Assembly: GCA_004143945.1 (NCBI GenBank) | Contig: SEHB01000001.1 | Span: 372,001 to 436,000 of the forward strand | DNA length: 64,000 bases | Source: Lysobacteraceae bacterium | Lineage (GTDB): Bacteria; Pseudomonadota; Gammaproteobacteria; Xanthomonadales; Rhodanobacteraceae | Reading direction: 5' to 3' | In this document: piece after piece, positions 1 through 64,000 of the stretch | Layout: each line of letters begins with the position of its first letter | Numbering within the stretch: the stretch's first letter is position 1 | Made by a program: the position numbers and the translations under genes | Notes under the pieces: generated by a model | Told to the model about the DNA's origin: nothing | The model's database searches: none | The model's input: only the letters and a program-made list of their open reading frames with translations

Positions 1-143
1 GCGGGCGGCAGCGTGGTCGAGAAATCGGAGAGCCAGCGATGGAACGCGACGACGAGCACGAGCGCGAGCAACGTCGCGAGCGCGAGCACGATGCCGGTGA
101 TGCGTCGCAGCCGCAGGTCGGCCGGCTGGATCCCGTTGTCCAT
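1..143 (-). CDS. N-terminus of a small membrane-anchored protein (partial)
   Basis: Reading leftwards from an ATG at 143 there is an open frame that runs off the window edge. The 47 visible residues start MDNGIQPADLRLRR, followed by a strongly hydrophobic stretch (about residues 15-32, rich in Leu, Ala, Val) and then FHRWLSDFSTT. This looks like a short cytoplasmic head, one transmembrane helix and the beginning of an exported or second domain. The family cannot be named from so little. It is divergent from the lipoprotein gene at 284, with 140 bases between the two starts. That spacing, and the high third-position GC, support a real gene rather than chance. Confidence 0.6.
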   Translation of the reverse strand, partial: MDNGIQPADLRLRRITGIVLALATLLALVLVVAFHRWLSDFSTTLPP

Positions 144-271
144 GCGATCTCCCCGATGTCCGTCGTGCGTCTCGTGCGCGCGGGCCACGGCCGCGCCCGC
201 CGCACTATAGCGAACGCGTCGCGCGCCCGGCATGCCGCCCATCGCGCAAACGCCGCGCTGGTCGCCGCTGC

Positions 272-277
272 TATGCT
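272..277 (+). promoter_or_regulatory. Candidate -10 (TATGCT) giving a leaderless lipoprotein transcript
   Basis: TATGCT ends six bases before the ATG at 284, so transcription would begin at or next to the start codon. No clear -35 hexamer and no Shine-Dalgarno precede it. It resembles the arrangement at guaB (22650) and at the hydrolase gene (32610). Confidence 0.3.
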
Positions 278-283
278 GCGCGC

Positions 284-1216
284 ATGAATCGAATGCTGGT
301 CTTCGTGTTCCTCGCCGCGACCCTCACGGCCTGCCAATCGACGCCGGCGCCGAGGCGCGCCACGGTCGGCGCGACCGCGGCGGCGCCGCTCGCCGGCGTC
401 TACGACAACCACGCGCAGGTCTGGAGCGCGCGCGGGGAAGGCGAGGGCCTCGCCGCGCCGCATGTGCGTGTCGGGATAGAGGCGACGCGGGATCGCGAAT
501 GGTCGATCTGGACGCTGCAACTCGATGCGGGCATGCCGCTCGAGGCGGCGTGGGCGATGCGTCGCAGCGAGCAGGCCGGCACGCTCGTACTGGTGCCGCA
601 TCGCGCGCTCGTGACCGCTCCCGCACGTGGCAAGGCCTTCGATCCAGCGCAGTGGGCCGCACTCGATGCGTGCAGCCTGCGCGGCCCGCTGGATCCTTTG
701 GCGATGCGCGTGCAGGCCGAACCGGCCGCGTGTACCGCACTCGCGCCTGGCATCGGCGCGCAGGCCGCCTTGCTGCCGCTCGCGCTCGAGCACGAGGACG
801 AATGGTTGCGCGTGCGCCTGTATGCGGACCAGGCACGTGGTCCGGATGCGCGCGAGGAACTGCGCCGGGTCCGTGTCTACGGCGGCTGGGCCGCGATCAA
901 CGGCGGTGGACCGCGCGCGTCCGCGGACAGCAGCGACTGGCACATGGATCGCGCCCTGCAGCTCGCGAGCGAAGGCGGGCGCGCCGCGCTGGCCTGGCGT
1001 GACGGCCAGCCTTCGGGCTACTCGCTGCTGCTCGAACGACTGGCCTACCGCGACGGCGAGGTGCCGGTGCTGAAACTCTCGATCATCGATGACGCGACCT
1101 CGCAGGCCCTCGCGTATGCGTGGGCCGATCCCGACGCGGCGCGCATCGGCATCAACCTCGGCTGGGTCCAGGTCGGGCTCGAGCGGGATGCCGTTTCCGC
1201 CGCACCCGCGCCATGA
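284..1216 (+). CDS. Predicted lipoprotein of unknown function
   Basis: The 310-residue product begins with a short basic segment, a hydrophobic core and a lipobox (LTAC, Cys at residue 17), so it should be lipidated and anchored in the envelope. After the Cys there is a Ser/Pro/Thr/Ala-rich linker, then a mixed alpha/beta region with several Trp residues. No catalytic motif or named domain is recognised. Its stop overlaps the start of the following tRNA-binding-domain gene (ATGA), so the two are probably translated together, although the functions look unrelated. There is no visible Shine-Dalgarno, and a -10-like hexamer lies directly upstream. The start is well fixed by the signal sequence. 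Confidence 0.8.
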   Translation: MNRMLVFVFLAATLTACQSTPAPRRATVGATAAAPLAGVYDNHAQVWSARGEGEGLAAPHVRVGIEATRDREWSIWTLQLDAGMPLEAAWAMRRSEQAGTLVLVPHRALVTAPARGKAFDPAQWAALDACSLRGPLDPLAMRVQAEPAACTALAPGIGAQAALLPLALEHEDEWLRVRLYADQARGPDAREELRRVRVYGGWAAINGGGPRASADSSDWHMDRALQLASEGGRAALAWRDGQPSGYSLLLERLAYRDGEVPVLKLSIIDDATSQALAYAWADPDAARIGINLGWVQVGLERDAVSAAPAP

Positions 1217-1551
1217 CCGCGGATCCGATCGGCTGGGCCGACTTCGACAAGGTGCTGCTGGTGGCCGGGACCGTCACGCGCGCGGAGGCGTTTCCCGAAG
1301 CGCGCAAGCCCGCGCTCAAGGTCTGGGTCGATTTCGGACCCTATGGCGAGAAGAAGACCAGTGCTCGGATCGCGTCGCTGTATCGCCCGACGGAATTGAT
1401 CGGGCGCCAGGTCGTCGGCGTGATCAATTTCCCCGAGAAACAGGTCGGGCCGTTCCGCTCGCAATTCCTGCTGACCGGCTTCGACACGGACGAGGGCGTC
1501 GTACTGACCGCGATCGAACGCCCGGTACCGAACGGAACGCGCCTCGCGTGA
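1213..1551 (+). CDS. tRNA-binding-domain protein (CsaA/YgjH-like)
   Basis: The 112-residue product is a stand-alone OB-fold tRNA-binding domain of the kind appended to methionyl- and phenylalanyl-tRNA synthetases. Supporting features are the opening segment (FDKVLLVAGTVTRAEAF), the central VDFGPYGEKKTSARI and the conserved IGRQVVGVINFPEKQVGPFRSQFLLTGF-type stretch around residues 62-90. Family members bind tRNA elbows, and CsaA has been described as a chaperone-like export helper in Bacillus. The ATG at 1213 overlaps the preceding stop by four bases, which decides the start over a longer in-frame possibility at 1120 inside the lipoprotein gene. The assignment to the fold is firm; the physiological role is not. 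Confidence 0.85.
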   Translation: MTADPIGWADFDKVLLVAGTVTRAEAFPEARKPALKVWVDFGPYGEKKTSARIASLYRPTELIGRQVVGVINFPEKQVGPFRSQFLLTGFDTDEGVVLTAIERPVPNGTRLA

Positions 1552-1669
1552 CGCGAGCGCCGCTGCGCGCCGGTCCGGCGGACCGGATGCACGCCCTGCC
1601 GCATGCGCCTTGCAGGCTCGATGTCGCGGCCGCACTGTGCGCGGCTTCCTCGTTCCGGTCGCACCGTCC

Positions 1670-2212
1670 ATGATGCCACGTCGCGTGTTCACCCTCTGTG
1701 CCTGGCTGCTCGTCCTGCCGTTCGTGCATGCGCACGCGACACCCGCGCAGGTGCAGGCGCTTCAGCAGGTCAATCGCGACGTCTGGGAGCCGTTCGCCCG
1801 CGGGGTCTCCCGATTCGACGAGGCGGCGTGGTCCGGCGTGCGGTCGCGCGATTTCGTCATGGTGCAGCAGGGCAAGCCGCACTTCCTCGACCACGACTTC
1901 TACGTCGAGGACTCGGTCAAGGTGATGCGCGAACTCCAGCAGGCCGGCACGCGGCTCGCGCTCGAGCTGCGTTTCGAGGAGCGCATGACGGATGGCGAGC
2001 ACAGCTCCGAACGCGGACTCGTGCGCACCACGATGACCGAGGCCGGCAAGCCTCCGCGCACGTTCTACAGCCGGTTCCACGCGATTTCGCGCGTGGAGGA
2101 CGGACGCTGGCGCGTGCTCACCGAATACCGCATGCCGGCGGGACCCGACGCGGAAAAGGCCTGGTCCGCCGCGTTCCCGATGGAGTCGGTCGCCGCCGCG
2201 CTGAGGGAGTAG
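1670..2212 (+). CDS. Exported SnoaL/NTF2-like protein of unknown function
   Basis: About 180 residues with a signal peptide (MMPRRVFTLCAWLLVLPF, likely cleaved after HAHA near residue 22). The mature part resembles small alpha/beta NTF2 or SnoaL-like proteins: helix, then a segment with FDEAAWSGVRSRDFVMVQ, and strands near the end including RWRVLTEYRMP. Such proteins often carry a pocket for a small ligand, but no catalytic residues can be assigned. Two adjacent ATG codons (1670 and 1673) are equally possible starts. It stands 118 bases after the tRNA-binding gene and converges with the thiolase gene 29 bases downstream. Confidence 0.7.
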   Translation: MMPRRVFTLCAWLLVLPFVHAHATPAQVQALQQVNRDVWEPFARGVSRFDEAAWSGVRSRDFVMVQQGKPHFLDHDFYVEDSVKVMRELQQAGTRLALELRFEERMTDGEHSSERGLVRTTMTEAGKPPRTFYSRFHAISRVEDGRWRVLTEYRMPAGPDAEKAWSAAFPMESVAAALRE

Positions 2213-2241
2213 GCTGCCCGGCCGACCCGGGCGCTCGCGCC

Positions 2242-3438
<1,197 letters not shown>

Positions 3439-3456
3439 GGATCTCGTTCCTCGATC

Positions 3457-3487
3457 GGGAATGGGGAATCGGGAATGGGGCATGGGA
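3457..3487. repeat. GGGAATGGG-type intergenic heptamer repeat
   Basis: Three tandem copies of a GGGAATSG unit lie just before the thiolase start, in the fadN-fadA gap. A related, inverted pair occurs before guaA at 24142-24274. Similar tandem motifs are common in Xanthomonadales intergenic regions. Function unknown. Confidence 0.7.
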
Positions 3488-3532
3488 AGAACCCGTTCGG
3501 GATCTCGCCCAAGCCGGTTCCGGTTTCCGTTC

Positions 3533-5908
3533 TCAGTTCCGCAGCGGCTTGCCGCTCGCGAGCATGTGGGCGATGCGTACCTGCGTCTTCGGCATCTGCG
3601 CGAGTTCGAGGAAATGGCGGCGCTCGAGGTCGAGCAGCCACTGCTCGTCGACCTGCGAGCCGCGTTCGATGTCGCCGCCGCAGAGCACGTCGGCGACGCG
3701 CGAGGCGATCACGTCGTCGTGCGCCGAGATGAAGCCGCCTTCGAGCATGTTGACGAGCATCATCCTGAGCGTTGCGGTGCCGACGTCGCCCGCGACCGTG
3801 ACCGCGCGCGCGGGCAGCGGCGGCCGGTAACCGGACTCGGCCAGCGCGATCGCGACCTGCCGGGCGACGTGCAGCAGTTCGAAGCCGTTGAACACGACCA
3901 CGTCGTCCGGTCGCAGCAGGCCGAGCTGCTTGGCCTCGAATGCGCTGCCCGAGGTCTTCGCCATCGCGACCGCCTCGAACATGCGCTTGACCTCCGGGAA
4001 CGGATCGCCATCGGCCGCGCGCTGCGCGGCGCGCACCGAGATTTCCTTGAGGCCGCCACCGGCCGGCACGAGGCCGACGCCGGCTTCGACGAGGCCGATG
4101 TAGCTTTCGAGCGCGGCGACCGTGCGCGCGCAATGCATCTGGAATTCGCAACCGCCGCCGAGCGCGAGTCCGCGCACCGCGGCGACGATCGGCACCAGCG
4201 AGTACTTGATGCGCTGGCTCGTCTTCTGGAAGTTCGCGATCATGGTCTCGAGGCGCGGAACCTGGCCGCCCTGCACGAAGCCGAGCATGCCCTTGAGGTC
4301 TGCACCGGCCGAGAACGCCTTGTCGCTGTCCTGCCAGATCACCACCGCGCGCAGGTTCCGCTCGGCGTAGTCGATCGCCTGCTGGATGCCGTCGAGCACC
4401 GCGTCGTTGACCGTGTTCATCTTGGTCTTGAACGACAGGATGCCGACGCCGTCGTCGCTGCGCGACCACAGCCGCACGCCGTCGTTTTCCCACAGCGTGG
4501 TGCCGGTGTCGAAACGCTCGCCGATCAGCGCGTCCGGGAACCACTGTCGCAGGTAGACGGGATGCTGCGAACGCGGCTCATGGCGACCGCTGCGCGGCGC
4601 ATACGAACCACCGTCGCGATGCACGCCGTCGACCTTGCCGACCCAGTCGGGCAGCGGCGCGTTGCTCATCGCCTTGCCCGCGGCGATGTCTTCGGCCATC
4701 CATTGCGCGACCTCCGACCAGCCGGCCGACTGCCAGGTTTCGAACGGCCCGAGCTTCCAGCCGTAACCCCAGCGGATCGCGAAGTCGACGTCGCGCGCGG
4801 TGTCGGCGATGTCGGCGAGGTGGAACGCGGCGTAGTGGAACAGGTCGCGGAACACGGCCCAGAGGAATCGGGCCTGCGGGTCCTGCGATGCACGCAGCTG
4901 CGCGAAGCGCGCGGTCGGGTCCTTCACGGCGAGGATCGCGGCGACTTCGTCCGAGGGTTTCGCGGTCGCCGGCACGTAGTCCTGCCTGGCGACATCCAGC
5001 ACCGCGATGTCCTTGCCGCGCTTGGTGTAGATGCCGGCACCGGTTTTCTGCCCCAGCGCGCCCGTCGCGACGAGCTCCTGCAGCCACTCGGGCGACTGGA
5101 AATGCGCATGCCAGGGATCATCGGGCAGCGTGTCGGCCATCGTCTTGATCACGTGCGCCATCGTGTCGAGGCCGACCACGTCCGCGGTGCGGTAGGTCGC
5201 GCTCTTCGGGCGCCCGATCGCGGGTCCGGTCAGCGCATCGACGAGGTCGAAGCCGAGGCCCGCGCGCGCCGTATGGTGCATCGTGGCGAGGATCGAGAAC
5301 ACGCCGATGCGATTGCCGATGAAGTTCGGCGTGTCCTTCGCGTAGACGACGCCCTTGCCGAGCGTGGTGGTCAGGAATGCCTCGAGGCCGGCCAGCACGT
5401 CGCGATCGCTGCGGGCGTGCGGAACCAGCTCGACGAGGTGCATGTAGCGCGGCGGGTTGAAGAAGTGGATGCCGCTGAAGCGGGGCTGCATCGCAGCCGG
5501 CAACACCTGCGCGAGCGCATCGATGGAAAGCCCCGATGTGTTGCTCGCGATCACTGCAGAATCCGAAACATACGGAACAATCTTCGAGTACAGCGCGAGC
5601 TTCCAGTCGAGGCGTTCCGCGATCGCCTCGATCACGAGGTCGCAGTCGCGCAGCGCGTCGAGGTGCTCGTCGTAGTTGGCCGGCGTGATGCCCGCGACCT
5701 TCGATTTCTCGGCCAGTGGCGCAGGCGAGAGCTTCGTGAGGTTCTGGATCGCCTTCTGCGCGATCGCGCTTTTGTCGCCTTCCTTCGCAGGCAGGTCGAA
5801 CAGCAGCGTTTCGACGTCGGCGTTGGCGAGGTGCGCGGCGATCTGCGCACCCATGACGCCGGCGCCGAGCACGGCGGCCTTGCGGATGCGGAGGGGAATC
5901 GGGGGCAT
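3533..5908 (-). CDS. fadN: Bifunctional 3-hydroxyacyl-CoA dehydrogenase / enoyl-CoA hydratase (FadN type)
   Basis: A 791-residue multifunctional beta-oxidation enzyme. The N-terminus has an NAD-binding Rossmann motif (GAGVMGAQIAAHLANA, residues 14-29), followed by the hydroxyacyl-CoA dehydrogenase core (SGIHFFNPPRYMHLVELVP, about 180-198) and helical C-terminal dehydrogenase domain. The last third is a crotonase domain with the oxyanion-hole segments SAGADLKGM and RGLALGGGCEFQMHC. This order, dehydrogenase then hydratase, is that of Bacillus FadN and the reverse of E. coli FadB/FadJ. It is followed 94 bases later by the thiolase and preceded by a PsrA-like regulator, so it is very likely repressed by that regulator when long-chain acyl-CoA is absent. 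Confidence 0.92.
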   Translation of the reverse strand: MPPIPLRIRKAAVLGAGVMGAQIAAHLANADVETLLFDLPAKEGDKSAIAQKAIQNLTKLSPAPLAEKSKVAGITPANYDEHLDALRDCDLVIEAIAERLDWKLALYSKIVPYVSDSAVIASNTSGLSIDALAQVLPAAMQPRFSGIHFFNPPRYMHLVELVPHARSDRDVLAGLEAFLTTTLGKGVVYAKDTPNFIGNRIGVFSILATMHHTARAGLGFDLVDALTGPAIGRPKSATYRTADVVGLDTMAHVIKTMADTLPDDPWHAHFQSPEWLQELVATGALGQKTGAGIYTKRGKDIAVLDVARQDYVPATAKPSDEVAAILAVKDPTARFAQLRASQDPQARFLWAVFRDLFHYAAFHLADIADTARDVDFAIRWGYGWKLGPFETWQSAGWSEVAQWMAEDIAAGKAMSNAPLPDWVGKVDGVHRDGGSYAPRSGRHEPRSQHPVYLRQWFPDALIGERFDTGTTLWENDGVRLWSRSDDGVGILSFKTKMNTVNDAVLDGIQQAIDYAERNLRAVVIWQDSDKAFSAGADLKGMLGFVQGGQVPRLETMIANFQKTSQRIKYSLVPIVAAVRGLALGGGCEFQMHCARTVAALESYIGLVEAGVGLVPAGGGLKEISVRAAQRAADGDPFPEVKRMFEAVAMAKTSGSAFEAKQLGLLRPDDVVVFNGFELLHVARQVAIALAESGYRPPLPARAVTVAGDVGTATLRMMLVNMLEGGFISAHDDVIASRVADVLCGGDIERGSQVDEQWLLDLERRHFLELAQMPKTQVRIAHMLASGKPLRN

Positions 5909-5994
5909 GCGGGGCTCCAGGAGGAAAGTGGACTGTTCGGGTGCGGGGCGAAGGCGGGGACGGGAAGGCGTGCGCGGATTCCTTCGGGCGGCCG

Positions 5995-6666
5995 TCAGGC
6001 AGCGCCGCCGGTCTCGCGCTGCTCGCCGTTCGCCACGGGTCCCGGCGCACGCAGCCCGGCGGCGGCGAAGCGGATCAGGTGTTCGGCCGTCAGCTCGCGA
6101 TGCGTTTCCTCGCTGGTCGAGGCGCGTCGCTTGATCATGCCGAAATCGGCCATTGCATAGGTCAGGGCGCCGGCGACGATATCCAGCCGCCAGTACAGTT
6201 CCTCGCGGTCGAGGCCGGGCAGCAGGCGGGAAAACGCGGCCGCGAACTCGCGCAGCACGTGGCCGTAGTTGTCGGACAGGAACTTGCGCAGGCGCTCGTC
6301 GTGTTCGGCATAGGCGCGCGCGAGCACGCGCACGAACGCGGCGCCGCCGGCGCTGTCCATCGATTGTTCGAGCGCGGGGCGGATGAACGCTGCGAGCACG
6401 TCCTCGAGCGCGTGGCCCGGCGTCGCTTCGACCGCGGCGAGCGCCGCGAGGCGATGCCGGTTGAGTTCGTCGAGACGACGGCGGAACACCTCTTCGATGA
6501 GGCTTTCCTTCGAGCCGAAGTGGTAGTTGACGGCTGCGAGATTGACCTTGGCGGCAGCGGTCACCTGGCGCAGCGATGCGCCTGCGAAACCGTGGCGCGC
6601 GAACAGCGCCTCGGCGACGCCGAGGATGCGTTCGCGGGTGGAGAAACTCGGCTGGGCGATGCGCAC
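5995..6666 (-). CDS. psrA: TetR-family regulator, PsrA-like repressor of fatty-acid genes
   Basis: The 223-residue protein has an N-terminal TetR helix-turn-helix (about residues 10-57, ending in VNLAAVNYHFGSKESLIEE, which is characteristic of the PsrA group) and an all-helical ligand domain. PsrA proteins are known to bind long-chain fatty acids or acyl-CoA and to repress fadBA-type operons and themselves. Here the gene directly precedes fadN-fadA in the same direction with an 86-base gap, and a palindrome matching the PsrA consensus covers its own promoter. The predicted start is GTG at 6666. The family and function are strongly supported by motif, operator and context; the inducer is inferred. 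Confidence 0.88.
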   Translation of the reverse strand: MRIAQPSFSTRERILGVAEALFARHGFAGASLRQVTAAAKVNLAAVNYHFGSKESLIEEVFRRRLDELNRHRLAALAAVEATPGHALEDVLAAFIRPALEQSMDSAGGAAFVRVLARAYAEHDERLRKFLSDNYGHVLREFAAAFSRLLPGLDREELYWRLDIVAGALTYAMADFGMIKRRASTSEETHRELTAEHLIRFAAAGLRAPGPVANGEQRETGGAA

Positions 6667-6685
6667 GGGGGAGGGATCGGGCCTG

Positions 6686-6730
6686 TCAAACGACCGTTTG
6701 AATGGTAGGCGAGCAGGACGGACGGGTCAA
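6686..6730 (-). promoter_or_regulatory. psrA promoter overlapped by a PsrA-type palindrome
   Basis: On the minus strand TTGACC (6730-6725), a 17-base spacer and TACCAT (6707-6702) form a sigma-70 promoter with a predicted start near 6695. A 16-base palindrome, TCAAACGACCGTTTGA on the plus strand, covers 6686-6701, exactly at the start site. It fits the published PsrA consensus (G/C)AAAC-N2-4-GTTT(G/C). Binding should block initiation, so autorepression of the operon is expected. Confidence 0.75.
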
Positions 6731-6746
6731 CGCCGTCACCGCACCG

Positions 6747-6776
6747 GTGTCATTGTCGTCAACACTTAGCTAGAAT
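6747..6776 (+). promoter_or_regulatory. Candidate ndk promoter and leader
   Basis: GTGTCA (6747), an 18-base spacer and TAGAAT (6771-6776) form a plausible promoter. A second -10-like TATAAC lies at 6826. The remaining leader to 6879 holds a small GGCCC-CTC-GGGCC hairpin (6832-6844) and a CTCGGAG-like ribosome binding region. Confidence 0.4.
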
Positions 6777-6879
6777 CATGCGTCATAATGTGAGCTAAGC
6801 CCGTGGATTGGCGCGGGTTTGGCGTTATAACGGCCCCTCGGGCCATCCCTGAATCCTGATCCCTCGGAGATACCGGCAC

Positions 6880-7305
6880 ATGGCGCTGGAGCGCACCCTT
6901 TCCATCATCAAGCCCGACGCGGTCGCGAAGAACGTCATCGGCGAAATCTACACCCGCTTCGAGAAGGCCGGCCTCAAGGTCATCGCCGCGAAGATGAAGC
7001 AGCTTTCGCGCGCCGATGCGGAAGGCTTCTACGCGGTGCACCGCGAGCGTCCGTTCTTCAACGCGCTGGTCGAGTTCATGATCTCCGGCCCGGTGATGAT
7101 CCAGGCACTGCAGGGCGAGAACGCGATCGCGAAGAACCGCGAACTCATGGGTGCGACCAACCCGAAGGATGCGGCGCCGGGAACGATCCGCGCCGACTTC
7201 GCGGATTCGATCGATGCGAACGCAGTGCACGGCTCCGACGCGCCCGAAACTGCAAAGGTGGAAATCGCATACTTCTTCGACGACACTGAGATCAGCTCGC
7301 GCTGA
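6880..7305 (+). CDS. ndk: Nucleoside diphosphate kinase
   Basis: The 141-residue enzyme transfers the gamma phosphate of a nucleoside triphosphate to nucleoside diphosphates through a phosphohistidine. It has the typical opening ([15 protein letters not shown]), the RERPFF segment, [18 protein letters not shown] and the active-site His at about residue 117 in NAVHGSDA. Length and motifs match the bacterial family throughout. It starts the ndk-rlmN-pilF-rodZ order commonly seen in Xanthomonadales. A CGGAGA element precedes the ATG. rlmN follows after ten bases, so both are probably co-transcribed. Confidence 0.97.
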
Positions 7306-7315
7306 GGAACCGACG

Positions 7316-8428
7316 GTGACGACGGCGAAGGCCAACCTGTTCGACTACGACCGCCAGGGCTTGCGCGACCTGTTCGCGCAGCTTGGCGAGAAACCGTATC
7401 GCGCGGACCAGGTCATGAAGTGGGTCTATCACCGCCACGTCACCGACTTCGCGCAGATGAGCGACGTCGGCAAGGCGCTGCGCGACAAGCTCGCCGGCGC
7501 GATCGAGATCGTGCCGCCGAACACGTTGTTCGAGAAGCAGGCGGTCGACGGCACCCACAAGTGGCTGCTCGGCATGGACGGCGGCAATGCGATCGAGGCG
7601 GTGTTCATCCCGGAAACCTCGCGCGGCACGCTGTGCGTGTCCTCGCAGGTCGGCTGCGGCCTCAACTGCCAGTTCTGCTCGACCGCGACGCAGGGCTTCA
7701 ACCGCAACCTGTCGGCGGCCGAGATCGTCGGCCAGGTGTGGGTCGCCGCGCGCCACCTCGGCAACGTGCCGCACCACCAGCGCAAGCTCACGAACGTCGT
7801 GATGATGGGCATGGGCGAGCCGCTGCTGAACTTCGACAACGTCGTGACCGCGATGTCGGTGATGCGCGACGATTTCGGCTTCGGCCTCGCCAACAAGCGC
7901 GTGACGCTGTCGACGGCGGGGCTGGTCCCGATGATCGACAAGCTGTCCGAATGCAGCGACGTTTCGCTCGCGGTGTCGCTGCACGCGCCCGACGACGACC
8001 TGCGCACCGAACTCGTGCCGCTCAACCGCAAGTATCCGATCGACGAGCTGCTCGCCGCCTGCGCGCGCTACGCCGAACGCCGCCCGCGCACGACGATCAC
8101 GTTCGAGTACACGATGCTGAAGGGCGTCAACGACAAGCCCGAGCACGCGCGCCGGCTGATCAAGCTCATGCGCAGGCTGCCGGCCAAGGTCAACCTGATC
8201 CCGTTCAATCCGTTCCACGGCACGCGCTTCGAGCGCTCCGACGAGGACGTGATCCGTGCGTTCCAGAAGATCCTGCTCGACGCGAACGTGCTGACGATGG
8301 TGCGCCGCACGCGAGGCGACGACATCGACGCGGCCTGCGGCCAGCTGAAGGGCCAGGTCATGGATCGCACGCGCCGCCAGGCCGAGTTCCGCCGCAAGAT
8401 CGAAGGGGGCGTCGCCGATGCGGCCTGA
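7316..8428 (+). CDS. rlmN: Dual-specificity 23S rRNA/tRNA adenine-C2 methyltransferase
   Basis: A 370-residue radical SAM enzyme that methylates C2 of A2503 in 23S rRNA and A37 in some tRNAs. The iron-sulfur cluster motif CxxxCxxC is present at residues 114-121 (CGLNCQFC), and the C-terminal methyl-carrying Cys lies in [12 protein letters not shown] near residue 345. A glycine-rich SAM segment ([10 protein letters not shown]) is also visible. The GTG at 7316 is taken as the start because it sits just after the ndk stop with GAGGAA upstream; longer readings overlap ndk. The gene overlaps pilF by eleven bases. Confidence 0.96.
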
Positions 8429-9197
8429 CCGGACGTGGGGACGCGTGCTCGGCGTCGCACTGTGCCTGCTGCTGGCCGGCTGCGCGAGCGGCGGCGGCGG
8501 AATGAAGAAGGAATCGGCCGAGAGCAGCCGCCAGGAAGCGGCGCGCGTGAACACCGATCTCGGCCAGCAGTACATGCGCCAGGGCAATCTCGAACTCTCG
8601 CTCGAGAAGCTCAACAAGGCGCTCGAGTTCGACCCCGGCTACGTCGATGCGCACACCGTGATCGCGGTGCTGTTCGAGACGATCGGCGATCCGGCGAAGG
8701 CCGGCGAGCACTACAAGCGCGCGGCCGAGCTCAAGCCGAAGGCGGGCGCGGTCAACAACAACTACGGCTGGTTCCTCTGCCGCAACGGGCGCGCCGCGGA
8801 ATCGCAGGCCTATTTCGACCGCGCGCTGGCCGACCCGTTCTACAAGACGCCTTCGCTCGCGCTCAGCAACTCCGGCACCTGCCTGCTCAAGGCCGGCCAG
8901 CGCGTAGAAGCCGAGGCCACGCTGCGCCGCGCTCTGGCGCTGGATCCCAATGATGCCGAGGCATTGCTGCAGCTCGCCACGGTGCTCTACGACAAGGGCG
9001 AATATTTCAACGCGCGCGCGTTCGTGCAGCGGCACGAAGGCCTGTCGCAGGCGCGCCCGGATGCACTGCTGCTGGGCCGGAATGTCGAGTTGCACCTCGG
9101 CAATGGTGAAGCAGCCCGCGAATACACGCGCAAGTTGTTGCAGTCGTTCCCCGGTTCCGAGCAGGCTCGTTCGCTCGACGTGCAGGCAGGCAAGTAA
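8418..9197 (+). CDS. pilF: Type IV pilus assembly lipoprotein PilF/PilW
   Basis: The 259-residue protein is an outer-membrane lipoprotein that helps the PilQ secretin assemble. It has a signal peptide with lipobox LLAGC (Cys at 22), a glycine-rich linker, then tandem TPR motifs (for example [39 protein letters not shown] and a [21 protein letters not shown] segment). Its ATG lies inside the last codons of rlmN, so translation is coupled. Placement between rlmN and rodZ is conserved in gammaproteobacteria. No other pilus gene lies in the window. Confidence 0.92.
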
Positions 9198-9380
9198 CGG
9201 GGAACTGACCGGCGCGGCGGTAACGGCCGCGCGCCGGGCGAGGTGGATGGAAAGGGGAATTGGCTGGCGCAGGGAACCGCCGCCGCGACGAGGGGGATGC
9301 GATGGCGGCTGTGCTGCCGGCGCGTCCGTGCACAGTCAAACACGATCAGAGCCGCAGAGGCCGCCGAGGTGAATGAATCC

Positions 9381-10304
9381 ATGCTGCCGACAGAGCACGT
9401 TGAGGGCGCCGCGCCCCGATCCGACCATGTCATCGAGCTGCACGAACGCAGCACGGTGTCCCTCGGCCAGCGACTCGCGGCCGCCCGCGAACGCATGGGC
9501 CTCGGGCATTCCGAAGTGGCCGCGCGCCTGAAACTGCCGGTCAAGCTCATCGGACGGCTCGAGCGCGACGACTACGAAGGCCTGACCCAGGGCGTCTTCC
9601 TGCAGGGGTACCTCGCCAGTTACGCGCGGCTGGTCGGCATCCCGGTCGAGCATGCGGTCGATGTCGCCGCCTCCCATGCCGAAACGGCGCCACTGGTCGC
9701 GACCGGCACCGTATCGCGCTCGCGCTACCTCATCGACCGCTACTCGGTCAGCGCGACCTACCTCGTGCTGACCGCGATCATCGTGGTGCCCGCGGTCTGG
9801 CTCGCGACCCACGGCGGACTCGAACAGAACCTCGCGCGCACGACCCCGCTCGACGTCGCCGCACCGGTCGCGAGCGTTTCGGCGCCTCTCGCGGTGCCGG
9901 GAAGCGATGGGCGCGCGATCGCGCCGGACGGGGTGGCGCCGCCGCCGACCGAGATCGATCCTCCACCCGTGATCGCGTCGATGGCGCCGTTCGCGCAGCC
10001 TGAGCCTCCGGCACGGACGGCGACCGCATCGAGCGGGCAGGAGCGCATGCTGAGCCTGGAACTGACCGAGCCGAGCTGGATCGAGATCACCGCCGAGGAT
10101 GGCCGCAAGCTCGAGTACGCGATGCTCGGCGTCGGTACGCACGACTATCGCAGCGCGGGACCGCTCTCGGTCCGGATCGGCAACGTGCAGGGGGCCCAGC
10201 TGCGCACCGACGGCCAGCAGATCGACCTCGATGCGTTCCGCCGCGGCAACGTCGCCCACGTGCGGCTGTTCACCGAAGGCGGACCGGCGCGCGTCACGCA
10301 GTAG
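9381..10304 (+). CDS. rodZ: Cell-shape protein RodZ (helix-turn-helix, transmembrane, DUF4115)
   Basis: The protein, 307 residues from ATG 9381, links MreB to the cell-wall elongation machinery. The N-terminal Cro/C1-type helix-turn-helix spans about residues 28-92 (SLGQRLAAARERMGL...LKLPVKLIGRLERDDY...FLQGYLASYARLVG). A single transmembrane segment follows at about 124-143 (YLVLTAIIVVPAVWLA), then a Pro/Ala-rich periplasmic linker and the C-terminal DUF4115 beta domain (EPSWIEITAEDGRKLEY). ATG 9381 is preferred because GAGGT at 9366-9370 is well spaced; a GTG at 9369 would add four residues. The 180-base gap from pilF shows no other feature. Confidence 0.92.
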   Translation: MLPTEHVEGAAPRSDHVIELHERSTVSLGQRLAAARERMGLGHSEVAARLKLPVKLIGRLERDDYEGLTQGVFLQGYLASYARLVGIPVEHAVDVAASHAETAPLVATGTVSRSRYLIDRYSVSATYLVLTAIIVVPAVWLATHGGLEQNLARTTPLDVAAPVASVSAPLAVPGSDGRAIAPDGVAPPPTEIDPPPVIASMAPFAQPEPPARTATASSGQERMLSLELTEPSWIEITAEDGRKLEYAMLGVGTHDYRSAGPLSVRIGNVQGAQLRTDGQQIDLDAFRRGNVAHVRLFTEGGPARVTQ

Positions 10305-10529
10305 GCCGCCGGCGCGGCGGCAAGCGGCCGCGCCCGCACCGATTCCTGCTACCCTTGCCGCCTTGCAACCGGCGGATTCGCCCGGCTGCCTGCGTGGCAC
10401 CCGCGTGCGCACAGGCGATCAGCAAGGACCCGGGCGCTGCGCGCGCGGCGCCGCAACGCTGCCGGCCTGCGAAGGCCCGCCGCGGTCCTCGCCGAGGTTG
10501 CACCTTTCCGCGATTTTCCAGGTGATTGC

Positions 10530-11234
10530 ATGGCATTCGACGTCCTCGACGAACACGAACAAGGTGAACTGGTCCAGAAGTGGCTGCGCCAGAATGCGGC
10601 CGCGATCATTACCGGCATCGTGCTCGGACTGCTCCTGATCTTCGGCTGGAACCAGTGGAAGGTGCACACGGCGCAGAAGGGCACCGAGGCCGCGGCGCGC
10701 TACCAGGCGCTCGCGGATGCGGCCGCCGCCGGCGACAAGGACGACGCGCACGAGATCGCGGCCACCTTGCGCGAGGAACATCCGAAGTCGATCTATTCCG
10801 CCCTCGCCGCACTGCGCGAGGCCGGCGACGCGGCCAGCCAGGACGATCTCCCGAAGGCCGCGAGCGAACTCGCCTGGGCGCGCGAACACGTGCCCGAGGG
10901 CTCGCTCTCCTCGCTCGTCGTGCTGCGCGAGGCGCGCATCAAGCTCGCGCAGGGCGATGCGGAAGCCGCAATGAAGCTCGTCGACGGCATCACGCAGGAC
11001 ACCTACGTCGCGAGCGTCGGCGAATTGCGTGGCGATGCCTTGCGCAAGCTCGGCCGCACCGACGACGCGCGTCACGCGTACGAGGCCGCACTCGCTGCGC
11101 TCGAGCCGCAGGCGCCCGCACGCGAACTGCTGCAGATGAAGCTCGACGACGTCGCTGCCACTGCACCGGCGCCTGCGCCGGCAGCTGCCCCTGCACCTGC
11201 CGCGGCGCCCGCAGCGGAGAAGCAAGGCTCATGA
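10530..11234 (+). CDS. yfgM: YfgM-like ancillary SecYEG subunit / periplasmic chaperone
   Basis: The 234-residue protein has a short cytoplasmic N-terminus (MAFDVLDEHEQGELVQKWLRQN), one transmembrane helix (about 26-42, IITGIVLGLLLIFGWNQW) and a periplasmic TPR-like helical domain. In E. coli, YfgM is an inner-membrane partner of the Sec translocon and of PpiD. The C-terminus ends in a low-complexity Ala/Pro tail (APAPAPAAAPAPAAAPA). An AGGTGA sequence precedes the start, and the stop overlaps bamB by four bases, so the two are translationally coupled. The 225-base gap upstream separates it from rodZ, and no ispG or hisS lies there. Confidence 0.9.
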   Translation: MAFDVLDEHEQGELVQKWLRQNAAAIITGIVLGLLLIFGWNQWKVHTAQKGTEAAARYQALADAAAAGDKDDAHEIAATLREEHPKSIYSALAALREAGDAASQDDLPKAASELAWAREHVPEGSLSSLVVLREARIKLAQGDAEAAMKLVDGITQDTYVASVGELRGDALRKLGRTDDARHAYEAALAALEPQAPARELLQMKLDDVAATAPAPAPAAAPAPAAAPAAEKQGS

Positions 11235-12433
11235 AGCGCATCCTCCTGTTCCTCGCGATCGCGGCGAGCGCCTTCGCGCTCGGCGGCTGCAACTGGATCA
11301 AGGGCCTCGGCAAGAAGGACAACGTCGAGCCGCCGTCCGAACTCGTCGAGTTCACGCCGACCGTGCAGGTGGACCGCGCGTGGGGCGAGGGCGTCGGTGA
11401 CGGTGCCGGCCGCTCCGGCGCGCTGCTCGCGCCCGTGCATGCGGACGGCCGCATCTACGCGGCATCGGTCGACGGCACCATCGAAGCGCTCGATGCGGCG
11501 AGCGGGCGCACGGTCTGGACGCGCCGCCTCGGCGAGCGCAAGGGCATGTTCTGGCGTCGCGGCGATGCCTCGCTGCGCTGGTCGGGTGGCCCCGGCGTCG
11601 GCGGCGACCTGCTCGTCGCAGGCAGCCTCGACGGCCACGTCTACGCGCTTGGCGCCGCCGATGGCAGCGAGCGCTGGAACGTGCAGCTCGGTGCCGAGAT
11701 CATCGCGCGGCCCGCTATCGCCGACGGCGTCGTGGTCGTGCGCACCAATGCAGGCCGCCTCGTCGGCCTCGATGCGAGCGACGGCTCGCGCCGCTGGGTG
11801 TTCGAACAGGTGGTGCCGGCGCTGAGCCTGCGCGGCAACTCCTCGCCGCTGATCCTCAACGGCGTCGTCTACAGTGGTTTCGACAATGGACGCGTCGTCG
11901 CCGTGCGGCTCGAAGACGGCGCCGAACTCTGGGTGCAGGCACTGGCCCCGGGCGAAGGCCGCACCGAAGTCGAGCGGCTGTCCGACGTCGACGGCGACAT
12001 CGCGACCGACGGATCCGTGCTCTATGCCTCCGGTTACCGCGGCCAGTTGATCGCGTTCACGCCCGATGCGGGGCGCCCGCTCTGGCAACGTGAATTCTCG
12101 GCCTACGCGGGCGTTGCGGGCGGCGGCGAAGTGGTCGTCGCGGTCGATGCGGACGGCAATGTCTGGGCCTTCGACCGCGGTACCGGTGCGAACCTCTGGA
12201 AGCAGGACGGCCTGCGCTTCCGCTGGCTCAGCGCGCCCGCGATCCAGGGCGACCACGTCGTCGTCGGCGACGGCCAGGGCTACGTGCACTGGCTGAGCCT
12301 CGCCGAAGGCAAGTTCGTCGCGCGCGAACGACTCGGCCGCAAGCCGATCGAAGCGCCGCCCGTGGTGGTCGGTGACCTCGTCTTCTTCGAGGACGTCAAC
12401 GGCCGCATCGGCGCCTGGCGCATCCGCCCCTAG
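11231..12433 (+). CDS. bamB: Outer-membrane assembly lipoprotein BamB
   Basis: This 400-residue lipoprotein is an accessory subunit of the BAM complex that inserts beta-barrel proteins into the outer membrane. It has a signal peptide with lipobox ALGGC (Cys at 20) and repeated PQQ-like beta-propeller blades, recognisable by motifs such as YAASVDGTIEALDAASGRTVW, VYALGAADGSERW and LVGLDASDGSRRW. Length matches the family. The ATG overlaps the yfgM stop (ATGA). der follows 57 bases later, giving the widely conserved order yfgM-bamB-der. Confidence 0.95.
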   Translation: MKRILLFLAIAASAFALGGCNWIKGLGKKDNVEPPSELVEFTPTVQVDRAWGEGVGDGAGRSGALLAPVHADGRIYAASVDGTIEALDAASGRTVWTRRLGERKGMFWRRGDASLRWSGGPGVGGDLLVAGSLDGHVYALGAADGSERWNVQLGAEIIARPAIADGVVVVRTNAGRLVGLDASDGSRRWVFEQVVPALSLRGNSSPLILNGVVYSGFDNGRVVAVRLEDGAELWVQALAPGEGRTEVERLSDVDGDIATDGSVLYASGYRGQLIAFTPDAGRPLWQREFSAYAGVAGGGEVVVAVDADGNVWAFDRGTGANLWKQDGLRFRWLSAPAIQGDHVVVGDGQGYVHWLSLAEGKFVARERLGRKPIEAPPVVVGDLVFFEDVNGRIGAWRIRP

Positions 12434-12490
12434 TGCGGGTGCGCCACCGCGCCCCGCGCATGCCGCGCATCGATTGATCCGGAGCCGAGC

Positions 12491-13891
12491 ATGCTTCCCG
12501 TAGTTGCGCTGGTCGGGCGCCCCAACGTCGGCAAGTCGACGCTGTTCAACGTGATGACGCGCACGCGCGATGCGCTGGTCGCGGACATGCCCGGCGTCAC
12601 GCGCGATCGCCACTACGGCGTGTGCCGGCTGATCGACCCGCCGTTCGTGGTCGTCGACACCGGCGGCCTGATCGAGAACGCCGAAGGGCTCGATACGCAC
12701 ACCGTGCGGCAGGCCGGATTCGCGATCGACGAGGCCGACGTGGTCGTGCTCGTCGTGGACGCACGCGACGGCCTGCTTCCGAGCGACCGCGCGATCCTCG
12801 ATCGCCTGCGCCGCGCCGGCAAGCCGATGCGGCTCGTCGTCAACAAGGTCGACGGACTCGACGAGCAGGTCGCGCTGGCCGAGTTCGCCGCGCTCGGCGT
12901 GGCCGATCCGTTACCGCTGTCGGCCGCGCACGGGCGCGGCGTCACGCCGCTGCTCGAAGCCTTGCGCCCGCTGCTGCCCGAACCGGAGACGGACGCGGGC
13001 GCCACGCGCCCCGACGAAGGCATCCGCGTCGCGATCGTCGGCCGCCCGAACGCGGGCAAGTCGACACTCGTCAATCGCCTGCTCGGCGAGGAGCGCGTGA
13101 TCGCGTCCGACCAGCCCGGCACCACGCGCGACTCGATCCGCGTCGCGCTCGAACGCGACGGACGCCGTTACACCTTGATCGACACTGCCGGCATCCGTCG
13201 TCGCGCGCGCATCGAGGACGCGCTCGAGAAGTTCAGCGTGATCAAGTCGCTGCAGTCGGTCGACGCGGCGCACGTGACGGTGCTGATGCTGGATGCGCGC
13301 GAAGGCGTCGCCGACCAGGACGCGGCGCTGATCGGCCATGTGCTCGACTCCGGCCGCGCGCTCGTGATCGCGGTGAACAAGTGGGACGGGATGGACAAGT
13401 ACCAGCGCGAGCAATGCATGGCGATGCTCGGGCGCAAGCTCGATTTCGTCCCGTGGGCGCGCCAGGTGTTCATCTCGGCACTGCACGGCAGCGGCATCGC
13501 CGAGCTCATGAAGGCGATCAATCGCGCGCACGCATCCGCCAACCACGTGTTCACCTCGTCCGAGCTCACGCGCGCGGTGGAGGCGGCCTACGCGGCGTAC
13601 CAGCCGCCACTCGTGCGCGGACACACGCCCAAGCTCAAGTATGCGCATCCGGGCGGCAACAATCCGCCGACGATCGTCATCCACGGCGCGCGCACCAAGC
13701 ACATCGCCGAGAGCTACCGGCGCTACCTCGAGAACTTCTTCCGCAAGCGCTATCGCCTCGAAGGCACGCCCGTGCGGATCGAGTTCCGCGACGGCGACAA
13801 CCCGTACGCCGGCAAGCGCAACGAACTGACCGAAGGCCAGCAACGTCGCCGCACGCGCATGATCCGCAACGCCAAGCGCGGCAAGCGCTGA
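12491..13891 (+). CDS. der: Ribosome biogenesis GTPase Der (EngA)
   Basis: The 466-residue protein has two tandem GTPase domains and a C-terminal KH-like domain, as in Der, which acts in 50S subunit maturation. The first G1 motif is GRPNVGKST (residues 9-17) with DTGG and NKVD downstream; the second is GRPNAGKST (near 186) followed by DTAG and NKWD. The C-terminal region (YAHPGGNNPPTIVIHG ... GTPVRIEFRDGDNPYAGK) is the KH domain. A GGAGC element precedes the ATG. It closes the yfgM-bamB-der block, and mobA follows after ten bases. Confidence 0.97.
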   Translation: MLPVVALVGRPNVGKSTLFNVMTRTRDALVADMPGVTRDRHYGVCRLIDPPFVVVDTGGLIENAEGLDTHTVRQAGFAIDEADVVVLVVDARDGLLPSDRAILDRLRRAGKPMRLVVNKVDGLDEQVALAEFAALGVADPLPLSAAHGRGVTPLLEALRPLLPEPETDAGATRPDEGIRVAIVGRPNAGKSTLVNRLLGEERVIASDQPGTTRDSIRVALERDGRRYTLIDTAGIRRRARIEDALEKFSVIKSLQSVDAAHVTVLMLDAREGVADQDAALIGHVLDSGRALVIAVNKWDGMDKYQREQCMAMLGRKLDFVPWARQVFISALHGSGIAELMKAINRAHASANHVFTSSELTRAVEAAYAAYQPPLVRGHTPKLKYAHPGGNNPPTIVIHGARTKHIAESYRRYLENFFRKRYRLEGTPVRIEFRDGDNPYAGKRNELTEGQQRRRTRMIRNAKRGKR

Positions 13892-13901
13892 CGAGCCCGC
13901 G

Positions 13902-14495
13902 ATGGAGGCCGAGGCGTTCACGGTCGCGATCCTCGCCGGAGGCGCGGCGACGCGGCTCGGTGGATGCGACAAGGGCCTCGTGCTGCTGGACGGACGCGCG
14001 CTCGTCGACCACGTGCTCGCCGCGGCGCGCGCGATGTCCGCGCCACCACCCGCGATCCTCGTGATCGCGAACCGGAACCTAGATGACTACGCTCAGCGCG
14101 CACGTGCGTTGCCGGATGCGCTGCCGGGTCGACGCGGCCCGCTCGCGGGCATCGCGACCGCGCTCGCCGCGTGCACGACGCCGTGGCTGCTGAGCCTGCC
14201 CGTCGACGGACCCGATCCGCCACGCGACCTCGCTGCGCGCCTGCTCCGCGTCGCGCAGTCGGATGCCGCGTGCGCCTTCGTCGCGCACGATGGCGAACGT
14301 CGCCAGCCGCTGTTCGCGCTGTATCGTCGCGAACTCGCCGCTTCGGCGGCGATCGCGGCAGCCGGAGGGCAGGGCGCGGCACGCTGGCAGGACCGGATCG
14401 GCGTGCGCGAGGTTGATTTCCGCGATCGCAGGCGGCAATTCGTCAATCTCAACACCCCCGAGGATGTCGCCGCCCATGCCTGCGCCGACCGCTGA
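13902..14495 (+). CDS. mobA: Molybdenum cofactor guanylyltransferase
   Basis: The 197-residue enzyme joins GMP from GTP to molybdopterin to make the bis-MGD cofactor. The N-terminal nucleotide-binding signature is AILAGGAATRLGGCDKGL (residues 9-26), followed by a Rossmann-like region with GRRGPLAGIATAL and the metal/GTP-binding SLPVDGPDPP. Slightly unusual is LGGCDKG where many members have MGGxDKG. It leads a coupled trio mobA-moeA-moeB, with its end overlapping moeA by 20 bases. The assignment is firm from motif and context. Confidence 0.92.
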   Translation: MEAEAFTVAILAGGAATRLGGCDKGLVLLDGRALVDHVLAAARAMSAPPPAILVIANRNLDDYAQRARALPDALPGRRGPLAGIATALAACTTPWLLSLPVDGPDPPRDLAARLLRVAQSDAACAFVAHDGERRQPLFALYRRELAASAAIAAAGGQGAARWQDRIGVREVDFRDRRRQFVNLNTPEDVAAHACADR

Positions 14496-15723
14496 CCCGC
14501 CCGGACCGCTGTCGGTCGCCGAGGCGCTGGAGCGCGTGCTCGCGATCTGCGACGCACGTGAACCCGCGATCGAGCGGGTGGCGCTCGAGTCCGCATTCGG
14601 GCGCGTGTTGATCCAGGACGTGCACGCTCCATTCGACCTGCCGCCGTTCGCGAACTCCGCGATGGACGGGTTCGCCCTGCGCGGTGGCGACCTGCCGCTC
14701 GAAGGCGAGCGCGCGTTGCGGCTGGTCGGCACGGTGCTTGCGGGTTCGCCGGCGCGGCTGGCGTGCGCCGCCGGAGAATGCGTGCGCATCACGACCGGCG
14801 CACCGATGCCCGACGGCGCCGATACCGTCGTGATCAAGGAGAACGTGCGCGTTTCGGGCGGGCAGGTCGTCGTCGGCGCGGGGGAAAGGCACGGCGCGAA
14901 CGTGCGGCCGGCCGGCGAGGACCACGCGCGCGGCGAACGCGTCGTGCGTGCAGGCGAGGAGCTCGAGGCCGCGCGACTCGGTGCGCTGGCCGCGTGCGGC
15001 ATCGCCGCGGTCGACGTCGCGCGGCGTCCGCGGGTCGCAGTGTTCGTGACCGGCGATGAACTGGTGCCGCCCGCACAGGCGCTCGGCTTCGGCCAGATCC
15101 ACGACAGCAACCGCTACACGCTCGGCGCGCTGCTGCGCGCGACCGGCCTCGAGCCCGTGCGCGTCGCGCACCTGCGCGACGATCGCGGCGCGCTGCGCGA
15201 TGCGCTGCTGGCCGCGGCGCAGGCGTGCGACGTGATCATCAGCAGCGGCGGCGTGTCGGCCGGCGAAGCCGATTTCATGCCGGGGCTCGTCGCCGAACTC
15301 GGACGCGTGCATTTCTGGAAGGTACGCATGCGCCCCGGCATGCCGCTGCTCTTTGGCGGGATCGGCCCTTCGCTCGTGTTCGGGTTGCCGGGCAATCCGG
15401 TTTCGACGGTCGCGACGTTCCTGCTGCTCGTGCAGCCGGCGCTGCTCGCGCTGCAACGCGCGGCAGAGCCGCGACCGCGGCGCTGGAAGGCGCGACTCGC
15501 GGCGCCGCTCGTGAAGCGACACGCGCGCGCCGAGTTCCTGCGCGCCCGGCTCGAATGGCGCGACGATGGCGGCTGCTGGGCCACGCCGCTCGCGAAACAG
15601 GGGTCCGGCATGCTGCGCGGCCTCGTCGACGCCGATGCGCTCGTCGCATTGCCCGAAGAACCCTGCGAGCATGCACCCGGACACGTCGTGGACGTGCTCC
15701 CGCTGCCACGGGCGCGTCCGTGA
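14476..15723 (+). CDS. moeA: Molybdopterin molybdenumtransferase
   Basis: The 415-residue enzyme inserts molybdate into adenylylated molybdopterin. Recognisable parts are PFANSAMDGFALR (residues 56-68), the GECVRITTGAPMPDGADTVV segment, FVTGDELVPPAQALGFGQIHDSNRYTL, the SSGGVSAGEADF loop and GLPGNPVSTVATF, all in the expected order for the four MoeA domains. The ATG at 14476 lies inside the end of mobA, and the stop shares a base with the following moeB start (TGATG). Tight overlaps indicate coupled translation of the cofactor genes. Confidence 0.95.
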   Translation: MPAPTADPPGPLSVAEALERVLAICDAREPAIERVALESAFGRVLIQDVHAPFDLPPFANSAMDGFALRGGDLPLEGERALRLVGTVLAGSPARLACAAGECVRITTGAPMPDGADTVVIKENVRVSGGQVVVGAGERHGANVRPAGEDHARGERVVRAGEELEAARLGALAACGIAAVDVARRPRVAVFVTGDELVPPAQALGFGQIHDSNRYTLGALLRATGLEPVRVAHLRDDRGALRDALLAAAQACDVIISSGGVSAGEADFMPGLVAELGRVHFWKVRMRPGMPLLFGGIGPSLVFGLPGNPVSTVATFLLLVQPALLALQRAAEPRPRRWKARLAAPLVKRHARAEFLRARLEWRDDGGCWATPLAKQGSGMLRGLVDADALVALPEEPCEHAPGHVVDVLPLPRARP

Positions 15724-16862
15724 TGGCCGAGAACCGGCATCCGTGCATGCACGAAATCGAACCCGTCGATGCACTCGACCGGCAGCGCAACGGCGCGTTG
15801 CTGATCGACGTGCGCGAGCCCGACGAGCGTGCGAGCGGATTCGCGGCCGCGTCGCTCGCGCTGCCGCTCGGCCAGCTCGAGCGCGGTATCGGCGTGCTGG
15901 CACCCGCATGCAGCCACGAAGTGCTCGCCATCTGCGCGAGCGGGCAGCGTTCGCGGCTCGCGGTCGAGCGCCTTCACGCGCTCGGCTACACGCACGCGTG
16001 CTCGGTGCGCGGCGGCTACACGCGCTGGCTGCAGCAGGGCCTGCCGAGTGAACGCGGTACGCTCGATGCGGACTTCGCCGAGCGCTATTCGCGCCACCTG
16101 CTGTTGCCCGAAATCGGTGTCGTGGGGCAGCTGCGCCTGGCCGGCGCACGCGTCGCGCTGGTCGGTGCGGGCGGACTCGGCGCTCCGGTCGCGCTCTACC
16201 TCGCCGCGGCTGGCGTCGGGCACCTGCGACTCATCGACGACGACCGCGTCGAGCGCTCCAACCTGCAGCGCCAGGTCGTCCACACCGAGGCGCGCATCGG
16301 CGTGCCCAAGGTCGAGTCGGCGCGCACCGCACTCGGCGCGTTGAATCCGACGCTCGAGATCGACGCGGTCGCGCAACGCGTCGAAGCCTCCAACGTCGAG
16401 GCGCTGCTGCGCGGGCACGACGTGATCGTCGACGGCGCCGACAATTTCCCGACGCGCTACCTGCTGAGTGCGGCGAGCCTGCGTCTCGGGATCCCGATGG
16501 TGTACGGTGCGGTTCATCGATTCAGCGGCCAGGCCAGCGTGTTCGATCCGCGCCGCGCGGATTCACCGTGCTACCGCTGCCTGTTCCCGCACCCGCCATC
16601 GGCGGACGAAGCGCCCAATTGCAGCGAGGCCGGCGTGCTCGGCGTGATGCCCGGCATCGTCGGCATGCTGCAGGCGAGCGAAACGCTGAAGCTGCTGCTC
16701 GGCATCGGCGAACCGCTGGTCGGGCGCCTGCTCTGCCACGACGCGCTCGCGGGGACGTTCCGCGAGCTGCGCCTTCCACGCGATCCCGAGTGCCCGGGCT
16801 GCTCGGATTCCGCCGCGTTCGGCGGCTACGAGGATCTCGCGCGCATCTGCGCCGCGCCGTAG
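15723..16862 (+). CDS. moeB: MoeB/ThiF-type sulfur-carrier adenylyltransferase with N-terminal rhodanese domain
   Basis: A 379-residue two-domain protein. Residues 1 to about 105 form a rhodanese-like domain (LLIDVREPDERASGF ... EVLAICASGQRSRLAVERL, with the candidate catalytic Cys in CASGQRS). Residues 115-379 form an E1-like adenylyltransferase (RYSRHLLLPEIGVVGQ, GAGGLGAPVALYLAAAGVG, DGADNFPTRYL, zinc ligands CYRC and CPGC). MoeB activates the C-terminal glycine of MoaD for sulfur transfer; the fused rhodanese probably carries the sulfur. MoeZ and human MOCS3 have the opposite order, with the rhodanese last. It completes the mobA-moeA-moeB operon and could also serve ThiS. Confidence 0.9.
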   Translation: MAENRHPCMHEIEPVDALDRQRNGALLIDVREPDERASGFAAASLALPLGQLERGIGVLAPACSHEVLAICASGQRSRLAVERLHALGYTHACSVRGGYTRWLQQGLPSERGTLDADFAERYSRHLLLPEIGVVGQLRLAGARVALVGAGGLGAPVALYLAAAGVGHLRLIDDDRVERSNLQRQVVHTEARIGVPKVESARTALGALNPTLEIDAVAQRVEASNVEALLRGHDVIVDGADNFPTRYLLSAASLRLGIPMVYGAVHRFSGQASVFDPRRADSPCYRCLFPHPPSADEAPNCSEAGVLGVMPGIVGMLQASETLKLLLGIGEPLVGRLLCHDALAGTFRELRLPRDPECPGCSDSAAFGGYEDLARICAAP

Positions 16863-17186
16863 TCACCCATTCGCGTGCGCGGCGAGCATGCGGCGCTGCT
16901 GCTCCTGCGCCAGCTCGAACGCCTCGAGCTGCTCGGGCGTCGCGTCACCCTGGTGCTTCGCCTTCCACTGCGCGAAGGGTTCGCCGTAGATGCGCTCACG
17001 CGCAGTGTCCTTGTCGATCTCGACGCCACGCGCCTCGGCCGCCTCGCGATACCAGTCGGCGAGGCAGTTGCGGCAGAACCCCGCCGTGATCATCAGGTCG
17101 ATGTTCTGCACATCGGCACGCAGGCCGAGGTGCTGGAGCAGCCGGCGGAATGCGGCGGCCTCGAGTTCGGTTTCGATGTCGGTCAT
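16863..17186 (-). CDS. DUF1244 family protein
   Basis: The 107-residue protein belongs to the conserved DUF1244 family: ELEAAAFRRLLQHL, then VQNIDLMITAGFCRNCLADWYREAA around residues 26-50, and GEPFAQWKAKHQ near 68-79. The paired Cys (CRNC) is conserved and suggests metal or redox binding, but no activity is established that I can name. It converges with moeB, with only one base between the stops, and is divergent from folD. The ATG at 17186 (MTDIETELEAAA) is chosen over longer frames because it gives the family's usual length. Confidence 0.85.
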   Translation of the reverse strand: MTDIETELEAAAFRRLLQHLGLRADVQNIDLMITAGFCRNCLADWYREAAEARGVEIDKDTARERIYGEPFAQWKAKHQGDATPEQLEAFELAQEQQRRMLAAHANG

Positions 17187-17232
17187 GTGCGCGTCGCGGG
17201 TCCGGGCGGTCGCCGGCGCGCCGAAAGAGATG

Positions 17233-17260
17233 TTCAAGGCGGGGCCGGCTCGCCCATAAT
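17233..17260 (+). promoter_or_regulatory. Candidate folD promoter
   Basis: TTCAAG (17233-17238), a 16-base spacer and CATAAT (17255-17260) lie 24 bases before the folD start, giving a predicted leader of about 17 bases. Confidence 0.4.
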
Positions 17261-17283
17261 GCGCGTTTCCGGCCGGATTCCCA

Positions 17284-18138
17284 ATGCCTGCACGATTGCT
17301 CGACGGGCGCCGCATCGCCGACCAGGTGCTGCAGGGCGTGGCCACGCGCGTGAAGGCGCGCGTCGCCGAAGGCAAGCGCGCGCCCGGCCTCGCGGTCATC
17401 CTCGTCGGCGCCGATCCCGCATCTTCGGTGTACGTGCGCAACAAGCGGCGCGCCTGCGCCCAGGTCGGCTTCAACTCGCTCGACTTCGACCTGCCTGCCG
17501 ATACCAGCGAAGCCGAGCTCGTCGCGCTGATCGATCGCCTGAATGCGGACGCCGACGTGCACGGGATCCTGCTGCAGCTGCCGCTGCCGCCCGGCGTCGA
17601 TGCGACGCGCCTGATCGACCGTATCGATGCGCGCAAGGACGTCGACGGTTTCCAGGCCGAGAACGTGGGCCGGCTCGTGCTGCGCCAACGCGGCCTCAGG
17701 CCGTGCACGCCGAAGGGCGTGATGAAACTGCTCGCATGCACCGATCGTCCGGTACGGGGCCGCAAGGCGGTCGTGGTCGGCGTATCCAACCATGTCGGCC
17801 GCCCGCTGATCCTCGAACTGCTGCTCGCGGGCTGCACGACGACCGGCTGCCACAAGTTCACCGCGGATCTCGAAGCGGAGATCCGCCAGGCCGACATCGT
17901 GGTCGTCGCGGCCGGACGCCCCGGCCTCGTGCGCGGCGAATGGATCAAGCCCGGCGCGGTCGTCATCGATGTCGGCATCAATCGACTCGACGACGGACGC
18001 CTCGTCGGCGACGTCGATTTCGACGCGGCGGCCGAGCGCGCGTCGTGGATCACGCCGGTTCCCGGTGGCGTCGGTCCGATGACGGTCGCGACGCTGATGG
18101 AAAACACGCTCGAGGCCGCGGAGTCGTTCTTCGACTGA
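17284..18138 (+). CDS. folD: Bifunctional methylenetetrahydrofolate dehydrogenase/cyclohydrolase
   Basis: The 284-residue enzyme interconverts 5,10-methylene- and 10-formyl-tetrahydrofolate using NADP. Diagnostic motifs are [17 protein letters not shown] (residues 41-57, containing the catalytic Lys region), the substrate segment [33 protein letters not shown], the nucleotide-binding [17 protein letters not shown] and the C-terminal [19 protein letters not shown]. Length is normal. It is a single gene facing a minus-strand kinase, with a repeat element in the convergent gap. Confidence 0.96.
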
Positions 18139-18185
18139 CGGCATGCATCGCGGATCGACAGCGCCGCCCGGTGAATCGCATCCGC

Positions 18186-18276
18186 CTGCAGGAGCCTGCC
18201 CTGTGGGCGATCCGTGCATGAACCCGTTCATCGGCGCCGTCTGAGTGGCCGAGATCGCGCACAGGGTGCGCTCCTA
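18186..18276. repeat. REP-like inverted pair overlapping the kinase stop codon
   Basis: Two imperfect copies of a GGAGCG...CCTGTG-GCGAT sequence face each other: one at 18186-18211 on the plus strand and one at 18254-18276 on the minus strand. The second copy begins with the TAG stop of the kinase gene (TAGGAGCGCACCCTGTGCG...). Similar GGAGCGC-CCTGTG elements are widespread REP-type repeats in gammaproteobacteria. Confidence 0.6.
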
Positions 18277-20994
18277 TAACGCGCTGCGATCCGGCGGCGG
18301 CGTCCATGGCGCAGCGAGGCGCTCGACCAGGCGTTGGCGGTAGTCGTCCGCCGGCAGCGCAGCGGACAGCCCGACCCAGACCGCTTCGGCCTCGTCCGCT
18401 TCTGCAGAGCACAGGCGTTCGAGCGCCTGCGCGATGCGCGCGTCGGGATCGTCCGCGCCGGCGGCCGCCACGAAGCGGCGCGCGAGGTCGCCGGCTTCCT
18501 CGCAATCACCGGGCGCACGCGCGCCCGGTCCGGCACTCGCGAACTGCAACGCGAGCATCAGCATGCGCGTGTGCAGGATCGTCACGTGTTCGGGCGGATG
18601 CAGCGGCGACAACAGGGCGAGGCTCTGCTCGAAATCGGCGCGCGCTTCCGCCGCGCGGCCCTGGACGAAACCGACGATGCCACGCCAGCGCAGCGCGCGG
18701 CCGGCATCGAGAGGGCGCTGCAGCTGCATCGCGAGCGCGATCGATTCGTCGAGGTGGCTCCGCGCGTCCGCTTCGGCGCCACGCTGGAACTCGACCGTGC
18801 CGAGGCTCGCGAGTGCCGCGAGCAACGCGCTGGCCTGCGTGTCGCCCTTTGCGCGCGCGACGCGCGCCGCGCGTTCGAGCAACTCCTCGGCGCGTTCGAG
18901 CTGGCCCGCGCGATAGTGCGCGATGCCGAGGTTGATCAGGTTGTCCGCGAGCACCGGATGGTCGGGTCCGTAGAGCGATTCGAGCGTGCGCAGCGAATCC
19001 TCGCGCAGCCGCAGGCCTTCCTCGTTGTGCCCCTGCGCGAACAGCGCGCCGGCGAGCGTGTCCTGCGCTTCGGCCAATGCACGCGGCGCGTCGCCCGCGG
19101 ATGCGAGCTCAGCGACGAGCGGGCGCAGCAGCGCCTCGGCTTCGGCCGCGCGGTCGAGCCTGACCAGCGAGAACGCAAGTGTGTCGTGCAGCTCCGCCCG
19201 AAGCTCACGCCGCGCGGGCGCGCGATCCAGCAGCGTGAGCGCACGTCGCGAGTTCGCGACGATCTCGTCGTGGCGGTTGTGGTGCAGCAGGTCGCGCGCG
19301 CCGAGGTAGATGCCTTGCGCGATCATGCCTGCCTGCTCCGGATCGCCGGGATCGAGCGCGGCCTCGGCGCGTGCGAGCAACGGCGCGCAGGCGTCGGTGC
19401 GGTCGCGCTGCACGAGCAGCGCGCAGCGCAGTTGCAGCGCCTCGCCCGCGAGCAGCGGATCGCCCGAGCGCGCAGCGATCGCATCGGCCTCGTCGAGCAG
19501 CGGCTCGGCCGGGTCGGGCAGGTCGAGGTCGATGTAGGCCGACGCGATCGACAGCAGCAGGCGCACGCGGACGTCGTCGTTGCCGGCGAGCGCATGCCGG
19601 ATTCCGCGCGCGCCTTCGTCGAGCAGGTCGCGCGCGCCGAGGTTCGCGCGCCCGCGTTCGCCGGGGTCCGCGTTGCGGAACAGCGAGGTCATGAACGCGA
19701 GTGCCTCCTGCGCGGTGTCGCGCTGCACCCGCGCCTCGCGCGCCTGCCACAACGCGGCGCCGAGTCCGCCCGCGAGTGCGAGCACGGCGGCGGCCGACGC
19801 CGCCAGCGCCCAGCGATGACGGCGCGCGAAGCGCCCCGCGCGGTAGCGCCATCCGCCGCGGTGCGCGTGCACGGGCTTGTCATCGAGATGCCGCTGCAGG
19901 TCGGCGACGAGAGCGGCCACGCTCGCGTAGCGCATCTGCGGTTCGGGCCGCAGCGCCTTCATGATGATCGCGTCGAGATCGCCCTGCAGGCGACGGCGCA
20001 GGCGTCGCGGCGTGCTCTCGCGCCGCGCGGCGATGCGCGCCGCCTCGCCGTCGTCGTCGTCGCGCACGACCAGCGAACTCGGGCGCGTCGGCACCCGCGC
20101 GCCCGCGGGATCATCGGCGCGTCCCTGCAGCCTGCGCCCCGTCAGCAGTTCGTGCAGCAGCAGGCCGAGCGCGTAGACATCGACGGCCGTGGTGACCGGA
20201 CCGCCCTGGACCTGCTCGGGTGCCGCGTACTCGGGCGTGAACACGCGCGTCGCGGTGGACTCGTCGTTGCCGGGGGCATCGATGAGCTTGGCGATGCCGA
20301 AGTCCAGCAGCTTCACGATGCCGTCGCGCCCGACCAGGATGTTCGAAGGCTTGAGGTCACGATGCACGACGAGATGCTGGTGCGCGTGCGAGACCGCGGC
20401 GCATACGGTGATCATCAGGCGCAGGCGCGATTCCACGCCGAGCGCGCGCCGGTCACACCATTCACGCAGCTCCTCCCCGTCGATGAACTCGAGCGCGAGC
20501 CACGGCTTGCCGTCCGCACTGACACCGCCGTCGACGAGGTGGGCGATGTTCGGGTGCTGCAGCGTGGCGAGGATCTGGCGCTCGGCGTGGAAGCGCCTGG
20601 CCGCGTCCTGGCCGTCCCATCCGCCGCGGATCAGCTTGATCGCGACGTGCTGGTCGAAACCGCCGTCGACGCGCTCGGCGAGCCAGACCGCGCCCATGCC
20701 GCCGCGACCGATCTCGCGCGCGAGCCGGAATGGCCCGAGCCGCAGTCCGGCATGGTCCGGGCCGGCCTGCTCGACGTACTCGCCGGCCAGGCCCGACACC
20801 AGCGCGGGCGCGACATCGGCGAGTCCGGTCGGCTCGGTCGAATCCGCGTCGGCGCGCAACAGTGCGAGCGCTTCCTCGCGCACGCCGTCGTCATCGGGGC
20901 AGGCCGCGACAAGCCGCTCTTCCCATTCGGTCGCAGGCCGTTCGGCAAGCTGCTCGAACAGCGTCCGCGCGCGCCGCCAGCGCTCGGCATCCAT
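18274..20994 (-). CDS. Membrane serine/threonine protein kinase with TPR sensor domain
   Basis: The 906-residue protein has an N-terminal helical segment (1-80), a Hanks-type kinase domain (about 88-350) with the glycine loop IGRGGMGAVWLAE, the ATP-binding Lys at 120 (HVAIK), catalytic loop HRDLKPSN (D213) and DFG at 231-233, then a transmembrane helix near 395-415 and a long extracytoplasmic TPR region to the end. All catalytic residues are present, so it should be active. It is divergent from an ECF sigma factor gene 144 bases away, a pairing often seen where the kinase and sigma factor belong to one signalling pathway. Its substrate is unknown. The stop codon lies in a REP-like repeat. Confidence 0.93.
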   Translation of the reverse strand: MDAERWRRARTLFEQLAERPATEWEERLVAACPDDDGVREEALALLRADADSTEPTGLADVAPALVSGLAGEYVEQAGPDHAGLRLGPFRLAREIGRGGMGAVWLAERVDGGFDQHVAIKLIRGGWDGQDAARRFHAERQILATLQHPNIAHLVDGGVSADGKPWLALEFIDGEELREWCDRRALGVESRLRLMITVCAAVSHAHQHLVVHRDLKPSNILVGRDGIVKLLDFGIAKLIDAPGNDESTATRVFTPEYAAPEQVQGGPVTTAVDVYALGLLLHELLTGRRLQGRADDPAGARVPTRPSSLVVRDDDDGEAARIAARRESTPRRLRRRLQGDLDAIIMKALRPEPQMRYASVAALVADLQRHLDDKPVHAHRGGWRYRAGRFARRHRWALAASAAAVLALAGGLGAALWQAREARVQRDTAQEALAFMTSLFRNADPGERGRANLGARDLLDEGARGIRHALAGNDDVRVRLLLSIASAYIDLDLPDPAEPLLDEADAIAARSGDPLLAGEALQLRCALLVQRDRTDACAPLLARAEAALDPGDPEQAGMIAQGIYLGARDLLHHNRHDEIVANSRRALTLLDRAPARRELRAELHDTLAFSLVRLDRAAEAEALLRPLVAELASAGDAPRALAEAQDTLAGALFAQGHNEEGLRLREDSLRTLESLYGPDHPVLADNLINLGIAHYRAGQLERAEELLERAARVARAKGDTQASALLAALASLGTVEFQRGAEADARSHLDESIALAMQLQRPLDAGRALRWRGIVGFVQGRAAEARADFEQSLALLSPLHPPEHVTILHTRMLMLALQFASAGPGARAPGDCEEAGDLARRFVAAAGADDPDARIAQALERLCSAEADEAEAVWVGLSAALPADDYRQRLVERLAAPWTPPPDRSAL

Positions 20995-21021
20995 CGGAAT
21001 CCCGGCAGTCTCGACCCGCGC

Positions 21022-21049
21022 ATTCTAGGGGATGCGCAGCCGGCTTCGA
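21022..21049 (-). promoter_or_regulatory. Candidate kinase promoter
   Basis: Reading on the minus strand, TCGAAG (21049-21044), a 16-base spacer and TAGAAT (21027-21022) precede the kinase start at 20994 with a predicted leader of about 20 bases. The -35 match is weak; the -10 hexamer recurs elsewhere in the window. Confidence 0.35.
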
Positions 21050-21138
21050 TCGCGGCCGGCTGTCCGGAATGCGACGCCGCTCGCGCAATGTTTCCCCGCG
21101 GCAAGCCCGCGCGCACTACCATGCGCCGAGGAGGCCCC

Positions 21139-21711
21139 ATGACCGAGCACCCCGCCGACCTGACCCGTGCGATCGCCGCCAGCGGCGACGACCGCGCCGC
21201 GCGCGAGGAGGCGTTGCGGCTTGCATGGGACGACCTCATGCGCATCGCGCGCGCGGAACTCGCACGCCACCGGCGCGGCGAGACCCTCAACACGCGCGCG
21301 CTCGTCAACGAGGTGTACCTCAAGCTGTTCGAAGGCAGCGGCGGCGTGTTCGAGAACCGGACGCACTTCTTCGCGACCGCGGCGCGCGCGATGCGCCAGG
21401 TCGTGATCGACTACGCGCGCGCGCGGCTCGCCGAACGCCGCGGCGGCGGTGCCGAACACGTCTCGCTCGACGCACTCGAAGGCGCGCCCCTGCCGATCGA
21501 CGAGCAGGCCGAGCAGCTGGTCGGCATGGACCGCGCGCTCGAGAAGCTCGCGGCACTCGATCCGCGGCTCGTGCAGGTGGTCGAACTGCGCTTCTTCGCG
21601 GGCCTGGAGGTCAAGCACATCGCGGAGCTGCTCGGCGTGTCCGAGCCGACGATCAAGCGCGACACGCGCGCGGCGAAGGCGTTCCTGCACAAGGAACTGT
21701 CCGCGGCCTGA
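21139..21711 (+). CDS. ECF-type RNA polymerase sigma factor (ECF sub-group fused to no anti-sigma)
   Basis: The 190-residue protein is a sigma-70 family ECF factor of the type described by TIGR02999. Region 2 is seen in ARAELARHRRGETLNTRALVNEVYLKLFEG and the FENRTHFFATAARAMRQVVIDYARARLAERRGG segment; region 4 is the C-terminal helix-turn-helix ELRFFAGLEVKHIAELLGVSEPTIKRDTRAAKAFL. A GAGGAGG ribosome site (21128-21134) selects ATG 21139. No anti-sigma gene is adjacent; instead a divergent membrane kinase lies next to it, and control by phosphorylation is a reasonable inference. truC follows after 16 bases and may be co-transcribed. Confidence 0.9.
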   Translation: MTEHPADLTRAIAASGDDRAAREEALRLAWDDLMRIARAELARHRRGETLNTRALVNEVYLKLFEGSGGVFENRTHFFATAARAMRQVVIDYARARLAERRGGGAEHVSLDALEGAPLPIDEQAEQLVGMDRALEKLAALDPRLVQVVELRFFAGLEVKHIAELLGVSEPTIKRDTRAAKAFLHKELSAA

Positions 21712-21727
21712 GACGTTACGATGGGCG

Positions 21728-22453
21728 ATGAATCCTCCCGCCCTCGAACTTCTCTTCGTCGACGAGCATCTGGTTGCGGTCGACAAGCCGCCGGGGCTCG
21801 CGGTGCACCGCAGCCGCCTCGTCGGCGACGACGAGGACTACCTGATGGACCGGCTGCGCTTGCAGGTCGAGGGGCGACTGCATGCGGTGCACCGGCTCGA
21901 TCGCGCGACCAGCGGCGTGCTGCTCGTCGCGCGGTCGAGCGACGCCGCGGCCGAACTCGGCCGCCAGGCGATGGCGCGCGAAATGCGAAAGACCTATCTC
22001 GCGGTCGTGCGCGGCTGGCCCGCGGAGCAGGGCGAGATCGATTACCCGCTCACGGGCGCGGGACTGCGCGGCGAAGCCAAGCCCGCGGTCACGCGCTGGC
22101 GCCGGCTCGCGACGGTCGAAGTCCCGATCGCGCAGGGGCGCTACGACCAGCAGCGCTATGCATTGCTCGAGGTCACGCCCGAGACCGGCCGCTACCGGCA
22201 GATCCGGCGGCACTTCCATCACGTCTCGCACCACCTGATCGGCGACACCACCCACGGGCGCGGCGACCACAATCGGCTGATCCGGCAACACTTCGGCGTG
22301 CATCGACTGATGCTGCACGCGCTGCAGCTCGAGGTCGCGCATCCGGCGACGCGCGCGCCGCTGCGGATCGAGGCGCCGCTGGATGCGGCCTGGCTGCGGC
22401 TGATGGCCGCATTCGGGTGGCACGACGCGGTGCCCTCGCAACGCGTCGCATAG
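21728..22453 (+). CDS. truC: tRNA pseudouridine synthase (TruC/RluA family)
   Basis: The 241-residue enzyme isomerises uridine to pseudouridine. The catalytic Asp is in the RluA-family motif [17 protein letters not shown] (about residues 56-72), preceded by the typical [21 protein letters not shown]. The stretch [25 protein letters not shown] matches the TruC branch, which modifies U65 of tRNA, and the length is slightly short of the E. coli enzyme. Other RluA-family targets are possible. It lies close behind the ECF sigma gene. Confidence 0.85.
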
Positions 22454-22500
22454 GTTGGATAACTTCGGGCCGTTGGCCCTGGGCGCAGGCCGAAGGCCGG

Positions 22501-22586
22501 AGTCGAAGGGACACCGCAGCCAGCCTGTTGCCACGCGCATGCGCTTCGACTGCGCGGCCTGCGGACGCTCCGCTCAGCGCGAACGG
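22501..22586. repeat. REP-like element upstream of guaB
   Basis: AGTCGAAG (22501-22508) and CTTCGACT (22544-22551) form an inverted pair. The right arm continues through a GC-rich stretch into CTCAGCGCGAACGG (22573-22586). This CTTCGACT...CTCAGCGCGAACGG layout resembles dispersed repeats known in Xanthomonadales and related genomes. Confidence 0.5.
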
Positions 22587-22626
22587 ATTGTTTCCCTCCG
22601 CGCGCCTGCGCCCGGGCGATGAACGC

Positions 22627-22655
22627 TTGGCCGGCCCGGTCCGAGCCTGTAGAAT
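22627..22655 (+). promoter_or_regulatory. guaB promoter, probably leaderless
   Basis: TTGGCC (22627-22632), a 17-base spacer and TAGAAT (22650-22655) form a good sigma-70 promoter. Only five bases separate the -10 from the ATG at 22661, so the transcript should begin at the start codon. Confidence 0.6.
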
Positions 22656-22657
22656 AG

Positions 22658-24118
<1,461 letters not shown>

Positions 24119-24141
24119 ATCGCGTTGCGATTCGATCGAGC

Positions 24142-24274
24142 GGGAATAGGGAATGGGCACCAAGGAATGGTGAAAGCGATGCCTCCGTGTTCGGGGCAAA
24201 GCCTGGTTCTCGCCCATCCCCGCGATTTCCCTGCTCCTTCCTGATTATTCCCCATTCTCCATTTCCCATTCCCC
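24142..24274. repeat. Inverted GGGAATGGG-type repeats before guaA
   Basis: GGGAATAGGGAATGGG at 24142-24157 faces CCCCATTCTCCATTTCCCATTCCCC-like sequence at 24248-24274, which ends three bases before the guaA ATG. The arms are related to the direct repeat at 3457. They could form a long stem in a guaB-guaA read-through RNA. Confidence 0.6.
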
Positions 24275-24276
24275 GC

Positions 24277-25842
24277 ATGACAGCCCTCCACACCCACAAG
24301 ATCCTGATCCTCGACTTCGGCGCGCAGTACACGCAGCTGATCGCGCGGCGCATCCGCGAGATCGGCGTGTACTGCGAGGTGTGGGCCTGGGACCATGATC
24401 CGGCCGCGATCGCGGCATTCGGCGCGAAGGGCATCATCCTCTCCGGTGGGCCGGAATCGACGACCGAAGCGGGTGCGCCGAGCGCGCCGCAGGCGGTGTT
24501 CGACAGCGGCTTGCCGCTCCTCGGCATCTGCTACGGCATGCAGACGATGGCGGCGCAGCTCGGCGGCGCGACCGAGGCCGCGGATGCGCGCGAGTTCGGG
24601 CATGCGAAGGTCGAGATCGTCGCGGCCGACGCGCTGCTCGCGGGTCTCAGCGACCACGCGCCCGAGCGCGCGCTCGATGTCTGGATGAGCCATGGCGATC
24701 ACGTCGCCGCAGCGCCGCCGGGCTTCGTGGTCACCGCCCGTACCGACCGCATCCCGGTCGCCGCGATGGCGGACGAGGCGCGCCGCTGGTACGGCGTGCA
24801 GTTCCATCCCGAGGTCACGCACACGAAGCAGGGCACCGCGCTGCTGCGCCGCTTCGTCGTCGACATCTGCGGCTGCGCGATGCTGTGGACCGCGGCGAAC
24901 ATCATCGAGGACCAGGTCGCGCGCGTGCGTGCGCAGGTCGGCGACGACAAGGTCCTGCTCGGCCTTTCGGGCGGCGTCGACTCCTCCGTCGTCGCCGCGT
25001 TGCTGCATCGTGCGGTCGGCGATCGCCTGACCTGTGTGTTCGTCGACACCGGCCTGCTGCGCTGGAAGGAAGGCGACCAGGTGATGGCGACGATGGCGCA
25101 GAACTTGGGCGTCCGCGTGATCCGCGTCGACGCCGCGCAGCGCTACTTCGACGCGCTCGCGGGCGTCGAGGATCCCGAAGCCAAGCGCAAGATCATCGGA
25201 CGGCTCTTCATCGAGATCTTCGACGAGGAAGCGCACAGGCTCGAGGGCGTGAGGTGGCTCGCGCAGGGCACGATCTACCCCGACGTGATCGAGTCCGCCG
25301 GCAGCAGCACCGGCAAGGCCCACGTAATCAAGTCGCACCATAACGTGGGCGGCCTGCCCGAGCGCATGAAGCTCCAGCTCGTCGAGCCGCTGCGCGAGCT
25401 GTTCAAGGACGAGGTGCGCCGCATCGGTGTCGAACTCGGCCTGCCGCGCGAGATGGTCTACCGCCATCCGTTCCCCGGGCCCGGACTCGGCGTGCGCATC
25501 CTCGGCGAGGTCAGGCGCGAATACGCGGAGATCCTCGCGCGGGCCGACGCGATCTTCATCGAGGAGCTGCGCAGGGCCGACCTCTACGACCGCACGAGCC
25601 AGGCGTTCGCGGTGTTCCTGCCGGTGAAGTCGGTCGGCGTCGTCGGCGACGCGCGCGCGTATGAATGGGTCATCGCGCTGCGCGCGGTCGAGACCATCGA
25701 CTTCATGACCGCGCACTGGGCGCACCTGCCGTACGACTTCCTCGACCTCGTTTCGCGCCGGATCATCAACGAGATCCGCGAGGTCTCGCGCGTGGTCTAC
25801 GACATCAGCGGCAAGCCGCCTGCGACGATCGAGTGGGAGTAG
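24277..25842 (+). CDS. guaA: GMP synthase (glutamine-hydrolysing)
   Basis: The 521-residue enzyme aminates XMP to GMP. The N-terminal class I glutamine amidotransferase domain has the nucleophile Cys85 in GICYGMQ and the His/Glu pair in FHPEVTHT; the ATP pyrophosphatase domain has the P-loop [11 protein letters not shown]; the C-terminal dimerisation domain ends [17 protein letters not shown]. The start at 24277 ([15 protein letters not shown]) is chosen because upstream residues would derive from the repeat element. It lacks an obvious ribosome binding site, the preceding bases being pyrimidine-rich repeat. With guaB it completes GMP synthesis from IMP. Confidence 0.97.
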
Positions 25843-25858
25843 GCGTATCGTGTGGCGC

Positions 25859-25888
25859 GCGGGCCGCCTCGATGCCGCGGCGGCCCGC
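25859..25888 (+). terminator. GC-rich hairpin after guaA
   Basis: GCGGGCCGCC (25859-25868) and GGCGGCCCGC (25879-25888) are perfect 10-base arms around a 10-base loop, 16 bases after the guaA stop. No T-run follows, so termination is likely but not textbook. Confidence 0.45.
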
Positions 25889-25922
25889 GATCCCGGGGTG
25901 AGCACAACCGGAGGATCCACCC

Positions 25923-26783
25923 ATGAACGCCGTCCCGAAGATGCCCGCGCTGTTCATCGGCCACGGCAGCCCGATGAACACGCTCGAACGCAACGGCTTC
26001 ACCGATGCCTGGCGCGCGCTCGGGCAACGACTTCCGCCTCCGCGCGCGATCCTCGTCGTGTCGGCGCACTGGTTCTTCGGCGCGACCGCGGTGACCGCGA
26101 TGGCGAGGCCGCGCACGATCCATGACTTCTACGGGTTTCCGCAGCCGCTGTTCGATTTCGACTATCCGGCGTCGGGCGCGCCCGACGTGGCCGAGGAAAT
26201 CGTGGAGACCGTCAAGCCGATGTGGGTCGGGCTCGATCACGACCAGTGGGGCCTCGACCATGGCACCTGGAGCGTGCTCGCGCACCTGTATCCCGATGCG
26301 GACATCCCGGTGCTGCAGCTTTCGATCAACGCGCTGAAGCCGCTCGACTATCACCTGGACCTCGGCGCGCGCCTCGCTCCGCTGCGCGAGCGCGGCATCC
26401 TCATCGTCAGTAGCGGCAACGTCGTGCACAACCTGGGCCGCGTGCAGTGGGACCAGCCCGACGGTGCGTTCGACTGGGCCGAGCGCTTCGACGACGCCGT
26501 GCTGGCGCAGCTCGCGGATGATCCGTCGGCGATCCTCGAGGTGACCGGGCATCCGGACTACGCACTCGCGGTGCCCACGCCCGACCATTTCATTCCGCTG
26601 CTGCATGTGGCAGGCCTCGCAGCGGCCGACGGAGCGATTGTCGAGCCGTTGCTGCGAGGCTACTCGCTGGGTTCGATTTCGATGACCTGTTACCAGGCGG
26701 GCGCGTCGAATCGCGGCACGGCGCATCCGGAAGGTTCGGCCGGCCTGCCGCCCGACGTGCCACCGGACCAGACCAATACCTGA
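25923..26783 (+). CDS. ygiD: Class III extradiol dioxygenase, YgiD/DODA-like
   Basis: The 286-residue protein belongs to the LigB-type extradiol ring-cleaving dioxygenases related to E. coli YgiD and plant DOPA 4,5-dioxygenase. Likely metal-binding His residues are in LFIGHGSPMN (residue 14), VVSAHWFF, LDHGTWSVLAHLYP, and PDHFIPLLHVAG near the C-terminus. It has a well-placed CCGGAGGA ribosome site before the ATG. The natural substrate in bacteria is uncertain, probably a catechol. It stands alone between guaA and a phospholipase D gene. Confidence 0.88.
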   Translation: MNAVPKMPALFIGHGSPMNTLERNGFTDAWRALGQRLPPPRAILVVSAHWFFGATAVTAMARPRTIHDFYGFPQPLFDFDYPASGAPDVAEEIVETVKPMWVGLDHDQWGLDHGTWSVLAHLYPDADIPVLQLSINALKPLDYHLDLGARLAPLRERGILIVSSGNVVHNLGRVQWDQPDGAFDWAERFDDAVLAQLADDPSAILEVTGHPDYALAVPTPDHFIPLLHVAGLAAADGAIVEPLLRGYSLGSISMTCYQAGASNRGTAHPEGSAGLPPDVPPDQTNT

Positions 26784-26788
26784 CGGAT

Positions 26789-26814
26789 CGCATGCCGTTT
26801 GGCCGGCGCATGCG
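26789..26814 (+). terminator. Candidate hairpin after ygiD
   Basis: CGCATGC (26789-26795) pairs with GCATGCG (26808-26814) just beyond the ygiD stop. No T-run follows; weak evidence for termination. Confidence 0.25.
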
Positions 26815-26899
26815 CGGCGCGTCACCTTGTGCCCGCGATCGACGACAATCCCGGGCTCGGAAGGGCGTCCGCCACGCGCCCGTGGACCCGCAGCGCACG

Positions 26900-28465
26900 A
26901 TGATCACGATGAAACGCCTGCTGCGCCTGGTCGGGATCGCGACGTTGCTGGTCGTCGCACTCGTCGTCAGCGGCCTGCTGCTCGCGGACCGGCTCACGCC
27001 ACGCGCAACCGGCGAGCCGAGCCAGTCCTTGCCGGTGCAGGCGGACCAGACCGAGATCGATCGCGAACTCGCGCCGATGCTCGCCGAACATCCGGGCGAA
27101 ACCGGCGTGCTCATGTTGTCGGACGGACTCGACGGCTTCGCCGCGCGCGCGATGGCCGCGCGCAAGGCCGGGCGCAGCCTCGACCTGCAGTACTACATCT
27201 GGCACGACGACCCGACCGGTCACCTGCTCGCGCGCGAGGTGTACTTCGCGGCCGAGCGCGGCGTGCGCGTGCGCATGCTGCTCGACGACATGAATGCCGA
27301 AGGGCTGGACCCCAAGCTCATGACGCTCGACGCGCATCCGAACATCGAGCTGCGACTGTACAACCCGTTCCGCAACCGCGCCGGCATCGCGCGCCTGTTC
27401 GAGATGGTGCAGCGCATCTTCAGCGTGAACCATCGCATGCACAACAAGGCGTGGATCGCAGACGGGCGCGTCGCTGTCGTCGGCGGACGCAACATCGGCG
27501 AGGAATACTTCAGCGCCGATCCCGACGTGAACTTCCGCGACCTCGACCTGTTGCTGTTCGGGCCCGTGGTCGGCGAGGCGAGCACGATCTTCGACGACTA
27601 CTGGAACAGCGCCGCCGCGGTGCCGATCGCCGCATTGAACGCGGTGTCGATCGACGATCTGCGAGCGATCATCGCGCGCTATTCGGACGAGGCGATGGCG
27701 GCGGTCGCGCAGCCGTATCTCGCCCGCGTCGAACGCTCGCGCACGGTACAGGATTACCACGCGCGCGGACTCACGCCGCGCTGGACCCCGCGGGTCGCGA
27801 TCGTCTCCGATCCGCCCATGAAGGGCCGCGACGACGACGGCTCCGACTGGCTGATCCACCGCCTGACCGCGATGCTCGCGACCGCAAGCAGCGAAGCCCT
27901 GCTGATCTCGCCGTACTTCGTGCCCGGCGAAGCCGGCAGCGCTGCGCTGCAACAGCTGGTGGCGCGAGGCGCGGCAGTCGCGGTCGCGACCAATTCGCTC
28001 GCCGCCAATGACGTACCCGCGGTGCACAGCGGCTACGCACGCTACCGCGAGCGCCTGCTGCGCGCGGGCGTGCGCCTGCACGAGCTCAAGGCGCGCGTGC
28101 AGGTCGATACCGCCGGCGTGTTCGGCAGCAGCGGCGCGAGCCTGCACACCAAGGCCTTCGTCGTCGATGGCGCGCGTGGCTTCGTCGGATCGTTCAACCT
28201 CGATCCGCGCTCGGTCGACCTCAACACCGAGATGGGCGTGCTGTTCGACGATCCGGTACTCGCGGCCGCGTTGCGCGAGGAGTTCGCGAAGCTCGCCCGG
28301 CCGGAATCCAGCTACGAGGTCGAGCTCGACGCGCAGGGCGGCCTGCGCTGGCTCGACCGCGCCGCGGATCCGCCATTGCGGCTGGAACGGGAACCCGACA
28401 CGACCTGGACGCGCCGGCTCGTGGTGCGCCTGATCGGTTTGCTGCCGATCGAATCACAACTGTGA
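26900..28465 (+). CDS. clsC: Phospholipase D-family protein, cardiolipin synthase C-like
   Basis: The 521-residue protein has an N-terminal membrane anchor (about residues 5-29, LLRLVGIATLLVVALVVSGLLL) and two phospholipase D HKD motifs: HRMHNKAWIADGRVAVVGGRN around 179-199 and LHTKAFVVDGARGFVGSFNLDPRS in the C-terminal half. This layout and size match ClsC, which makes cardiolipin from phosphatidylglycerol and phosphatidylethanolamine; other PLD-type transferases are possible. The start at ATG 26900 is favoured, with ATG 26909 an alternative. No partner gene like ymdB is adjacent. Confidence 0.82.
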   Translation: MITMKRLLRLVGIATLLVVALVVSGLLLADRLTPRATGEPSQSLPVQADQTEIDRELAPMLAEHPGETGVLMLSDGLDGFAARAMAARKAGRSLDLQYYIWHDDPTGHLLAREVYFAAERGVRVRMLLDDMNAEGLDPKLMTLDAHPNIELRLYNPFRNRAGIARLFEMVQRIFSVNHRMHNKAWIADGRVAVVGGRNIGEEYFSADPDVNFRDLDLLLFGPVVGEASTIFDDYWNSAAAVPIAALNAVSIDDLRAIIARYSDEAMAAVAQPYLARVERSRTVQDYHARGLTPRWTPRVAIVSDPPMKGRDDDGSDWLIHRLTAMLATASSEALLISPYFVPGEAGSAALQQLVARGAAVAVATNSLAANDVPAVHSGYARYRERLLRAGVRLHELKARVQVDTAGVFGSSGASLHTKAFVVDGARGFVGSFNLDPRSVDLNTEMGVLFDDPVLAAALREEFAKLARPESSYEVELDAQGGLRWLDRAADPPLRLEREPDTTWTRRLVVRLIGLLPIESQL

Positions 28466-29029
<564 letters not shown>

Positions 29030-29031
29030 CC

Positions 29032-29048
29032 CCGGGTGCACCACCCGG
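29032..29048 (+). terminator. Short hairpin after tadA
   Basis: CCGGGTG (29032-29038), a three-base loop and CACCCGG (29042-29048) follow the tadA stop directly. No T-run, so a weak terminator or processing site. Confidence 0.35.
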
Positions 29049-29101
29049 CGTTCACCCGATCGGCCTTATGATCGGCCGGTCGACCGCATCGAGAGTCCTG
29101 C

Positions 29102-30298
29102 ATGTCCGCCACGCCGCTTGCCTGGGAAGCCACCCTGCTGCTGATCGCGGCGCTCGTCGCCTACGACTTCTTCTTCCACGTGCGCAAGGCGCACGTGCCC
29201 TCCCTGCGCGAGGCCGCGCTGTGGTCGGCGGGTTATGTCGGGATCGCGCTGCTGTTCGGTGTCGCGGTGCTCGTGCTCGGCGGCCGCCAGATGGGCATCG
29301 AGTACTTCGCGGGTTACGTGACCGAGAAGGCGCTGTCGGTCGACAACGTGTTCGTGTTCCTCGTCATCATGGCGAGCTTCAAGGTGCCGCGCGAAGACCA
29401 GCAGAAGGCACTGCTGTTCGGCATCGTGTTCGCACTGATCGCGCGCACCGCGTTCATCTTCCTCGGCTCCGCGCTGATCGAGACGTTCTCCTGGATCTTC
29501 TACCTGTTCGGCATCGCGCTGCTGCTGACCGCGGGCAACCTGATCAAGCACAAGCCGCAGGACGAAGAGGTGCCCGCGAACTTCATGGTGCGGCTCGTGC
29601 GCAAGGTATTCCACGCGACCGACTATTACGACGGCGACAAGCTGTTCACGATGCACGAGGGCCGGCGCGCGCTGACGCCGATGCTGCTGGTCATGATCGC
29701 GATCGGCGGCACCGACATCCTGTTCGCGCTCGATTCGATCCCCGCGATCTTCGGTCTCACCACCAACGTGTTCGTCGTGTTCACCGCGACCGCGTTCTCT
29801 CTGCTGGGCCTGCGCCAGCTGTTCTTCCTCGTCGAGGGCATGCTCGAACGGCTGGTGTACCTGTCCTACGGACTCGCGGCGATCCTCGCGTTCATCGGCG
29901 TCAAGCTCGTGCTGCACGCGCTGCACGAAAACAACCTGCCGTTCGTGAACCAGGGCGAGCCGGTCAACGTGATCGAGATCTCGACCGGCGCCTCGCTCGC
30001 CGTGATCGCGGCGGTGTTGCTGGTCACGGTCATCGCCTCGCTCGCGAGCCCACGCGGCAAGGCGAAGGCCGCCGTCAACGCCCTGCGGCAGCATGCGACC
30101 CACTACCTCGATGCGGACTACCCGGTGGATGCGCCCGCGCGCGAACGCATCTACGCGGCGCTGGTCGAGGCCGAGCGCCGTGTCAATGCGCTGCCCGCGA
30201 AGTACCTGGCGATGATCCACGACCGCCACAAGCTCGATCACATGCTGCGGCGCGCGCATCGCAAGCACGAAACGGGTTCGGCGTCGGAGCCGGCATGA
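29102..30298 (+). CDS. TerC/Alx-family integral membrane protein
   Basis: The 398-residue protein is a polytopic membrane protein of the TerC family, whose members (E. coli Alx, Bacillus MeeF/MeeY) are known to export manganese. At least seven hydrophobic helices are visible. The two acidic signature motifs EKALSVDNVFVF (near residue 75) and GGTDILFALDSIPAIFG (about 201-217) are intact. The C-terminal 70 residues form a cytoplasmic, charged helical tail. Manganese export is inferred from family. No yybP-ykoY riboswitch is seen in the short leader. The stop overlaps the next gene (ATGA). Confidence 0.88.
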   Translation: MSATPLAWEATLLLIAALVAYDFFFHVRKAHVPSLREAALWSAGYVGIALLFGVAVLVLGGRQMGIEYFAGYVTEKALSVDNVFVFLVIMASFKVPREDQQKALLFGIVFALIARTAFIFLGSALIETFSWIFYLFGIALLLTAGNLIKHKPQDEEVPANFMVRLVRKVFHATDYYDGDKLFTMHEGRRALTPMLLVMIAIGGTDILFALDSIPAIFGLTTNVFVVFTATAFSLLGLRQLFFLVEGMLERLVYLSYGLAAILAFIGVKLVLHALHENNLPFVNQGEPVNVIEISTGASLAVIAAVLLVTVIASLASPRGKAKAAVNALRQHATHYLDADYPVDAPARERIYAALVEAERRVNALPAKYLAMIHDRHKLDHMLRRAHRKHETGSASEPA

Positions 30299-31590
30299 TC
30301 GCGCGGCAGGGCCGGCGCAGCCGGGCGCTTGGCGCCGTGTTGCTCCTCGCAGGGTTCGGCGGAACGCCCGCAGGCGCGGCGATCGTGCCGGTCGACGACG
30401 TGGCGGGCTTGCGTGCGGCGTTCCAGTCGGCAGCACCCGGTGACGAGATCGTGCTCGCGTCGGGCACCTACGAGGTGGTCGGCAACCTCGTCGCCGCGAC
30501 CGCGGGCCTGCCGTCGGCGCCGATCGTCGTGCGCGCGGCGAGCCCACGCAGCGTGCTCGTGCGCTTCAGCAACCCGGGTTCCCATGCCGAAGGATTCCGA
30601 CTGCTCGCGCCGTGGTGGCGCATCGAAGGGCTCGACATCGAGGGCGCCTGCGCGACCGACGACGAATGCGAGCATGCGTTCCACCTGGCCGGCGATGCCG
30701 ACCGCGTCGTGATCCGCGACAACCACGTGCGCGATTTCAATGCGCAGATCAAGAGCAATGGCCTGCCGCAGGCCGGCGGCGGCAACGCGTACCCGGACGA
30801 CGTGCTGGTCGAGCACAACGTGTTCAACGACACGCGCGCACGCGACACCGCGCACCCGGTCACCAAGATCGACGTCGTCGGCGGACGCCGCTGGATCGTG
30901 CGCGGCAACCTGATTCACGACTTCCAGAAGGGCGGCGGCGACACGGTCAGCTATGCGGCGTTCCTCAAGGGCAACTCGCGCGACGGCCTGTTCGAGCAGA
31001 ACCTCGTCCGCTGCTCCTGGCACACGAGCGGTGGCGTGCGGCTCGGACTGTCGCTCGGCGGCGGCGGCAGCGGACCCGATTCGATCTGCGAGGATGGCAG
31101 CTGCACGCCCGAGCACCAGGACGGCATCCTGCGCAACAACATCGTGATGGACTGCAACGACGTCGGCATCTACCTCAACGAGGCCGCGCGCACCCAGGTC
31201 CAGCACAACACGCTGTACGCGACCGAGGGCATCGACGTGCGCTACGAGGCCTCGACCGCCGACCTGCGCAACAACCTGCTCGGCGGCGCGATCCGCGACC
31301 GCAATGGCGGCAGCCACACCAGCGCGGGCGACCTTGCGGGGATCACGCCCGCGCAGTTCGCGCTATGGTTCATCGATCCGGCGGCGGCCGACTTCCATCT
31401 GCGCGATGGCAGCGCATTCGTCGACCAGGGCGCCGCCGCGCCGCTCGTCGTCGACGACTTCTGCGGTGCTGCGCGCGAGGACGGCGCGAACGACGTCGGT
31501 GCGCTCGAATACGCACCCGACGCGGTCTGCGCGACGGATGTCGGCGGCGGCGTGCTGCGCGACGCGCTGTTCGCGGACGGTTTCGACTGA
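30295..31590 (+). CDS. Secreted right-handed beta-helix protein
   Basis: The 431-residue protein has an N-terminal signal peptide (after MIARQGRRSR, a hydrophobic core LGAVLLLAGFGG, cleavage near AGA-A). The mature part is built of short repeated beta-strand units rich in Asn, Asp, Gly and Val (RVVIRDNHVRDF, VLVEHNVFND, WIVRGNLIHDF, GILRNNIVMDCNDVGIYLN), as in parallel beta-helix proteins such as pectate lyases and polysaccharide-binding proteins. It ends in LRDALFADGFD, a short tail discussed in the findings. The carbohydrate substrate, if any, is unknown. It is translationally coupled to the TerC gene, an odd pairing. Confidence 0.82.
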   Translation: MIARQGRRSRALGAVLLLAGFGGTPAGAAIVPVDDVAGLRAAFQSAAPGDEIVLASGTYEVVGNLVAATAGLPSAPIVVRAASPRSVLVRFSNPGSHAEGFRLLAPWWRIEGLDIEGACATDDECEHAFHLAGDADRVVIRDNHVRDFNAQIKSNGLPQAGGGNAYPDDVLVEHNVFNDTRARDTAHPVTKIDVVGGRRWIVRGNLIHDFQKGGGDTVSYAAFLKGNSRDGLFEQNLVRCSWHTSGGVRLGLSLGGGGSGPDSICEDGSCTPEHQDGILRNNIVMDCNDVGIYLNEAARTQVQHNTLYATEGIDVRYEASTADLRNNLLGGAIRDRNGGSHTSAGDLAGITPAQFALWFIDPAAADFHLRDGSAFVDQGAAAPLVVDDFCGAAREDGANDVGALEYAPDAVCATDVGGGVLRDALFADGFD

Positions 31591-31596
31591 GCGGGC

Positions 31597-32373
31597 CTAC
31601 TTGTCGACGAACGCGCGCTCGATCACGTAGTCGCCCGGATGACCGATGCGCGGCGCAACCTCGAAGCCGCGCTGGTCGAGCAGGGCCGAACAGTCGGCGA
31701 GCATCGCGGGACTGCCGCAGAGCATGACGCGATCGTCGCGCGGATCAAGCGGCGGCGATCCGACGGCCTCCGACAGCCGCCCGGCGGCGATCAGGTCGGT
31801 CAGGCGCCCCTGGTTGCGGAACGGCTCGCGCGTCACGGTCGGGTAATAACGCAGCTTCGCGCGCACGGCCTCGCCGAGGAACTCGTGCTGCGGCAGCTCC
31901 TGCTCGAGGAAGTTCGCGTAGGCGAGATCGCACACTTCGCGCACGCCGTGCGCGAGCACGATCGTATCGAAGCGTTCGTAGGTTTCCGGTTCCTGCACGA
32001 GGCTCAGGAACGGAGCGAGCCCGGTGCCGGTCGACAGCAGGTAGAGATGGCGCCCGGGCCTCAGATCACGCAGCACCAGGGTGCCAGTCGGCTTGCGGCT
32101 GACGAGGATCGCGTCGCCTTCGCGCACGTGCTGCAGGCGCGAGGTCAGCGCGCCGTCCTGCACCTTGATGCTGAAGAACTCGAGGTGCTCTTCCCAGCTC
32201 GCGCTCGCGATGCTGTAGGCGCGCATCAGCGGGCGGCCATCGACCTCGAGGCCGATCATGACGAACTGGCCGCTCTCGAAGCGCAGGCTCTCGTCGCGCG
32301 TCGTGCGGAAGCTGAAAAGGTTGTCGTTCCAGTGGTGCACGCGCGTGACGCGCTCGACCGCGTGGCTGCTCAT
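31597..32373 (-). CDS. fpr: Ferredoxin/flavodoxin-NADP reductase
   Basis: The 258-residue flavoenzyme transfers electrons between NADPH and ferredoxin or flavodoxin. The FAD-binding motif RAYSIAS lies at about residue 51, the NADP-binding glycine motif STGTGLAPFLSL near residue 115, and the C-terminus ends VIERAFVDK in the manner of the family's subclass II members. It converges with the beta-helix gene, with six bases between stops, and diverges from a hydrolase gene 249 bases away. Confidence 0.94.
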   Translation of the reverse strand: MSSHAVERVTRVHHWNDNLFSFRTTRDESLRFESGQFVMIGLEVDGRPLMRAYSIASASWEEHLEFFSIKVQDGALTSRLQHVREGDAILVSRKPTGTLVLRDLRPGRHLYLLSTGTGLAPFLSLVQEPETYERFDTIVLAHGVREVCDLAYANFLEQELPQHEFLGEAVRAKLRYYPTVTREPFRNQGRLTDLIAAGRLSEAVGSPPLDPRDDRVMLCGSPAMLADCSALLDQRGFEVAPRIGHPGDYVIERAFVDK

Positions 32374-32445
32374 CGGGGTTCCAGGTGGATGCGCGTCGCG
32401 TCCCGCCGGCGGGTGGGGTGCGGCCGCGCTTCGTTGCGATGCAGC

Positions 32446-32451
32446 ATTCTA
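32446..32451 (-). promoter_or_regulatory. Candidate fpr -10 element
   Basis: TAGAAT on the minus strand (32451-32446), about 73 bases before the fpr start. No good -35 is seen, so activator dependence is possible. Confidence 0.3.
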
Positions 32452-32587
32452 ATGGACGCAGGTCCGACGCGGCGAGGCGCGACCGCGCGCCGCACCGCTC
32501 CGTCGAGCCCGCATTGCGCGGTGCCGGAGCGGCGAAGCCGCAACGGTCCGGTGGCATGCTCGTCGCGCCAGCGGCTCCTGCGTGCGC

Positions 32588-32615
32588 TTGCGCCGAGCCC
32601 TGCAGTGGCTACCAT
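32588..32615 (+). promoter_or_regulatory. Hydrolase promoter, probably leaderless
   Basis: TTGCGC (32588-32593), a 16-base spacer and TACCAT (32610-32615) precede the ATG at 32623 by seven bases, so transcription would begin at the start codon. No Shine-Dalgarno is present. Confidence 0.45.
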
Positions 32616-32622
32616 CGACGGC

Positions 32623-33732
32623 ATGCACACCGCCTTGCACGCCCTCCTTACCTGCGCATTCGCACTCCTCGCGGCAATCCCGACGCGCGCCGCCGAACCC
32701 CCGACGATGGACGCCGCGCGCGCGATCATCGCCGACCTCGATCGCATCGTCGCGCCAGGTGGCGTGCAGGAAACCTACAAGCTGCGCATCGGCGGCATCG
32801 ACCAGTGGGTGTATGCGCGTGGCCAGGACCGCGCCAATCCCGTGATCCTGTTCGTGCACGGCGGCCCCGCCTCGCCGATGTCGCCTTCGATGTGGATGTT
32901 CCAGCGTCCGCTCGAGGAGTACTTCACGGTCGTCCAGTACGACCAGCGCGGGGCAGGGCGCACCTTCCTCGAAACCGATCCAGACTCGATCGCCGACACG
33001 CTGACGATCGAACGCTACGTCGACGACGCGATCGAACTCGCCGAACGCGTGCGCGAGCGTTACGCCAAGCGCAAGCTCATCCTCGTCGGCCACAGCTGGG
33101 GCACCGTGGTCGGCATGAGGGCCGCGTTGAAACGACCGGAACTGTTCCATGCCTATGTCGGCATCGGCCAGGTCATCAACGTGCGCGACAACGAACGGCT
33201 GAGCTTCGAATACGGCCTCGCGCAGGCGAAGAAGCACGGCAACGCCGAAGCGCTGCGCGAACTCGAATCGATCGCGCCGTATCCCGGCGACGCGCCGATC
33301 ACGCGCGACCGCATCATCATCGCGAGGAAGTGGCCGCAGTTCTACGGGGGCCTCACCGCGTACCGCGAGGATTCGACGTACTTCTTCGACGCGCCGAAGC
33401 TGTCGCCGGAGTATGCGGCGGCCGACGTGGCCGCGATCGACAAGGGCAACGTGTTCACGCTCGGCCGCGTGCTCGAGGAGTTCCTCGACGTCGATTTCAA
33501 GCCGGTCACGCGCTTCCCGATCCCGGTCGTGATGCTGATGGGCCGGCACGACTACACCACGCCGTCGCAACCGACCGACGAATGGCTGCGCACCGTGAAG
33601 GCGCCCTACAAGCGCGGCATCTGGTTCGAGCGTTCCGCGCACATGATCCCGTTCGAGGAACCCGGCAAGTTCCTGATGAGCCTCGTCGAACACGTCCGTC
33701 CGCTGGCGGCGGAGCGCGCAGGCGATCGCTGA
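32623..33732 (+). CDS. Exported alpha/beta hydrolase, proline iminopeptidase-like
   Basis: The 369-residue protein has a signal peptide (MHTALHALLTCAFALLAAIPTRA, cleavage near residue 23) and an alpha/beta-hydrolase fold. The oxyanion motif HGGPASP lies at 79-85, nucleophile Ser158 in GHSWGT, and likely Asp and His in MGRHDYTTP and ERSAHMIPFEEP. HGGP and the YDQRGAGRT sequence are features of the prolyl iminopeptidase family, so a peptidase releasing N-terminal residues is a good guess; an esterase is possible. A helical cap is inserted after the nucleophile. The start is fixed by the signal peptide. Confidence 0.85.
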   Translation: MHTALHALLTCAFALLAAIPTRAAEPPTMDAARAIIADLDRIVAPGGVQETYKLRIGGIDQWVYARGQDRANPVILFVHGGPASPMSPSMWMFQRPLEEYFTVVQYDQRGAGRTFLETDPDSIADTLTIERYVDDAIELAERVRERYAKRKLILVGHSWGTVVGMRAALKRPELFHAYVGIGQVINVRDNERLSFEYGLAQAKKHGNAEALRELESIAPYPGDAPITRDRIIIARKWPQFYGGLTAYREDSTYFFDAPKLSPEYAAADVAAIDKGNVFTLGRVLEEFLDVDFKPVTRFPIPVVMLMGRHDYTTPSQPTDEWLRTVKAPYKRGIWFERSAHMIPFEEPGKFLMSLVEHVRPLAAERAGDR

Positions 33733-33759
33733 CCTGCTGCATGCAAGTGGTATCGGGAC

Positions 33760-36162
33760 TCACGCGACACGCACCTTGCCGAGCCGCAGCGCGTTGCCCA
33801 CGACCGACACCGAGCTGAGGCTCATCGCGAGCGCCGCGATCATCGGACTCAGCAGCAGGCCGAACACGGGATACAACAGTCCCGCGGCGACCGGTACGCC
33901 GAGCGCGTTGTAGAGGAAGGCGAAGGCGAGGTTCTGCTTCATGTTCGCGACGGTGGCATCCGAGAGCGAGCGCGCACGCACGATGCCACGCAGGTCGCCC
34001 TTTACGAGCGTGACCTGCGCGCTCGACATCGCGACGTCGGTGCCGGTGCCCATCGCGATGCCGATGTCGGCGCCGGCGAGTGCCGGCGCGTCATTGATGC
34101 CGTCGCCTGCCATCGCGACCTTGCGGCCTTCGGACTTGAGCCGTTGCACCAGCGCGGCCTTGTCCTGCGGGCGTACCTCCCCATGCACTTCGTCGATGCC
34201 GAGCTGGCGCGCCACTGCCTGCGCCGTGGCGACGCCGTCGCCGGTGGCCATCACGATGCGCAGGCCTGCCGCTTTCAGCGCGGCGATCGCGTCGGGCGTG
34301 GAGGCCTTGATCGGATCGGCGACGGCGACCAGACCGGCCAGCGCTCCGTCGACCGCGAGGAACATCACGCTCGCACCCTCACGACGCAGTGCGTCGGCCT
34401 GGTCGCGTAGCGCGTCCGCATCCACGCCGTGCTCGCGCATCAGTTCGGTATTGCCGATCGCGAGGAGTCGACCGCCGACCGCTCCGCGCACGCCGATGCC
34501 GGTGGCAGACTCGAACCCTTCAGCCGCCTGCAGCACGAGGCCGCGACGACGCGCCTCGGCGACGATCGCCTCTGCAAGCGGGTGTTCGCTGCCCTGGTCG
34601 AGACTCGCCGCGAGCTGCAGCACGTATTCCTCGGAGTATCCCGCCACGCCGATCGCCTGGCGGAACGCGGGCTTGCCTTCGGTCAGCGTGCCGGTCTTGT
34701 CGACGATCAGGGTGTCGATCCTGCGGAAGTTCTCGATCGCCTCCGCATCGCGGAACAGCACGCCGACGTGGGCCGCGCGTCCTGTCGCGACCATGATCGA
34801 CATCGGCGTGGCGAGTCCGAGCGCGCACGGGCAGGCGATGATCAGCACCGAGACCGCGTTCAGCACCGCATAGGTCCACGAGGGATCGGGACCGAAGAAT
34901 CCCCACGCGACGAACGTCGCGACGGCCGCCGCGAGCACCGCGAGCACGAACCAGAACGCAACCTTGTCGGCCATGCGCTGCATCGGCGCGCGCGAGCGCT
35001 GCGCCTGCGCGACGAGCTGCACGATCTGCGCGAGCACCGTATGCGAACCGACCTTCTCGGCGCGGATCACGAGGCTGCCGGTGCCGTTGAGCGTGGAGCC
35101 GATCACGCTCGCACCCACGTCCTTCGCGACCGGCATCGGTTCGCCGGTGAGCATCGATTCGTCGACATGGGAGCGGCCGTCGAGCACCTTGCCGTCGACC
35201 GGCACCTTCTCGCCGGGGCGCACGCGCAGGCGATCACCGACATGCACGTGCGAAAGCTCGATGTCCTCTTCGTTGCCGTCGTCGCGAATGCGGCGCGCGG
35301 TCTTGGGCGCCAAGCCGAGCAGCGCGCGGATCGCCGCGCCGGTCTTCGAGCGCGCGCGCAGTTCGAGCAGCTGCCCGAGCAGCGTAAGCGAGATGATCAC
35401 GGCGGCCGCCTCGAAATACACGCCGACGCGCCCGTGCTCGTGGAACGAGGCCGGGAAGACATCCGGCGCGATCGTGGCCACGACGCTGTAAGCGAACGCA
35501 GAGCCGACGCCGATGCCAATCAGCGTCCACATGTTGGGACTGCGGTTGCGGATCGATTGCACGCAGCGCTCGAAGAACGGCCAGCCAGCCCACAGCACCA
35601 CCGGCGTGGCGAGCACGAGTTCGAGCCAGGTGCGCGCACCGGTGGACAACCACGATTCCATGTAGTGGCCGAACATCGCGAGCACGAGCACGATGATCGT
35701 CAGCGGCAGCGTCCAGCGGAATCGTCGGCTGAAATCGACGAGTTCGGGATTGTCCCCTTCCTCGAGACTCGGCATGTCCGGCTCGAGCGCCATGCCGCAA
35801 ATCGGGCAGGTGCCCGGATGGTCTTGGCGGATCTCCGGGTGCATCGGACAGACGTACGCCGTGCCCGCGGGTGCAGCCGTTTCGCTTGCCGCAGGTTTCG
35901 GCGTCAGGAAGTGCGTGGGGTCGGCGATGAATTTCTCGCGACAGCGCGCCGAGCAGAAGTGGTACCGCGCGCCGCCGTGTTCGGCATGATGCGCGGTCGC
36001 ACCGGGGTCCACCGTCATGCCGCACACGGGATCGATGGCCTTGGGAGCACCCATCGCGTTTGCGCCGGAACTGCAGCAGTGGGCCTTGTCGGTGGATCCT
36101 GCCGTAGCCGGATGCGTGTGCGCGCCGTGTCCGTGCGCTTCGTGGTCGTGTGAGCGGTTCAT
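33760..36162 (-). CDS. copA: Copper-type P1B ATPase with YHS and heavy-metal-binding domains
   Basis: The 800-residue ATPase exports metal ions. It begins with a His-rich stretch ([13 protein letters not shown]), then a YHS domain (about 43-85, [10 protein letters not shown]...[11 protein letters not shown]) and a metal-binding motif CPMHPE...CPICGM (105-124). Membrane helices follow, with the transport signature [12 protein letters not shown] in helix 6, phosphorylation motif [10 protein letters not shown], actuator loop and [29 protein letters not shown] indicates Cu(I)/Ag(I); there is no classical GMxCxxC HMA domain. ATG 36162 has a GGAGG site and overlaps the MerR-like gene stop (ATGA), so both form one operon. 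Confidence 0.92.
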
Positions 36163-36557
36163 GCGTCCTCCGTCGACAAGGCCGCAAGGATCGGGCAAGT
36201 GCTCAGGTGGCCGTGACCCGGGCAGGCCGCCACCAGTTGCCGCAGGCCCTCGCGTACACGCGTGAGCTCCGCGATCTTGTGTTCGACATCCGCGAGCCTG
36301 GCGCTCGCTGCGTCGCGCACGCCGGACATGTCCTCGCCCTGGCGGCCGGAAAGCGCGAGCAATTCGCGAATCTCGCGCAGCGTGAACCCGAGCGCCTTCG
36401 CGCGGCGAACGAAGGTGAGCCGCGCGACATCGCCGTCGTCGTAGCTTCGGTAGCCGGAAGCATGCCGTGCGGGGGAGGGGAGGATGTCGTGGTTTTCGTA
36501 GTAGCGGATGGTGTCGATGGGAACACCGGTCCGTTTCGCGAGTTGACCGATCTGCAT
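36159..36557 (-). CDS. MerR-family heavy-metal-responsive regulator
   Basis: The 132-residue activator has an N-terminal MerR helix-turn-helix ([29 protein letters not shown], residues 1-29, continuing [36 protein letters not shown]), a dimerisation coiled coil, and a C-terminal metal loop [11 protein letters not shown] with two Cys nine positions apart, as in CueR/CadR/PbrR-type proteins. The His residues in the loop differ from standard CueR, so the exact metal (Cu, or a divalent ion) is uncertain. It is coupled to copA and is preceded by a dyad operator, so it should activate both itself and copA when metal is bound. Confidence 0.88.
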
Positions 36558-36588
36558 GGCAGCGATCCGATGGCGGGAGAGTGCGCCG

Positions 36589-36620
36589 AGTGTGCAGTCT
36601 GGACCATAGTCCAGAGTCAA
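36589..36620 (-). promoter_or_regulatory. MerR-type operator/promoter of the merR-copA operon
   Basis: On the minus strand TTGACT (36620-36615) is followed by a long spacer of 19-20 bases and a weak -10 (CACACT, 36594-36589). A perfect dyad, TCTGGAC-CATA-GTCCAGA on the plus strand, lies at 36598-36615 inside the spacer. An over-long spacer containing a dyad is the hallmark of MerR-family promoters. Confidence 0.8.
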
Positions 36621-36675
36621 GCCCCTTGCGAGGACGGCGGCGCGACTCGCTCCACGCGGCGCCGACCAGGCGCCT

Positions 36676-37257
36676 TCATTGGCCGTGATGCGCGAACACC
36701 GAGGTCGACCCATCGCGCGCAACCAGCTCCACCACATAGGGCTGCACGCGCCCGTCCGGCATCTCCATGCCCGGCGAACCGGCGGGCATGCCGGGAACCG
36801 CGAGTCCCTTCGCATCGGGCTTCTCGACGAGCAGCCGCTTCACGTCCTCCGCGGGTACGTGACCCTCGACGAAATACCCGCCGACTTCGGCGGTGTGGCA
36901 GGAGCCCTTGCCGTAGGGAACGCCGACGCGTTCCTTCGCGAGATTTATGTCCTGCACGTCGTGCACTTCGACCTCGAAGCCGGCCTTCTGCATGTGTTCG
37001 ACCCACAGATGGCAGCAGCCGCAGGTCGGGGATTTGGTGACCACGACCAGCGGCAGCGCAGCCGCGGCCGCTGGAGACGAGGATGGGATGGCCGATGCGC
37101 GAAGTGCACCCGTTTGCGGGGTTGTCGCGGATGTCGCCGGTGCAACTGAAGATCCTGCAACACCTGCTTGCGATGATGATGCGCCGTTGCACGCGGCGAG
37201 GCCGAGCCCGGCGACCAAGGCGAGCGATACGGAACCACGTAGAAGCAGCTTGTGCAT
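36676..37257 (-). CDS. DUF411 metal-binding lipoprotein
   Basis: The 193-residue protein has a signal peptide with lipobox LAAC (Cys at 23), a Ser/Ala/Thr-rich linker, and a DUF411 domain (about residues 70-193) containing KSPTCGCCHLWVEHMQ, CHTAEVGGYFVEGHVPAEDVKRLL and GLAVPGMPAGSPGME. The CGCC motif suggests metal or redox binding; DUF411 proteins are usually found with copper and other metal resistance genes. It precedes the merR-copA operon on the same strand with the operator between, so it is outside the main MerR promoter but probably part of the same resistance response. An AGGAG site precedes ATG 37257. Confidence 0.85.
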   Translation of the reverse strand: MHKLLLRGSVSLALVAGLGLAACNGASSSQAGVAGSSVAPATSATTPQTGALRASAIPSSSPAAAAALPLVVVTKSPTCGCCHLWVEHMQKAGFEVEVHDVQDINLAKERVGVPYGKGSCHTAEVGGYFVEGHVPAEDVKRLLVEKPDAKGLAVPGMPAGSPGMEMPDGRVQPYVVELVARDGSTSVFAHHGQ

Positions 37258-37520
37258 GTCGATCTCCTGGATCCAGAGGTTGAAACTGGCTACGCACCCG
37301 ATGCTTGGACAGGGAACGCCATCATGGGCGCCGCTCGGCGACGCGGCAAATGCGCGCACGGCACTGCGCCGGCGCGGCTTCCGGGTCGGAAGTGCGGATC
37401 TCGATCGATCAGCGATGACGCGCACCGGCGACGGGGAAGGGTGGTGCGGAGTGCATTGAACTCGTGCCTTTCCGAGAAGTCTGCGTATCCGTACCACAGA
37501 CGACATTGAGGAAGGATCGC

Positions 37521-37895
37521 ATGTTCAAGCTGGGCGTTTCCGCCATTGCGCTGGCGATCATGCTGATGTCCGCAAGCGCCGCACGTGCAGCCGACGAAAG
37601 CTACGACATCCACGTGACGCTGCTCCACCAGGGCAGGCCGTTCGCCACGCCGGTGATGACCGTCCAGGCGGGCGAGCGCGCCACGATCGAAACTACCGGC
37701 CCCGACGCGTTCAAGCTCGCGCTCACCGCCACTCCCATCGGTGCGGACACGGTGCAGATCGCGGGCGAATTGCAGTCCGCACACGGCTCCGCGCTGCCGA
37801 AACTCATCGTCAAGACAGGCGAGCTGGCCACGATCACGGCCGGTGCGATCGGACTCGAACTCCTCTGCACCTCGCGATCGGCCGCCGCACCATGA
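37521..37895 (+). CDS. Small exported protein of unknown function
   Basis: A 124-residue protein with a clear signal peptide (MFKLGVSAIALAIMLMSASAARA, cleavage before ADES) and a GAGGAAGG ribosome site. The mature part appears all-beta: YDIHVTLLHQGRPFATPVMTVQAGERATIET and VQIAGELQSAHGSALPKLIVKTGELATI, a layout reminiscent of small periplasmic sandwich domains that also occur in TonB/BlaR-like proteins of this order. No metal-binding Cys/His cluster is seen. It is divergent from the DUF411 gene and may belong to the metal block, but that is only positional. Confidence 0.65.
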   Translation: MFKLGVSAIALAIMLMSASAARAADESYDIHVTLLHQGRPFATPVMTVQAGERATIETTGPDAFKLALTATPIGADTVQIAGELQSAHGSALPKLIVKTGELATITAGAIGLELLCTSRSAAAP

Positions 37896-38335
37896 AGTGC
37901 GGAAGTCAACGGCGCCAACGCGCGCATCAATACGACATTCTTCGCTGGGCCTGCGCCGCGCGTCCACGAGGAACCACCAGTACCGAAGTCCTTGGCGCAT
38001 ATCCTGCGCGATCCGATCAATCCCGGCCCGGTGTGGCCTGTAAGTGGCACGTCAGGGAGAGGCCGCGACCTATTTCTTGAATGCGCGTCACGCCGTTTCG
38101 TTCGATGCGCTCGAAGGCATCGCTGTCAATGCAGGAGCCGCAGGATGCATGCCTCGATCACGGAAACGGTGCGTAATGCCTATTATGTTAAATACTATTC
38201 CAAAGTAGCCAAGACTCCCGCGCCCCGATCGCAAGCCGGCCGCAAGCCTCCCACGATCCGGCTTGATCAAGGTCAGCCCACCCGCTCCCACCATCTGCTC
38301 CAATGCCGGCGCCCACCCAACACAGGTGACCGACC
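37896..38335. other. 440-base gap with no convincing gene
   Basis: Only short, poorly coding frames are present. An A+T-rich patch stands out at 38177-38205 (TATTATGTTAAATACTATTCC), unlike the surrounding high-GC sequence, and could contain a promoter or mark the edge of an acquired segment. The last 75 bases hold an FNR-like box and -10 for the downstream ATPase. Confidence 0.6.
38263..38304 (+). promoter_or_regulatory. FNR/ANR-like box and -10 before the P-type ATPase
   Basis: TTGAT-CAAG-GTCAG (38263-38276) matches 8 of 10 positions of the FNR/ANR consensus TTGAT-N4-ATCAA. TCCAAT (38299-38304) lies at the spacing expected for a class II site centred near -41.5, predicting a start near 38311. 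Confidence 0.5.
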
Positions 38336-40945
38336 TTGGCGACTCCCTCGTCAGCGAACAACGATCCGGACGGTCGTCGGGCGCCAGCGGCTCGACTCAT
38401 CGGCCTCACGACGGCGATCGCGGCCGAGCGGCTGCGCGAGCACGGGCCGAACGAATTGCCGAAGGCGCAACATCCAGGTCCATTTCGCATCGTCGTCGAG
38501 GTCCTCAAGGAACCGATGTTCCTGCTGCTCGTGCTCGCGGCCGCGATCTACCTCGTCGTCGGCGATGCGCTCGAAGGACTCGTCCTGTCGGCGTTCGCGG
38601 CGCTCAGCGTTGGACTGGTCGCCTGGCAGCAGTCCCGCAGCGAATCCGCGCTGGAGGCGCTGCGGTCGCTCGCCGCGCCGAGCGCGCGCGTCATGCGCGA
38701 TGGCAACGAACAGGTCGTCGCCGCGCGCGAGGTCGTGCCGGGCGACCTGCTGCTCGTCGGCGAAGGCGAACGTGTTGCCGCCGACGCACGCTTGCTGCGT
38801 GGCGACGGCGTGCAGGTCGACGAATCGCTGCTGAGCGGCGAATCGGTCCCGGTGCGCAAGCGCCCTTCGACGATCGACGAAACCGGATCGACCCGGCCGC
38901 TCTCACCCGGCGGCGACGACCAGCCATGGATCTATGGCGACACGCTCGTGGTCCAGGGCAACGGGATTGCGGAAGTGGTCGCGACCGGTACCGGGACGCA
39001 GGCGGGGCGCATCGGCGTGTCGCTCGCGACGATCCGTACCGAGCCCACCCTGCTCTCGCGTTCGATCCAGCGCATCGTGCGGCTGTTCGCGCTCGTCGCG
39101 CTGGTCGCGAGCGCGAGCGTGGTGCTGCTCAACGGGCTGCTGCGCGGCGAATGGCTGCAGGGGCTGCTGTCGGGAATCGCGCTCGCGATGGCGATGTTGC
39201 CCGAAGAGTTCCCGATGGTGCTGGTCGTGTTCGTCGCGTTGGGGGCGTGGCGGCTCGCGAAGGTCCGGGTGCTGGCGCGCCGCACCGCGGTGATCGAGGC
39301 GCTCGGCGCGGCCAGCGTGCTGTGCGTCGACAAGACCGGCACGCTCACCGAGAACCGGCAACGCGTGTGCGTGCTCGAAGCCGCGCAGGCGCAATGGAAT
39401 GCCGATGGCGACAGTGGCGGATTCGACCGGCGACTGCGCCGATTGCTCGAAGTCGCCGCACTCGCGTCCGCGCGCAGCGCCTACGACCCTCTCGACGCGG
39501 CGATCGGCAACCTCGCGACCCGCCTGCTCGACGAGACGGAACGCCACGACCGATGGCAGTTGCTGCGCGAGTTCGGGCTCACCGCCGCGCGCCCGCTGGT
39601 CGCACGCACGTGGCAGGCACCCGATGGCACCGCGATGGTGGCGGCGAAAGGCGCGCCCGAGGCGATCGCGGCACTGTGCAACGTGTCGGAAGAGCGGCGT
39701 GCGACGCTGTTCGCGCGCGTCGAGGCGCTCGCCGCGGACGGCCTGCGTGTGCTCGCGGTGGCTTCGGGGCCTGCGGATGCGTCCGCATTGCCCTGCGATG
39801 TCGCCGCGCTCGCGCTCGAGTTCGAAGGCCTCGTCGCGTTCCAGGATCCACTGCGCCCCGGTGCGCGCAACGCGGTCGAACACGCGCAGCGAGCCGGCAT
39901 CCGGGTCGTGATGATCACCGGCGACTACCCGGCCACCGCAAGTGCGATCGCGCGCGAAGCGGGCATCGCCGATGCCGCGCGCGTGCTCGATGGCCCCGCC
40001 CTGGATGCGCTCGACGACGACGCGTTCGTGGACGCGGTACGCGCGACCGCGGTGCACGCGCGCATCCGGCCCGAACAGAAGCTGCGCCTCGTCGAAGCGC
40101 TGAAGCGCGCTAGCGAAGTCGTCGCGATGACCGGCGACGGCGTGAACGACGCGCCCGCGCTGCGTGCCGCGCACATCGGCATCGCGATGGGCAAGCGCGG
40201 CACCGACGTCGCGCGCGAGTCGGCCGACATCGTGCTGCTCGACGACGATATCGGCCACGTAATCGACGGCGTGCGCATGGGCAGGCGCATCTTCGACAAC
40301 CTGCGCAAGGCAATGATCTACATCGCCGCGATCCACGTGCCGGTGGCCGGCCTCGCGTTGTTGCCGCTGCTGGTCGGGTTGCCGCCGCTGTTGATGCCGC
40401 TGCACGTCGTGCTGGTCGAGATGGTCATCGATCCGGTCTGTTCGATCGCGTTCGAGAACGAGCCGGAAGAAGCCGACATCATGCAGCGCCGCCCGCGCTC
40501 GCGGGAGGAGCCGCTGATGGCGGCGCCGCAGTTCATGCTCGCGCTGCTGCAGGGAGCGTTGCTGCTCTCCGCGACGCTCGCGCTGTACGCTGCGAGCCTG
40601 CGCATGGGCGAGACCGAGGACGTCGCACGCGCCCTCGCCTTCATCGCGCTGACCACGGGCAACCTGATGCTCGTGCGCGTCAACGGCGCGCGCGGCATGA
40701 CGGTGCCGCACCTTGCCGATGCGGGACACCGCGCGTACTGGATCGTGGCCGCGATCGCCTGCGCCACGGTCGGGCTGTGCATCACGCTGCCGGTGCTCGC
40801 GCGCGCGTTCGATTTCGCGGTGCCGGCGCCCGCGGACGCGATCGTCGCCGCGCTCGTCGGCGTCGCATCGGCGCTCGCGTTCGACCTGCTGAAGCCGCTG
40901 CGGCGCGTGCGCACCGCGCTCGGCAGCGGCGCACGCGGCGGCTGA
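38336..40945 (+). CDS. P2-like cation-transporting P-type ATPase
   Basis: The 869-residue ATPase has the cation-ATPase N-domain (LTTAIAAERLREHGPNELP), an actuator domain with VDESLLSGESVPV, phosphorylation site DKTGTLTEN near residue 335, and the hinge MTGDGVNDAPALRAAHIGIAMGKRGTDVARESADIVLLDDD. Eight or more membrane helices fit. In helix 4 the usual Ca/Na-type PEGLP is replaced by PEEFP, so the ion is not predictable. The start is TTG at 38336, supported by AGGTG seven bases upstream; no in-frame ATG lies nearby. Location beside stress proteins and an FNR-like box suggests induction at low oxygen. Confidence 0.88.
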   Translation: MATPSSANNDPDGRRAPAARLIGLTTAIAAERLREHGPNELPKAQHPGPFRIVVEVLKEPMFLLLVLAAAIYLVVGDALEGLVLSAFAALSVGLVAWQQSRSESALEALRSLAAPSARVMRDGNEQVVAAREVVPGDLLLVGEGERVAADARLLRGDGVQVDESLLSGESVPVRKRPSTIDETGSTRPLSPGGDDQPWIYGDTLVVQGNGIAEVVATGTGTQAGRIGVSLATIRTEPTLLSRSIQRIVRLFALVALVASASVVLLNGLLRGEWLQGLLSGIALAMAMLPEEFPMVLVVFVALGAWRLAKVRVLARRTAVIEALGAASVLCVDKTGTLTENRQRVCVLEAAQAQWNADGDSGGFDRRLRRLLEVAALASARSAYDPLDAAIGNLATRLLDETERHDRWQLLREFGLTAARPLVARTWQAPDGTAMVAAKGAPEAIAALCNVSEERRATLFARVEALAADGLRVLAVASGPADASALPCDVAALALEFEGLVAFQDPLRPGARNAVEHAQRAGIRVVMITGDYPATASAIAREAGIADAARVLDGPALDALDDDAFVDAVRATAVHARIRPEQKLRLVEALKRASEVVAMTGDGVNDAPALRAAHIGIAMGKRGTDVARESADIVLLDDDIGHVIDGVRMGRRIFDNLRKAMIYIAAIHVPVAGLALLPLLVGLPPLLMPLHVVLVEMVIDPVCSIAFENEPEEADIMQRRPRSREEPLMAAPQFMLALLQGALLLSATLALYAASLRMGETEDVARALAFIALTTGNLMLVRVNGARGMTVPHLADAGHRAYWIVAAIACATVGLCITLPVLARAFDFAVPAPADAIVAALVGVASALAFDLLKPLRRVRTALGSGARGG

Positions 40946-41050
40946 CGGCCAGGATCACGTGCCCTTCCCTGCCCGCCGCGCTGCGCGCGCGGCGCGGTTT
41001 GCTCCCGCACTTGCGCGGTGCGGACTCCCGCAGGCAACGAAGCGCGCGAT

Positions 41051-41488
41051 TCAGCGGTAGACGAGCACCGGCAGGCGGCTCTGAGTGAGGACCTTCTGGG
41101 TTTCGCTGCCGAGGAGTACGGCTTCGATGCCGCGTCGACCATGCGAAGCCATGAAGATCAGGTCGCAACCGCTTCGAGAGGCGACGGCGACGATCTCGCG
41201 CGCGACGTCGTCGCCTGTCACATGCAGGCCGTCACAGGCGACGCCCGCGGCGTCGGCCGCGCGCCTGGCCGACGCGAGTTCGGTGCGCGCGAACTCGAGC
41301 GCGGCCTGCTCGTAGTCCTCGCGATTGGCCTCGAGCAGGCCCATGATCACGTCGGAAGCATGGAAGCGCGCGATCACGTGCAGCGCGGTCACGCGCGCGC
41401 GGAGCGGGCGCGCAAGCTGGATGGCTGCGTCGACCGCGCGCTGCGACAGCACCGAGCCGTCGGTCGGGACCAGGATATGCGTGAACAT
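41051..41488 (-). CDS. Universal stress protein, single domain
   Basis: The 145-residue protein is a single UspA domain: N-terminal FTHILVPTDGSVLSQRAVDAAIQLA, central segment, and C-terminal nucleotide-binding region MASHGRRGIEAVLLGSETQKVL, which keeps H-G-x9-G-S but has Ala at the first Gly of the ATP-binding pattern. ATP binding is likely. It lies 74 bases after a two-domain Usp gene on the same strand, with a strong GGAGGAGG site, so the two probably form an operon. Usp proteins support survival under stress and anaerobiosis in related bacteria. Confidence 0.92.
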   Translation of the reverse strand: MFTHILVPTDGSVLSQRAVDAAIQLARPLRARVTALHVIARFHASDVIMGLLEANREDYEQAALEFARTELASARRAADAAGVACDGLHVTGDDVAREIVAVASRSGCDLIFMASHGRRGIEAVLLGSETQKVLTQSRLPVLVYR

Positions 41489-41562
41489 CGGTGCCTCCTC
41501 CGTTTGCGTGGCCCTGCCTCGTTGCATGGCGCAGCGTAGCGCGTCCGCGGCAGGCGCGGACG

Positions 41563-42387
41563 TCAGCGGTGCAACAGCACCGGCATGTCCGCTTCATGCA
41601 GCACGTGCCGCGTCGCGCCGCCGAATGCCCATTCGGACAGGCGACTGCGGCCGTATGCGCCCATCACGAGCAGGTCGCACCGCGCGCTTCCGGCCGCTTC
41701 GAGCAAGGCGCTGCCCGCTTCGTCTTCGCCTGCATCGATGAAGGCATGCTCCGGCGTGATCCCGTGCCGGTGCAGGTAAGCGAGGATGTCGAATCCGGGT
41801 TTCCAGCCCGGCGCGAGCGTCGCGGTGCGGCGCGTGTCCGCAATCAGGATGACCTGCGCGGCGCGCCGGAGCAGCGGCAGCGCGGCATGCACCGCCCGCA
41901 TCGCTTCGGGCGATGCGTTCCAGCCGATCGCGATGCGCTCGAGGCGCGCGTCCGATACGCGCGGCGGCACGAGGATGACCGGCATGCCTGCATGCAGCAC
42001 GAGCACGCCGAGTTCGTGCGGCGACGACCACGCGGTGCCTGCGCCGCGTTCGAGGACGAGCAGGTCGGCCCAGTCCGCGACGTGCGCGAGGACCGAAGGC
42101 GCGTGGCCCTCGGCGACCTGCCAACTCGCGTGCGCGACGCCGAGCGCGCGCATGTCGGCCGCGAACGTGCCGCCCGCTGCGATCGCGGCGGCTTCGGTCT
42201 GTCGCGCGGCTTCGATCATTTCGGTCAGCAGCGCGGGCACGCCGAACGGCGGCATCAGTTCCACGGGGGATGGGTGGATGTAGAGGCCGCTCAGCGCTGC
42301 TTCGAACTGCGCGCACAGCCGCGCTGCGTATTCGACGCCGCTGCCTTTGGGCGTGGTGCGTCCCGTGTACACGACGATCTCGCGCAT
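41563..42387 (-). CDS. Universal stress protein, tandem-domain
   Basis: The 274-residue protein has two Usp-like domains. The first (1-140, beginning MREIVVYTGRTTPKGSGVEYAARLC) is degenerate; the second contains RIAIGWNASPEAMRAVHAALPLL and the nucleotide loop GAYGRSRLSEWAFGGATRHVL. Its C-terminal half is clearly paralogous to the Usp at 43482. It diverges from the GNAT gene at 42536 with a 148-base region containing an FNR/ANR-type box. ATG 42387 is preferred because longer frames enter that regulatory region. Confidence 0.9.
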   Translation of the reverse strand: MREIVVYTGRTTPKGSGVEYAARLCAQFEAALSGLYIHPSPVELMPPFGVPALLTEMIEAARQTEAAAIAAGGTFAADMRALGVAHASWQVAEGHAPSVLAHVADWADLLVLERGAGTAWSSPHELGVLVLHAGMPVILVPPRVSDARLERIAIGWNASPEAMRAVHAALPLLRRAAQVILIADTRRTATLAPGWKPGFDILAYLHRHGITPEHAFIDAGEDEAGSALLEAAGSARCDLLVMGAYGRSRLSEWAFGGATRHVLHEADMPVLLHR

Positions 42388-42442
42388 GGCCAGGCTCCTC
42401 GTCCGCCGGTGGCCAGCGTCGCGCGGATGCGCTTCGGCGGCT

Positions 42443-42483
42443 TTGACGTCGATCAAGGCCGCGCGTGCGCGCGGCCCGATAAT
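42443..42483 (+). promoter_or_regulatory. FNR/ANR-type box with class II promoter geometry
   Basis: TTGAC-GTCG-ATCAA (42443-42456) matches 9 of 10 positions of the FNR/ANR consensus. GATAAT (42478-42483) is a near-consensus -10; the predicted start near 42490 puts the box centre at about -41, the standard class II distance. It should drive the GNAT gene at 42536 and, less certainly, the divergent Usp operon. Confidence 0.7.
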
Positions 42484-42535
42484 CACGCCGTGCCGTTCGA
42501 ATCCTCAAAGGCGCACCGCGCCGGGAGTTGCTGCC

Positions 42536-43456
42536 ATGGCCACACGCACCGCTACGAAGGCCGCCCGCAAGGGGCGCGCGACGAGCCCGGGAACACGCAA
42601 GCCGGCGACCTCCGGCAAGGCCGCCACGAAGGCCGCGCGCACCACGCCAACGCCGATGAAGAAGGCCACTCCAGCGAAGAAGGCCGCGCCGGTCAAGCGC
42701 GTGGCCGCGAAGAAGGCCCCGGCGAAAAAGACCGTGCCGCGCAAGTCCGTGGCCAAGTCGATGGGCAAGAACGCGCGGACGGCGAAGCCGGTATCGACCG
42801 CGACGACCGCGCGGCGCACCGCATCCACCACGCGTGCCGCGAAGTCGACTTCGTCCCGCCGTCCCGCGACGACCGCGAAGCCCGCGCGTGGCACGCGTGG
42901 TTCGGGCCCGGCGCGCCGCACGCAGGCGTCGGCGCCCGCGCTGCGCTGGACCGAAACCTTGCGCGATGGCACGCATGTGCTGATCCGACCGATCACGCGT
43001 GCCGACGCGGCGCTCGAACGCGCGTTCATCAGCCGGCTCTCGCCGCAATCGCGGCGACTGCGCTTCCTCGGCCAGATCGGCGAGCCCGGCGACGCGTTGA
43101 TTCGCAGCCTCGTCGACCTCGACTGGCGGCGCGACGCGGCCTTCATCGCACTTGTCCACCACGATGGCGCGAAGCGCGAGGTCGGCGTGAGCCGCTACAG
43201 CCTGAGCCCGGATGGCCGCAGTTGCGAATGCGCGGTGACCGTCGACGACGAATGGCACGGCCGCGGGCTTGCCGTGGTCCTGATGCGCCATCTGGTGGAA
43301 CTCGCGCGGTCGCGTGGCATCGGCACGATGTTCTCGATCGATGCGGGCGGCAACCAGCGCATGCGCGATCTCGCGCGCTACCTCGGATTCGCGTGCAAGC
43401 CTGACCCCGACGAACCGGGCCAGGTCATCCACACGCTCGCGCTCGCGGCGAAATGA
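42536..43456 (+). CDS. GNAT acetyltransferase with histone H1-like N-terminal tail
   Basis: A 306-residue protein in two parts. Residues 1 to about 140 are a low-complexity, highly basic region of Lys, Ala, Thr, Arg and Pro with repeats such as KKAAPVKRVAAKKAPAKK, like bacterial histone H1-like/AlgP proteins, and should bind nucleic acid. Residues 145-306 form a GNAT domain: LRDGTHVLIRPITRADAALERAFISRLSPQSRRLRFLG, and acetyl-CoA-binding DDEWHGRGLAVVLMRHLVELARSRGI. The latter resembles the acetyltransferase domain of Pat-type lysine acetyltransferases. GGGAG precedes the ATG. The FNR-type promoter and Usp neighbours suggest a low-oxygen role; the acetylation target is unknown. Confidence 0.85.
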   Translation: MATRTATKAARKGRATSPGTRKPATSGKAATKAARTTPTPMKKATPAKKAAPVKRVAAKKAPAKKTVPRKSVAKSMGKNARTAKPVSTATTARRTASTTRAAKSTSSRRPATTAKPARGTRGSGPARRTQASAPALRWTETLRDGTHVLIRPITRADAALERAFISRLSPQSRRLRFLGQIGEPGDALIRSLVDLDWRRDAAFIALVHHDGAKREVGVSRYSLSPDGRSCECAVTVDDEWHGRGLAVVLMRHLVELARSRGIGTMFSIDAGGNQRMRDLARYLGFACKPDPDEPGQVIHTLALAAK

Positions 43457-43481
43457 GCTTCCCGATACTTCGACGCGGCGC

Positions 43482-44315
43482 CTAGCGTGACAGCAGCAAC
43501 GGCAGCGCGGCGCGCTCGAGCACCGAGTGCGTCGCACCGCCGAACACGAACTCGCTGATCCGCGAACGACCCACCGCACCCATCACGAGCAGGTCGGCCC
43601 CGAGCGCGCTGCAACGTTCGAGCAGGACGGCACCGGCATCCACGCCCTCGCACTGCTCCAGCACCACCGGCACGCCGTAGCGCACGAGATGGCGCGCCAT
43701 GTCCGCTCCGGGCTCGTGACCGTACGCACCGCCGTTCGCCTCCGGCACCACGACCAGATGCACCTCGTTGGCGCCGACCAGGAACGGCATCGCGTCGGCG
43801 ATCGCGCGCGTGGCTTCGCGGCTTGCGTTCCAGCCGACGACGATGCGCCGCGCGCTGCGCTCGACCGGCCAGTCGATCGGCAGCAGCAGCGTGGGCCGTC
43901 CCGATGCGAAGATGAGGTCGCGCGAGAGGCCCAGCGTCGTCGCGCGGCGCGGATCCGGCCTGGAAGGGCCGATGACCGCGAGCGAGGCGTGGCGTGCATG
44001 CAGCATCAGCGCCTCGCCGACTTCGCCCTCGGAAACGCGCCATTCCCCGCTGATCTGGCGACGCTGGAGTTCGCGTTCGAAGGCTTGCCGCGCCTGCTGC
44101 ATGGCCTCGCCGACTTCGAGGTCGTGGTGCTTGAGCATGTCCGCGAGGCCACTGCCGGTTGCGAATCCCGCGTGGGGATCCAGTTCGAGCCGGTCGACCA
44201 CGAAGGTCGCAATCAGGTGCGCGCCCCACGCCTGGGCGAGTGCCGCCGCATGCGCGAGCCTCGCGTCGCGCCCTTGCGGTTCCTCGATGAATACGATCAG
44301 GTCTTTCGGAAGCAT
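43482..44315 (-). CDS. Universal stress protein, tandem-domain
   Basis: The 277-residue protein has two Usp domains: the first begins KDLIVFIEEPQGRDARLAHAAALAQAWGAHLIATFVVDRL, the second has RIVVGWNASREATRAIADAMPFL and the nucleotide loop GAVGRSRISEFVFGGATHSVL. It is a close relative of the protein encoded at 41563. It converges with the GNAT gene (25 bases between stops). Longer in-frame starts exist up to 44384; ATG 44315 (MLPKDLIVFIEE) begins at the first conserved strand. No FNR box is seen directly upstream. Confidence 0.88.
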   Translation of the reverse strand: MLPKDLIVFIEEPQGRDARLAHAAALAQAWGAHLIATFVVDRLELDPHAGFATGSGLADMLKHHDLEVGEAMQQARQAFERELQRRQISGEWRVSEGEVGEALMLHARHASLAVIGPSRPDPRRATTLGLSRDLIFASGRPTLLLPIDWPVERSARRIVVGWNASREATRAIADAMPFLVGANEVHLVVVPEANGGAYGHEPGADMARHLVRYGVPVVLEQCEGVDAGAVLLERCSALGADLLVMGAVGRSRISEFVFGGATHSVLERAALPLLLSR

Positions 44316-44393
44316 CACGGCGCCCCGGTCAGGCATCCTGCGAAGGTCCACGTGGCCTGCTGCGGCCCCGTTCGCGCGCATCATGCACGCCGC

Positions 44394-45167
44394 TCAGAAC
44401 ACCCACAATGCCGAGAGCAGCCAGCGCGATGGCTCGCGCATCGGAAACCATGCCGAAGACGAAGCGCCGTACGGCAGCTGCGAGCGGTCGTTCCATTGCC
44501 AGCTCGCATGCAGCGCGAGGTCACCGATGCCGTAACCGAATCCCGCGCTGCCGTAGTTGTAGTCGTCGAAACCCGTCTCCTGCAGCCAGGCGTGCCCCAC
44601 GCCGAGGTCCAGCGACAGGCGACCTGCGAGCGGCTGGTGGTAGTCGACGCCGAGCCAGGCGGCGGGGCCGTGGCGATAGACGCGATCCCAGCTGCCCGCG
44701 ACATCGGGCGACACCGCGATCGAAGCGACCCAGCGTCCGCGCCAGCCGATCGCCGCATTGAGTTCGTCGTAGCGCACGATCGCGCGATAGCGGTTGCCCG
44801 GCGAGTCATAGCGCGCGATGCCGACCTTCGCGGCCCAGTCCTCGCCGAGGCGCCAGCGCCGGTCGAGGTAAAGGGTCAGGCGCACCCCCGCGGACTGGCC
44901 CGGCGGGCGGTCAGCACTCGCACCGAGGCCGACGACCCATTCGGTTCCGAATCCGTAGTGGAGGTCGGCCAGCCAGGCCGGACGCCCCGCGCTGAGGCTG
45001 TAGCCGCGCTCGAGGTTGTCGTTCGCGACGCCGAGCGCGCCACCCCAACCCTGCGCGCCCACCGTGCCGGCGGCGAGCATCCCGCCGAGCATCGGCACGA
45101 CCACCCAGCCGCTCCTTGCGGCGCGAGGCGCGCGGGCGCAACCTCTGGGCGCCGTGGCGGAACACAT
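44394..45167 (-). CDS. TorF-like putative outer-membrane porin (TIGR02001-like)
   Basis: The 257-residue protein has a basic N-terminus, a hydrophobic export segment (WVVVPMLGGMLAAGTVGAQG) and a beta-rich mature region of alternating aromatic/hydrophobic strands: ALGVANDNLERGYSLSAGRPAWLADLHYGF, VRLTLYLDRRW, AKVGIARYD. It ends RWLLSALWVF with a C-terminal aromatic residue, as outer-membrane barrels do. This fits the Gcw_chp/TIGR02001 family, thought to be small outer-membrane proteins, but the exported substrate is unknown. It diverges from the ECF sigma gene with only 66 bases between starts and could be a member of that regulon. Confidence 0.65.
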   Translation of the reverse strand: MCSATAPRGCARAPRAARSGWVVVPMLGGMLAAGTVGAQGWGGALGVANDNLERGYSLSAGRPAWLADLHYGFGTEWVVGLGASADRPPGQSAGVRLTLYLDRRWRLGEDWAAKVGIARYDSPGNRYRAIVRYDELNAAIGWRGRWVASIAVSPDVAGSWDRVYRHGPAAWLGVDYHQPLAGRLSLDLGVGHAWLQETGFDDYNYGSAGFGYGIGDLALHASWQWNDRSQLPYGASSSAWFPMREPSRWLLSALWVF

Positions 45168-45233
45168 GCACGACACCCGCCGGCAGGCGCCGAGGCGATG
45201 GGCAACGTGAGCGATGCAGTGAAGGTTCGTCAG

Positions 45234-45848
45234 ATGCGTGCGCCCCATGGGCCGGATCATGCCATGGAGGAGGCGCGCGATATCGACTGGTTGCACGCAG
45301 TCGCGAACGGCGACCGCAAGGCGTTCGAACGCCTGTACCTGCGTTACCACGCCCGCCTCTCGCGCTTCCTCGCGCGGCATGCGCTGCAGCGCCACCAGGT
45401 CGACGAAGTCATCAACGAGACGATGTGGGTCGTGTGGCGCACCGCGGGCGATTTCCGCGGGGAATCGAAGGTCGGAACGTGGATCATCGGTATCGCTTAT
45501 CGCTGTTTTCTCAAGATGTTGCGCGATACTCCTGCAGTCTTTTCTCCTGCAGGTGCAACCGCCACGGAAGCAGACGAGAGCCCCGGACCCGACGAGACGG
45601 AGGCGCGCGAGACGCGCGACTGGGTGCGGCGCGGGCTCGCGCTGCTGCCGGTCGAGCAACGCCTGACGATGGAACTCGTGTACTACCTCGGCCAATCCTA
45701 TGAAGAGGTCGCGCGGATCATGGAATGTGCGGTTGGCACTGTGAAGGCACGCATGTTCCATGCGCGCGTGAGGCTGCGCAGCAGCCTTCCGGGACTCGGC
45801 GGCGAGCTCGCGCGCCTGCCCCTAGAACCCGCCGGAGAATCGCGATGA
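45234..45848 (+). CDS. ECF RNA polymerase sigma factor
   Basis: The 204-residue protein has sigma region 2 (FERLYLRYHARLSRFLARHAL...VDEVINETMWVVWRTAGDFRGESKVGTWIIGIAYRCFLKMLR, about residues 32-95) and region 4 (LALLPVEQRLTMELVYYLGQSYEEVARIMECAVGTVKARMFHARVRLRSSL). ATG 45234 is chosen because GAAGG is eight bases upstream; ATG 45198 and 45264 are alternatives. The stop overlaps the anti-sigma gene (ATGA), so it is held in check by its neighbour. It begins a coupled operon sigma-anti-sigma-subtilase. Confidence 0.93.
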   Translation: MRAPHGPDHAMEEARDIDWLHAVANGDRKAFERLYLRYHARLSRFLARHALQRHQVDEVINETMWVVWRTAGDFRGESKVGTWIIGIAYRCFLKMLRDTPAVFSPAGATATEADESPGPDETEARETRDWVRRGLALLPVEQRLTMELVYYLGQSYEEVARIMECAVGTVKARMFHARVRLRSSLPGLGGELARLPLEPAGESR

Positions 45849-46534
45849 CCGTGCAGGACCTCTCGCACCAGCGCGCCTGGGACCTGATTCCGCTCGCGAT
45901 CAACGGAACGGCCCCCGCGCCCGAGCGCTCGTTCGTCGACGCGCACCTGCGCGACTGCGCCGATTGTCGCGACGAGTACGCATTCCAGCTGCGCCTGCAC
46001 GCCGGCATGCAGGAGACGCGGCTGGGGGACTCGGAAGCCGCCGGCGCCGCGCTCTCGCGCCTGCTGCGGTGCATCGACGAGGAAGATGTCGCCGCAACGC
46101 CTGCCGCGACGCCTGCCCCGTCTGCGCTGCGCGGCAGCCGGCGACGCCCGCGCAACCGCCAGGCGCGCCTGCTCGGTGCGGCCGTGGTCGCACAGGCGCT
46201 TGCGCTCGCCTTGCTCGGCGTGTCGCTGCTCGATCAGCGCACGCAGCCGGCGCCGACTCCACCTGCCGCAGGCTATGAAACCTTGAGCGCCGGCATGCGC
46301 GTGGCCGCGGCGACGATCCGGCTGGTGCCGTCGCCCGAGCTGCCACTCGCGCAGTTGCAGGCGCTGATCGCCGAACAGGGCTTGCGCGTGGTCGCGGTCA
46401 ATGCGGACGGAACGATCTATTCGCTCGCACCCGTGCCCTCGGGGACCGCGCGTCCGGCCGCGGCAACGATCGCGACGCTGCGCGCGCATGCGGGCGTGCT
46501 GCTGGCCGAGCCCGTGGCCGGAGCCGCTCAGTGA
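45845..46534 (+). CDS. Membrane anti-sigma factor with zinc-finger domain
   Basis: The 229-residue protein begins with a ZAS-type anti-sigma domain (DAHLRDCADCRDEYAF, the HxxxCxxC zinc motif near residues 33-40) that should bind the co-encoded sigma factor in the cytoplasm. A linker is followed by a transmembrane segment near residues 110-130 (LLGAAVVAQALALALLGVSLL) and a periplasmic domain of about 95 residues. Release of sigma would follow loss or proteolysis of this protein. It is coupled on both sides, by ATGA with the sigma factor and GTGA with the protease. Confidence 0.9.
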   Translation: MTVQDLSHQRAWDLIPLAINGTAPAPERSFVDAHLRDCADCRDEYAFQLRLHAGMQETRLGDSEAAGAALSRLLRCIDEEDVAATPAATPAPSALRGSRRRPRNRQARLLGAAVVAQALALALLGVSLLDQRTQPAPTPPAAGYETLSAGMRVAAATIRLVPSPELPLAQLQALIAEQGLRVVAVNADGTIYSLAPVPSGTARPAAATIATLRAHAGVLLAEPVAGAAQ

Positions 46535-47850
46535 AGGCGATGCGCGCGATCATCACTGCCGTCGGCGCGCTGGTCGCGCTGGGCTGCCTGTTCGCCGCGC
46601 CTCCGGTGCGCGCGTCATCGGACCCGGCTGCCGCCTCGCGCAGGATCGTGGTGGCGGTCGCGGACCGGCCCGATCCGGTCGCGCGCGCTGGATCGACGCC
46701 GCGCGGCTACGGTGGCCTGCCCGACTATGCGGGCAGCAGCCGCGCACGCTCGCTCGCCACCGCGCTGGCCGAGCAGCACCAGCTGCACGAAGTGTCCGCC
46801 TGGACGATCGAGGCATTGCGCCTGCGTTGCATGCTCTACGAACTTCCGGAAGGCCTCGAGCGCGACGCCACGCTCGCAGCATTGCGGCGTGATCCGCGCG
46901 TGCGCCTCGCGCAGCCGCTCAACGAATTCGAGACGCTCGGTGCGGGCCTGCCGAGCAGGCCCGAGCCACTCCGATCCGCGCACAGTGCGGCCTACAATGA
47001 TCCCTACGTCGGGCTGCAACGCGGCTTCGACGCGATCGATGCCGCGTCGGCGCAGCGCTGGGCGCAGGGCGAAGGCGTCGAGATCGCGATCATCGACACC
47101 GCGCTGGATGCGAGCCATCCGGACCTGCGCAACCGCGTGGTCGAGCAGCGCGACCTCGCCGCGACCGCGCCGCGCCCGGACGCGAACGACCGCCACGGAA
47201 CTGAAGTGGCCGGCGTGATTGCCGCGGTCGCGAACAACGAGCTCGGCATCGTCGGCGTCGCGCCCGCCGCGAGATTGCACGCGTACCGCGCGTGCTGGAC
47301 CGTCGACGCCTCCGGCAAGGCGCGCTGCGACAGCTACACGCTGGCGCTCGCCCTCGGCGCAGCGATCGACGCCGGCGCCGACATCATCAATCTCAGCCTC
47401 GGCGGCCCGAGCGACCTGCTGCTGACCGAACTCACGACCCATGCACTCGAGCGCGGCGTCCGGGTCGTCGGTGCGGTACCTCCGGACGGCCGCCTGGACG
47501 GCTTTCCGGTGGACATCCCGGGGGTGATCGCGGTGCGTGCAGTCGGCGATTCGCCGGCCCCGTCGGCGATCACCGCGCCGGGTCGGGACATCCTCACGCT
47601 CGAACCCGGCGGCCATTACGATTTCGCGTCGGGCAGTTCGCTCGCGGCCGCGCACGTCAGCGGCGCGCTCGCACTGCTGCTCGAACTGCGACCGCGCCTC
47701 GACCATGCGGAACTGCTCGCACTGCTGCGTGGTGCGCAGCCGGGACCCGAGGCTTCGTTCGATGTCTGCCGTGCGGTCACCGCGGTCAGGCACGATGCCG
47801 CGTGCCGCGCCCCTGTGCACGCGCCGCTGGCATCATCCGCTTCGCCATGA
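46531..47850 (+). CDS. Exported S8 family serine peptidase (subtilase)
   Basis: The 439-residue protein has a signal peptide (AIITAVGALVALGCLFAAPPVRA), an N-terminal propeptide-like segment, and a subtilisin catalytic domain from about residue 160. The triad is Asp in IAIIDTALDASHPDL, His in NDRHGTEVAGVIAAV and Ser in ASGSSLAAAHVSGALALLLEL. It should be an extracytoplasmic protease. Start is GTG 46531 overlapping the anti-sigma stop; ATG 46540 is an alternative. Co-transcription with an ECF sigma/anti-sigma pair suggests it is a pathway output or that it processes the anti-sigma; neither is shown by the sequence. Confidence 0.88.
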   Translation: MKAMRAIITAVGALVALGCLFAAPPVRASSDPAAASRRIVVAVADRPDPVARAGSTPRGYGGLPDYAGSSRARSLATALAEQHQLHEVSAWTIEALRLRCMLYELPEGLERDATLAALRRDPRVRLAQPLNEFETLGAGLPSRPEPLRSAHSAAYNDPYVGLQRGFDAIDAASAQRWAQGEGVEIAIIDTALDASHPDLRNRVVEQRDLAATAPRPDANDRHGTEVAGVIAAVANNELGIVGVAPAARLHAYRACWTVDASGKARCDSYTLALALGAAIDAGADIINLSLGGPSDLLLTELTTHALERGVRVVGAVPPDGRLDGFPVDIPGVIAVRAVGDSPAPSAITAPGRDILTLEPGGHYDFASGSSLAAAHVSGALALLLELRPRLDHAELLALLRGAQPGPEASFDVCRAVTAVRHDAACRAPVHAPLASSASP

Positions 47851-47951
47851 TCGTCCAGGGACACGATGCGGTCGCATCGCAGGTTCAGGGGAAACACGCC
47901 AGCCGGCCGCACGCTGCAGGCGGCCATGATCGACAACCGGAGGAACCATCC

Positions 47952-48359
47952 ATGCAAGCTCGCCACCCGATCCTGGCCGGCGCCCTGCTCGCCCTCTGCG
48001 CCAGCGCGGGACACGCCGCCAACTGGGACGTCGCCGTTGGCAATCCGAACGGCTTTTCGTTCGTCCCGCAAGTGCTCAATATCGCCGCCGGCGACACCGT
48101 GACCTTCACCAATGGCGGCGGCTTCCACAATGTCGTGTCCGATCCCGGCGCGGTCACGACTTTTCGTTGCGCGGACGGCTGCGACGGCGCGGGCGGCAAC
48201 GGGGATCCAAGCGGAGCGCTCTGGAGCGCGGTCGTGACGTTCCCGGATCCCGGCACGATCGGCTACTTCTGCGAAGTGCACGGGGGCCCGGGCCAGGGCA
48301 TGTTCGGCACGATCAACGTGACGATCCCGGTCGGCCTGCAGTCGTTCGACATCGAATAG
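47952..48359 (+). CDS. Exported cupredoxin (plastocyanin-like blue copper protein)
   Basis: The 135-residue protein has a signal peptide cleaved near HAA-NW (residue 23) and a cupredoxin domain with a full set of likely type 1 copper ligands: His59 (GGFHNVVSD), Cys107 and His110 (YFCEVHGG) and Met117 (GQGMFG). Cys73 and Cys77 could form an extra disulfide. It should carry electrons in the periplasm. A GGAGGAA site precedes the ATG. It lies 101 bases after the subtilase on the same strand and may be in the same regulon. Confidence 0.9.
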   Translation: MQARHPILAGALLALCASAGHAANWDVAVGNPNGFSFVPQVLNIAAGDTVTFTNGGGFHNVVSDPGAVTTFRCADGCDGAGGNGDPSGALWSAVVTFPDPGTIGYFCEVHGGPGQGMFGTINVTIPVGLQSFDIE

Positions 48360-48380
48360 ACCTCGTCGCGACGACGGGCT

Positions 48381-48404
48381 GCGCCGCCTCGGCCGCGGCG
48401 GCGC
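48381..48404 (+). terminator. GC-rich hairpin after the cupredoxin gene
   Basis: GCGCCGCC (48381-48388) and GGCGGCGC (48397-48404) form 8-base arms around an 8-base loop, 22 bases after the stop. There is no T-run. Confidence 0.35.
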
Positions 48405-48569
48405 GCGCCAACCGTAGTACCGCACACGGGTCGCGGGCCGGATTTCGGGCATGCGCGATCGACCGAGGCGCTCCCCCCGTCGGGAATCGGGCGTCGCGCT
48501 TCCATCAAGCCGCGGAATCCATTAGACTTCCGCGTTTTCCGTGCCCAGAAACCCGCTGCGAGGCGTCCC

Positions 48570-48695
48570 ATGAAAGTGCTTTCGTCCCTCAAGTCCGCAA
48601 AGAAGCGCCATCGCGACTGCAAGGTCGTGCGTCGTCGCGGCAAGGTGTTCGTGATCTGCAAGAGCAATCCGCGCTTCAAGGCGCGCCAGCGCTGA
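48570..48695 (+). CDS. rpmJ: 50S ribosomal protein L36, cysteine-poor form
   Basis: A 41-residue protein reading [20 protein letters not shown], then [21 protein letters not shown]. This is the YkgO/RpmJ2-type L36, with only two Cys (residues 17 and 30) instead of the four zinc ligands of the canonical form. L36 is a small subunit of the 50S central region. The C-minus type is generally zinc-independent, and in many Xanthomonadales it is the genome's L36; whether a second copy exists elsewhere cannot be seen here. It is a single gene followed by a strong terminator. Confidence 0.95.
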
Positions 48696-48722
48696 ACGGT
48701 CGTTGCCGACCGGCGTTGCGAT

Positions 48723-48753
48723 GAAGGGCCGCGATGCGGCCCTTCTGCTTTTT
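48723..48753 (+). terminator. Rho-independent terminator of rpmJ
   Basis: GAAGGGCCGC (48723-48732), loop GAT, and GCGGCCCTTC (48736-48745) form a perfect 10-base stem followed by TGCTTTTT. It is 28 bases after the rpmJ stop and is the clearest intrinsic terminator in the window. Confidence 0.95.
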
Positions 48754-48867
48754 GTGGCGCCGTTCGCGCTACCGCGGCTCCGCGATGGCGGCGAGGTCGG
48801 CGTTCTGGTAAAAAGGCCGCGCTTGCGAATCGTCGATGCTTCCTTTTCCGGAACAAGGATTTGCGCC

Positions 48868-49185
48868 ATGAAACTCAGGTTCTTTCTGGCCGCTGCCACC
48901 GCCCTCGCCCTGCCCTTCGCCGTGGCCACCCCGGCGCGCGCGGAAGTCCTCGATACCAGCACGCAACCGCAGGTGACGGTGCGCGCGAACGTCCCCAACC
49001 GCGGCATGAGCATGGCGCAGGTCGAACGCCGTTTCGGCGCGCCGCTCGAGAAGCTGCCTGCGCGCGGCGGTGACGCGCCGTTGCATCCCGTCATCAACCG
49101 CTGGCGCTACGACGGCTACATCGTCTACTTCGAACGCAATCGCGTGATCCACAGCGTGATCGACGGTTCGCTGTCGCAAAACTGA
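48868..49185 (+). CDS. Small exported BamE/SmpA-like protein
   Basis: The 105-residue protein has a signal peptide (MKLRFFLAAATALALPFAVATPARA, cleavage near residue 25). The mature part has a compact alpha/beta pattern: NRGMSMAQVERRFGAPLEKLPARGG, then INRWRYDGYIVYFERNRVIHSVI, which resembles the SmpA/BamE-type fold (a helix with 'GMs..qV...fG.P', then strands). It has no lipobox. Its role is unknown; envelope assembly or lipid binding are possible by fold. aguA follows after one base, but no functional link is evident. Confidence 0.75.
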   Translation: MKLRFFLAAATALALPFAVATPARAEVLDTSTQPQVTVRANVPNRGMSMAQVERRFGAPLEKLPARGGDAPLHPVINRWRYDGYIVYFERNRVIHSVIDGSLSQN

Positions 49186-49186
49186 C

Positions 49187-50239
49187 ATGACCGACGCCTC
49201 GCGCCTGCCCGCGGAGTGGGAGCCGCAGGCCGGCGTCCTCATCGCGTGGCCGCACGCGGGCACCGACTGGGCTGCGCGCCTGCCGCGCATCGAACGCGCC
49301 TATGTCGGGCTCGCATCGGCGATCGCGCGCTTCGAGCCGCTGCTGGTTTGCGTCGCGGATGCCTCGCTGCGCGAACACGCCGCCGCACTGCTCCACCGCG
49401 CAGGCGTCGACACGACGCGCGTGCGCTACGTCGAAGTCGGCTACGACGACACCTGGCTGCGGGATTCCGGTCCGCTGACGCTGCATGGTCCGCGCGGCTT
49501 CGAGTTGCTCGATTTCCGCTTCACGGGTTGGGGCGGCAAGTTCGAGGGGAGTCGCGACGACGCGCTGGTCTCCGCGTTGCTGCGCCAGCGCGTGTTCGGG
49601 CCGTCCGCGCACCGACGCATCGACTGGGCGCTCGAGGGCGGGGCGATCGAATCCGACGGGCGCGGGACGTTGCTGACGACGTGGCAGTGCCTGCACCAGC
49701 GCCATCCGCACATGACCCGCGTCCAGATCGAAACGCTGCTGCGCGACGCATTCGGCGCCGCGCGCGTGCTGTGGCTCGACAGCGGCTACCTGCAAGGCGA
49801 CGATACCGACGCGCACATCGACACGCTCGCGCGCTTCGCACCCGGCGACGCGATCGTGTTCCAGGCCTGCGACGACCCGGCCGATCCGCACCACGACGAA
49901 CTCCTGCGCATGCGCGCGGAGATCGGCGCGCTGCGCACGTCGGACGATCGACCCTACGTGCTGCACGCGCTGCCCTGGCCACGCCCGATCGTCGATGAAG
50001 GCCGGCGCCTCGCGGCCTCGTACGCGAATTACCTCATCGTCAATGGCGCGGTGCTGATGCCGTCCTACGGCGATCCCGCCGATGCGCGCGCCGCAGAGGT
50101 GATCGCGGCTGCACACCCCGGACGCGAAGTGGTGCCGGTCGATGCGCGCGAACTGATCTGGCAGAACGGCAGCGTGCACTGCCTCACGATGCAGTTGCCG
50201 GCCGGCCTGCTCGACGCTGCGGTTCCGCCGGCGGGCTGA
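49187..50239 (+). CDS. aguA: Agmatine deiminase
   Basis: The 350-residue enzyme hydrolyses agmatine to N-carbamoylputrescine and ammonia. It has the guanidino-modifying fold motifs: LPAEWEPQAGVLIAWPH, DDTWLRDSGPLT, WGGKFEGSRDD, LEGGAIESDG, the GDDTDAHIDTLARF region with active-site His, and Cys332 in NGSVHCLTMQ. Most AguA proteins read GGGNIHCITQQ here, so the NGSVHC form is slightly divergent. The partner aguB is encoded at 52784, beyond a cyclase gene on the other strand. Its 3' end overlaps that gene by 56 bases. Confidence 0.93.
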   Translation: MTDASRLPAEWEPQAGVLIAWPHAGTDWAARLPRIERAYVGLASAIARFEPLLVCVADASLREHAAALLHRAGVDTTRVRYVEVGYDDTWLRDSGPLTLHGPRGFELLDFRFTGWGGKFEGSRDDALVSALLRQRVFGPSAHRRIDWALEGGAIESDGRGTLLTTWQCLHQRHPHMTRVQIETLLRDAFGAARVLWLDSGYLQGDDTDAHIDTLARFAPGDAIVFQACDDPADPHHDELLRMRAEIGALRTSDDRPYVLHALPWPRPIVDEGRRLAASYANYLIVNGAVLMPSYGDPADARAAEVIAAAHPGREVVPVDARELIWQNGSVHCLTMQLPAGLLDAAVPPAG

Positions 50240-52265
50240 CGCTGCCGGGTCGCGACGGCTCGTTGACTTCGATCCGGTAGGTGCCGCGACCGCCCTGCTT
50301 CGCCGCGTACAGCATCGCGTCCGCGCGCGCAACCAGTTCGCCCGCCGCAAGTGCGCCGCCGCGGCTGACCGCGACGCCGATGCTCGCGCCGATCGGCAGG
50401 ACCAGGCCTTCGCTGCGCAACTCGAAAGGCCGCGACATCGACAGCACGAGCTTCGTAGCGATCGCACGCACGCGCTTGACGTCGGGCACCCCTTCCATCA
50501 CGACCGTGAACTCGTCGCCACCGAGCCGCGCGACCACGTCGGACGAGCGCACGTGCTCGCTGATGCGCTGCGCGAACGCGCGGATCAGCGTGTCACCGAT
50601 CGCATGGCCGTGCGTGTCGTTGACCTGCTTGAAGCGATCGATGTCGAGGTAGAACACCGTGATCAGCGCGTCCGCTTCGCGCGCGCGCTCGATCGCGGCC
50701 TCGAGGTGTTCGTAGAAGCCGGCCCGATTGGTCAGCCCGGTCAGGTGGTCGAGCCGCGCGAGGTGGATCAGGCGCCGCTCCTCGCGCTTCTTCGAGGTCA
50801 CGTCCTGCATCATCGCGTGCAGGCCGATCACCGTGCCGTCCTTCTCGCCGGTCTCCGGGATCAGCGTGATCTCCACGCATTGGTAACTGTCGCCCTCGCC
50901 TTCCTCGGCCTCGAACACCACGCGCTCGCCGGCCAGTCCGCGCACCAGCCACGGCTCGCGGTGCTGGTAGCGCTCCTCGCCGATCACCGAGCGCACCGAT
51001 TCACCCACCGGATCGGTGCCGCCGTAGCTGCGCCGGAACGCATCGTTCGCGAACACGAATCGCAGGTTCGCATCGAGGTAGGCGATCTTCACCGGCAGCG
51101 TGTCCGCGACCGTGCGCAGGCGCCGCTCGCTGAGCTGCAGCGCCTGCTCTACCGCACGCAACGCGGTGATGTCCTGCGCGTGGCCCATCACGTAGGTCGC
51201 GCCGTCGACATCGCTCAACGCGCTGTTGCGGTATTGCCACTCGAGTTCGCGGCCGTCGCGGTGCTGCACCCTGACGATGCCGGTGTCCTCGCTCGCAGCC
51301 GCGATCCGCTGCAGGTACTGGTCGACGAGGAAGCGCAGGTGCGGCGGCGCGAGATCGCGCAGCGGCGTGCCGAGGAGCTCGGCGACGCTGCGCCCGAGCG
51401 CGGCGGCCGCGGCCGGATTGATCGACAGCAGGGTGCCGTCCGGGTCATGCGTGAAGATGAATCCGGTGCTGTGTTCGAAGAAGTCGCGAAAGCGCCGTTC
51501 GCTCGCCTCCAGCGCGCGCATCGCGCGGCGCTCGGCGGTCACGTCGCGTGCGCGCACGAGCAATACGTCCTTGCCCCACAGCCGAGCGCCCTGCGCGTGC
51601 ATTTCGACTTCGATCTGTCGGCCATCGCGCACGCGATGCCGCGCGAGCGCGACCTCGCCCGGCGCGGGAAGCACGCAACCGCGCTCGTCGGTCGCCGGCA
51701 CGAGGTCCGCCAGCGACATCGTGCGAAACTCGTCTTCGTCGTAGCCGTAGGCCTCGCGCGCGGCGCGATTGGCGCCGAGCACGCGCAGCTCCGCGGGGTC
51801 GCAGGCCCAGGTCGGGTGCGCATCGAGGTCGAACAGCGCGTGCAGGCTCTGGTCGAGCGATTGCCGCTCGCGCGATCCTCGCGCGCGTTCGACCGCGAGC
51901 AGCATCGCGTACTGCAGCACGTCGGCCTGCAGTTCCGGCAGCGCGAGTGCCTCGTGCGCGCCGCGCGCGAGCGCGAGATCGCCGAGCGTGCGATCCGCGC
52001 GCGCGGTCAGCGCGACGATCGCGGTGGCCGGGGAACGCGCGCGCAACTTCGAGATCGCCTCGACCTGGCCGGCGTCGGCGAGCAGCAACATCACGACGTC
52101 GTAGGGCGTGTGCGCGAGGCGCGCGACCGCATCGTAGGCGCTCGCGCAGGTCGCCACCGGCACCGCGCGGCCATCGAGCAGGTTGCGGATGGCCTGCGCT
52201 TCGTCGCCCTTGGCGACGATCAGCGCAGCCGGATGCAAGCCTGACGGGCGCGTGGCGCGACGCAT
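50184..52265 (-). CDS. PAS-containing GGDEF diguanylate cyclase with degenerate receiver
   Basis: The 693-residue protein makes cyclic di-GMP. Order: a receiver-like domain (about 10-125) in which the phospho-acceptor Asp position is Leu (YDVVMLLLADAG); three PAS/PAC domains (about 140-265, 275-390, 400-520; e.g. RDFFEHSTGFIFTHDPDGTLLSINPAA); a GGDEF domain with intact active site RLGGDEFTVVMEG and an RxxD inhibitory site (RSSD) five residues upstream. No EAL domain. ATG 52265 is chosen; a longer frame adds a basic stretch of no known function. Its C-terminus converges on aguA with a 56-base overlap. Confidence 0.93.
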   Translation of the reverse strand: MRRATRPSGLHPAALIVAKGDEAQAIRNLLDGRAVPVATCASAYDAVARLAHTPYDVVMLLLADAGQVEAISKLRARSPATAIVALTARADRTLGDLALARGAHEALALPELQADVLQYAMLLAVERARGSRERQSLDQSLHALFDLDAHPTWACDPAELRVLGANRAAREAYGYDEDEFRTMSLADLVPATDERGCVLPAPGEVALARHRVRDGRQIEVEMHAQGARLWGKDVLLVRARDVTAERRAMRALEASERRFRDFFEHSTGFIFTHDPDGTLLSINPAAAAALGRSVAELLGTPLRDLAPPHLRFLVDQYLQRIAAASEDTGIVRVQHRDGRELEWQYRNSALSDVDGATYVMGHAQDITALRAVEQALQLSERRLRTVADTLPVKIAYLDANLRFVFANDAFRRSYGGTDPVGESVRSVIGEERYQHREPWLVRGLAGERVVFEAEEGEGDSYQCVEITLIPETGEKDGTVIGLHAMMQDVTSKKREERRLIHLARLDHLTGLTNRAGFYEHLEAAIERAREADALITVFYLDIDRFKQVNDTHGHAIGDTLIRAFAQRISEHVRSSDVVARLGGDEFTVVMEGVPDVKRVRAIATKLVLSMSRPFELRSEGLVLPIGASIGVAVSRGGALAAGELVARADAMLYAAKQGGRGTYRIEVNEPSRPGSVSPPAEPQRRAGRPATAS

Positions 52266-52514
52266 CGAAGAATCCTGTTTTCGGGTCGGCAGTGCACGCA
52301 CGCTCTTCGTCGTGCGGCTCCGCCGGCGGGGCCGCGAGAGCATACCGGCATTGCAGCGGCGTGTCCGGACCGCGGTTCGCGCTGGCAGCACCTGCGGCAG
52401 CAGCCGAGCGACAGCCGGCTGCGCGACGCCGCGGCGCCTGTCGTACGCGGACGCGATCCGGCGTTAGTAGGAGGAACAGGCCACCCTGTCCGGCCGCTGC
52501 CACGAGGTAAATGG

Positions 52515-52709
52515 ATGACCGACGACACCCGACGCGATGATCCCTGGCCTGAGTTCCGCTCGCCGCCGGCCTCGCTTCCCGCAGCTGACGATGCCACCCC
52601 CGCGCGCAGCCTGCTCGCGGTGTTCAATGACGGTGAATGCCGCGCCTGGATCGCGGCGATCCTCGCGATCCGTTCACGCAAGGGCCGCCCGACGACCCCA
52701 TCGGCCTGA
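52515..52709 (+). CDS. Possible small protein, 64 residues
   Basis: The frame starts at ATG 52515 (also ATG 52511 out of frame) after GAGG at 52504, and encodes an acidic N-terminus (MTDDTRRDDPWPEF), a Pro/Ala/Ser-rich middle and a C-terminal helix-like stretch (NDGECRAWIAAILAIRSRKG). Third codon positions are mostly G or C, as in real genes here. No family is recognised. It lies 74 bases before aguB and could be a leader or an independent small gene. Confidence 0.4.
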   Translation: MTDDTRRDDPWPEFRSPPASLPAADDATPARSLLAVFNDGECRAWIAAILAIRSRKGRPTTPSA

Positions 52710-52783
52710 ACACGCGCGGCCTCGCCGGCCTGCCCCTGCCCGATCCGCGCTACCATCCCGGTCTTGTCGATGGATCGGGTGGC

Positions 52784-53671
52784 ATGAAAGGCAAATCCCT
52801 CAAGGTGGCGCTGCTGCAGGAAACCGACCGCGGCAGCCGCGACGCGAACCTCGATGCGATCGAGGCCGGGCTGCGCGAGGCCGCGGCGGCTGGCGCACGG
52901 CTCGTGCTGCTGCAGGAACTGCACAACGGCCCGTACTTCTGCCAGCACGAGAGCGTGGACGAGTTCGATCGCGCCGAGTCGATTCCGGGTCCGAGCAGCG
53001 AGCGGCTCGGCGCGCTCGCGGAGGAACTGGGCCTGGTCGTCGTCGCCTCGCTGTTCGAGCGTCGCGCGGCCGGGCTGTACCACAACACCGCGGTCGTGTT
53101 CGACCGCTCGCGCGCGATCGCGGGCAAGTACCGCAAGATGCACATCCCCGACGATCCGGCGTTCTACGAGAAGTTCTATTTCACGCCGGGCGACCTCGGC
53201 TTCGAACCGATCCAGACCTCGGTCGGACGGCTCGGCCTGCTCGTGTGCTGGGACCAGTGGTATCCCGAGGGCGCGCGCCTGATGGCGCTCGCCGGCGCCG
53301 ACCTGCTGCTCTATCCGACCGCGATCGGATGGGATCCGGCAGATCCGCAGGACGAGAAGGATCGCCAGCGCGACGCGTGGATCACGGTCCAGCGCGGCCA
53401 CGCGGTCGCCAACGGGCTGCCGCTGCTGGCCTGCAACCGCACCGGATTCGAAGCGGCGCCGGAAGGCGGCCGCGGCATCCAGTTCTGGGGCTCGAGCTTC
53501 GTCGCCGGTCCGCAGGGCGAATTCCTCGCGCAGGCTTCGACCGATCGCCGCGAGCTGCTGCTCGCCGACGTCGACCTCGCCCGCAGCGAGGACGTGCGGC
53601 GGATCTGGCCGTTCCTGCGCGACCGGCGCATCGATGCGTACGCCGACCTGACCCGGCGCTTCCGGGATTGA
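52784..53671 (+). CDS. aguB: N-carbamoylputrescine amidase
   Basis: The 295-residue nitrilase-family enzyme hydrolyses N-carbamoylputrescine to putrescine, CO2 and ammonia. The Glu-Lys-Cys triad is complete: Glu45 (LLQELHNGPYFCQ), Lys118 (YRKMHIPDD) and Cys155 (LLVCWDQWYPEGAR). ATG 52784 gives the normal length; a longer in-frame start (52637) would add an unconserved Gly/Pro-rich stretch. It completes the agmatine deiminase route begun by AguA. TACCAT about 30 bases upstream is a possible -10. Confidence 0.95.
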   Translation: MKGKSLKVALLQETDRGSRDANLDAIEAGLREAAAAGARLVLLQELHNGPYFCQHESVDEFDRAESIPGPSSERLGALAEELGLVVVASLFERRAAGLYHNTAVVFDRSRAIAGKYRKMHIPDDPAFYEKFYFTPGDLGFEPIQTSVGRLGLLVCWDQWYPEGARLMALAGADLLLYPTAIGWDPADPQDEKDRQRDAWITVQRGHAVANGLPLLACNRTGFEAAPEGGRGIQFWGSSFVAGPQGEFLAQASTDRRELLLADVDLARSEDVRRIWPFLRDRRIDAYADLTRRFRD

Positions 53672-53694
53672 GCACGCCAGAGGCAGGACCCGCC

Positions 53695-54918
53695 ATGACC
53701 GGGCCGGACCATCCCTTCCCAACCGACGGCATGCCCGCGGGGCAGCCCATCGCGCGCGTTCGCCGCGGCGACGTCGAGTACGTGCTGCTCGGCACCGCAC
53801 ACGTCTCGCGCGTGAGCGCCGCCGCCGTGACCGCGATGCTCGAGGCCGAGCCGTTCGACGCGGTTGCGGTCGAACTGTGCGAGCCGCGTTACACCTCGAT
53901 GCGCGATCCCGACGCGTTCCGCCACCTCGACCTGTTCCAGGTAATCCGCCAGGGCAAGGTCGGCCTGATCGCGGCGAACCTCGCGCTGTCGGCGTTCCAG
54001 CGCCGGCTCGCCGAGCAGTTCGGGATCGAACCCGGCGCCGAGATGAAGGTCGCGATCGACGGCGCCGAGGCGCGCGGCCTGCCGGTCTGGCTGATCGACC
54101 GCGAGATCGGCACCACGCTCAAGCGCGCCTACCGCAGCGTCGGCTTCCTCGATCGCATGTCGATCGTCGGCGGCCTCGGCGCGAGCCTGCTCACGCATGA
54201 CGAAGTCAGCGAGGACGAGGTCGAGAAGCTCAAGCAGGGCGACCTGCTCGGCAGCATGTTCAACGAATTCGCGCGCGAGTCGCCGCCGCTGTACCAGGCG
54301 CTGATCGGCGAACGCGACCGCTACATGACCGCGCGCCTGCGCGAGGAAGCCGCCGGGGGCAGCGCGCGACGCGTGCTCGTCGTGATCGGCGCCGGCCACC
54401 TCGAAGGCATCGAGCGCGAGCTCGGCTCGCAGTCGGAGTTGCCGCATCCACTGCTCCAGCGCCTGTCCACGGTCCCGCCGCCCTCGCGCTGGCCGAAATG
54501 GATCGCGGGCGCGATCTTCGTGCTGATCGCGGGCGCGATCGGGTTCGCGTTCACGCGCGGCGCTCGCGAAGGCACCGACGCCTTGCTCACCTGGGTGCTG
54601 TGCACCGGCGGCCTCGCGATGCTCGGTGCGATTGCGGCGGCCGCACATCCGCTCAGCGCGATCGCGGCGTTCATCGCGGCACCGCTGAAACCGTTCCGCC
54701 CCGGCGTTCCCGCGTCGGCGATCAGCGCGGGCGTCGAGGCCTGGCTGCGCAAGCCGCGCGTCGCGGACTTCGACACCCTGCGCGACGACGTGTCCCACTG
54801 GACCGGCTGGTGGAAGAACCGCATCGCACGCACGCTGCTCAACTTCATGTTCGTCACGATCGGCACGATCGTCGGCGAGTACGTCGCGGGCATCCGCATC
54901 ATCCGCAACCTGTTCTGA
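53695..54918 (+). CDS. TraB/PrgY-family membrane protein
   Basis: The 407-residue protein has an N-terminal TraB-type domain (about 20-260): LLGTAHVSRVSAAAV, FDAVAVELCEPRY, LIDREIGTTLKRAYRS, and VVIGAGHLEGIERE, resembling a metalloprotease-like fold shared with Tiki and EreA. The C-terminal third has three or four hydrophobic helices (IAGAIFVLIAGAIGFAFT, GGLAMLGAIAAAAHPLSAIAAFIA, NFMFVTIGTIVGEYVAG). In enterococci PrgY/TraB lowers peptide pheromone activity; the role in Gram-negative bacteria is unknown. It lies 23 bases after aguB and twelve bases before the DUF349 gene. Confidence 0.85.
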   Translation: MTGPDHPFPTDGMPAGQPIARVRRGDVEYVLLGTAHVSRVSAAAVTAMLEAEPFDAVAVELCEPRYTSMRDPDAFRHLDLFQVIRQGKVGLIAANLALSAFQRRLAEQFGIEPGAEMKVAIDGAEARGLPVWLIDREIGTTLKRAYRSVGFLDRMSIVGGLGASLLTHDEVSEDEVEKLKQGDLLGSMFNEFARESPPLYQALIGERDRYMTARLREEAAGGSARRVLVVIGAGHLEGIERELGSQSELPHPLLQRLSTVPPPSRWPKWIAGAIFVLIAGAIGFAFTRGAREGTDALLTWVLCTGGLAMLGAIAAAAHPLSAIAAFIAAPLKPFRPGVPASAISAGVEAWLRKPRVADFDTLRDDVSHWTGWWKNRIARTLLNFMFVTIGTIVGEYVAGIRIIRNLF

Positions 54919-54930
54919 AGATCCGCCGCA

Positions 54931-57468
54931 ATGAAGCTTCCGTTCTCGCTCGGCAAACCCCGTTGGCAATCGAAGGATGCGGCCGTGCGCCGCGCGGCCG
55001 TGGTGGCCGACGACGATGGCGACCTGCTCGCGAACCTCGGCCGCATCGCGCGCGACGACGCCGATCCGGGCGTGCGCATCGCCGCGATGAAGCGGCTCGC
55101 CGATCCCGGCATCGCGCAGGGTCTCGCGCGCGACGACCTCGATGCAGGCGTGCGCGCGCAGGCACTCGCGCTCTGGCTCGACCTGCTGACCGGGCGCCAC
55201 GCGGGCGCGCCGACGCTGGTCGAGCGCACGCGCCTGCTGCGCGCGCAGGACGAGGCACCGACGATCGAGCACGTCGCCCGCCACGCGCGCGAGCCGGAAC
55301 TGCGCGCAGCCGCGCTCGAGCGCGCCACGCGGCCCGCGTTCCTGCTCGAGCGCGCGCTCGAGGAAGCCGACGCAAGCCTGCGCACCGCGCTGGTCGGCCG
55401 CATCGACAACGAGGGCATGCTGCAGCGGCTGGCCGAGCGCACGCGCAAGTCGGACAAGACCGTCAACCGACTCGCACGCGAGCGCGTCGAGGCGTTGCGC
55501 ATCGCGCGCGGCGATGCCGCGATGCTCGAACTGCGCGCGCGCCAGCTGTGCGAGCGGCTCGAGCAGCTCGTGCGTGATCCTGCCTCGGCCGATGAGCGCG
55601 ACGTGCTCGCGCAGTGGACGCCGATCGCGGAAGCCGCACCCTCGCAATTGCGCGCGCGTTTCGAAGCCGCGCGCTCACTGCTCGTGGCGAGTCGCGAAGC
55701 GCCACGCGCGATGCGCGCGAGCGACGCACCCGCGCTCGTGGCGACAGCGTCCGGATCGCCGGAAGTCGAACGCGCGTCGGAGGCGCAGCCGGCGCCAGCG
55801 GCACGCGATCGCGAAACCGACACCCAAGCCCAAGCCGAAGCCGAAGCCGATGATGTCGTCGCGCCGCTGCTCGCACAGGCGCGCTTCGCGGCCTCGGTCG
55901 ACGAGGCGCGCGCGGCACAGCGCCAGCAGCGCGAGCAGCAGCAGGCGCTCCTGCACGAATTCGGCGAAGCGCTGCGCGCGTGCGATGCCGCGCTCGAGCG
56001 AGGCGCGAGCGCTGAGGCGCACGCAGCGCATGCGCGCGTCGCCGCACTGCGCACGCGCATCGACGGTGCATTGCCGAAGGCGCTGGCCGAGTTGCTGCAC
56101 GGGGTCGAGGCGCGCCACGCCGAACTCAGTCGCTGGCAGTTCTGGGCCGACAACGAACGCCGCCGCCAGATCTGCGAGGAAATCGAAGCCGTCGCTGCGG
56201 CCGCGCTGCATCCCGATGCGGTCGCGGCGAAGGTCCGCGATGCGCAGGCCGAATGGACGCGCCTCGACGCGGTCGAAGGTCCGCGCGGTCGCGGCGGCGA
56301 ACTGACCCGGCGCTTCCACGCTGCCTGCCGCGCCGCACTCGCGCCGGCGCAGGCCTACTTCCACAAGCGCAAGGAACTGCGCCAGACGCAGGCCGGCGCG
56401 ATCGATGACCTGCTCGCGCGGGTCGCCGCGCGCGTGGCGGACGAGACCGAGCCGGATGTTTCCGGCCTGCGCCGCGAAGCCGTGCAGGCGCTGCGCGAGC
56501 TCGACCGCGTCGAGCCGCGCGCGCGCAAGGCACTCGCGCAGCGGCTCAAGGACGCGCTCGACGCACTCGACGCGCGCCAGCGCAGGCGCGACGACGGCGT
56601 CGAACAGGCGAAGGCCGCGTTGATCGCCGAAGCCGAGACACTCGCCGACCAACTGCCGCGCGGCGCGGTCGCGGCCACGCGCGAGCTGCAGCAACGCTGG
56701 CAAGCCTGCGGCAATGGGCGCCGGTCGCGCGACCAGGCGCAGTGGAAGGCATTTCGCGCCGCACTCGATCGCGTGTACGAACGCCTCGACGGCGAACGCA
56801 CCCAGCGGCAGGCGCAGGACGCCGATTCGAAGGCGCGCGCGGAGGCGCTGTGCGTCGAACTCGAATCGCTCGCCGCGGGCGGAACGCCGGCCGAGCGCGG
56901 CGTGGTCGCGCGCATCGTCGAGGGCTGGAACGACCTGCGCTCGCGCGACGATTCACTCGCCAGGCGGTTTGCCGCCGCACGCGAGCACCTGCACGAAGTG
57001 GAGCGCAACGAGCAGCGGCGGCAGCGCCACCAGCGCTTCGACCGCTGGCGCGAGCGCGAAGTCCTGTGCGTCGCCGCCGAGCGCGGCGCGGAATCGCCCG
57101 AGGCGCTGCGGGCGCACTGGGACGCCGCCGCCGACGGCGGCATTGCGCTGCCGGTGCAATCGGCTCGCTTCGAGGCGGCGCTCGCGGGCACGCCGCTCGC
57201 AGCAGCCGATCCCGAGGCGCTGCATGGCCCGCTGCTCGAGCTCGAGCTGCTCGCGGGCATCGAGGCGCTGCCCGAAGACCGCGAACGGCGTCGCGAACTG
57301 CAGGTCGCGCGACTCGCGTCGCGCATGCGCGGCGTCGCCGCGCCTTCGCCGGCCGACGAACTGGTCGACCTGCTCGAGCGTCGCAGCGTACTCGGCGCAG
57401 GCACCGACGAGGCGATCGAGGCCCGCTTCGAGACCGCACTCGCGGCCGCGCTCGCCAGCCTGCCATGA
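54931..57468 (+). CDS. DUF349 domain protein
   Basis: The 845-residue protein starts with HEAT-like alpha repeats (residues 15-200, e.g. ARDDADPGVRIAAMKRLADPG), a low-complexity acidic linker near 280-310, and then several DUF349 repeats with conserved aromatic and charged residues (LQQRWQACGNGRRSRDQAQWKAFRAALDRVYERL; AEWTRLDAVEGPRGRGGELTRRFHAACRAAL). Long charged helices suggest coiled coil. Related proteins occur widely in proteobacteria; no enzymatic motif is visible and the function is not established. The stop overlaps calB (ATGA). Confidence 0.88.
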   Translation: MKLPFSLGKPRWQSKDAAVRRAAVVADDDGDLLANLGRIARDDADPGVRIAAMKRLADPGIAQGLARDDLDAGVRAQALALWLDLLTGRHAGAPTLVERTRLLRAQDEAPTIEHVARHAREPELRAAALERATRPAFLLERALEEADASLRTALVGRIDNEGMLQRLAERTRKSDKTVNRLARERVEALRIARGDAAMLELRARQLCERLEQLVRDPASADERDVLAQWTPIAEAAPSQLRARFEAARSLLVASREAPRAMRASDAPALVATASGSPEVERASEAQPAPAARDRETDTQAQAEAEADDVVAPLLAQARFAASVDEARAAQRQQREQQQALLHEFGEALRACDAALERGASAEAHAAHARVAALRTRIDGALPKALAELLHGVEARHAELSRWQFWADNERRRQICEEIEAVAAAALHPDAVAAKVRDAQAEWTRLDAVEGPRGRGGELTRRFHAACRAALAPAQAYFHKRKELRQTQAGAIDDLLARVAARVADETEPDVSGLRREAVQALRELDRVEPRARKALAQRLKDALDALDARQRRRDDGVEQAKAALIAEAETLADQLPRGAVAATRELQQRWQACGNGRRSRDQAQWKAFRAALDRVYERLDGERTQRQAQDADSKARAEALCVELESLAAGGTPAERGVVARIVEGWNDLRSRDDSLARRFAAAREHLHEVERNEQRRQRHQRFDRWREREVLCVAAERGAESPEALRAHWDAAADGGIALPVQSARFEAALAGTPLAAADPEALHGPLLELELLAGIEALPEDRERRRELQVARLASRMRGVAAPSPADELVDLLERRSVLGAGTDEAIEARFETALAAALASLP

Positions 57469-58880
57469 CGCGCGTCGACGAGGTCGCCACCGGGCTGCAC
57501 GGGCGGCTCGATGCGATGCGCGCCGCGCACGCGGCCGACCCATTGCCCGACTGGCCGACGCGCGCGCGACGCCTGCACGCACTGATGACGATGCTGCTCG
57601 CGCACCGCGGCGAGATTTCGGCCGCGATCTCGGCCGACTTCGGGCACCGGCCGACGCAGGAAACGGACCTGCTCGAGCTCTACCCGAGCCTCTCGACGAT
57701 CCGCCATGCAGTGCGCCATGGTCGCGGCTGGATGCGCGTGCGGCGCGCACCGGCCAGTTTCTGGTTCCTGCCCGCCCGCATCGAGATCCGTCCGCGTCCG
57801 CTCGGCGTCGTCGGCGTGATCGTGCCGTGGAACTATCCGTTGTACCTCGCGATCGCGCCGATCACCGATGCACTCGCGGCCGGCAACCGGGTGCTGGTCA
57901 AGACCAGCGAATGGACGCCACGCTTCTCCGAGCTGTTCGCGAAGATCGTCGCGCGGCACTTCGCACCCGAGGAACTCGCGGTCGTCGTCGGTGATGCGGC
58001 GGTGGCGCAGGCGTTTTCTGCGCTGCCGTTCGACCACTTGCTGTTCACCGGCTCCACCGCGGTCGGATGCGAAGTCATGCGTGCGGCGGCTGCGAACCTG
58101 ACGCCGGTCACGCTCGAGCTCGGCGGAAAATCGCCTGCGATCATCGCCCCGGACGCGCACTTCGAGCAGGCGGTCGAGCGCATCCTGGTCGGCACGCTCG
58201 TGAATGCGGGGCAGACCTGCATCGCGCCCGACTACGTACTGCTGCCGCGCGAGCGCGTCGGCGACTTCGTCGAGGTCGCGCGCGCGACCGTCGAGCGGCT
58301 CTACCCCGGGCTCGAGCGCAATGCCGACTACTGCGGCATCGCGTCCGACCGCCACCACGCACGCCTGGTCGCGCTGCGCGACGAGGCGGTCGCGTCCGGC
58401 GCGCACGCGCACGAACTCGCAGCGGTCGGCGATGCGATGCGGCGCATGGCGCCGACCTTGTTGACCGGCGTCACGCCCGCGATGCGCATCCTGCGCGAAG
58501 AAATCTTCGGGCCATTGCTGCCGCTGGTGCCCTACGACGACCTCGACGAGGCGATCGCATACGTCGCGGACCGCGACCATCCGCTCGCGCTGTACCTGTT
58601 CGCACGCGATCGCGCGCTGGTCGAACGCATGCTGGCACGCACCCATGCCGGCGGCATCTGCGTCAACGACACGCTGCTGCATGCCGCGCAGCACGGGCTC
58701 CCGTTCGGTGGCGTCGGCGCGTCGGGCATGGGTGCCTACCACGGCGAGCATGGCTTCCGCCGCTTTTCCCACCTCGAGCCCGTGTTCAGGCAGGCGCGCT
58801 GGAACGCGGTCGGCCTGCTGAATCCTCCGTTCGGACCGGTCTTCCGCCGCCTGCTCGAGATCCTCTTGCGGCGTGGCTGA
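57465..58880 (+). CDS. calB: Coniferyl-aldehyde-dehydrogenase-like aldehyde dehydrogenase
   Basis: The 471-residue NAD(P)-dependent enzyme oxidises aldehydes to carboxylic acids. The cofactor segment VIVPWNYPLYLAIAPITDALAAGN, catalytic Glu in TLELGGKSPAII and nucleophilic Cys in NAGQTCIAPDYVLL are all present, followed by EEIFGPLLPLVPYDD and GGVGASGMGAYHG. NAGQTCIAPDYV and the short C-terminus match the coniferyl aldehyde/fatty aldehyde dehydrogenase group (class 3-like). The natural substrate may be an aromatic or long-chain aldehyde. It is translationally coupled to the DUF349 gene for no obvious reason. Confidence 0.88.
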   Translation: MTRVDEVATGLHGRLDAMRAAHAADPLPDWPTRARRLHALMTMLLAHRGEISAAISADFGHRPTQETDLLELYPSLSTIRHAVRHGRGWMRVRRAPASFWFLPARIEIRPRPLGVVGVIVPWNYPLYLAIAPITDALAAGNRVLVKTSEWTPRFSELFAKIVARHFAPEELAVVVGDAAVAQAFSALPFDHLLFTGSTAVGCEVMRAAAANLTPVTLELGGKSPAIIAPDAHFEQAVERILVGTLVNAGQTCIAPDYVLLPRERVGDFVEVARATVERLYPGLERNADYCGIASDRHHARLVALRDEAVASGAHAHELAAVGDAMRRMAPTLLTGVTPAMRILREEIFGPLLPLVPYDDLDEAIAYVADRDHPLALYLFARDRALVERMLARTHAGGICVNDTLLHAAQHGLPFGGVGASGMGAYHGEHGFRRFSHLEPVFRQARWNAVGLLNPPFGPVFRRLLEILLRRG

Positions 58881-58884
58881 GCCA

Positions 58885-58903
58885 CCCGGGCGATGCGCCC
58901 GGG
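58885..58903. terminator. Bidirectional hairpin between calB and the RND gene
   Basis: CCCGGGCG (58885-58892), loop ATG, CGCCCGGG (58896-58903) lies in the 32-base gap between two convergent genes and could end transcription from both sides. Confidence 0.55.
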
Positions 58904-58912
58904 CGGCGGTGG

Positions 58913-61900
58913 TCAAGCGTGCGGATCCAGCGCCGGCATGCGCGCGCGCCGCACGTGGCCCGCGCGTGCGTCCGTGATCACGCGCTTCATCCACAGGCTC
59001 GCATCGTCGAGCAGCGAGTAGATGCACGGCAGCGCGAGCAGCGTGACGATCGTCGAGAACGTGAGCCCGCCCGCGATCGCGCGCGCCATCGGGAAGTACG
59101 GCGGTCCGTCGCTCCAGGCCGAGGCGCCACCGAGCGCCAGTGGCAGCATGCCGAGGATCGCGGTCGCCATCGTCATCAGCACCGGCCGCAGGCGCTCCTT
59201 CGCGCCGAGCACAAGCGCCTCGCGGCGCAGGTGGCCATGGTGTCGCAACTGGTTGATGTGCACGATCATCACGATGCCGTTGTTCACCACCACGCCCATC
59301 AGGATCAGGATGCCGATCGCGGCCATGATCGAGAACGTGGTACCGGTGAGCCAGAACAGCCAGAACACGCCGAACACCGAGAACACGAACGTCATCAGGA
59401 TCGCGGCCGGATAGATCATCGATTCGAACATCGCGCACATCACGACGTACACGAGCACCAGCGCGATCAGGGTGTTGAACAGCATCTGCTGGCCGGCCTG
59501 GTCCTCGCGGTCGAAGCCCTGTCCGAAGCTCCAGCGATAGCCCGCCGGCAACGCGAGCGCGTCCATCGCCGCGGTGATCTCCGCGCGCGCTTCGGGCATG
59601 GTCTTGCCGTCGGCGAGATTCGCGGTGATCCGCAACGACGTCATGCGATCCTGGCGCTGGATCGCGGAAGGCGAGTCGCGCGTGTCGGTGCGCAGCATCG
59701 AGAGCAGCGGGATCTGGGTACCATCGGGCGCGCGCAACTTGAAATCCGAGAGGCCCGACAGGCTCTGCGTGTCGGCACCCTGGAAGCGCAGCCACACCGG
59801 CAACTGGCGATCGTCCGCATTGAAGTCCTTGAGCGGCATCCCGCGCAGCGCGATCTGGATGTAGTTCGCGACCGTCTGCGCGTCGAAGCCGTACTGCGCG
59901 GCGCGCACGCGATCGACGCGCGCCTCGACCTCGCGGTCGCCGTTGCCCTTCTCCGGACGCACGTCGCGCAGGCTCGACAGGCGCGCGAGCACGCCGACCA
60001 CGCTGCCCGACAGTTCGGACAGGCGTTCCATCGAATCGCCGACCAGCGAGATGTCGACGCCGCCACCCATGCCGCCGTCGCCACTGCTGTCGAGCGCGAC
60101 CTTGCCGACTGCGATCGCCGGGAGGCCCTTGCGCAGCTCCTCCTCGATCTCGGCCACCGGTCGGCGCGCCTCGCCGACGCCGACGAGGCGCTTACCCCAC
60201 TCGATGAGGCCGCTCGGCGTTTCGCGCAGCAGCAGGCGCGTCTGCGCCTCGCCATCCTCGCTGAACCAGCTGTACACCGATGCGATATCGAAGCGCTCGC
60301 GATTCTCGTCGAGGTACTGCTCGACCTTGATGATCGAAGGCCGCAGGTCCTCGAGCCGGTAGTTCGCGTTGATCTCGTAGGACAGGCGCACGATGCGCGA
60401 TTCGCCGTCGTCGAACATGTCCTTCTTGGTCAGCGCGATCGGCACCATGCTGAGCACGACCAGCGCGAGCACGGCCGCCATGGTCCAGCGCCGGTGCGCG
60501 AGCGTCCACTCGACGATGCGCCCGTAACGGTCGCGCAGCCGCGTGATCGAGCTCTCGTGGCCGAGGAACTTCGGCGCCTTCATGCGCGAGGCGAGCATCG
60601 GCACCAGGCTCACCGCGACCAGCCACGAGGCGAGGTGGGCGATCGACATCGAGATCGCGACCTGCGCGAGGAAGATCGAGATGTTGTTGGCTTCGCCGAA
60701 GATGTTCGGCAGGAACACGATCACGCTCGACAGCGTGCCCGCGGCGATCGCGACGCCGACCACCTGGGTGCCTTGCACCGCGCAGTACCACGGACGGTCC
60801 GGGTAGCGCTCGCGGTACTGGTAGATGCTCTCGACCACCACCACCGCGTTGTCGACGAGCATGCCGACCGCGAGCAGCAGGCCCATCATCGAGAGCACGT
60901 TGAGGCTGATGCCGAGAAAGTACATGCAGCCGAGCGTCATCACGAAGCAGATCGGGATCGCGAGCGACACCATCAGCGTGGACGGCCAGTCGCGCAGGAA
61001 GAAGAACAGCACGAGCACCGACAGCAAGGTGCCCTCGAGGCCGGCCTTGCCGAGTTCGCGCAGGCTGCCGGTCACGTTGTCGGCCTGGCTCTCCATCGGG
61101 TAGACCTGCAGCCCGCGCAGTTCCGGCGACGTGCGGATGCGCTCGACCTCGGCCATCACCGCGGTGCCGACGTCGACGAGGTTCGCATTGCGTTCGCGAT
61201 AGATGTCGACGCCGACCGCGGGCTTGCCGTCGAGGCGCCGCGCGAAGTCGACGCGCGCAGGGCGCAGCACGACGGTCGCGATGTCGCCGAGCTTGAGGCC
61301 CCGCGCGTCGATCGGGATCGCGCGGATGTCGTCGAGGCTGCGCCACTGGCCCATCGGTTGCACGCGAAAGCGCTGGCCGGCCGCGTCGATGCGGCCGCCC
61401 GAGATCGCGAAATTCGCGTTCGAGAGCCGGTCGTAGAGCTGGTCGAGGCTGACGTTGTGCGCGCTCAGGCGGTCCGAGGACAGCTCGATCTGCACCTCGG
61501 GCTGGCCGATGCCGGAGATGTCGACGCTGGCGACGCCGTTGATGCGCTCGACCGGCCGCTTGATCACGCGGTCGATGAGCTCGTACGCATTGGACAGGTC
61601 GGCGCCCGCGCTCGCGATGCGAAGCTGCAGCACCGGCTCGTCCGAGGTCGAGAACTTGCGCACGAAATAGCGCTGCACGTCGGCCGGCAGCTCGTCGCGG
61701 ATCGCATCGATCTTCTCGCGCGCCTGCACCGCCTTGATCGCGACGCTCTCGCCCCACTTGAACTCGAGGAAGATCTGCGCGGCGTCGCCGTCCGAGGTCG
61801 ACTGCATGCGCTCGATGCCCGGCAGGGTCGCGAGCGCTTCTTCGACCGGGCGCGTGATCGTCCGCTCGATCTCGCCCGGGGTCGAGCCCGGGTACGGGAT

Positions 61901-62044
61901 CTGCACGAACAGGAACGGCGCGTCGATCGCCGGGAACTGCTCGAGCGGCAGCTTGAACGCCGCGATCAGCCCGATCACGACCATCGACACGAAGAACATG
62001 ATCGCCGTGACGGGACGCTTCAGGCTGAGCTCGGCGAGTGTCAT
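58913..62044 (-). CDS. RND efflux transporter permease (HAE1 family)
   Basis: The 1043-residue protein is a full-length proton-driven RND exporter, with the N-terminal LKRPVTAIMFFVSMVVIGLIAAF, large periplasmic loops after helices 1 and 7, the conserved GLLLAVGMLVDNAVVVVESI and GILILMGVVVNNGIVMIVHIN motifs (helix 4 Asp, helix 10), and 12 predicted helices. In helix 4, AVGMLVDNAVVVVE carries one Asp where AcrB-type pumps have DD, which suggests altered proton coupling. It overlaps the upstream permease gene (ATGA), so the two are probably subunits of one complex or act in parallel, as in MdtBC. Substrate unknown. Confidence 0.92.
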   Translation of the reverse strand: MTLAELSLKRPVTAIMFFVSMVVIGLIAAFKLPLEQFPAIDAPFLFVQIPYPGSTPGEIERTITRPVEEALATLPGIERMQSTSDGDAAQIFLEFKWGESVAIKAVQAREKIDAIRDELPADVQRYFVRKFSTSDEPVLQLRIASAGADLSNAYELIDRVIKRPVERINGVASVDISGIGQPEVQIELSSDRLSAHNVSLDQLYDRLSNANFAISGGRIDAAGQRFRVQPMGQWRSLDDIRAIPIDARGLKLGDIATVVLRPARVDFARRLDGKPAVGVDIYRERNANLVDVGTAVMAEVERIRTSPELRGLQVYPMESQADNVTGSLRELGKAGLEGTLLSVLVLFFFLRDWPSTLMVSLAIPICFVMTLGCMYFLGISLNVLSMMGLLLAVGMLVDNAVVVVESIYQYRERYPDRPWYCAVQGTQVVGVAIAAGTLSSVIVFLPNIFGEANNISIFLAQVAISMSIAHLASWLVAVSLVPMLASRMKAPKFLGHESSITRLRDRYGRIVEWTLAHRRWTMAAVLALVVLSMVPIALTKKDMFDDGESRIVRLSYEINANYRLEDLRPSIIKVEQYLDENRERFDIASVYSWFSEDGEAQTRLLLRETPSGLIEWGKRLVGVGEARRPVAEIEEELRKGLPAIAVGKVALDSSGDGGMGGGVDISLVGDSMERLSELSGSVVGVLARLSSLRDVRPEKGNGDREVEARVDRVRAAQYGFDAQTVANYIQIALRGMPLKDFNADDRQLPVWLRFQGADTQSLSGLSDFKLRAPDGTQIPLLSMLRTDTRDSPSAIQRQDRMTSLRITANLADGKTMPEARAEITAAMDALALPAGYRWSFGQGFDREDQAGQQMLFNTLIALVLVYVVMCAMFESMIYPAAILMTFVFSVFGVFWLFWLTGTTFSIMAAIGILILMGVVVNNGIVMIVHINQLRHHGHLRREALVLGAKERLRPVLMTMATAILGMLPLALGGASAWSDGPPYFPMARAIAGGLTFSTIVTLLALPCIYSLLDDASLWMKRVITDARAGHVRRARMPALDPHA

Positions 62045-64000
62045 GCCGGCTCTCCCGCAGTCCCGGCCGCTCCCTCGATCGGCAGCCCGCCGTCGCCGGC
62101 CGCCGCATCGGCGAGACGCTGGCGGTTGCGCTGCCCGCGCGCGACGTACCAGGCGTCGCCACGGCGATCGAGCAGGTCGTACACGACCGGCACCACGACG
62201 AGCGTGAGCAGCGTCGACACCGCGAGGCCGCCGATCACGGTCAGCGCCATCGGCGCGCGCACCTCCGCGCCTTCGCCGACGGCGAGCGCGAGCGGTGCGA
62301 AGCCGATCAGCGTGCACAGCGTCGTCATCACGATCGGACGCAGGCGCGACTCGGCGCCCTGCGCGATCGCCTCGCGCTTGGGCACGCCGGCTTCGCGCAA
62401 CTGGTTCACGCGGTCGATCAGCACGATCGCGTTCTTGACCACGATGCCGACCAGCATGATGAGTCCGATGAACACGACCACCGAGATCGCCGAGCCCGAG
62501 AGCTTGAGCGCGAGCACGGCGCCGACGGCCGCGAGCGGGATCGAGAACATGATCACGAACGGATGCAGCAGCGACTCGAACTGCGAGGCCATCACGAGGT
62601 AGACGAGGAAGATCGCGAGGCCGAGCGCGAACAGCAGCGACGTCACCGAGTCGTCGAGTTCCTCGCTCTGGCCGCCGACCGCGACGCGCACGCCGGCTGC
62701 GAGCGGGTGGTCCGCGACGATCCTGTTGACCTCGCCCACCGCGCTCGCAAGATCTCCGCTGCGCAGGTTGGCCGATACCACCGCGACGCGTTCCTGGCTG
62801 ATGCGATGGATCTCGCTCGGCCCCTCGCCCGCGACCACGTCGGCGACCGCCGACAGCCGGATCGGCGTGTCGCCCGGCGACTGCGCCGACTCGGTGCTCG
62901 CGGCCGGCGTCGCCGCGGCCGCACCCGTGCCGCCGACGGTCGGCGCAGGCACGTAGCCGACGATCAGGTTGCGCACGTCGTCGACGCTGGCACGATCGGC
63001 CAGTTGCGCGCGCACCAGTACGTCGATCTTGCGGTCGCGGAAATCGTAGCGCGTCGCGACTTCGCCCTTGACCTTGCGCACGAGCCGATCCGCGATCTCG
63101 CGCGTGGTGAGGCCGAACGCGGCCGCGCGGTCCTGATCGAATGCGACCTGCACTTCGGGATAGCCGCCTTCGACCGTCGACTTGACGTCGGCGAAACGCG
63201 GCGAGGCGCGCATGAGCTCGGCGAGCTTCTGCCCGCCCTTGGCCAGCGCGTCGAGGTCGTGGCCGCGGATTTCCACTTCGAGCGGCGCGGAGAAGCTGAA
63301 GAGTTGCGGACGCGCGAACTTGACGCTGGCATCGGTGCGCGTGAAGCCGCTGCGCAGGCGCTCGACTTCGGCCGCTTCGATCGCCTTGCTGCCGCCATCG
63401 ACGAGCGCGATCGACAGCCGCGCGATGTTCTCGCCGGAATCGGTCGGGCTCGCATCGAGGCGCGTGCCGGTGCCGGCCACGCCGTAGATCGAGGCGACGC
63501 CGGGATCCTTCGCATGGCGCGCGGAGACGTCGGCGACGACCGCGTCGGTCTGCGCGAGCGGCGTGCCCGGTGGCAGCGTGATCGTCATGTCGAAGCGTCC
63601 CTGCGCGAGCTGCGGGATCAGGTCGAGCCCGAGCGACGGCACCAGCGCCATCGTCGCGACGAATGCGGCACCCGCGAACGCGAGCACGCGCCAGGGATGC
63701 GCGAGCGCCGCCGGCAGGCGTCGATGGTAGAACGAGGCCGCGCGATCGTACGGCAGCGTGACGCCGCGACCGATGAAACGCAGCGCGCGCCCGAACACGC
63801 GTCCGAACACGCCGGAGACCGCCGCGACGAGCCACGCGATCGCGCGCGGCAGCGTCTGGAACACGAGTTCTCCGACCCAGCGCGCGGCGACGACGAGACC
63901 GCGCAGCACGCGGTTGCGCGGCAGCGCACGCGACGCCGCCTGCGGCTCGTCGCGGTAGGCCAGCGGCGAGCGGCCCTTGAGCGAGGCGAGCATCGGGATC
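62041..64000 (-). CDS. Second RND efflux permease, C-terminal part (runs off the window)
   Basis: At least 652 residues are visible, without the N-terminal half. The first residues read IPMLASLKG, typical of the region after helix 6 of RND permeases. Next comes an unusual insertion with hydrophobic or amphipathic stretches (LRGLVVAARWVGELVF, LPRAIAWLVAAVSGVFGRVF) before helix 7 (VLAFAGAAFVATMALV). Then follows the second periplasmic loop and the five terminal helices, including GLIMLVGIVVKNAIVLIDRVNQ and a late AVGEGAEVRAPMALTVIGGLAVSTLLTLVVVPVVYDLL. It is the upstream partner of the permease at 58913. Confidence 0.92.
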   Translation of the reverse strand, partial: IPMLASLKGRSPLAYRDEPQAASRALPRNRVLRGLVVAARWVGELVFQTLPRAIAWLVAAVSGVFGRVFGRALRFIGRGVTLPYDRAASFYHRRLPAALAHPWRVLAFAGAAFVATMALVPSLGLDLIPQLAQGRFDMTITLPPGTPLAQTDAVVADVSARHAKDPGVASIYGVAGTGTRLDASPTDSGENIARLSIALVDGGSKAIEAAEVERLRSGFTRTDASVKFARPQLFSFSAPLEVEIRGHDLDALAKGGQKLAELMRASPRFADVKSTVEGGYPEVQVAFDQDRAAAFGLTTREIADRLVRKVKGEVATRYDFRDRKIDVLVRAQLADRASVDDVRNLIVGYVPAPTVGGTGAAAATPAASTESAQSPGDTPIRLSAVADVVAGEGPSEIHRISQERVAVVSANLRSGDLASAVGEVNRIVADHPLAAGVRVAVGGQSEELDDSVTSLLFALGLAIFLVYLVMASQFESLLHPFVIMFSIPLAAVGAVLALKLSGSAISVVVFIGLIMLVGIVVKNAIVLIDRVNQLREAGVPKREAIAQGAESRLRPIVMTTLCTLIGFAPLALAVGEGAEVRAPMALTVIGGLAVSTLLTLVVVPVVYDLLDRRGDAWYVARGQRNRQRLADAAAGDGGLPIEGAAGTAGEPA

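Follow-up and report, generated by a model that had tools for sequence, protein, structure and literature searches.

A candidate oxygen-limitation module of a Pat-type acetyltransferase, universal stress proteins and a P-type ATPase in a bacterium of the Dokdonella genus

The gene block and its promoters

The window, the whole 64 kb stretch of DNA that was analysed, carries a block of five genes encoding a P-type ATPase, three universal stress proteins (Usp1, Usp2 and Usp3) and a GNAT acetyltransferase. The initial annotation had described an ATPase, a Usp operon, an H1-tailed GNAT and another Usp in one block, and all five genes were confirmed, with their starts refined by eye and then checked. 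The genes and the elements between them are as follows.

38263..38276, + strand: FNR-type box 2, TTGATCAAGGTCAG, one mismatch; centre 66 bp 5′ of the ATPase start
38299-38304: TCCAAT, 4/6 of TATAAT, starting 29 bp from the centre of box 2
38336..40945, + strand: P2-type cation-transporting P-type ATPase, 869 aa, TTG start; E1-E2_ATPase and Cation_ATPase_N/C; PEEFP in M4, DKTGT
41051..41488, - strand: Usp1, single-domain universal stress protein, 145 aa; PF00582; start set by AGGAGG
41563..42387, - strand: Usp2, tandem universal stress protein, 274 aa; PF00582
42443..42456, no strand assigned: FNR-type box 1, TTGACGTCGATCAA, exact; between the divergently oriented Usp2 and GNAT genes, with its centre 86 bp from the GNAT start and 62 bp from the Usp2 start
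42478..42483, + strand: -10 element GATAAT (5/6), 28 bp from the centre of box 1, facing GNAT
42536..43456, + strand: GNAT, 306 aa (tail and domain)
42536..42943, + strand: basic N-terminal tail of the GNAT, 136 aa, histone-H1-like, disordered
42944..43456, + strand: Pat/PatZ-type GNAT domain
43482..44315, - strand: Usp3, universal stress protein of tandem length, 277 aa; PF00582

The PF00582 scores of Usp1, Usp2 and Usp3 are 107.1, 58.8 and 52.9 bits (cut-off 24), with E-values of 1.5e-30 for Usp1, taken over the longer frame to 41527, and 1.2e-15 for Usp2. Usp2 and Usp1 are separated by a gap of 74 bp and probably form one operon. The best solved relative of the ATPase is Listeria lmo0841. 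A copper block, consisting of a copper-type ATPase, a MerR-type regulator and DUF411, adjoins at 33760-37506.

Box 1 matches TTGAYN4RTCAA exactly and is the sole such site in the window. Genome-wide, 9 exact sites occur in 3.67 Mb, box 1 among them, and the reversed-pattern control gives 1. When up to one mismatch is permitted, the genome holds 169 sites, versus 66 for the control, a chance of about 0.7% per 150 bp, and box 2 is therefore weak when taken alone. Two further observations support it: a 4/6 -10 element stands at the right spacing, and some relatives of the ATPase have an exact box in front. The proposal of FNR/ANR-type boxes in two upstream regions thus holds up, with an exact site between GNAT and Usp2 and a site with one mismatch before the ATPase. 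The region upstream of Usp3 (44000-45300) is without an FNR-type site, even with up to two mismatches allowed. A looser search for TTGATN4ATCAA with two mismatches returned 15 matches in the window versus 5 expected; such matching therefore tells little about any single site and was dropped as evidence.

In class II FNR promoters, the box is centred roughly 41 bp upstream of the transcription start, with the -10 element about 28-30 bp from this centre. Both predicted promoters have this spacing, with GATAAT at +28 for GNAT and TCCAAT at +29 for the ATPase. On the Usp2 side of box 1, the best -10 element at FNR spacing has only 2/6 letters. Among the relatives of the GNAT locus, the mean -10 signal peaks at +28/+29 from the box centre on the GNAT side only, and -10 elements of at least 4/6 letters are present in just 16% (+28) and 30% (+29) of 57 segments. 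A chance origin of the box at 42443 was rejected in view of how many exact sites the genome holds, what the relatives show and how the -10 element is spaced. The predicted activation of a class II promoter for GNAT through box 1 is strongly supported by sequence.

Conservation of the block and its regulators

The conservation of the boxes and of the neighbourhood, on which the initial annotation had made its reading depend, is found in the relatives together with the class II spacing. An exact box lies within 300 bp before the predicted start in 59 of 80 GNAT relatives (57 of 78 after the removal of identical domains), and a Usp match lies within 10 kb of GNAT in 49 of the 80 loci. No exact box was found upstream in the remaining 21, which include the tailed relative L075. 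The GNAT loci, 1.46 Mb in total, contain 270 exact boxes versus 0 reversed-pattern sites. The enrichment of boxes around GNAT is about 44-fold, as counted over 15 of 20 neighbourhoods with rounded genome sizes; two of these 15 (G039 and G145) are without a box. Second copies and distant matches were excluded from the count: L061, L062 and L063 (0 boxes each), L064 (4) and L065 (5).

In the loci of the relatives, which are partly redundant, an exact box stands within 300 bp upstream of 29/45 Usp1-type, 23/66 Usp2-type and 0/2 Usp3-type hits, and close upstream of the ATPase in 6/14 distinct loci. The linkage of the ATPase to GNAT is loose: it is matched in 14/80 GNAT loci, three of them at 30-32% identity. 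The cultured relative Dokdonella fugitiva has all of box, GNAT, Usp and ATPase within a single stretch (L088). Within the Dokdonella genus, ATPase matches at E<=1e-100 occur in 5/8 genomes bearing GNAT versus 2/8 genomes free of it. The eight genomes with GNAT have 3-9 Usp matches, and the eight without it have 0-2.

The regulator itself is probably encoded in the same genome. Two FNR homologues (L066 and L067) contain Cx2Cx5C, a fourth Cys and ETVSR (the E-x2-S-R recognition helix), as read by eye in their translations. The NCBIfam Fnr model gives them 214.4 and 184 bits, under its cut-off of 228, but no other model fits either protein better. Of the other exact genomic boxes, one precedes hemN and another a COX1/FixO (cbb3-type) oxidase operon; a third sits in the gap that separates fnr from a divergent OmpW-like gene, closer to the latter. 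Members of the Crp/Fnr family have similar boxes, and five Crp-type HTH matches occur in the genome, so that the sites could serve another protein of this family, such as a Dnr-type NO sensor or a CRP-like regulator, and the signal would not be oxygen itself. The exact boxes at hemN, the cbb3-type oxidase and the ompW-like gene, which are usual FNR targets, and the two proteins with the Cys cluster make this reading very improbable.

The oxygen-limitation module is well supported by these sequence comparisons, and it is likely that this bacterium of the Dokdonella genus has a small module of this kind, under an FNR/Anr-type regulator. In this model, the fall of oxygen would lead to the binding of FNR at 42443-42456, and the class II promoter of GNAT would be switched on, although the induction by low oxygen is itself inferred. 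The same palindrome probably also drives Usp2-Usp1, and the weaker box 2 may allow the activation of the P2-type ATPase by FNR. As the GNAT is without a ligand-sensing domain, its control would be transcriptional. When oxygen is short, the most likely role of the enzyme is the acetylation of proteins, and the neighbouring Usps are guessed to be candidate substrates. The ATPase may adjust a cation under low energy, and any choice of cation would be a guess.

One regulon of all five genes, as first suggested, goes beyond this evidence: Usp3 has no box, the Usp2 side has no -10 element at FNR spacing, and the ATPase box has one mismatch. The same three observations fit a narrower explanation, in which GNAT is the only true FNR target, while the Usps and the ATPase adjoin it in a general stress or metal island and respond to other signals. 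Such an explanation also gains from the adjoining copper block and from the Pseudomonas relatives, which keep GNAT, with a box in 7/14 loci and a Usp match within 10 kb in 0/14. It is nevertheless somewhat unlikely, as exact boxes precede the Usp1-type, Usp2-type and ATPase genes of relatives at the frequencies given above, and Usp and GNAT counts rise together in the genus.

The acetyltransferase domain and its basic tail

Pat/PatZ entries are the top eight fold matches and the top eight sequence matches of the GNAT, and PatZ, S. lividans Pat and Rv0998 head both searches. PatZ/YfiQ proteins are the best-scoring relatives of the domain; however, PatZ chains have about 880 residues with a C-terminal GNAT domain, and this large remainder is missing here. 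The GNAT domain of mycobacterial Pat (Rv0998, MSMEG_5458) is related in sequence and fold, and Glu231 of the window GNAT aligns with the catalytic Glu235 of chain 4ava (Rv0998), being invariant in 16/16 and 20/20 aligned rows. In place of the cAMP-binding domain of mycobacterial Pat, the window GNAT has a basic tail and putative control of the FNR type. The sole NCBIfam match is acetyltransferase Pat, at 37.4 bits versus a cut-off of 460, so the GNAT does not belong to the mycobacterial type of Pat that carries a cAMP domain. Taken together, the protein is probably a Pat-type enzyme of type IV that acetylates protein lysines and lacks any ligand-sensing domain, its activity being assigned by relationship.

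GNAT folds are promiscuous, and GNATs acting on small molecules, as well as ribosomal-protein GNATs, appear lower in the fold list. Acetylation of a small molecule or a protein N-terminus, rather than protein lysine, with a tail that merely binds polyanions, would agree with this ranking. That alternative is unlikely in view of the top eight matches of both searches, the aligned catalytic Glu, and the Pat model as the only NCBIfam match, though far under its cut-off.

The tail of the Pat-type enzyme is long, rich in Lys, Ala and Pro and poor in acidic residues, with 20 Lys, 17 Arg and zero Asp/Glu in 136 residues, and it is disordered in the structure model. It resembles histone H1 in composition only. 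A mis-called start or a non-coding extension was ruled out by the GC3 of 0.88 (0.85 in the domain) and the Lys codons (19 AAG, 1 AAA); the ATG stands after a purine-rich stretch. The tail was seen, as judged by eye, in four proteins: the window GNAT and L071, L073 and L075 of the 80 relatives. Many relatives have long extensions from stop to stop; these are probably not translated, and this count excludes them. In the domain tree, the four proteins with a tail do not form a single clade: the tail requires 3 changes (31 of 500 shuffles are as low), and 0% of the bootstrap trees have a single tail change; the tree therefore gives no single origin of the tail. An H1-tailed GNAT was not found in the literature, where the search was too small to claim absence.

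One guess is that the tail, being basic, serves to dock the enzyme on a polyanion such as DNA or RNA. A stronger version supposes that, in a branch of the Rhodanobacteraceae, an FNR-induced Pat-type GNAT gained an H1-like tail tethering it to the nucleoid (or RNA), and that low oxygen would lead to local acetylation of DNA-bound proteins, of its own tail and of the co-encoded Usps. This scenario is quite improbable, and the chromatin acetylation put forward in the initial annotation is unsupported speculation. If the tether were real, the protein would be a bacterial chromatin-bound lysine acetyltransferase directly controlled by oxygen, and the tail offers a direct test case for a DNA-bound bacterial acetyltransferase.

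Relation to known low-oxygen regulons

Usps and an acetyltransferase recur in the low-oxygen regulons of proteobacteria. Within a partial view of the literature, no text was found that states a role for the acetyltransferase in them, and the block itself was not found described in the open-licence PMC literature. Its compactness, with an acetyltransferase of Pat type next to its probable partners and one readable promoter, in a genus that is not known to be pathogenic, makes a question testable: is protein acetylation set by oxygen limitation through the transcription of a dedicated enzyme, and are the Usps its substrates? The compact block and the histone-H1-like tail are apparently new here, the kind of module being already known from the Anr regulon of Pseudomonas aeruginosa, to which PA1429, PA5475, Usp genes, hemN and ccoN2 belong, and the lxa locus of Burkholderia cenocepacia, which comprises about 50 genes.

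In P. jinjuensis, the gene of the GNAT homologue comes after that of an FtsH-type protease, and in P. aeruginosa PA5475 presumably comes after PA5474. The FtsH-type protease neighbour gives a lead, and only a lead, that PA5475 is the orthologue of the GNAT. In the accessible part of one study, PA5475 (an acetyltransferase), uspL, uspM, uspN and uspO carry marks for upregulation by Anr and by low oxygen, and PA1429 has a single mark in an uncertain column (PMC8575079). The Anr regulon list, in the available text of another, includes PA1429 (a P-type ATPase) and PA5475, and the same text reports that Usps go up in anr mutants in a stringent-response-dependent manner, which counts against the module (PMC8087004). 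The Pseudomonas genes are scattered by locus number, whereas here they form one block.

The lxa locus is induced by low oxygen and contains six Usps with metabolic genes; the portions of its descriptions that were available name no Pat-type GNAT, whereas the window block has one (PMC6127331, PMC9104464). In mycobacteria, MsPat acetylates a USP (PMC8556138), and DosR, a regulator of hypoxia, is a substrate of Rv0998 (PMC5861037), according to the accessible sections of these papers. The oxygen regulon NmpRSTU of Myxococcus xanthus brings together a Usp and a P-type ATPase; as far as its available text goes, it differs from the window block in its NtrC-type control and in an ATPase tied to the copper supply of the cbb3 oxidase (PMC11841059). 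In Herbaspirillum seropedicae, the targets activated by Fnr include fixNOP, two Usp genes and ompW1, which lies next to fnr1. The accessible text on this regulon does not name a P-type ATPase by word, and its sole acetyltransferase is metabolic; the ompW-fnr-cbb3 order with boxes, as given there, is common to H. seropedicae and the genome of the window (PMC5934665).

Gene block and FNR-type boxes of the genome

The initial annotation had grouped a P-type ATPase, three universal stress proteins (Usp1, Usp2, Usp3) and an acetyltransferase with a histone-like tail (GNAT) as a possible low-oxygen module, and the presence of all five genes was confirmed in the window sequence, the ATPase being a P2-type cation ATPase and GNAT a Pat-type enzyme with a basic N-terminal tail. 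The start codons of the block genes were placed by eye from the sequence and then checked.

Genes of the block with refined and checked starts (window positions)
41051-41488, Usp1, on the same strand as Usp2
41563-42387, Usp2, separated from Usp1 by 74 bp
42536-43456, GNAT, divergent from Usp2-Usp1
43482-44315, Usp3, convergent on GNAT from the side opposite Usp2-Usp1

The Usp2 and Usp1 genes look like a single operon. The module adjoins a copper-type block (33760-37506) of a heavy-metal P-type ATPase with YHS and HMBD domains, a MerR-type regulator and a DUF411 protein. Consecutive genes for an ECF-type sigma factor, a zinc-finger anti-sigma-like protein and a subtilase are located at 45240-47850, and an 845-aa protein with DUF349 matches at 54931-57468.

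The genome (3.67 Mb, 29 contigs; window at C17:372001-436000) contains nine exact matches to the FNR-type pattern TTGAYN4RTCAA, compared with one for the reversed control pattern. Besides the box between Usp2 and GNAT (42443-42456), such exact boxes occur 35 bp ahead of the likely start of hemN (TIGR00538 match above cut-off), 60 bp ahead of cbb3-type oxidase genes, where a FixO gene comes directly after one of the COX1 family, and between two divergent genes, ~250 bp ahead of an FNR homologue gene and ~60 bp ahead of an OmpW-family gene. The window box thus joins a small set with textbook FNR targets. Among the other eight boxes, two lie inside coding-looking frames (L169, and the glutaredoxin frame of L172) and three are without explanation (L167, L168, L173). 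The box at L167:1569 (C17:149468, on the window's own contig) precedes by ~80 bp the likely start of a His-containing, secreted-looking small protein without a Pfam match, whose gene is not a familiar FNR target. In translation, both FNR homologues (L066, L067) show the C-x2-C-x5-C motif together with a fourth Cys and the ETVSR helix, and the NCBIfam search returned Fnr as the best model for both, with scores below its cut-off.

Several reports describe comparable regulons. In Pseudomonas aeruginosa, the acetyltransferase PA5475 and uspL, uspM, uspN and uspO are marked as raised by Anr and low oxygen (PMC8575079), and the Anr regulon list includes PA1429 and PA5475 (PMC8087004). Six Usps of the Burkholderia cenocepacia lxa locus are induced by low oxygen (PMC9104464), the protein acetyltransferase BCAM2710 is among the genes changed by micro-oxia in strain H111 (PMC3759415), and in Herbaspirillum, fixNOP, ompW1 and two Usp genes are under positive control by Fnr (PMC5934665). 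Given these precedents, the proposed module fits an established kind of regulon, of which the window's block is a compact variant; from its sequence, we infer that low oxygen would induce it.

Conservation and orientation of the GNAT box

The scan of named genomes gave 248 GNAT relatives, and the best 80 were used for locus counts, whose rows share descent and so are not sets of independent events. In 59 of these 80 loci, the 600 bp ahead of the GNAT domain contain an exact box, which is no more than 300 bp (33-192 bp) away from the predicted ATG; after removal of identical domains, 57 of 78 remain. Several of the loci end early at contig ends, and the 80 together (1.46 Mb) hold 270 exact boxes vs no reversed-pattern site. 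The upstream box is found in 52 of the 66 non-Pseudomonas loci among the best 80, and a Usp match within 10 kb in 49 of 66; the corresponding counts for the 14 Pseudomonas loci are 7 and 0. The enrichment count took 15 of 20 GNAT neighbourhoods, in whose genomes 58 of 341 exact boxes fall in the 0.47% of sequence around GNAT, a ~44-fold enrichment; two of the 15 are without any exact box, and these neighbourhoods, too, share descent and are not independent. No exact box precedes GNAT in the relative L075.

The promoter layout was examined by aligning 57 distinct segments on the box and averaging the matches to TATAAT per offset. In class II FNR promoters, the -10 element begins at a distance of 28-29 bp from the centre of the box. 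At these two offsets the mean matches reach 2.02 and 2.44, compared with 0.53-1.70 elsewhere, this peak being an average, since at least four of six letters occur in only 16% (28 bp) and 30% (29 bp) of the segments. The signal is present only on the GNAT-facing side, the opposite side giving 1.10 and 1.03. In the window, GATAAT (5/6) stands at +28 before GNAT and TCCAAT (4/6) at +29 from the one-mismatch box before the ATPase (38263-38276), and the Usp2 side of the exact box offers at best 2/6 at this spacing. On this basis, the exact box is most readily assigned to GNAT, with an additional Usp-facing use being possible.

Usp, ATPase and other neighbours

The window's genome probably belongs to the genus of Dokdonella fugitiva (Rhodanobacteraceae), since two genomes of its genus, G162 and G164, have GNAT at coordinates matching those in two named D. 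fugitiva contigs. Within this genus, the eight genomes with GNAT (E<=1e-30) have 3-9 Usp-domain matches each, and the eight without it 0-2. Such complete separation has a chance of 1 in 12870 if the genomes were independent, which genus members are not; four of the 16 are less than 90% complete, and the separation persists in the other 12. The ATPase is bound to GNAT less tightly than the Usps, with matches at E<=1e-100 in 5/8 GNAT-bearing vs 2/8 GNAT-free genomes. Among 14 distinct loci with strong ATPase matches, six show an exact box no more than ~100 bp ahead of the estimated start; L056 (-56) and L077 (about -16), the two with the highest similarity, are among the six. In genome G152, the ATPase gene has an exact box ahead of it and a Usp gene behind it. 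The best solved relative of the ATPase is the Listeria calcium ATPase lmo0841, but the membrane motifs of the window's ATPase, PEEFP and EMVIDP, differ from those usual in Ca-ATPases, so that the transported ion could only be guessed from sequence.

Neighbours of GNAT in relatives include zinc alcohol dehydrogenases (L071, L088), a phosphoketolase (L073), Hsp20 (L148) and Crp/Fnr-type genes (L073, L148). In Pseudomonas citronellolis (L148:9080-10525), a Crp/Fnr gene with Cx2Cx5C is followed by an exact box and then directly by GNAT, with Hsp20 close by. In Pseudomonas jinjuensis (L125:7936-10546), the GNAT open frame starts 18 bp after an FtsH-type protease gene, which itself has an exact box ahead of it.

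The acetyltransferase and its tail

By sequence and by fold, the GNAT domain is nearest to PatZ, Streptomyces lividans Pat and mycobacterial Pat, and its Glu231 is aligned with Glu235 of Rv0998. The matching MsPat residue, Glu234, is called catalytic in a review (PMC8556138), in whose scheme the window's protein is a type IV GNAT, having no sensing domain. Confidence in the structure model is high over most of residues 138-304, whereas the part ahead of them is modelled with low confidence and shows no secondary structure. The tail comprises 136 residues with a net charge of +37; L071, L073 and L075 have shorter basic tails (+11 to +18), and most other relatives seem to begin about 10-40 residues ahead of the domain. 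Any substrates and tail function proposed here would be guesses, and chromatin acetylation, as in the initial annotation, is speculation. In a Rudaea MAG (contig JARLJU010000173.1), two GNAT relatives, L073 and L103, lie ~23 kb apart, one basic-tailed and one not.
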